Source: a virus
Direction: 5' to 3' (one strand)
Length of the DNA stretch: 25,407 bases
Virus record (IMG/VR): IMGVR_UViG_3300030060_003967
Location: 1 to 25,407 of that record
Part shown: in pieces, positions 1-25,407 of the stretch
Position numbering within the stretch: position 1 is the stretch's first letter
How the letters are laid out: every line of letters begins with the position of its first letter
Notes under the pieces: model-generated
Database searches by the model: none
Told to the model about the DNA's origin: nothing
Seen by the model: only the letters and a program-made list of their open reading frames with translations
Position numbers and translations under genes: made by a program

Positions 1-1
1 C

Positions 2-544
2 ATGGGCAGTTGGCACGCTGACTACATCGCAGACAACTGCGCACGATGCCCAGAGTGCTGCACCACCCAAGAGCAAGTGCTGCTTGAGCACTACATCGAC
101 CAAGCCGTGAAGCTGGGTGCTACCGAGCAAATGGCTCGAGACCTGCTGTACGTTGAGGTGCTGGCCGGTATCCCTAAACACCTGCGCGGCATGGTGCTAG
201 CCAAGGCGGCGCACGAGTCACGCTTCAACCCTCGCGCCATTGGCGACAATGGCAAGGCGGTAGGGTTGTTGCAGCTGTGGCCATGGGCTAGGCAGTTCAT
301 CCATGACCGCAATGACCCAGTCGCCAGCGCGCATGTATTCCTTGGCAGACTCGTCACCACAGAGCGCACGGTGCATCGCTACTGCCCCAAGGTGCGGGAC
401 AGGTGGAAGCTCGCCTGGATACGCATCAACAGAGGCCCCTTCTGGAGGCGTCCTGACAGGGCAGGAGAGCCCCGGTGCAGTGGGACATCGCCCAAGGGCA
501 TGAAGGTGCTTAAAAGGTGGCGTAGAGACGCGCTCAGCTATTAA
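2..544 (+). CDS. Lytic transglycosylase-like (SLT/lysozyme-fold) protein, possibly 5'-truncated
   Basis: This gene probably encodes a murein-cleaving transglycosylase. The core at about residues 60-110 fits the SLT family: a hydrophobic helix ending in AAHESRFNPRA, with candidate catalytic Glu72, then GDNGKAVGLLQLWPW, equivalent to the conserved G-x-G-L-x-Q motif. A later KLAWIRINRGP segment fits the distal helix. The N-terminal part carries a Cys cluster (CARCPECC, residues 13-20) that I cannot assign. The ATG at position 2 sits on the window edge, so no ribosome site can be seen and the true start may lie further left. It is the only convincing plus-strand gene and converges on the lysis cassette, sharing the bases TTAA with the opposing stop codon. 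It could be a virion-associated muralytic enzyme or a second endolysin; the sequence does not decide between these. The Arg/Lys-rich C-terminus is unusual for the family core. Confidence 0.75.
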   Translation: MGSWHADYIADNCARCPECCTTQEQVLLEHYIDQAVKLGATEQMARDLLYVEVLAGIPKHLRGMVLAKAAHESRFNPRAIGDNGKAVGLLQLWPWARQFIHDRNDPVASAHVFLGRLVTTERTVHRYCPKVRDRWKLAWIRINRGPFWRRPDRAGEPRCSGTSPKGMKVLKRWRRDALSY

Positions 545-876
545 TCAGATAGCTTAGTCACAAGCGTGTCCACCCGCCTGCCCATGTCTTGGATCAGAAT
601 GGCTAGCTCCGCCTGTATCGAATCGCGTTGGTCAGTGACGCGATCGATGTCTTCCTTGCACTCAGACCTAATGCCTTCAATGACCAGGTCGTAGCGCTCA
701 CGCATCTTCTCAATGCGGTCGTCATAAGAGAGGTTTATCTTATCAACCTGCTCTTGGAACGATGCGACAAGCCCATCGAGACGTTTCTGCATCCCGATGT
801 GCTGCCAAATGAGGAAGCCTGCAAGCAGACCAATGCCACCGGCATCAACGAGCTGGGCTAGCAGGTCATCCGTCAC
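541..876 (-). CDS. Small membrane protein with N-terminal TM and coiled coil (holin or i-spanin candidate)
   Basis: The 111-residue product starts with GTG at 876. A single hydrophobic segment at about residues 12-30 (GGIGLLAGFLIW) is followed by a long charged, helical stretch to the C-terminus with heptad-like spacing (KINLSYDDRIEKMRERYD and onward). One N-terminal TM plus a coiled coil is the architecture of BhlA/UviB-type holin-like proteins and also of inner-membrane spanins (Rz). It is the last gene of a lysis-type cluster containing an M15 peptidase and a lipoprotein, which supports a lysis role. The start lies 2 nt after the stop codon of the upstream 80-residue gene and has only a weak ribosome site, so translational coupling is likely. 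Its TAA stop overlaps the TAA of the convergent transglycosylase gene. I am confident that it is a membrane coiled-coil protein and only moderately confident about lysis. Confidence 0.72.
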   Translation of the reverse strand: MTDDLLAQLVDAGGIGLLAGFLIWQHIGMQKRLDGLVASFQEQVDKINLSYDDRIEKMRERYDLVIEGIRSECKEDIDRVTDQRDSIQAELAILIQDMGRRVDTLVTKLSD

Positions 877-878
877 AC

Positions 879-1121
879 TCAGTCGTCCACGATCTCAATA
901 GCCACGCCGTCACCAATCTCCATGGTGCCTACCTCGATGTTGGCATAGTCGGTGCGGAGGGAGCCAAGCACTTGGGCGATCTTATCAACGGGTACATCAG
1001 CTAGCTTTTCAGCCGCCTCATTGAAGCCCTCTTCGCCGGTCAGCTCACCCATGACATTGAGAAAGCCGGGCACAAGCATCGCCCACCCAAGAGCTTCTTT
1101 GTCTGAATCACTTACCGCCAT
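879..1121 (-). CDS. Hypothetical 80-residue protein in the lysis cluster
   Basis: I do not recognise this family. The ATG at 1121 is chosen because a clear AGGAGG lies 9 nt upstream (1131-1136); the reading frame stays open to 1157 but has no better site there. The product is small and acidic, without a clear membrane segment (the GWAMLVPGFLNVMGEL stretch is amphipathic and too short). Its C-terminus is very acidic (GDGVAIEIVDD). The 5' end overlaps the lipoprotein gene by 14 nt and the 3' end lies 2 nt before the next gene, so the three genes appear to be co-translated. The location suggests an accessory lysis or regulatory role, but this is position only. Confidence 0.7.
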   Translation of the reverse strand: MAVSDSDKEALGWAMLVPGFLNVMGELTGEEGFNEAAEKLADVPVDKIAQVLGSLRTDYANIEVGTMEIGDGVAIEIVDD

Positions 1122-1383
1122 CAGCTTTAGCCTCCTGCTTAGGGCATGCCGCCTCAAGAATACTCTTCGGCAGCTTTACCGGCTCGGCAGCCAAGATGCA
1201 CACAACCACAACCTCAGGGTCACCATCGCCGTGCACGGTCATGCAAGTGCCCTTCTCTGCGTCCTTCTTGATAGCCCAGCCACCCTTCTTGAGGGTGTAT
1301 GTGCTACCGCAGCCAGACATTGAGAGCATCAAGACCACGCCGACCATGAACCCGGCCAAACAATCAAAAGCAAACTTCTTCAC
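1108..1383 (-). CDS. Small lipoprotein (possible outer-membrane spanin-like component)
   Basis: The 91-residue product begins with GTG at 1383, directly preceded by GGAGGGAG. The N-terminus is a lipoprotein signal: Lys2-Lys3, a hydrophobic core (LAGFMVGVVLMLSMSG) and a lipobox ending in MSGC with Cys25 as the candidate lipidated residue. The mature part is about 67 residues, has three further Cys and ends in a charged tail (KQEAKADGGK). Within a cluster holding an M15 peptidase and a TM/coiled-coil protein, the simplest reading is a phage lysis lipoprotein such as an o-spanin. However, the mature sequence is not proline-rich like lambda Rz1 and I see no family match. A superinfection-exclusion or entry-related lipoprotein is an alternative. 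It overlaps the next gene by 14 nt. Confidence 0.75.
   Translation of the reverse strand: MKKFAFDCLAGFMVGVVLMLSMSGCGSTYTLKKGGWAIKKDAEKGTCMTVHGDGDPEVVVVCILAAEPVKLPKSILEAACPKQEAKADGGK
1131..1136 (-). promoter_or_regulatory. Ribosome binding site deciding the start of the 80-residue gene
   Basis: The minus-strand sequence AGGAGG lies 9 nt before the ATG at 1121. It sits inside the end of the lipoprotein gene and selects this ATG over the longer frame that begins at 1157. Confidence 0.8.
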
Positions 1384-1384
1384 A

Positions 1385-1392
1385 CTCCCTCC
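1385..1392 (-). promoter_or_regulatory. Strong ribosome binding site for the lipoprotein GTG start
   Basis: The minus-strand GGAGGGAG lies immediately before the GTG at 1383. It supports a GTG start for the lipoprotein gene and is one of the strongest purine-rich sites in the window. Confidence 0.75.
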
Positions 1393-1394
1393 AG

Positions 1395-1414
1395 AGGTGC
1401 GTTGTTAGGTGCGT
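1395..1414. repeat. Tandem 8-bp direct repeat in the intergenic gap before the lysis lipoprotein
   Basis: AGGTGCGT occurs at 1395-1402 and again at 1407-1414, 12 bp apart, in the 48-nt gap between the M15 peptidase and the lipoprotein gene. The spacing would put both copies nearly on one helical face. No convincing -35/-10 promoter is visible beside it. It could be an operator or chance. Confidence 0.4.
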
Positions 1415-1431
1415 CAGACCTTAACAGAATA

Positions 1432-1815
1432 CTACCCGTCCCACCTAGCCTTAGAAAGGCGCACGTCGTAGTGCGTGAAGTTTGAACCAGGGTACACACC
1501 GATGCCACCCTGCGGGATGATGCCCTCAGCAATGAGCTCCTCAAGACACGCTGACACCTCGGCCGGGGTCTTCCCACTGAGCCGGATGTCAGCAGCCTTG
1601 GCTGTTAGGTGTTGAGACTTAGACGCGCCACCGACACGCTTGTTGTATTCCTTGGTGCGGTAAGCGGAGATGATTACGACAGGCGCTCCCATGCGAGCTC
1701 GAAGATGCTCGAGTGCGAGGCATAGCGCAGCCACGTTGCCTTGATATTTAACAGGCACCTGGGTGCCATCCTTGCAGGCGAACTCGCTAAGCTTAAAGTG
1801 TTTGGTGACTTGCAT
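1432..1815 (-). CDS. M15-family peptidase (Peptidase_M15_3-like), probable endolysin
   Basis: This is a zinc-dependent peptidoglycan peptidase of the D-Ala-D-Ala carboxypeptidase/endopeptidase type. The 127-residue protein is a single domain: N-terminal KHFKLSEFACKDG, then SAYRTKEYN (residues 50-58), SQH with candidate zinc ligand His69, AADIR with Asp76, and GGIGVYP followed by THYDVR with His115. This pattern matches M15_3 phage enzymes in order and spacing. The ATG at 1815 is preferred over the longer frame (to 1914) because AAGGAG lies 7 nt upstream and the longer frame would run deep into the preceding gene. No signal peptide is present, so release would depend on a holin. It starts 1 nt after the stop of the giant virion gene. 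A virion-associated peptidase is the alternative; the downstream lipoprotein and TM gene favour lysis. Confidence 0.9.
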   Translation of the reverse strand: MQVTKHFKLSEFACKDGTQVPVKYQGNVAALCLALEHLRARMGAPVVIISAYRTKEYNKRVGGASKSQHLTAKAADIRLSGKTPAEVSACLEELIAEGIIPQGGIGVYPGSNFTHYDVRLSKARWDG

Positions 1816-1816
1816 G

Positions 1817-4800
1817 CTACGGCTCCTTGCTTGGCTGACCTTTCCCGTCAAAGGTTTTTGAGTAGTCCTTAACCGTCTGCTGAGCGGCCTTGTCTTGCTC
1901 TTTGACCATATCAATACGCGCGTCTATCTCATTGTTTAAACGCTTATTGAACTCTTTGTACTCTAGCTTCAGCGACCTCAAAGTCATCCTTGCCGAATCT
2001 ATCATGCGCTGGTTGTTACTGCGTTTAGCCTCCTTTAAACGCAACTCGGCCTTATCAATCTCTCTCTTTGTGATAGACCCGACCATCTCTTTAACGGTTC
2101 TCTTCATCTTCTTTTTCAAAAACTTCTCTGTGACAGAGCCTTCGCCAAGAAACATCTCAAGCCTTGGTAGGTTGAAAAAATGGTCAAGCATTAGGTCTGT
2201 CAGCTGCATCTCCGCGCGCCTGCTGACCTCTGTCTTTGGAGCCGGGGGGCGATATTGAGCTCCAGCAATAAACTCAAGATAATCGATATCTGACTGTATC
2301 TCTCTGAACAAAGAGGCACGCTCTTCGCCGCCCAAGCTATTGTCCATATCGATGTTGTTTAAGAGTTCTTTCCGCTCATTAATAAGCGCCTCAGCTTGGG
2401 CTGATATGCTCTTGCCAAAAACCCTAGGCAAAAAGCTCCTTTGAGAGAACTTGACGGCCTTGGCTACGAAGTCCCATTCACCGGCACCCATGCGGAGGTT
2501 TCTGCCACCGACCTTGTACCCACGACCATCTGTCAACGCTACAAGCAACTCGCCAATGACACTGCTGCCCAAAAGAACCGAGTCCATCAACGCTTTTTCG
2601 CTAAACCCGTAGCCTTTGGTTGTGGGGTTGGCTAACCCCTGCGCAGCTTTAAGCCTTGCACGCTCGCGTGGAGGAAGCTTCTTAACGTCTTCCGGCTTTA
2701 TGTTGAACATCTCCTTTCTTTTCTCTTCGGTAAGGTAAGAGAGTTCAGTCGGGTCAACATACTCAAGCCCTTTTGAGAGCATAGACCGAGCACCCTCCAT
2801 CCATCTGATGGTGTTGCCAAGGTCCTCGATAGGGCTTGAGTTACCTAAAGGCCAAACACTATAGGCACCCTCCTCCCCAGTAGGCTTAACTATAACTGGC
2901 TTCACCTCATCAGGGCTGAACGCTTTAGCCAAACGGAACAAAGAGCTTGTCTCATCGGACTGCGCAGCCTGAGAGCCAACGACGGAATTTATTGTCAGGC
3001 CGTGAGCAACGGCCTCTGCGTTTCGCTTTAGCATCAAAGGCAAGTAGTCGGTCGTGCTCCTTCGAGCAGGACCAGAAAGTATTTCTCCAACGATGCCTTG
3101 GCGCCCAGGCACCATTGTTGTGGCAGCGGTCCACCCGCTCCAAGGCGACTTGGCCAGCGCGTCCCACGCAGGTGTTGACCGGCCAGCAACCTGTATAAGT
3201 GGCATACGATTAAAGTTCACGAAGGTCTGTGCAGCCTCAAACGCAGACGACCTCGTCATCTCTTGCAGCATCTGGGCTCGAGTAAGCTGCTTGCCATCAA
3301 TAACCATGTCAGACATGTTCGGCTTGTTTGTGGCGCGTTTATAAGCACGCTTCTCTACGCCCCGGCTCATAGGCAGAGTCAAGCTCTTGCCTTCAGGCAG
3401 CGTCTGCCACTCGCTCACGTATTTGTTGACGCCTTTCATGGTGGCCCAGCCCTTGAAGACGTTGTCTGGCATGTCAAACAAGCGAGCTAAAGCGTTTAAC
3501 TCAAGACCCTTAGACAGCCCCTTCTTGGCTTTGGTCAAGAAAGAGTCAACGGCTCTTGGGGCTAAAGCCTTTGAGGGCAGCTCAGTTAAAACAAAGCTGC
3601 TGTCAAGTATATCGCCACGGGTAATCGCCCTCATAACCTCTTCAGCACTATATAGTGCGTTAGCGGCCTTGGCTTTTAACTGCGGTATACCCTTGCTCCA
3701 TCGGGCGTAGTCTATGCCCCACTTGATTGCCTCAAGAAAAGCGAGCGGGTTGGCGTACTTTAGCGCAGCAGCTGCCGAGTTAGACAGCCACGCGGCGGCA
3801 TGTGACGAAGGGTTAAGCGCAACGCCTCCCTTTTTTACAATCCGGGCAAGGCCTTCAAAAAACGCATCCACGCCCGTTGGGCTTTGAGCCGATTGGCCAA
3901 GCCACTTCCTGTCTTTGGAGATGTATCTCAGCGATTGAAGGAGATCGGCGCTCATCCAGAGCTTACCTTGTGCCGGTGTTTTGGGGCCACTGGGGCCAAC
4001 CGGGGCAAGCTCATTTAGAGGGATGCGCACGTCTCTTCCGCTGGCCGTCCCTTTACCAACATTAAACCCAAGCACGTCTCTTGCAATCTCAGGAGGCACC
4101 TCCTTCATGTTTTCAAGCCTGCGGCGGAGCAACTGAGGCATCTCTGGGGCTGCATCCAGTAACAACTCAGGCGGGTTACGGATGAGTGGCGGAAGCGTGC
4201 CGTTGTCAAGCAACTCCCCAACCAGGAAGCCAACCTCTTCTCCAGGCGTAGGCAGTGACTTGCCAGCAGCCTTTCCGTCCATTGATGTGCGGATAGCCTC
4301 GTCGGGGTGCAGTTTCGCGAGGGTTTTCTCGGCTGTGCTTTGGTGCGATAGCTTGCGGAAACGGGTGCCAGCGCGACTAAAGTTGGCAATCGTCATGTCT
4401 TTGGACACGTTCTGCCTAAGCGTTTCGTTAACGCCTAGCCTGCGCTCCATAAAATCTACAACCGAAACATTCTTTCGAGCTCCGCTCTGCCAGTGATTAT
4501 ACCCAATGTTAAGGTCGTAGACTGTACTGGGGTCGTCAGCCGCTTTCTCTAGTTGAGCTCGCAGCGACCTCTTATCAACTGGCTGGCGCGTTTCCTTCTC
4601 AAGGAAGGCAGCTAGTTTCCTAGTCGCATCGCCCCTGAGCGCTTCTATTTGTAGATTGTTCGCAATGTTTTCCGCGCGCGCCGCTTGAAACTCTTCATAC
4701 ATAAGGCGCCTAGCGTCTGGCACCCGGTCCCCTATAGTCTCTGCCATGTCCTCAATGATCTGAAAAACGCGCGCATTTACGTCTTTAACCTTCGGGTCTT

Positions 4801-7117
4801 TTTTAACCAACGTATCTACAGAACCGGCAACAGGCCTGGTCTTTCCGTCAGCGCCTAAATCAAACTGGCGTTGAGAAAACTCAAAACCCCGAGCAGCCCT
4901 TGGCGGCTCTAGCCCCGGCTCTATCGCTGGGCGCTCATAAGGCTTGCGGCCAACACGTATCTCTGTGGGTGGAGTAAAGGGTGGAGGGGTTGGTCGCGGC
5001 GGTACAACACTTACACCTGGGCTAAGTTCCGCCTTGCTGGGAGCCCAGGTGTCTCTTAAAGCTATCTCAAACCCAGGCTGGACTGGAGTTGTGTCAACGG
5101 GTGGGGGGTTTCGTCGAGCTTCTATTTGAGCCCTAATGTTTGCGACCTCTGGCAACACTTCAGGCGCGTCTACGACCCTTAGCCCTCCTTCACCTAAACC
5201 TGCATCTGCCGGATCCAAAGGCCTGCGGGTTACCTCCATAGAAGTAGGCCGTGTTGAAGACGGTTGGCGTGAGCGGTTAACCAAGCCAACTATCTCTTCC
5301 GCAGAAACCCCCCTCCTAACTAAAGCCGCGACAAGGTCAGCCATCACAGGATCGCTCTGCATTATATCGACTAACTCCGCAGCGACAGTCGGGCGAGCTT
5401 GACGCTGAGGTGGCCTAAGAGCAAATGTCTCAGCCCCTTCGACGGCTGGACCTAACTTTAAGGGCTCTACAAGGGCACGCCTTAGAGGCTCAACCATCGG
5501 TTTAGGCTCAGGCACATCCCTAAACGTGAACCCCTCAGGCGCTGGACGTACTGCTGGCTCATCAAACGGCGCACGTTCTTCATATGCTGGCCTACCGGCT
5601 CGAGGCCTAGGAGGCGGGTCAAGCCTAGGGCCTAAGGCCTCTGACAACTGAGTCCCAGCCGCCCTCACAGCCGCTTCAGCCTGAGGAGCCTCAACAAGGA
5701 GCTCATTGGCAAGCTTGTTCATGGCAGGGTCTGCCATCTTCGCAGGGTCTACTTTCCACCGCTGGAAAGCGTTAGATAATCTAACAACTTGGTCAACAAG
5801 GGCGCCGACAGAAACGCGGACCTCTGGAATATTTTTATCAAACTCGGACGCAAGCCTATCAACAAACCCGCCTTTCTTTGGGAAGGTTAACTCTGGAACT
5901 TTTTGAGCAGCGTTGTAGACCTTGCTTGCCACGCTTGCAGCAGCAGGAGACATCTTAATGTATCCAGCGCGAGCAAGCGGATAAAGCGTAAAGGCTGTGG
6001 CCACAGGGTATGCGCTTGCGACATTTTCTGGCTCTTTAAACAGGGCCTTAGTAAAGGCAACCATATCATTGCCCATTTGAGGCAAGACCTCTTGGGCCTC
6101 ATCAACTAAAACCTCGTTGATGCCCTCAAGAACACCCTTCGCCTCAGGCCCGGATGCTATCTGCCAATACTCTTTTGGGATGTTGCCGCCTGACATCCAA
6201 TTGAGCATGTCAATAGTAGACTCAACAAACTCAAACGAGTTCTCAGACGCGCGCTCAAGAAACGGAGCCCCCTCGATGCGCCTCACAGCGTCTTTAAGGA
6301 CTTCGTCAGTGGTCTTAACAGTGTCCGCATCTTGCTGTTCAAATAAGCGATCGAGTTCTCGACGACGTTCAGCAGACAAAACAATGCCTCGGCCTATTTG
6401 CATTGGCTCGTCGCTGGACCATTGCTCAGGCGCCAAAACAGACACGCCCTCGAGCGCTTTGTTGCCAATCCACTGAGCAGACTCACCTGCAAACACGCCT
6501 AACCTAGTAGCCATGGCCGCAGCCCTGCCAGCTAGCCGGTCTCCCGCGCCCGACAAAGCAGCTTTTTGATAAACGTCAAGACCTCTTTCAAGGTCTAACT
6601 CAGCCTGAAGCTCAGGCGTTTCGTCAGGCCTCAAAGCGTACTGAGCCATCTCTAGAGGCGCTCGGACCACCCCTGACCCACCGCCCTCTTGCAGCACCGG
6701 GTATGCTTGCTTTGTCCTTATTAAGGCTTGGTCGGGGCGCTGCCTAATCGCCTCAGTTAACGCTGAAGGGAGCCTTTCCACAGGCTGATTGCGCAATGCT
6801 GCTTGACCAGGTGGCGCCTCAAAAGGTCGCTGCACATCCGTCGCATACGGCAGCGGGCGCTGTGGAGGTGGGCGCATTCCGGTTGCTGGCTCAGGTTGAA
6901 AACCAAACACAGCAGGCCGCTCAAACGTCAACGGAGCTCCACGTTGAGGCCCCTCTCCTGGCATTAAGGGCGCAGAGGCAAACTGCTCACCGAGCTCAAC
7001 ATCTTGGCTGGCAGGGTCAAGGGGGTCGACACCAAAGCTCGACATAATCTCAACAAAACGCTCTTTGGTTACGCCTTGCGCAGCCAAACGCTGAGCCATC
7101 TCCCTAACAGTTGCCAC
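1817..7117 (-). CDS. Giant 1766-residue virion protein, probable internal/ejected protein (T7 gp16-like by position)
   Basis: The largest gene here probably encodes an internal virion protein delivered into the cell with the DNA. It starts with GTG at 7117, preceded by AGGTAGG with a 5-nt spacer. Four regions are visible. Residues 1-500 are mostly helical with a hydrophobic patch near 370-390. Residues 500-750 are Pro-rich and contain two degenerate repeats (residues 508-535 and 723-748). Residues 1090-1335 contain KKGGVALNPSSHAAAWLSN and later FVNFNRMPLIQVAGR, resembling the C-terminal modules of large phage polyvalent proteins. Residues 1660-1760 are Lys/Arg/Glu-rich and coiled-coil-like. 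I find no protease, transglycosylase or polymerase motif. It follows genes of 293 and 654 codons, as gp16 follows gp14 and gp15 in T7. The 3' end (about 1840-2500) looks more A+T-rich than the capsid gene. The virion role is inferred; catalytic activity is unknown. Confidence 0.85.
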   Translation of the reverse strand: MATVREMAQRLAAQGVTKERFVEIMSSFGVDPLDPASQDVELGEQFASAPLMPGEGPQRGAPLTFERPAVFGFQPEPATGMRPPPQRPLPYATDVQRPFEAPPGQAALRNQPVERLPSALTEAIRQRPDQALIRTKQAYPVLQEGGGSGVVRAPLEMAQYALRPDETPELQAELDLERGLDVYQKAALSGAGDRLAGRAAAMATRLGVFAGESAQWIGNKALEGVSVLAPEQWSSDEPMQIGRGIVLSAERRRELDRLFEQQDADTVKTTDEVLKDAVRRIEGAPFLERASENSFEFVESTIDMLNWMSGGNIPKEYWQIASGPEAKGVLEGINEVLVDEAQEVLPQMGNDMVAFTKALFKEPENVASAYPVATAFTLYPLARAGYIKMSPAAASVASKVYNAAQKVPELTFPKKGGFVDRLASEFDKNIPEVRVSVGALVDQVVRLSNAFQRWKVDPAKMADPAMNKLANELLVEAPQAEAAVRAAGTQLSEALGPRLDPPPRPRAGRPAYEERAPFDEPAVRPAPEGFTFRDVPEPKPMVEPLRRALVEPLKLGPAVEGAETFALRPPQRQARPTVAAELVDIMQSDPVMADLVAALVRRGVSAEEIVGLVNRSRQPSSTRPTSMEVTRRPLDPADAGLGEGGLRVVDAPEVLPEVANIRAQIEARRNPPPVDTTPVQPGFEIALRDTWAPSKAELSPGVSVVPPRPTPPPFTPPTEIRVGRKPYERPAIEPGLEPPRAARGFEFSQRQFDLGADGKTRPVAGSVDTLVKKDPKVKDVNARVFQIIEDMAETIGDRVPDARRLMYEEFQAARAENIANNLQIEALRGDATRKLAAFLEKETRQPVDKRSLRAQLEKAADDPSTVYDLNIGYNHWQSGARKNVSVVDFMERRLGVNETLRQNVSKDMTIANFSRAGTRFRKLSHQSTAEKTLAKLHPDEAIRTSMDGKAAGKSLPTPGEEVGFLVGELLDNGTLPPLIRNPPELLLDAAPEMPQLLRRRLENMKEVPPEIARDVLGFNVGKGTASGRDVRIPLNELAPVGPSGPKTPAQGKLWMSADLLQSLRYISKDRKWLGQSAQSPTGVDAFFEGLARIVKKGGVALNPSSHAAAWLSNSAAAALKYANPLAFLEAIKWGIDYARWSKGIPQLKAKAANALYSAEEVMRAITRGDILDSSFVLTELPSKALAPRAVDSFLTKAKKGLSKGLELNALARLFDMPDNVFKGWATMKGVNKYVSEWQTLPEGKSLTLPMSRGVEKRAYKRATNKPNMSDMVIDGKQLTRAQMLQEMTRSSAFEAAQTFVNFNRMPLIQVAGRSTPAWDALAKSPWSGWTAATTMVPGRQGIVGEILSGPARRSTTDYLPLMLKRNAEAVAHGLTINSVVGSQAAQSDETSSLFRLAKAFSPDEVKPVIVKPTGEEGAYSVWPLGNSSPIEDLGNTIRWMEGARSMLSKGLEYVDPTELSYLTEEKRKEMFNIKPEDVKKLPPRERARLKAAQGLANPTTKGYGFSEKALMDSVLLGSSVIGELLVALTDGRGYKVGGRNLRMGAGEWDFVAKAVKFSQRSFLPRVFGKSISAQAEALINERKELLNNIDMDNSLGGEERASLFREIQSDIDYLEFIAGAQYRPPAPKTEVSRRAEMQLTDLMLDHFFNLPRLEMFLGEGSVTEKFLKKKMKRTVKEMVGSITKREIDKAELRLKEAKRSNNQRMIDSARMTLRSLKLEYKEFNKRLNNEIDARIDMVKEQDKAAQQTVKDYSKTFDGKGQPSKEP
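1823..1828 (-). promoter_or_regulatory. Ribosome binding site deciding the M15 peptidase start
   Basis: The minus-strand AAGGAG lies 7 nt before the ATG at 1815 and inside the last codons of the giant upstream gene. It supports the short 127-residue M15 product. Confidence 0.8.
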
Positions 7118-7127
7118 GTGGACCTAC

Positions 7128-9092
7128 CTATTCTGGGCTCTTGGATGGCATAAGGCCCAGCTCTGCCGCTAGGTTACTAACCTTAACAAAGTCGGCCTTT
7201 ATTTGGCGCAACTCTTTTTGGATATCACCTTGCGACTTTTTAGTATCACCGTAAATTTCGTCCCAAGCAATAACCGCATTAGGGTCGTCTGAAGACTGAT
7301 ATTTACTTCGGACAAACTCCTTAAGGGTCATTTTAGACTCTGGCCTGTTCCTATCTAGATAACTGGCTACGGCTGCCTTGCTAAGGCCAGACACTGGTGT
7401 GAGAATAAGCCCTGACAGCTCACTTTTTTTGCCCTTTTCCGTCTTCTTAGCCTCATCCCGCTCCGCCTTTTCCGTCTCCGCAGTCGTGCGCGTCTTGCCA
7501 ATGTTAGAGAACAGCTTGCTAAGCAGGATCTCTTCGCCTCCTGACGTTATGGTGAGGCGATTTAACTCTTCCTGCGTAACTTCCCTCTCGATCGTGCGCG
7601 CGCGCGCCGCCAACCTGGCCTGCTTTGTGGATGGGTCGCCACTCTTTTTGCCGTACAAAATCCTCCTGGCGTCAGATAAACCGTCGAAACCCGCAACGAT
7701 CACGAAATTCCTACTAGCCTTCTCTTCTTCGGTCAGCGGACCAGTCATGACTGATTTCTTAGTTATTTTGCTCGGAGTCGCGCGCCTCCTGCGCCTCTTT
7801 GCCGCAGAGGTTGCCAGTTTAACCGCTTGAGTGCCCGTCACACCACCAACGTCGGCGCCCTTGCGAATAGCTTGCCGAGCTCTTGCCACAATGAGGGCTC
7901 TTGGCTCGTTACCGCTGACGACAAACTGGCCAATATCCATAGCACCACGCGCCAGACCAACAAGCTCCTCAGCCTCCTGCTGCCTGCCAGCATTCCACAG
8001 CGCTCGGTATGCCATATTAAGGTCACCAACAGCAAAGTCTTGCCCAGCTTCAAAGTCTCGAGCAAACTCAGCAGCAGTCCTCGGCTTATCTAGCAGGCTT
8101 CCCCTGCTTCGACTTTCAATAAAGTCAAACGCAGACGCCTCTGGACCGCCAGACCCTTGCAGTGCCGCTCTAAACTCAGCAGCGGCTCGTGGCATCCCGT
8201 TTGCTTCAGCCAGCTCTACTGACTTCTCAACAAGACGGGCTTCAAGTCCTGGGTCTTGCATCTGAGCGACTCTCCCCAAGACCTTTTTGAAGTTGTCTAT
8301 GACCAAGTCTTCTTTGACCCTGCCTGGCTCCAACGCAGCTGGTGCAGCCGCTGGCGAGGCAGGCGCGCCAAACTGACCTGACCGCTGCATACGGTCAAGA
8401 TACCGCCCAAACGTCTCTGCGCTACCGGGTGCCAAGTTCCGTCGCCCGAAGTCGCCAACCCTAAGCATATTTCGCACTTCATCAACATTCATGCCGCGCT
8501 GTGCTGCGTACTGTGGCAACAGCCTACCGAGCTTGCCCAAGTCTCCAATAACTTCAGACTCGTTAAGCCCTGTAGTCGAAGGTGCAGGAGCAGCGGCCTC
8601 CGCTGGAACACCAAGGTAATCGAGAGCACCTTCTGGAGTTTCTGTAAAGGGTGCCGGTCGCGGGGTGTCAGCACGTATGGGAAACTCAAGGCCGCTAGTG
8701 ATGTCACGCTCCGACCGTGCGGCCTTATATTCTTGCACAAAATCTTTCTGCGCCTCATCAAACGCGGCTGACCGTCGAGAGCCAATCATCGGGTCGTACT
8801 GGTCGCCAACCATGCCGCCAACCATGCCCCTTGCAACCTTCTGACGAGCCTCAAAGTCGCCCATCTCTCTTTGCAGCCGAGCCTTTGCTTCAGCCGCTGT
8901 CTCCTTGATGTACTTGTCGTAGATTTCAGAGCCCATGCCGTACAGGTCAGAGGCAATCTGCACCCCGCCTCCGATGGCCTTGATAATCTTCAACGCCTTA
9001 TCTTCGTCGCTTTGGACCTTGGTCATAAAGCGTTGACGCTGTGGGACAATGGGCCCAAATCCACTTGATACGTCTGGAAGAATGCGCGCCAT
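7128..9092 (-). CDS. 654-residue probable internal virion protein (T7 gp15-like by position)
   Basis: I do not recognise the family. The ATG at 9092 has CGGAG upstream, and the gene begins 2 nt after the stop of the 293-residue gene. The protein is largely helical and hydrophilic. The N-terminus (about residues 30-60) has a short Gly-containing amphipathic stretch, KAIGGGVQIASDLYGMG. Pro/Ala-rich linkers lie at about 140-175 and 240-255. A strongly basic patch, KRRRRRA, lies at about 432-438. The C-terminal third is rich in Lys and Glu (EKAERDEAKKTEKGKKSE). There is no membrane segment or signal peptide. As the middle member of a small-medium-giant trio downstream of the tail genes, it most plausibly is an ejection protein. 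The basic patch could bind DNA or RNA during packaging or ejection. Both roles are inferred from context. Confidence 0.82.
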   Translation of the reverse strand: MARILPDVSSGFGPIVPQRQRFMTKVQSDEDKALKIIKAIGGGVQIASDLYGMGSEIYDKYIKETAAEAKARLQREMGDFEARQKVARGMVGGMVGDQYDPMIGSRRSAAFDEAQKDFVQEYKAARSERDITSGLEFPIRADTPRPAPFTETPEGALDYLGVPAEAAAPAPSTTGLNESEVIGDLGKLGRLLPQYAAQRGMNVDEVRNMLRVGDFGRRNLAPGSAETFGRYLDRMQRSGQFGAPASPAAAPAALEPGRVKEDLVIDNFKKVLGRVAQMQDPGLEARLVEKSVELAEANGMPRAAAEFRAALQGSGGPEASAFDFIESRSRGSLLDKPRTAAEFARDFEAGQDFAVGDLNMAYRALWNAGRQQEAEELVGLARGAMDIGQFVVSGNEPRALIVARARQAIRKGADVGGVTGTQAVKLATSAAKRRRRRATPSKITKKSVMTGPLTEEEKASRNFVIVAGFDGLSDARRILYGKKSGDPSTKQARLAARARTIEREVTQEELNRLTITSGGEEILLSKLFSNIGKTRTTAETEKAERDEAKKTEKGKKSELSGLILTPVSGLSKAAVASYLDRNRPESKMTLKEFVRSKYQSSDDPNAVIAWDEIYGDTKKSQGDIQKELRQIKADFVKVSNLAAELGLMPSKSPE

Positions 9093-9094
9093 GA

Positions 9095-9976
9095 TTACTC
9101 CGGTACCTGGCTTTGACCCATTGAGGCAATAAAGCCTTCAATCACGTCGGGCTCATTGACCGCTATAACCTGGGCGCCTTCAGGCCTGTTTGAGTTGTAA
9201 AACTGCCTAGCCATGTTCCAAAAAGCGTCTCTGTTGTTGCTGTCAGTCGACCCTGTCCAAGACGCAAACAGTTGGCTTATCGGCATGCCTGAACTCATTA
9301 AGGCCTCGAGAACAACGTCGCTGGGCATGTCGGCAGGGTTTTCGGTTGCCATCATCCAAAGCTGCTTAAATGCGCTCTTAGCCACACCTCTTTGCGTGGG
9401 GTCATTAACGTCAAGCGCGCCAACCAGGTTGCTAATATTTTGCGCGGCCTGCTCCTCATTGACTTGGCCAGACTCGTACTCATTAACAAACTGGTTGACC
9501 TCTTGGTTAAAGGCAGCCACTGCTTGCTGTTGGCCCTTCGCAATCTCGCCTTTCTTTGACACCAACTCAGACTTGCCCTGAGCTGCGCGCTCCCTAAGGT
9601 CATTGTAGGCCTGCATCGCACCGAGTTCAGCCTGCGTGGCTTGAGCCTCTGAGGCTGCTGCTGCCGCCATGCGTTCACGCATACCTTGCGCCGCTATAGA
9701 GCCACTAGCCTGCGCCGCTCCACCACCAGCAGCCATGCCTTGTGCAGCACGACCTGCTTGGCGCGCAAGCTGGGCTTGCTCTAAGACATTTGCCGCTGCC
9801 GTAGCTCGCCTAATGCCAGAGCCCACCCTGCCAGCAGCGCCCTGCATGCTTTGAGCAGACGACTCTAAGGCTGCCTGCTGCCCAGCAAGTGCAGACAGGA
9901 GGTCTTCCTGCTGCTGGCCTTTAAGGAAAGGCGAGACGCTAATCCCTGCCGGTCCACCTTCTGAGCTTGAACTCAT
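9095..9976 (-). CDS. 293-residue Ala/Gln-rich probable internal virion protein (T7 gp14-like by position)
   Basis: No family is recognised. The ATG at 9976 is preceded by GAGGTG. Residues 25-150 are extremely rich in Ala, Gln and Gly with long helical segments (EQAQLARQAGRAAQGMAAG, AAAAASEAQATQAEL), typical of phage internal or ejection proteins that form long helices. The C-terminal half is more varied, with Asn/Asp-rich parts (NVNDPTQRG-like, SWTGSTDSNNRDAFWNM). It lacks a signal peptide and a true membrane span. It is the first and smallest of three consecutive large-virion-protein candidates and lies 8 nt downstream of the 610-residue structural gene. The virion/ejection role is inferred from composition and order. 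Confidence 0.8.
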   Translation of the reverse strand: MSSSSEGGPAGISVSPFLKGQQQEDLLSALAGQQAALESSAQSMQGAAGRVGSGIRRATAAANVLEQAQLARQAGRAAQGMAAGGGAAQASGSIAAQGMRERMAAAAASEAQATQAELGAMQAYNDLRERAAQGKSELVSKKGEIAKGQQQAVAAFNQEVNQFVNEYESGQVNEEQAAQNISNLVGALDVNDPTQRGVAKSAFKQLWMMATENPADMPSDVVLEALMSSGMPISQLFASWTGSTDSNNRDAFWNMARQFYNSNRPEGAQVIAVNEPDVIEGFIASMGQSQVPE

Positions 9977-9984
9977 GAGTCACC

Positions 9985-11817
9985 TCACACCAAATGTGTC
10001 TTGCCGATAATGTACACCCATATGCCCCCAGAGCCGAGAAGCATTGAGCTAGTTGAGTATGTGCCTGTAATAGAAGCGTTAGGGTCACCAATGCGTCCCC
10101 TCACCTCAATCCACTGCTCGCATCCTGCAACGCTAGAGGCACCGCCGTCCACATCTTGACGTGAAGCTGTAGTCGACGTACCCCTGCCAACAAACACCGG
10201 CTTGCCTTGTGCGGTCATTCCGTTAAGGCTTGGAGAGCCAGTGCCAACTAGGTCCATAGCGTACAACTCAAGGTTCCATGGCCTTGTTGATGCAATCGTA
10301 GGGGTAGGCAGTGCATGTGGCAGCAGGTTTGGGCTCCCGTGCCCAACGAGGTCAACCGCTTTACCAAACCAGTTGCCTGCTGATTGGGGCGTATCCAGCG
10401 TAGTCAGCTTGCCTATCTGTTGATAGCCAAAAGTATCTCCCCTCACGCCGGTGCCTATACCCACACCAAGCTCAAACTTAAGGTCCACACCCCCACCACC
10501 AGCACCGGCAAGTGCAGGAAGTTGTGTGTGCGAAGCAAGGGTTGCTCCCGTGTAGCTCTCAAACGGCATCCAGTTGTATGTAAAAAGGATGTGGTGGATA
10601 GTCATGGGTGACTCAATCGGGATGTATCGCCTGTCAATGCAATACTTATCAGACTGGGCACCTGACGTTCTGTACGGCTGCTGGTCAAAGTAACGAGCGG
10701 CCATGCCAGAGAACTCAACATTGTTAAACAATGGGACAGCCAGCACTGTGTATGCCGCGTTGTCTTTGAGCTCTTCAAGCATTGGCAAGTCAGAGTCGAG
10801 CTTATAGCCGCCTTGGAACTTCCGGCGCGACATCTCATCAATAACAGCCATTGACGTCTGTACGCCTGTAGTGGCGTCGTTTGCAACGATAGCGCCTCCA
10901 GCAACAGGCACAGCAGCTGCGTTAATTAAAGCTCGAGACGTCGCAGAGTTGGTGCCAGCCCCAGTAGTGGCAGCGTTTGCATGCGTCAGGTTGTCGTTAG
11001 GCAGCCCGTCGTGTCTCTTTGGTATGTTCTGTGTGTCCGTGCCTGAGTCGCGCTGCGTAAGCTTTGTCAAGAAGCGCATCGATATCTCGATCGAAACCAA
11101 AGCGCACTCTGTGTCCGCAGTGCCCAAGTCAGGCGCAAAGATGGTAAAGATATAGCTCTTCATCGGGTCTATGACTTCGTTAATAGAAGAAGACACCCAT
11201 GGGTTAAGGCGGAAGTAGCTGTCAGTAACATTAATTGCTTCAATGCGGCCCGACCAAACCACCCTGCCTGGACGGTAGTTTCTTGATTGGCCAGGCGGAT
11301 CAAACCAGACCGGCTTTTTCTCCATGATGGCAAGCTCAATATTTAAGCGGTCAACGCGCTCGTATGAAAGCTTGCCTGCGTTGGCGCTTGATGCGCTAGC
11401 GCCACCATCAAAGTTGCTTATGATTGCAGCAGGCTCAAGACGCTGGTCAAAAGAAAAGCTAACCTCGTCCAACACAATCTCAGGCATGTCATCACTCGGC
11501 GTCACCGCCTTGCCACCCCGAGGAGTTGTTGAAAACGACAGGTGCTCTTGGAGGGGAGGGAGCATAAAAGGTATGCCATGAAACGGCCTGCCAGGAGTGA
11601 GGTTGAACGACTCCTTAGGGCCCGTCATCTTGTTGGTGGACGGCGACAAAACCGGCATTGAAAGGTTGACCCTAAACGGGGCATACGAGGCAGCCACTTG
11701 ACTTGAGTCAAGGTTGGCCGTTGTCGCTTGGGTCTGCGAAGACGTCATGGGCTCAAACAAATGCTTGGCCAGTAGCTTTGCGCCTCGCGCAAGCTTGCTG
11801 CGTGTAATCTTAGCCAT
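9985..11817 (-). CDS. 610-residue virion structural protein (tail-associated)
   Basis: I do not recognise a named family, but the composition is that of a phage structural protein: beta-rich, with many Ser/Thr/Gly and aromatic residues and few Cys. The first 22 residues form a basic amphipathic helix (MAKITRSKLARGAKLLAKHL), followed by a flexible Ser/Thr/Gln linker. This suggests a small anchoring segment attached to a globular body. Residues 260-320 are low-complexity Ala/Thr/Asn. Near the C-terminus a short repeat occurs twice, AVDLVGHGSPNL (about 487-498) and AMDLVGTGSPSL (about 520-531). Start and upstream stop overlap as TAATG. It lies between the 311-residue structural gene and the ejection-protein candidates, so a tail appendage or a capsid-associated protein are both possible. 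Confidence 0.82.
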   Translation of the reverse strand: MAKITRSKLARGAKLLAKHLFEPMTSSQTQATTANLDSSQVAASYAPFRVNLSMPVLSPSTNKMTGPKESFNLTPGRPFHGIPFMLPPLQEHLSFSTTPRGGKAVTPSDDMPEIVLDEVSFSFDQRLEPAAIISNFDGGASASSANAGKLSYERVDRLNIELAIMEKKPVWFDPPGQSRNYRPGRVVWSGRIEAINVTDSYFRLNPWVSSSINEVIDPMKSYIFTIFAPDLGTADTECALVSIEISMRFLTKLTQRDSGTDTQNIPKRHDGLPNDNLTHANAATTGAGTNSATSRALINAAAVPVAGGAIVANDATTGVQTSMAVIDEMSRRKFQGGYKLDSDLPMLEELKDNAAYTVLAVPLFNNVEFSGMAARYFDQQPYRTSGAQSDKYCIDRRYIPIESPMTIHHILFTYNWMPFESYTGATLASHTQLPALAGAGGGGVDLKFELGVGIGTGVRGDTFGYQQIGKLTTLDTPQSAGNWFGKAVDLVGHGSPNLLPHALPTPTIASTRPWNLELYAMDLVGTGSPSLNGMTAQGKPVFVGRGTSTTASRQDVDGGASSVAGCEQWIEVRGRIGDPNASITGTYSTSSMLLGSGGIWVYIIGKTHLV

Positions 11818-12752
11818 TAGAGAGTCTGCACCTCTTCAAGCACCGTGATGGTGCTGCTCCACGCCTGCAAATACCACGGAGCCGCACCCCATGTCGCGCG
11901 CGTGTAAGTTGTGCCGTCGTAAAGAGGCAGCGCTATAGCTATCCTTACTCGGGCTCGCTGATGAACAGGGATATTAAGGCCTCTGTACTCAACAACCCTG
12001 CCATACAAAGGCCTAGCGTCAGTCACGTCGCCAGAGTCATAGTGCGGTTGGAAGTCGTTCCAGCCTGTGGCTGTTGCGTTAGGCATGTGCGTAGACGACG
12101 GTTCGCCATTAATGGTGTACAGCGTTCGGGTAAACTCAACGTCTGTCATCTCGGCATCCTCAGGCGTGCCTGGGTTCATCACGTCAAGCACGATAGGCAG
12201 GTCGACAGTGTCACTCGTTGCGCTAAACCCTTGAGGCGGAGACCCCGCAGGGCTGTAATACGTGTACGGGTCTGGGCCGCCAGTTACATATGTGCCTGTG
12301 TAAGGCTTGCTCCCATTAGAGCCGGTGTCGTTGTGCAGAAAAACGCTAACCGCATGCAGCACAACAGGTTTGTCAAAGTACAGTGTTCTTGTCCACACGT
12401 ACTGGTCGCCTAAATCTTCTTGCAAGTTAATGCCAGGTATGCTGCTGCCTTTTAATCTGACCGGATTATAGGGAGCATCTACCGACTTAACCCCAGAGTA
12501 AGAGCCGGTTGCGCCGTTGTTTAACTGGAGCCACGGCCATCGCGAATACCTGTTAGGATCAAGCCTGCTCGGAGGGTTAAAGCCCGAGTGGTACTGCGTC
12601 GCAACAAAGCGCTGCTTTGTGTTGCCTTTCTCGACGCTGTTGACGCCCTCCACGATATCGTTAACGGCTTTCTCAAGGCGCGTACCGTCGACCGTCGTGC
12701 CATCATAAAACACTTCCTTGGTAAGGTTGCGTGTGTGTCTTCGCCAAGCCAT
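11817..12752 (-). CDS. 311-residue virion structural protein (tail-associated)
   Basis: This is a probable structural protein without a recognised family. The ATG at 12752 is chosen over the longer frame (to 12821) because it overlaps the upstream stop as TAATG and gives a sensible N-terminus (MAWRRHTRNLTKEVFYDG). The N-terminal part, with TTVDGTRLEKAVNDIVEGVN, looks like a short helical attachment region. The remainder is beta-rich with many Tyr, Trp, Pro and Gly (GPDPYTYYSPAGSPP), as in phage tail appendages. It is sandwiched between a beta-helix-like gene and the 610-residue structural gene and is co-translated with both. Receptor-binding or tail-collar roles are both possible; none is shown by motif. 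Confidence 0.82.
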   Translation of the reverse strand: MAWRRHTRNLTKEVFYDGTTVDGTRLEKAVNDIVEGVNSVEKGNTKQRFVATQYHSGFNPPSRLDPNRYSRWPWLQLNNGATGSYSGVKSVDAPYNPVRLKGSSIPGINLQEDLGDQYVWTRTLYFDKPVVLHAVSVFLHNDTGSNGSKPYTGTYVTGGPDPYTYYSPAGSPPQGFSATSDTVDLPIVLDVMNPGTPEDAEMTDVEFTRTLYTINGEPSSTHMPNATATGWNDFQPHYDSGDVTDARPLYGRVVEYRGLNIPVHQRARVRIAIALPLYDGTTYTRATWGAAPWYLQAWSSTITVLEEVQTL

Positions 12753-13357
12753 TAGAGGTTTCCTGTGCCGGTTGCGGTGCCGGGGGTAAACAGCGTGGGG
12801 TTGCCAGTAAAGTTGTAGCAAAAAGCAATCTGGACGCTCGCAGCAGCCCCCGTGTGAGAGACCAGCGGAGTCGCTGTTGTTCCGCTGCCCCTAAACACAC
12901 ACCCAAGCATAATGGCTTGAGCTCCCGCCTCCACCAAGACCATATAGGAGGTAGACGTCAACGGCCTCTCAAAGGTGCAGTTTCTAAATATTGCAGTCGC
13001 CCCTGCCCTCACAACTGCGCAACCAAGCTCGTCTTCGCCTGCAAGCGTAAGGCCGTCAACCACAACGCTAGACGTAACCTCGAGGTGCTTCCTGAAGAAG
13101 GTGCCCGGAGATATCGCGTGCGCCTCACTCATGACTTTACTCATGGTCAGGCCGCCATACTCACCTGGGGCAAAGAGAGAGACGTTGTTTGCTATGCGCG
13201 GCTCTTCAAACTTAGACCCCGGCATCACAAGGCTTAGCGCAGATGCTATGTCTCCAAGCTTTCTGCGGACTATCTCATTGAAGCCTTCAGCAGCAGCGGT
13301 GTCCTTTTGCTTAGGTGTTCTGCCCTGTCGCTTGGCCAGCCAGAGTTCGTTAAGCAT
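12752..13357 (-). CDS. 201-residue beta-helix-like structural protein (possible tail spike or fibre component)
   Basis: Residues 1-45 are charged and helical (KRQGRTPKQKDTAAAEGF). From about residue 55 the sequence becomes short beta strands alternating with turns: VVVDGLTLAG, AVVRAGATAIFRNCTF, VLVEAGAQAIMLGCVF, SVQIAFCYNFTG. Such roughly 20-residue rungs with inward small hydrophobics and Asn/Cys at turns resemble right-handed parallel beta-helices of phage spikes. The rungs are few, so it may be a trimerising spike fragment or a co-assembling partner of the neighbours. AGGAGG lies ahead of the ATG at 13357, which overlaps the upstream stop as TAATG. The function is inferred from fold-like pattern and location after the tail hub. 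Confidence 0.78.
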   Translation of the reverse strand: MLNELWLAKRQGRTPKQKDTAAAEGFNEIVRRKLGDIASALSLVMPGSKFEEPRIANNVSLFAPGEYGGLTMSKVMSEAHAISPGTFFRKHLEVTSSVVVDGLTLAGEDELGCAVVRAGATAIFRNCTFERPLTSTSYMVLVEAGAQAIMLGCVFRGSGTTATPLVSHTGAAASVQIAFCYNFTGNPTLFTPGTATGTGNL

Positions 13358-16218
13358 TATCTGCCCCTCCTGCGCCTACCCGCCCCAACAACGCGGAACA
13401 GCAGCTTAACGCTCTCGAGCTTCAGCCGCTCTGCTGGGTTGCGCATAAAGCCAAAGAGCATCATTGCTACGCTGTTGCCCTTCATGGACTCAGAGGTAAC
13501 AATCTCATCAACCTGCTCGTCGCCAATCAGGTAGGTGTTTGCCTCAAAGGTCTGCGTGGCCTCGTTACCGTACACAATGCCTTGGCCGTAGTTCGGGCGC
13601 ACAATGGTCTTGTCGGCTTTCTGGACTCTATCCCTAACGGTGCCGTGCGTGTTGACATCTGGATACAGGTTGCTTTTAACGCTTACCGGACCCTTGAAGG
13701 CGGTTGGGTTGCCCACATAGTCAAGCACCTGTGACGTCCACATCTTCATGTCTGACGCCATCATAGTGTTGAAGATGCTCTGCGACGACGAACCTGTCAC
13801 ATCGGTGCCTACGTCGTGGCTGAGAAGCCTTGCAACGACGCCACGACCTTTGACCCTAGCGTCTTCAGGCAGCCCCACGTCTTCGGACATGTACGCCCAG
13901 TCGACAGGCTGGGCTACGTTGTCCTCCTTGTTGGTGTCAAACAAGCGCCACTGGCACCAAACAAGCACCTCTTCTGCTGAGTGAGACGCAGCAGCGCCAT
14001 CGTATATGACACACCATGTGCTGATATCTCCTAAAAGTGGCGTCGGCAGTGTTAACGCCATCGACGACACGTTTGCGTCTGTGGTTGTCTGCATTGGTAT
14101 GTAGCAAAGCAGGTTGAGTTTGTTTGGCGTAAGGTTGATGTACGGCGCAAACGTGTGAGCTGGAACAACTGCGCTCCCGTCCCAGTCGAGGTTTATCTCG
14201 TGGCCGGTTCTGGTAGCGTTGCCAGCGCCGTCTTCACACTTGCGCTTGCCTGTTCCTAGCGACCACCCAGACGCAGACGCTGTGCGCTCTGGAGGGAACA
14301 CGAGGTTAATGTCGGTTGACGTGCCGTTGTCGAAGACGGGGCGCCATTTCGTTGAGTCAAAGAAGAAGCGTATGCGTATGCGGTCAATGCTGTTTGCAGC
14401 AGCAGCGCCTGTCCACAGTGGTCCTGGCACCAAGTACACAGGCACCAAAAACGTCTTGTTTGGCGCCGCAGGCGCTGACTCTCCAGTCGGAGCGGCGGTG
14501 CTTGTGCCCTGAAACTTGTACTGCTGCTCTACTGGTATCCACTCGCCAAACACTAATGTAGGCGTGTAGTTGCTAGGCGTTACGCCAGCTACAGCATACT
14601 GCTTGTATTTGCCAGCAAGCCCCCTCTCGTCCTCGTCGTCTACGCTTCTGTCAATCGCCCCGCCACGGCCGTACTCAAGCAAGTATGCAGAGCGCGATGT
14701 TGAGCTGTCGTTAACTGCAACATTCCCCGCTGTCCTTGCCTCGTCTACAAACGCTTGGGTCTGCAATGAGCCCACGAGATAGAAGCTTTGGTCTCTACAC
14801 AGCAGCCACGGGCGCTCGATGTTCTTCTCTGCACCGACATCGGGCAACGCTGCATGGCCACCAGTGTTAGACTCATAAGTCCACACAGACCACTGGCCCT
14901 CCGAGTAGCACAGACTTAGCCGCTCATCTGGAAGCGTGACAAAGAGCGCGGAGAGCTTCTCACTGTAAGTCATCGAAGCGCCATTGAGGTTGGGCTTAAT
15001 GACACTGTTGCGCTGCGGTAGGCTAGTGTTGATAGAGCCCGTCTCTGCCGTCACCGTTGTGAAGAACGTCGTCATCGGGTCAGTGATGAAGTCAGTGAAC
15101 AGTGGCGCTATCGGCCCCGAGATTGTCTCAATCTGCATGGGGCTGCCAGAGACGTGGACGCCTGTGCTTCCAAGCCACATAACAGCGTTGTCCGTTTTAG
15201 TTACACATGACTGAGACACGCACCCGATGGTGTCTGAAACCAGTACAGGGGCCATGCCCTGTGAGGAGATAGGGTCTCCGGTTCTGCTGGCTGGCTGGTA
15301 GAAGAACGTCTCAGTCTCAGTAAAGATGTAGATGCTCTGGCCCATAGGGGCCATAGCCGTAATGGACTGCTCAGTAGGCACAACTATGTAATCAAAGTCT
15401 ATGTACGCAGTGGGGGTGTACGGCTGCGAGAAGAAGACCTCTCTTTGGTTGCCAGCAATAACAAGCCTGCTGTCCCAAGAGATAAGCGCTTGCGGAGAGG
15501 GTATGCCAGCTGACGTCCTGTACACATATGCGTCTGTGTCTGCGCCTGGAGAGGGTTTGACCCTCCAGATCATAGAAGACTCTGAGTACGGAGGGCACCA
15601 AGAGTGCGGGTGCGCACCGGACACGAATCTTCGCCGTGAGCCCCTAAACGTACACGGCGTATATGCGTACAACTGCGTAGCTGGAGAGCCAAAGTAAACC
15701 GTGTCTCCAACCTCTGTGAACTGAAAGTTTTCCTCAGAGGTTGCGACTACCCACGCCTGAAAGTCTTTATCCCTGTTGGTTTCGTAGTGACCCTTGCGCT
15801 GGTCGTTGTCCTCTTTAACAAAGCCAGACTCTGACGTGTGCCTATACAGCGGCTCTTCCCAACGCTCTCGAGTGGTTGTGTCATAGATGCTAACCACGTA
15901 CACGTTGGCTATTTGAGCTCGCTCATTGTTGACCTCAGACGAGTGTATCCTGGCTTTGAAGACACTGAGTATTTGCTCGTGCCCAAAGTCGGTCTGCATG
16001 ATGTAGCTGCCGAGGTGTTTTTGGTATCCCCAAGAGGTGCTCGCGCCATCTATGTTGTGCGTTATGCGAGTGTCGAACTGAGCAAGCTGGCCAAAGCCCT
16101 GCCTCACCTCCCAAGCGCCGTACCTGCGCACTAGGTTTAAAGCAAAGCTGCCCTTGGATGGTCGGTCGCTTCTAATGCCGCCGCCGAGGACTTCGACCTC
16201 GTCGTACTTAACCGCCAT
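13357..16218 (-). CDS. 953-residue tail hub/nozzle protein (T7 gp12-like role)
   Basis: This gene probably encodes the large tail tube/nozzle protein that closes the short tail. About residues 240-370 show repeated propeller-like strands, such as ISWDSRLVIAGNQREVFFS, AMAPMGQSIYIFTETETFF and VMWLGSTGVHVSG. These are typical of the beta-propeller core of podovirus gp12-type proteins, and the length is close to T7 gp12 (about 790) and its longer relatives. The N-terminus (LNLVRRYGAWEVRQGFGQL) resembles the opening of such proteins, where a default mixing or reference strand is set. The C-terminus ends in a basic tail (GAGRRRRGR). It directly follows the adaptor gene without any spacer (TAG then ATG), the order expected for gp11-gp12. 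The propeller assignment is by eye. Confidence 0.85.
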   Translation of the reverse strand: MAVKYDEVEVLGGGIRSDRPSKGSFALNLVRRYGAWEVRQGFGQLAQFDTRITHNIDGASTSWGYQKHLGSYIMQTDFGHEQILSVFKARIHSSEVNNERAQIANVYVVSIYDTTTRERWEEPLYRHTSESGFVKEDNDQRKGHYETNRDKDFQAWVVATSEENFQFTEVGDTVYFGSPATQLYAYTPCTFRGSRRRFVSGAHPHSWCPPYSESSMIWRVKPSPGADTDAYVYRTSAGIPSPQALISWDSRLVIAGNQREVFFSQPYTPTAYIDFDYIVVPTEQSITAMAPMGQSIYIFTETETFFYQPASRTGDPISSQGMAPVLVSDTIGCVSQSCVTKTDNAVMWLGSTGVHVSGSPMQIETISGPIAPLFTDFITDPMTTFFTTVTAETGSINTSLPQRNSVIKPNLNGASMTYSEKLSALFVTLPDERLSLCYSEGQWSVWTYESNTGGHAALPDVGAEKNIERPWLLCRDQSFYLVGSLQTQAFVDEARTAGNVAVNDSSTSRSAYLLEYGRGGAIDRSVDDEDERGLAGKYKQYAVAGVTPSNYTPTLVFGEWIPVEQQYKFQGTSTAAPTGESAPAAPNKTFLVPVYLVPGPLWTGAAAANSIDRIRIRFFFDSTKWRPVFDNGTSTDINLVFPPERTASASGWSLGTGKRKCEDGAGNATRTGHEINLDWDGSAVVPAHTFAPYINLTPNKLNLLCYIPMQTTTDANVSSMALTLPTPLLGDISTWCVIYDGAAASHSAEEVLVWCQWRLFDTNKEDNVAQPVDWAYMSEDVGLPEDARVKGRGVVARLLSHDVGTDVTGSSSQSIFNTMMASDMKMWTSQVLDYVGNPTAFKGPVSVKSNLYPDVNTHGTVRDRVQKADKTIVRPNYGQGIVYGNEATQTFEANTYLIGDEQVDEIVTSESMKGNSVAMMLFGFMRNPAERLKLESVKLLFRVVGAGRRRRGR

Positions 16219-16890
16219 CTACATCCACCTTACGTCAACGACGCGCTCCACAATGCCGCCAGCACGCCCCTCAAGGTACGTCCTCAGCTGCTCAATACGC
16301 CGAGCAAGCTGGCCGTTCAACTCGTTGTTCGGTGCGACATCAACGATTGCATATTGCAAGTAAGCCAGCATAGCGATGATGTCATGAAACCTGTTTAGGT
16401 CGTCGATGTAGGTCGTGCCTGCGCCGCCTGCGTTAGACCAGGTGACGCTCGGCTCAGGAATGTAGTCAATCCTGATATCCATCGTTACAGCCTCAGGAAA
16501 GACGAGCTCAGTTCCGCGCAACGTGTAATCAGCTCGAGAGTCATACGTGCTGGTTACTGACAAAGATGGTTGTAGGTTCTCGACAATGTTGTTTGGTTGC
16601 GACGGGCTCTCAATAGAGTAGATGTTTACAAGCTGGTAAAGCCTTGTGCCCGCTGCTGCGGTAGAGCCCAAGATGGCTGGCGCTGACGTAGCCAAGTCGA
16701 GCAAGCGCACGTTGGACAACGAGTAAACCTGCTGCCTTGAATATATCTGCGGGTCCATCTCTGTGACCAAGGCTCTAAAATCGTCGTATGCGCTCGTGAG
16801 CCAAATGACCATCTGCGCGTCACTGACAAACGTCTGGTCTGGCTCATCCATGTACACCCGGAAAAGCGCGGCAACCTCTTCGACTGTCAT
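16219..16890 (-). CDS. Head-to-tail adaptor (gp11/gp4-like connector protein)
   Basis: The 223-residue product is probably the adaptor ring that joins portal and tail hub. The N-terminal helical part, with VEEVAALFRVYMDEPDQTF and a tryptophan-containing helix (VIWLTSAYDDFRALV), fits the helical bundle of P22 gp4/T7 gp11-type adaptors. A beta-rich insertion in the middle (about 60-150) contains RADYTLRGTELVFPEA, and the C-terminal helices include LNRFHDIIAMLAYLQYAIVD. The position between portal and tail hub is the conserved one for this protein. The start overlaps the portal stop as ATGA, a classic translational-coupling arrangement. No alternative role fits both size and place. Confidence 0.85.
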   Translation of the reverse strand: MTVEEVAALFRVYMDEPDQTFVSDAQMVIWLTSAYDDFRALVTEMDPQIYSRQQVYSLSNVRLLDLATSAPAILGSTAAAGTRLYQLVNIYSIESPSQPNNIVENLQPSLSVTSTYDSRADYTLRGTELVFPEAVTMDIRIDYIPEPSVTWSNAGGAGTTYIDDLNRFHDIIAMLAYLQYAIVDVAPNNELNGQLARRIEQLRTYLEGRAGGIVERVVDVRWM

Positions 16891-18851
16891 CCCCCACCTC
16901 CCTGCATGGACGATATTGCGCTAGGAAGACCAGGCAAGTTCTGCCCTTCTGTAGGCATTGGCGTTTGCTGCATAGGGTCCATGGCTGGGGCAGGCTGAGC
17001 CACTGGCATCATTTGGGGCGCAGTTTGTTTTGGAGACTGGTGCGGAGAGACGGTCTTTATGTCAGACGCTGCCTGCCACTGAGCATCTGGCGCTCCAAAC
17101 ATGTTCACATCGACAATAAGCTGAGCAATGTAGTTCTGCGTTTCAGGGGGCAGGTCGTAATACGCAGTCGACTGGACAAACTCAGTAAAGACCTTGGTAA
17201 AGGCCTCGAGGTTGTCTGTCGGCAACACCTGAACCTTGCCACCCATAATGACTGCCTGGAGCATGTCTTTGAAGTGGCTTATCTGAATGAACTCTTCGGT
17301 GATGCGCTTGTCAAAGGTGCGGAAGCTAATGGCATCTCGAGCTTCTTCTGGCGTCATAAGACCAAGCTGCGCCATCTCGAGAACTCTAGACTCGCGGTTA
17401 GCTGCGTCGAGCTTAAAGAGCGTGTTCCCGTCGATGTAAATCTCAGGGTTGTCAACAATGTCAGTGTTAGAGATGGCTTTCCACGCAGGCACCCCAGCGA
17501 CGTCAAGCATCTTAATGACACGTCGCTCAGTGTAGTGCCGCTTCATAAGCATGAGCACAGTGAGCATGGTGTCTTCAACCGCAGCGACAATCTCCTGCTG
17601 AGTTGCCAGTAGCTGTGCAGAGTCCTGCTGAGTAAGTGTTCGCGCATGCACACCGCTCTTAACACCAGCCTCTCTGCGCCCCAGGGTGGCACCGTGCGCA
17701 CCCGCAACATCGCTCATCTCTTCTCGCAGAAGAGCGGGCTCCCGCACCACATGAGCTGGCAGCTGCTGTGGCGCTGCTGGGCTTGGAGCTCCACCGCCAG
17801 GCGTGAACCTAATCACACCACCAGGCTTGTTCATGATGGTGCCCTTGCGGACGTCAGCTGTGCGAGGGATGAGCCAGGGAGGGTTGCCCATCAAGCGCAC
17901 GTTTGCGTGGATCTGTGTCCTAGTCCGGTTATACAGCTGCTGAAGGTCGGCGATCTGGACCATTGGTCCCTGGCCCCAAAGGTCGCCTTCAATAACGTGA
18001 TACCGGACTAGGCGCACAGGAAACGTATCTCGAACGTCCTCGCTGAACTCTGTTTCAAGATACAGGCTGCCTGACATGATTGCATGACGACCGTCTCTCC
18101 AATAGACCTCATAGACCTCAAGACGGCCTTCAGGTGAGTATTCTTGGAAGTCGTATCGGCGCTCATTATCTGTAGAAGAGAGCTGCTCAATCCTGTCAGC
18201 CTTATCAGGGTAAGTGTCCTTTAGCTCAGCCTTAGTGGAGTAGCTCCTAATCGCTACCCAGCGAGCCTCTTCTGGAGAGTGGACACCTGGCTCGTAGAAC
18301 ATGTTCAGGGGACTGATTATGTCGCACTTGACGCGACCCATGACCTTCTTGGTCCCCACCACCTTGTCTGGTTTTGGCCCATCGATCTCTTCGTTACCAG
18401 GCATAGAATCAGCGGCCTTGGTCACTTCATATGGTGGCTCGTAGTAAGTGTGCAGCCCGCAGTTGCCCGTCTGGCACATCCACCGGATGCACTCTTGCCA
18501 CTTGCGGGTCTGCTTATCCGACAGCCAAAAGTATCTCAGCGCCATCTCTGACGCTGTGGCCTTGGTGATATCGTCTATAGTGTCGCTTGCCGGGATAACC
18601 ACCGGAGTGGGCGTGTTGAGCGTCAACCTTGAAAGGATGCTGCGCTCTATGTTCATCATCTGGTTGACGGTGACTCGGACCTGCTGTGGAGCTCGAGGCA
18701 CGTCGCCGTAACGCTTAGCGCGCTTGTCCCAATACAGCCACTGGTCCCCACGCAACATACGGATAGCTGCTGACCACTCCCTATCCTGCCTGGTGCGCTC
18801 GCTCTTCGATCGAGAGATCCGAGACTGCATGTCTGTTGGGAACTTAGCCAT
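16887..18851 (-). CDS. Portal protein
   Basis: The 654-residue product forms the dodecameric ring through which DNA enters and leaves the head. The N-terminal region has WSAAIRMLRGDQW and VNQMMNIERSILSRLT, matching the portals of P22- and N4-like podoviruses. The middle holds the conserved cluster DLWGQGPMVQIADLQQLYN (about 290-308) and NPPWLIPR, then NKPGGVIRFTPGG (about 341-353), all characteristic of this family. The segment GVKSGVHARTLTQQDS (396-411) is a common portal motif. The C-terminus (after about 600) is Pro/Gln/Met-rich and probably disordered or part of the barrel. The gene lies downstream of the capsid gene and its terminator, whereas most podoviruses place portal before scaffold and capsid. 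Confidence 0.92.
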   Translation of the reverse strand: MAKFPTDMQSRISRSKSERTRQDREWSAAIRMLRGDQWLYWDKRAKRYGDVPRAPQQVRVTVNQMMNIERSILSRLTLNTPTPVVIPASDTIDDITKATASEMALRYFWLSDKQTRKWQECIRWMCQTGNCGLHTYYEPPYEVTKAADSMPGNEEIDGPKPDKVVGTKKVMGRVKCDIISPLNMFYEPGVHSPEEARWVAIRSYSTKAELKDTYPDKADRIEQLSSTDNERRYDFQEYSPEGRLEVYEVYWRDGRHAIMSGSLYLETEFSEDVRDTFPVRLVRYHVIEGDLWGQGPMVQIADLQQLYNRTRTQIHANVRLMGNPPWLIPRTADVRKGTIMNKPGGVIRFTPGGGAPSPAAPQQLPAHVVREPALLREEMSDVAGAHGATLGRREAGVKSGVHARTLTQQDSAQLLATQQEIVAAVEDTMLTVLMLMKRHYTERRVIKMLDVAGVPAWKAISNTDIVDNPEIYIDGNTLFKLDAANRESRVLEMAQLGLMTPEEARDAISFRTFDKRITEEFIQISHFKDMLQAVIMGGKVQVLPTDNLEAFTKVFTEFVQSTAYYDLPPETQNYIAQLIVDVNMFGAPDAQWQAASDIKTVSPHQSPKQTAPQMMPVAQPAPAMDPMQQTPMPTEGQNLPGLPSAISSMQGGGG

Positions 18852-18853
18852 GT

Positions 18854-19402
18854 TTAGGCAGCTCCGTAAGGCGAGCCAAACGAAAACATCTGCGCGTCTT
18901 TTGGTGTCTGCCTCATCGCCCTTAGAGCGTTAAGGTTGCTAGAGCCTGGAGTCGCAAGCGCCACTGTGTCTTCAGTCGCTCTATTCTTAAGAGGCGTTCC
19001 AAAACCAGCAGCACCGCTTGCTAGTCCACCAACAAGCTGGCCCACCCCTGCACCAGTGTTGCCCTCCGCCAGGTTCTCAATGCCAGAGCCAATCTGTTGG
19101 CCAGCGGCCATACCAGCGGCTCCTCCAGCCAGCCCAGCGCCGATTGCCGAGCCAAGCCCCCCAGCGGCAGTACCGGCTGCCGTGGCCCCACCAGCGGCGG
19201 CTACAGCAGGTGCGGCAGCAGCAGCCACACCTCCGGTCACGCCTGTCGCAATACCTAGGCCTACCGGGAGTAAGATCTTAGTAAGGAAGTCGTCAAAGCC
19301 AAACCCACCAGACTGCTGGTGAGCCTGCTGGTTCCTTTGCGCTAGCTGCTGGCGCAGAGCTGCTGCTCTTTGAGGGTCTATAAAGCTTTGAGGGTTAACC
19401 AT
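18854..19402 (-). CDS. Gly/Ala-rich hydrophobic 182-residue protein (virion or membrane-active)
   Basis: No family is recognised. Residues 1-35 are polar and Gln-rich. Residues 40-130 are an unusual run of Gly, Ala and Val (ILLPVGLGIATGVTGGVAA, then SAIGAGLAGGAAGMAAG and GQLVGGLASGAAGFG) with glycine-zipper-like GxxxG spacing. Such segments are found in membrane-inserting peptides and some phage head or ejection proteins. The start at 19402 is supported by GGAGG 9 nt upstream, inside the 51-residue gene, and by overlap with that gene's stop. It lies between capsid terminator and portal. A membrane-pore role at DNA entry or a minor head protein are both plausible. Composition alone cannot decide. 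Confidence 0.78.
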   Translation of the reverse strand: MVNPQSFIDPQRAAALRQQLAQRNQQAHQQSGGFGFDDFLTKILLPVGLGIATGVTGGVAAAAAPAVAAAGGATAAGTAAGGLGSAIGAGLAGGAAGMAAGQQIGSGIENLAEGNTGAGVGQLVGGLASGAAGFGTPLKNRATEDTVALATPGSSNLNALRAMRQTPKDAQMFSFGSPYGAA

Positions 19403-19550
19403 CGCGAAACTCCTCCCTAATCGAATCGAGCAAACCTATCTGAGCAACATCATCTTGCCGCAACGAGCGCTCTCTGTCGATGAGTAGCCACAAGAAGTAG
19501 CCAGCCTCGATGAGCACAACAGACGCAATGAAGTAGAAGATTGTTTGCAT
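19395..19550 (-). CDS. 51-residue single-TM peptide between the capsid terminator and the Gly/Ala-rich gene
   Basis: This short frame starts with ATG at 19550 and ends in TAA at 19395. The N-terminal half is a clear hydrophobic helix (YFIASVVLIEAGYFLWLL) followed by a charged C-terminus containing DRERSLRQDDVAQ. It fits a small N-out or C-out membrane protein. The stop overlaps the start of the next gene, whose ribosome site (GGAGG) lies inside its last codons, an arrangement typical of coupled phage genes. The start codon lies two bases downstream of the terminator U-tract and has no Shine-Dalgarno sequence, so initiation may be weak or depend on read-through transcripts. Function is unknown; small phage membrane peptides often affect lysis timing or superinfection. 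Confidence is limited by the missing ribosome site. Confidence 0.55.
   Translation of the reverse strand: MQTIFYFIASVVLIEAGYFLWLLIDRERSLRQDDVAQIGLLDSIREEFRDG
19411..19418 (-). promoter_or_regulatory. Ribosome binding site for the Gly/Ala-rich gene, inside the 51-residue gene
   Basis: The minus-strand AGGGAGGA lies about 9 nt before the ATG at 19402. Because it is inside the coding sequence of the 51-residue peptide, translation of that peptide could expose or occupy this site. Confidence 0.75.
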
Positions 19551-19552
19551 AT

Positions 19553-19594
19553 AAAAAAGGGGTGCAGCGCCAAGGGGATTCGACGCCGCACCCC
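19553..19594 (-). terminator. Intrinsic terminator after the major capsid gene
   Basis: On the minus strand GGGGTGCGGCG (19594-19584) pairs with CGCTGCACCCC (19569-19559) to give an 11-bp stem with one G-U pair and a 14-nt loop, followed directly by six U (19558-19553). It begins 15 nt after the capsid TAG. This is a textbook Rho-independent terminator and corresponds in place to T7 Tphi, which lies after gene 10. It should be leaky, because portal and tail genes downstream have no visible promoter of their own. Confidence 0.92.
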
Positions 19595-19609
19595 GTCTCT
19601 CCCCGTCTA

Positions 19610-21136
19610 CTAGGTAGGCGTGATGCCGGTCAAGATGACCTGAGCGTTAGGCCGCTTGCAGACAATGTTGTAGCGGTGCTTCCAGAAGCCCTCGTAGGCG
19701 TCCTGTCCAGCCACGCGGAAGAGGATGTTTCCGTCCTCGTCTGCGAACTGGCCGCTAGCAAGCTCTGCCAAACACCAGTCCTTGCTGTGCAAGAGCGCGA
19801 TAGTCGAGACAGGGAAGTGCCGGTCATACTGGAACTTCACGCCGCCGTAGGCCAAGTTCTGCTGGTTGTCCATCAGCTTGCCGCCTGACCCATCAACAGT
19901 GATGTTGCTGTTTGCGCCTGCGCCAGCGGTGGTGCCAAGAATCCCAGTCAGCTGAACCGTGTAACGGTGACGCATAAGAGCGTTCATCACCATCACGTCT
20001 GCATCGACACCAGCGTCCTGCATCATGATGTCCATCATGTACTGCAAGCGCTCGAGGCTCAGGTCCGCACCAGCGTTGGTACGGTCTCCGTCGCCCACGT
20101 CGTGCGTGACGAGCGTGCTCTTGAGGATGCGCTGGTCAAGGTCCGCGCCTGTTGCAGTCGTATCGTTACGAGCCACGCCAAAGTGAACCTGAGAAGCGAG
20201 GTTCTCAAAGAGCCCGATGGACTGGTTGTTAACGATGTTCTGAGCGCCAAGAGCGCCAGTCCACGTGGCAGGGTTCTGGCCAAACGCCACAGGCACACTG
20301 TCCTGCGCTTGGTTGCTGTGAAGACGCAAAGCAATCGCGCACTGCCTTCCCACATTTGCTGTTGTGAACGAGCACGCGCCAGCATCGTCAACACCAACTG
20401 TCAGCGTAACCGTCGGGTTGGTTCTGTCTGCACTAAAAGCGCTAACAAAGATGTTGGCATTGGCTGCGGCTGCGCCAGTGGCGTTTACAGTCACCGGAAT
20501 CAAGTCGTAGGTGTTCAAGTCAACAAGCTCAACACGCACCCAAGTGGCTGGCGTTGCAGGGTCGACAGCAAGGCCTGTGCGTGAGCCGTCGAAATAGCTG
20601 AAGTCGCCCTGGTACTGCCACACAACTCCGGTAGATACGTTTACTCCAGCGGCAGTCTGAGCACCGCCAGTGTTCTGCCCGAGCGCACGACGCTGGTTCA
20701 GCAGCCCCTTGGTGGGTCCACCAAAAATGTTGACGGAGTTCTCGTTGTTGGAGATGTCGCGCACAAGGCGGTCCATCTCTTCGTTCATAACTCCAGCAAA
20801 CGCACCAGCACCCGCCGAAGAGGCAGTGTCCATCGCGAGGCCGCTGACCTGAAAGCGCCCGTAGGAGCTGTGCGCGTTAACGCGAAGGTCGCGGTACTGC
20901 TGCTGACCAGCGGTCGGGAGCGCACCTGGCGCCTCGCCTTGGTAGCCAACACCGCTGTTGCGGCCAATGTGGATAGGCATGACCAGCTGCTTACCTGTCC
21001 AGCCTTTTGTGTACTTCTTAAAGTACTCGGTCATCCAGACGCGGTTATTGATCTGCTCGGCCACTGGGCCTTGATAAAACTCTTTGAGCATGGGGCCGAA
21101 AGTACCGGCTCCAGCGATTCCTACTGTTGCTGCCAT
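19610..21136 (-). CDS. Major capsid protein (HK97-fold type)
   Basis: The 508-residue protein forms the head shell. The N-terminal region, with FYQGPVAEQINNRVWMTEYF and GKQLVMPIHIGRNSGVGY (about 48-65), is typical of podovirus-type major capsid proteins. The stretch YGRFQVSGLAMDTASS (92-107) corresponds to the E-loop/spine-helix junction and is followed by the helix MNEEMDRLVRDISNNEN. The middle (about 165-270) is beta-rich with Thr/Ala/Val repeats (VTLTVGVDDAGACSFTT) and may be an inserted surface domain. The C-terminal half contains the P- and A-domain-like segments and ends VCKRPNAQVILTGITPT. AAGGAGAG precedes the ATG at 21136, consistent with high expression. It sits directly after scaffold and directly before the terminator. 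Assignment rests on sequence style plus position. Confidence 0.9.
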   Translation of the reverse strand: MAATVGIAGAGTFGPMLKEFYQGPVAEQINNRVWMTEYFKKYTKGWTGKQLVMPIHIGRNSGVGYQGEAPGALPTAGQQQYRDLRVNAHSSYGRFQVSGLAMDTASSAGAGAFAGVMNEEMDRLVRDISNNENSVNIFGGPTKGLLNQRRALGQNTGGAQTAAGVNVSTGVVWQYQGDFSYFDGSRTGLAVDPATPATWVRVELVDLNTYDLIPVTVNATGAAAANANIFVSAFSADRTNPTVTLTVGVDDAGACSFTTANVGRQCAIALRLHSNQAQDSVPVAFGQNPATWTGALGAQNIVNNQSIGLFENLASQVHFGVARNDTTATGADLDQRILKSTLVTHDVGDGDRTNAGADLSLERLQYMMDIMMQDAGVDADVMVMNALMRHRYTVQLTGILGTTAGAGANSNITVDGSGGKLMDNQQNLAYGGVKFQYDRHFPVSTIALLHSKDWCLAELASGQFADEDGNILFRVAGQDAYEGFWKHRYNIVCKRPNAQVILTGITPT

Positions 21137-21162
21137 GACAGCTCTCCTTCATTAAAGATTGG

Positions 21163-22026
21163 TTAGAACGACGCTCGCTCCTTAAGAGCTTCAGCAAATG
21201 CAGCGGTTGCGTCTGCAATACTATGAGGCCTGCTCTGCTCTGGAGGAGGCGCAGAGGCCGCAGCGCTGGGTCGCCGGAACTTAGGTTGCTCTTGAGCAGC
21301 CTTCTCCGCCTCCGCCAACTTAGCCCTCAGCTCCTCAATCTCCTTGTTTGCCTCACCTCTGTATTGCTGACGCATTTCATTGCGATGGTTCTGTATGTAA
21401 TCGGCTGCCATGCCTACATCTACAGAGCCATCTGCCGCCACAGCCTGCCAAAGCTCAGCTGCCTTGACGTCAGGGTTGTTCTCTACTGCCGCTGCAATCT
21501 CAGCTTCAAGCTGATTGGTCACAATCTGCTCTGTCCTCTCCTGCTGCCACTGCTGCATTGAGCGCATCTCTTCGCGCATCTGCTTCATGGCCTTGATGGA
21601 CTCGCTATCAGAGTCAGCAAATATTTCGTTCAACCACTCATCCTCAGGATTGGCCTCGGCCTGTGGTTGTTGAACCTGCTGCTGCTGTGCAAGCGTGAGT
21701 TTCTCCAGGTCTTGGATGCGCTGCATCGCACGCTGGAGGTCTTCATCTCGAGAGCGGAACTTATCGTTAACCTCTTTGAAGCGACTGTAGGGAATGTGCT
21801 CAGGGGTCTTTGGAGCTTCGACCTCTACGCTATCCGCCTGCGTCTCCACCTCTTCTTTAACGTCCTCGGTGTCTAAAGACGAATCGCTCTCCATCTCTTT
21901 AACGTCCTCGGAGGGCTCGGACGAATCTAGGGATACCTCTGGAGCTTCGACAGCTTCCTCGGAGGGCTCAGCGCCCTCGAGTCGACTTACCATTTCATTG
22001 AAACGCTCTTCGCTTAAGAGACCCAT
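21163..22026 (-). CDS. Scaffolding protein
   Basis: The 287-residue product is a probable capsid-assembly scaffold. The N-terminal 75 residues are very acidic and contain short repeats (SEDVKE, TEDVKE). Next comes the IPYSRFKEVNDKF motif, seen in many phage scaffolds. A long coiled-coil follows (about 90-230), rich in Gln, Glu and Lys, with ELRAKLAEAEKAAQEQ near the end. The C-terminus carries the short basic cluster PKFRRPS and a final helix ADATAAFAEALKERAS, the place where scaffold binds coat in other phages. It lies directly upstream of the capsid gene, the expected partner, with a 26-nt gap. GTGAGG lies ahead of the ATG. There is no sign of a protease domain. Confidence 0.9.
   Translation of the reverse strand: MGLLSEERFNEMVSRLEGAEPSEEAVEAPEVSLDSSEPSEDVKEMESDSSLDTEDVKEEVETQADSVEVEAPKTPEHIPYSRFKEVNDKFRSRDEDLQRAMQRIQDLEKLTLAQQQQVQQPQAEANPEDEWLNEIFADSDSESIKAMKQMREEMRSMQQWQQERTEQIVTNQLEAEIAAAVENNPDVKAAELWQAVAADGSVDVGMAADYIQNHRNEMRQQYRGEANKEIEELRAKLAEAEKAAQEQPKFRRPSAAASAPPPEQSRPHSIADATAAFAEALKERASF
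21854..21911. repeat. 16-bp in-frame direct repeat in the acidic region of the scaffold gene
   Basis: TCTTTAACGTCCTCGG occurs at 21854-21869 and 21896-21911, exactly 42 bp (14 codons) apart. Two shorter repeats overlap the same region: TCCTCGGAGGGCTC at 21905 and 21956, and GGAGCTTCGAC at 21812 and 21941. The exact matches suggest recent expansion of the acidic SEDVKE-type repeat, because codon drift has not yet blurred it. Confidence 0.85.
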
Positions 22027-22058
22027 TATCTACCTCACATATTTAACGCCCTGTCAGG

Positions 22059-23648
22059 CTAGTAAGACCCCTCTATAGTTAGAGGGTACGACTTATTGAC
22101 GTCATCACCATACCAGTCGTCCCAGTCGTCTGAATAGTTTCTGCCTGTCCTGTGCTCAAACTGCAAGCTCTCGCGTATATTCTCAGGCTTCTCATTCATT
22201 CTGTCTTCGCGCACAATCGAAGCTTGATGTGAGCCGTAAACCGCTAGCGCCGTGGCAATAACCATGTCGTCATGGTGACCGCTCTGAGCCTCAGGCTTGC
22301 CCCTCTGAGAGTAGGTAAAGTGATTGGCTTCACCTTGGAATCTACGATCACGGCCGTCAAATGTCCCCTCGTAGAGCGCCTCGTACAACTTAGACAACAT
22401 CAACGGCCTCGACGCTCGGTCAGTCCAGAAGCCGTACTTCTTGGTCCAAGTGTTCTCGCCGTCCTTCTGGTCAAGCTTGTGATAGATGTACGGATAGTTC
22501 TTGAGCCTAAGCTCTTCAATGATGGTCAGGCCGTAGCTGTTGGCCTCTGGCACAACCAAGGCCTTCCACTTCAGAGCTTCCGCCAAGACCCGCTTGCCAA
22601 AGGCGCGTGGCATAATGCGGTCGTAAAACGTAGCCACCGTCTTTATCTTCTTTGGGTCGGTCACATCAATGACGCAAAAAGCCGAGTAGTCCCCCTTATC
22701 GGCCCCGCTTGCGGTATCAACGCCCATGACATACGTGTGCCATTTCTGAGGCTCTGCGTATGTAATGTATCCAGGCTCCGGGTCTCCACCTGGGTATGAC
22801 GCATGGAAGAAGCGACCACCTGAAGACACGAAGGCGTGCTCTGCAATGATGGGATACTCCTGCTGGAGGATCCTCATCTTCGAGTTACACTTGAGCCTGT
22901 ACGTTTCGGTAAACCAGTTGCGCTGCTCATCGGTGAGCTCAAACTCATCGACAAGCTCCTGTATCTCATCAGGCGTGTTGTATTTGTGCTTCGGTGACGC
23001 GCAGTCCGGGTCTTCCGTCCACGGGTAGAACACCCGGTGGTATTCGAGCTCGTCGTCAACCCACATGGTGTACGCGAAGTTCATGCCGTTGGCCGTGGTC
23101 TCGAGGACCACCTCTGGGTCTGCACCTAGTGAGTTGAACAGCGCAGCCATGGTGTCGTCGGGGTTATCGTAGCGACTAAACTCCGAGCAGTGCAGCGCTA
23201 CAGGCGTGCCACCACGAGCTCCCTCACTGTTAGCAGTGCCAATAATGATGCGGCTGTCGTGAGCAAAGTGCAGCTTGTGAACCGTCTGGTGTTTGAGCGG
23301 CACCTGGAGAAACTTCGGCAGGTTCTCGTAGAAGCGGTGGTAGATAGGTGCGATGTTCTCGAGCACAGCCTTCTCAGTGTGCGCGATAACCGCGACCTCG
23401 AATCCAGGCCGGAACAAAGCCTTCCAGAAGAACTTGGCAGCGACGAACGTCGAGATGCCTACCTTACGACTCTTGAGCACGTAGGTAAACGGCTGCCTAT
23501 CCATCACGTCAGCAAAGTCCGCTTGGATGGGATTAGGCACCAACGGCACGAGCTTCTTACGCTTGTCTAAGATCTTGAGATACTTCTCGCAGAAGTATGG
23601 GAAGTCCCAAGCGCACCGCTGGAGCTCTTCGCGATGCTTCGCCCTCAA
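22059..23648 (-). CDS. terL: Terminase large subunit (ATPase/nuclease)
   Basis: This is the packaging motor that translocates DNA into the head and cuts concatemers. The ATPase has a Walker A variant KSRKVGIST (59-67), in which the usual GKS/T lysine is shifted upstream as in many phage terminases. It also has a Walker B-like VALHCSEF with Glu156, and coupling motif LETTANG (182-188). The nuclease domain has the three acidic sites GVDTASG (Asp311), VVPEAN (Glu368) and HHDDM (Asp460/Asp461). The length (529) is normal. The start is TTG at 23648, overlapping the small-subunit stop as TTGA; no ATG or GTG exists before residue 49, so TTG is the best choice. Upstream ribosome signal is weak, pointing to translational coupling with terS. 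Confidence 0.96.
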   Translation of the reverse strand: MRAKHREELQRCAWDFPYFCEKYLKILDKRKKLVPLVPNPIQADFADVMDRQPFTYVLKSRKVGISTFVAAKFFWKALFRPGFEVAVIAHTEKAVLENIAPIYHRFYENLPKFLQVPLKHQTVHKLHFAHDSRIIIGTANSEGARGGTPVALHCSEFSRYDNPDDTMAALFNSLGADPEVVLETTANGMNFAYTMWVDDELEYHRVFYPWTEDPDCASPKHKYNTPDEIQELVDEFELTDEQRNWFTETYRLKCNSKMRILQQEYPIIAEHAFVSSGGRFFHASYPGGDPEPGYITYAEPQKWHTYVMGVDTASGADKGDYSAFCVIDVTDPKKIKTVATFYDRIMPRAFGKRVLAEALKWKALVVPEANSYGLTIIEELRLKNYPYIYHKLDQKDGENTWTKKYGFWTDRASRPLMLSKLYEALYEGTFDGRDRRFQGEANHFTYSQRGKPEAQSGHHDDMVIATALAVYGSHQASIVREDRMNEKPENIRESLQFEHRTGRNYSDDWDDWYGDDVNKSYPLTIEGSY

Positions 23649-24151
23649 TGGACAGACTTGATGCGCTCTTTAGCCTGCTTCGCCTCATCCATGATTGCGC
23701 GCCAATCGTCAGAGGACATGCTTTCACCGCTCTTCTCACGGAGCAGCCGCAGCTTCTCTTCGAGCAGCTTGAGCTTGACCTCCTCTTGGTCGAGACGGTT
23801 GTAGTCCAGTTTGCGAAGGATATCGATCTCAGGCTCGTGACGCTCTTTGAGACGGAAGCGCCGAGCGAGCAGCCACTGCGCTGTCTTGACGTTGACCTCT
23901 GCATCTCGGATGACAATGGTCTCAAGGCGCACCTGAGCCCTGCCCTCAGCCTTTAAAACTGTAATCAGGATGTCATGGCACTTGCCGCGCTTGGACTTGC
24001 CTTCTCGCACGACGTTATGAAAGTCGGTTGGCTTCATGCCGACAGCCTTTGCTGCCGCTGTGCGAGTGTGTCCTATGCTTAGCATCGCCTCGATTGTGTC
24101 CATGTGCTCAAGCACTTGGTCGGCGCAGCGATCAATGTAGGTCTTCGACAT
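23645..24151 (-). CDS. terS: Terminase small subunit
   Basis: The 168-residue product is a probable DNA-recognition subunit of the packaging motor. The N-terminal part (about 15-45) looks like a helix-turn-helix (IEAMLSIGHTRTAAAKAVGM, then KPTDFHNVV). A middle region (LKAEGRAQVRLETIVIRD and TAQWLLARRFRLKERHE) matches the oligomerisation segment typical of small terminases. The C-terminus has a strong coiled-coil-like helix with DQEEVKLKLLEEKLRLLRE. The ATG at 24151 is preferred over the TTG at 24181 because it avoids a longer overlap with the upstream gene and starts cleanly (MSKTYIDRC). It lies directly before the large subunit and overlaps it by 4 nt, the expected arrangement. Confidence 0.88.
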   Translation of the reverse strand: MSKTYIDRCADQVLEHMDTIEAMLSIGHTRTAAAKAVGMKPTDFHNVVREGKSKRGKCHDILITVLKAEGRAQVRLETIVIRDAEVNVKTAQWLLARRFRLKERHEPEIDILRKLDYNRLDQEEVKLKLLEEKLRLLREKSGESMSSDDWRAIMDEAKQAKERIKSVH

Positions 24152-24584
24152 TGTTCTTAAACTTCCCCACCGTGCGCGCAATGGCGTGAATCGGTGTGTT
24201 TGGGTGACTGACTAGGTTGAGCGCTTGGAGAAACCGAGTTGTGTCTTTGGCCAATCGGTCCATCTTGTGCTGCACCTTGTGCTTCTTTGCGAGCCCCTTC
24301 TCCCAAGTTCTAGACAGGGTATTGCCTCTAACCATCCCCAAGTAGGCTTTCAGTAGCGGTATCGCCACTTTTTGACGCTTAGTGATGCGTCGCTGCTTGA
24401 GCATGCTCAGCGCCTCTTGAGTGTCTCTAATGGCTGTGATCTGAAGACCAACGGCACGCTCAATCTCAGTAAGCGAAGGGTCTTGCTTTACGCACACCTC
24501 CACAGCCGCCATGAGCGAGTCCATGAGCCACACAAAAGGGGCAGAGGGAGACTGGTCGTAGCGCAGCTCTTTTAGATTTTGCAT
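24132..24584 (-). CDS. Hypothetical 150-residue helical protein upstream of terS
   Basis: I do not recognise the family. The ATG at 24584 lies inside the end of the upstream gene (13-nt overlap) and the stop lies inside the start of terS (20-nt overlap). The product is basic and mostly helical, with segments such as PFVWLMDSLMAAVEVCV, TEIERAVGLQITAIRDTQ and KVAIPLLKAYLGMV. The central part has many Lys/Arg (KQRRITKRQK, KGLAKKHKVQHK), which could contact nucleic acid. There is no signal peptide, membrane segment or catalytic pattern. Its tight packing between nuclease-type and terminase genes suggests a packaging or DNA-handling accessory role, inferred from position only. Confidence 0.78.
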   Translation of the reverse strand: MQNLKELRYDQSPSAPFVWLMDSLMAAVEVCVKQDPSLTEIERAVGLQITAIRDTQEALSMLKQRRITKRQKVAIPLLKAYLGMVRGNTLSRTWEKGLAKKHKVQHKMDRLAKDTTRFLQALNLVSHPNTPIHAIARTVGKFKNNVEDLH

Positions 24585-24868
24585 CGTAAAGACAACTCAA
24601 TGGCCTGCATCAAACGGTGGATACCATGTCGCTGAGTCGACTGAAGCGCAACCCAAGCAAGACACGCTGCGATGACGCGGTCAGGCTCGCACTTGCGCTT
24701 CTCACACGCGCGCTTAAGAAAATACTCAGACTGCTTTTGCGATTTAGGAGGCAGCCATGACAGGTCAATCGGCCCTGAGCCAGAACTCGACTCAAGCTCT
24801 TTTAAGGCTTTCAGCGCCTCTTTGAGTTCCTTTTCGACATCAGCTTTAGTCTTCGCTTTCTTCGCCAT
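24572..24868 (-). CDS. Hypothetical 98-residue protein
   Basis: No family is recognised. The ATG at 24868 is selected by GGAGG 6 nt upstream; a longer open frame to 25066 lacks a site and overlaps the nuclease gene extensively. The N-terminal 33 residues are a Lys/Glu-rich helix (AKTKADVEKELKEALKAL) followed by a Ser/Gly linker (SSSGSGP). The C-terminal half has several Cys and hydrophobic helices (EKRKCEPDRVIAACLAWVAL). The gene overlaps the nuclease gene by 23 nt and the next gene by 13 nt. The helix-linker-helix layout suggests a small oligomerising adaptor, but that is inference. Confidence 0.75.
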   Translation of the reverse strand: MAKKAKTKADVEKELKEALKALKELESSSGSGPIDLSWLPPKSQKQSEYFLKRACEKRKCEPDRVIAACLAWVALQSTQRHGIHRLMQAIELSLRCKI

Positions 24869-25226
24869 CACGTTCCTCCGTGTCCGGCTCATAGGGTAAG
24901 ACCCAATCGGAGGGTCCGCAAGAATCCAGTATTGCAAAGAAGGTATCAGCACCCATGTCGATTCGCCAATCTGAGCGATCGTCTCGCCAGAGCACGAGGG
25001 TCGGACGGCCATCCGTGTCACTTTCGCTCTGCGCGATCGCCCTTCGTATGGGGCAGCGTTTCCCACGCTTAACCTCTACCCAAAACTTAGTGTCCTCGAC
25101 GTCTGCCTCACGAGCTCCAGCCGACTGGCTATCACCACGTCGCGCCTGGTAGCCCCGATCGGTGAAGAGTCGCGCGGCTTCACGCTCACCGCGCTTCCCC
25201 TTCTGCCGACTACTGCGACCACCCAT
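24846..25226 (-). CDS. PDDEXK-superfamily nuclease (Holliday-junction-resolvase-like)
   Basis: The 126-residue product fits a small restriction-endonuclease-fold nuclease. The N-terminal RQKGKRGEREAARLF supplies the conserved Glu (Glu14/Glu16). READVED gives Asp42, and WVEVKRGKR gives Glu51 and Lys53, the D-(x)n-ExK signature. A following helix AIAQSESD gives Gln66, as in archaeal Hjc-like and VRR-NUC-like enzymes. The C-terminus is an acidic tail (DTEERDGEESED) outside the usual core, which may mimic DNA or regulate activity. The ATG at 25226 overlaps the previous stop as TAATG; the frame to 25289 is longer but less plausible. It is close to terS/terL, a place where packaging-linked nucleases often occur. 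It could resolve branched replication intermediates or assist packaging. Confidence 0.85.
   Translation of the reverse strand: MGGRSSRQKGKRGEREAARLFTDRGYQARRGDSQSAGAREADVEDTKFWVEVKRGKRCPIRRAIAQSESDTDGRPTLVLWRDDRSDWRIDMGADTFFAILDSCGPSDWVLPYEPDTEERDGEESED
24873..24879 (-). promoter_or_regulatory. Ribosome binding site deciding the start of the 98-residue gene
   Basis: The minus-strand GGAGGAA lies 4 nt before the ATG at 24868 (6 nt measured from GGAGG). It sits inside the nuclease gene and supports the short form of the downstream product. Confidence 0.82.
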
Positions 25227-25407
25227 TAGGTGTTGATAAACCTTGGCATGCGCGCAAGGAAGACCATGACATCTACCGTGCCAGCGCACTGGTACTCAAG
25301 CTCAACCGTAGGCCACTCCGCGATGGGCAAGAACAAGTTCTGGCCTGCGGGGATAAGGATGCCCGTGTCGTTCGGAGCCCCAGTGGTTCGGATGTACACC
25401 GGGTTGG
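25226..25407 (-). CDS. C-terminal end of an unidentified protein (gene continues beyond the window)
   Basis: A minus-strand frame is open from the right edge to a TAA at 25226-25228, giving the last 59 residues of a longer product. It reads NPVYIRTTGAPNDTG, then IPAGQNLFLPIAEWPTVELEY, and ends in LARMPRFINT. The pattern of short beta strands with Gly/Asn turns resembles C-termini of phage structural proteins, but I cannot name it. It overlaps the nuclease start as TAATG, so it belongs to the same operon. No start codon can be assigned. Confidence 0.7.
   Translation of the reverse strand, partial: NPVYIRTTGAPNDTGILIPAGQNLFLPIAEWPTVELEYQCAGTVDVMVFLARMPRFINT

Follow-up and report, generated by a model that had tools for sequence, protein, structure and literature searches.

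Which kind of protein does the largest gene of this viral DNA encode, and does its C-terminal side belong to the large-polyvalent-protein-associated domains (LPD)? The window, by which we mean the whole 25,407-nucleotide stretch analysed (IMG/VR virus record IMGVR_UViG_3300030060_003967), carries a giant gene whose C-terminal side was likened to those domains in an earlier note, with an effector or anti-defence domain suggested upstream. Our analysis points with good confidence to an ejection (pilot) protein, the last and largest in a set of three, encoded by a podovirus-like phage from an undescribed group.

The giant gene and its late operon

Positions 1817-7117 of the minus strand translate as a single open ORF of 1766 amino acid residues with a GTG start, and the flagged segment (3113-3850, minus strand) is exactly residues 1090-1335 of this ORF. 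The three strings that had been quoted from the segment were all recovered in the translation: KKGGVALNPSSHAAAWLSN at about residues 1095-1113, FVNFNRMPLIQVAGR at residues 1299-1313 and SPWSGWTAATTMV at residues 1324-1336. The earlier note correctly placed about 1000 residues upstream of the segment, though much of that stretch (about residues 500-745) is a Pro-rich, poorly conserved linker. The regions of the giant gene are:

1817..7117, minus strand: giant protein, proposed third and largest ejection protein (position of T7 gp16 / N4 gp50)
3113..3850, minus strand: flagged segment, residues 1090-1335, with the conserved motifs NPSSHxxAxxxN and FVNFNRMP...SPWSGW
2738..3865, minus strand: conserved C-terminal core, residues 1085-1460, from the conservation profile
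3998..4885, minus strand: middle region, residues 745-1040, alpha/beta in the model (local pLDDT up to about 85)
4883..5620, minus strand: Pro-rich variable linker, about residues 500-745, from composition, conservation and the length differences of relatives
5618..6670, minus strand: N-terminal region, residues 150-500, predicted all-helical at low confidence, without enzyme signature

The other late genes referred to below are:

1432..1815, minus strand: endolysin, M15 peptidase, directly after the giant gene (PF08291, E 1.4e-22; PHROG endolysin)
7128..9092, minus strand: 654-aa protein, proposed second ejection protein (position of T7 gp15 / N4 gp51), 0 cysteines
9095..9976, minus strand: 293-aa protein, proposed first ejection protein (position of T7 gp14 / N4 gp52), 0 cysteines
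13357..16218, minus strand: 953-aa tail/head-closure-type protein upstream of the trio (PHROG 511, 3287, 578)
16887..18851, minus strand: portal protein, P22/SU10 type (Pfam PF16510, PF23899)
19610..21136, minus strand: major head protein (PHROG 14242, E 2.7e-22)
22059..23648, minus strand: terminase large subunit (PHROG 2, E 1.4e-29)

The window thus reads as one coding strand of late genes, with terminase, head, portal and tail genes, a trio of 293, 654 and 1766 aa, and the M15 endolysin. The profile assignments of portal, terminase and head protein agree with a P22/SU10-like podovirus. Between the portal and head genes lies a 182-aa Gly/Ala-rich protein (18854-19402, minus strand) with one hydrophobic stretch; judged by its sequence, it may be a virion protein that inserts into membranes. 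At 2-544 on the plus strand, convergent to the late operon, lies the gene of a separate protein resembling SLT transglycosylases; its counterpart in the related genome G002 (L051 5188-5763, minus strand) has a hydrophobic N-terminus. As endolysin after the giant gene, the window has an M15 peptidase and the relative G010 a CHAP-like protein (L046 349-927, Pfam just under the cut-off), and look-alikes of the CHAP-like protein were seen by eye after the giant gene at L059 2135-2695 and L062 5817-6377. By these assignments the endolysin is swapped between relatives.

Relatives and the conserved core

A direct homologue search with the whole giant protein or the flagged segment as query returned no match. 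Relatives were reached via the portal, which as query retrieved 27 IMG/VR contigs, and then by synteny and an alignment search that added three further fragments. On the contigs that are long enough, the giant gene occupies the same late-operon locus. Complete relatives span 1948-2228 aa (G010, 1948 aa, with G015 nearly identical; G012, 2005 aa; G021, 2228 aa), and the G002 copy is cut by the contig end. In G003 the giant gene (L048 5935-6041) has two overlapping frames after residue ~120, either a sequencing error or a real frameshift. Whole proteins are 21-39% identical to that of the window; the range over IMG/VR is given as 41% to about 25%.

Conservation is best at about residues 1300-1400, and residues 1301-1350 are the best conserved stretch, with 64-68% identity to G010, G003 and G002, 52% to G012 and 34% to G021 (27-39% and 21% over whole proteins, for comparison). 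Because this stretch is the best conserved, we take the flagged segment as the core of the giant protein, and because it is conserved and relatives exist in other IMG/VR contigs, the segment is regarded as real coding sequence. The NPSSHxxAxxxN and FVNFNRMP...SPWSGW motifs are kept in every relative covering them. The residues invariant in the giant protein (R, P, G, D, W and F) are spread out and form no catalytic cluster. The secondary structure of a low-confidence model gives the core (1085-1460) as mainly helical with two predicted beta hairpins.

Scans seeded with divergent relatives gave no new members, and a scan of cellular-genome contigs gave neither copies of the giant protein nor prophage copies. 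Outside IMG/VR, the UniProt protein A0A516L289, which BFVD splits into 974 and 975 aa, matched in its two halves at Foldseek E 5e-39 and 8e-16 and is an apparent orthologue, with 38% and 32% identity over the C- and N-terminal models; the tables consulted give it no function. As judged from these searches, the giant protein is a new sequence family, and this one UniProt protein and a few related IMG/VR contigs are the sole sources of orthologues. Genome G002 (38571 bases; L051 and L052 ends) is classed as linear but carries a direct repeat of 99 bases at the two ends; because of this repeat it is probably a complete circular map of about 38.5 kb.

Gene order, cysteine absence and a proposed ejection course

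The members of the trio are adjacent, run from small through medium to giant, and lie after the tail genes and before the lysis genes. This order is kept in G010 and G002, and in G012 and G021 as far as the contigs reach. The same order is found in T7 (14-15-16), P22 (7-20-16), N4 (52-51-50) and JC1 (67-68-69), and it has been described in a review as an ejection-protein operon (PMC8954989). No match to the 654-aa protein was found in a search of phage records.

The trio has no cysteine in 2713 residues, whereas the remaining late genes have 37 in 4932 (Fisher 1e-7). All full-length relatives of the giant protein have 0 cysteines; L061, one distant fragment, has two. Known ejection-gene sets gave 1 cysteine in 2261 residues for T7 and none in 4294 (N4), 1309 (P22), 5221 (JC1) and 2404 (Shocker), so that in six unrelated phage groups, the window's included, the ejection set is nearly or fully cysteine-free and the other late proteins are not. 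The trait is not exclusive: cysteine is likewise missing from a CRP-7 protein of 1166 aa that is labelled tail structural and from several head and scaffold proteins (300-400 aa). In N4-type virion RNA polymerases (vRNAPs), cysteine absence has been reported and linked to entry into the cell (PMC4837373, PMC2784036), and in StenR_269 and Zobellviridae large cysteine-free helical proteins with poor AlphaFold models were described at this gene position (PMC10747016).

Because of the gene order together with the cysteine absence, it is very likely that the giant protein is injected with the DNA. Starting from the observed gene order, sizes, conservation and cysteine absence, we infer the following course. 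The giant protein would be packed in the capsid along with its two smaller neighbours (654 aa and 293 aa), thread through the portal and tail as a loosely folded chain, and reach the envelope and cytoplasm at the same time as the DNA or before it. If T7 and N4 are a guide, the 293-aa and 654-aa proteins would form an outer-membrane and periplasmic channel; the giant would anchor to this channel and finish the passage at the inner membrane and cytoplasm. In N4 the envelope channel is formed by the two smaller proteins, and the giant follows (PMC12633501). The conserved C-terminal core would be needed for encapsidation or for the cytoplasmic end of the conduit.

Some observations go against an ejection trio. 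A membrane stretch was looked for in the 293-aa protein and none was predicted, unlike in the gp14-like factors of T7, and both structure models of the giant protein are of low confidence. By hhalign and profile searches, T7 gp14/15/16, N4 gp50/51 and Shocker gp36/37 showed no similarity to the window proteins. Gene order and cysteine absence identified the giant protein where profiles failed, and the cysteine contrast could be used as an inexpensive marker of injected proteins that needs no homology. Giant ejection proteins diverge too fast for homology searches, and the new family would join them.

The LPD38 question, rival readings and known systems

The earlier note described a polyvalent-like protein. 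What holds of this is a giant, late-gene product that is very probably injected, as gene order and cysteines suggest; membership in an LPD family did not hold up in HMM and hhalign comparisons. The LPD38 model (PF18857, curated cut-off 27 bits) matched none of the seven records of the group, while the controls JC1 and ctuNt529 were matched at 122 and 31 bits. The giant protein and its full-length relatives had no Pfam, PHROG or NCBIfam hits; Pfam hmmscan of the full-length relatives at E up to 10 listed only chance-level names and no LPD, and the best PHROG match was a tail protein at E 0.033, which is chance level. PDB profile searches with the giant protein, its full-length relatives and profiles gave nothing above noise. 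When the C-terminal family was compared by hhalign with a JC1-based alignment of eight C-termini that carry LPD38, from that phage and its relatives, the probability was 0.2-0.6%, the level of reversed sequences, and that of the positive control ctuNt529 was 96%.

Structure prediction, which had been suggested for separate parts of the protein, was run with AlphaFold2 on residues 745-1660 and 120-560; both models were of low confidence (pLDDT 46.8 and 40.4) and did not settle the fold. The PDB fold search gave no match under E 1. Against viral models, Foldseek gave three matches to the C-terminal model at E < 0.001, one of them named (A0A6J5NWL9, 'Large polyvalent protein associated domain-containing protein', E 2.4e-5, 14% identity, prob 1.00), at TM 0.16 with a query model of pLDDT 47, where low-confidence models can give meaningless matches. 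Because of the low model confidence and this TM-score, the match is counted as a hint that a remote LPD-type relation of the C-terminal core is possible; LPD38 membership by fold likeness was not accepted, owing to the weak C-terminal model.

When consensus sequences were set side by side, the order of elements looked alike by eye in the window family and in LPD38-bearing proteins. The shared first half runs from an NPxxHxxAxxxN helix through a helix with DN or EN to [VI][ND][FY]xxxP, and the second half from P-[FW]-x-x-[WF] or FFN through a helix to a beta hairpin. In JC1, LPD38 itself is residues 4196-4401, downstream of these elements; because it follows them, the flagged segment would match the stretch immediately ahead of LPD38, not LPD38. 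In place, the C-terminal core is the analogue of the LPD38-side C-terminus in other giant phage proteins, to which it may be distantly related.

The upstream effector or anti-defence domain suggested for the first 1000 residues is unsupported: profiles, motifs and the N-terminal model, itself poor, revealed nothing of the kind. Residues 1-1090 had no profile hits and no enzyme signatures, and for the middle region (745-1040) the best E of a PDB profile search was 0.22. HEXXH, the SLT ExSxFNP motif and a conserved Walker A were searched for in the giant protein and its relatives, and none was found. The only viral match of the N-terminal model was a half of the orthologue A0A516L289. The giant protein of G002 has an N-terminal insertion (L052, P0024 about residues 126-170; also in G003) with GSPAYYGTGSLEDVAKYGFEP, which by eye resembles the start of ADP-ribosyltransferase-type domains; an ART domain there was not supported by any Pfam hit.

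Polyvalent proteins in the sense of Iyer et al. (2017) are encoded among virion late genes, as the giant protein is, and have at least two distinct effector or LPD domains, of which Pfam, PHROG, NCBIfam and PDB profiles found none here. We consider it unlikely that the giant is a true polyvalent protein, which would be injected as a carrier of at least one effector or anti-defence domain within residues 1-1090 and have an LPD-type module at its C-terminal side. Its large size, late-gene context and variable middle would suit such a carrier, and so would the LPD-annotated match and the colinear motifs (NPxxHxxAxxN, helix, VNF...P, PF/W-x-x-W, helix, beta hairpin), but the match was built on a model of pLDDT 47, hhalign stayed at the level of reversed sequences, neither LPD nor effector domains nor enzyme motifs appeared in the protein or its relatives, and the N-terminal model found an orthologue half only. 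In a restricted-window hhalign comparison, the JC1 part just before LPD38 (L064) and the N4 vRNAP C-terminus (L076 4524-5780) matched at 90% probability, P 1.8e-6 (reversed control 0.05), and LPD38-bearing and N4-type vRNAP families may, on this alignment, share a C-terminal module around the VNF / VNYD motif. We likewise think it improbable that core 1085-1460 is an unrecognisable member of such a packaging or ejection handle, joined to a variable N-terminal half with an undescribed early-infection activity; if true, giant injected proteins would share a widespread C-terminal module that acts as their handle for packaging or ejection.

A virion RNA polymerase of the N4 type would share the gene position and the lack of cysteine, and FVNFNRMP resembles FINYDRLP near the N4 vRNAP C-terminus. 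This identity was nevertheless rejected and is hardly credible, because PF00940, which tests for the T7 type, was not found in G000, G002, G010, G012 or G021 while the T7 control matched at E 9.9e-110; moreover, the protein is no longer than 1766 aa and has a Pro-rich linker in the place that a polymerase would occupy. Comparisons by hhalign with LPD38, Schitoviridae vRNAP C-termini, the Shocker/Jasmine family and T7 and N4 proteins were at noise level as set by reversed controls, the best being the vRNAP window at P 0.016, uncorrected for several comparisons. A mainly helical build, low-complexity stretches and a late-gene position would also suit a plain internal scaffold or tape-measure-like protein which remains in the particle and is not injected; the podovirus-type order, the three cysteine-free proteins and the known ejection-protein position make this reading very improbable.

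The ejection-protein reading can be set beside several known systems. JC1 gp69 and ctuNt529 UOF80550, both LPD38-bearing, are giant cysteine-free proteins at the end of the late operon in the same trio order, with C-terminal motifs in similar order by eye; the window giant differs in having no LPD38 HMM match and lacks the helicase, methylase, LT and LPD3 domains reported for JC1 gp69. The giants of the actinobacterial phages Shocker (gp37) and Jasmine have no detectable similarity to the window giant itself, but they too are cysteine-free and encoded just before endolysin genes, and the Shocker and DS1 portals are distantly related to that of the window. The window giant has no polymerase and half the length of N4 gp50, whose C-terminal part has a loosely similar motif with hhalign similarity not above noise; the gene trio (with gp51/gp52), giant size, absence of cysteine and multi-domain build with a linker are as in the window. 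Compared with T7 gp16, the window giant has no detectable sequence similarity and no transglycosylase motif, the SLT protein being encoded separately on the other strand. Like T7 gp16 (with gp14/gp15), however, it comes last in a row of three neighbouring late genes and is the largest of them, it is cysteine-free as are T7 gp15 and gp16, and ejection before the DNA is expected for both.
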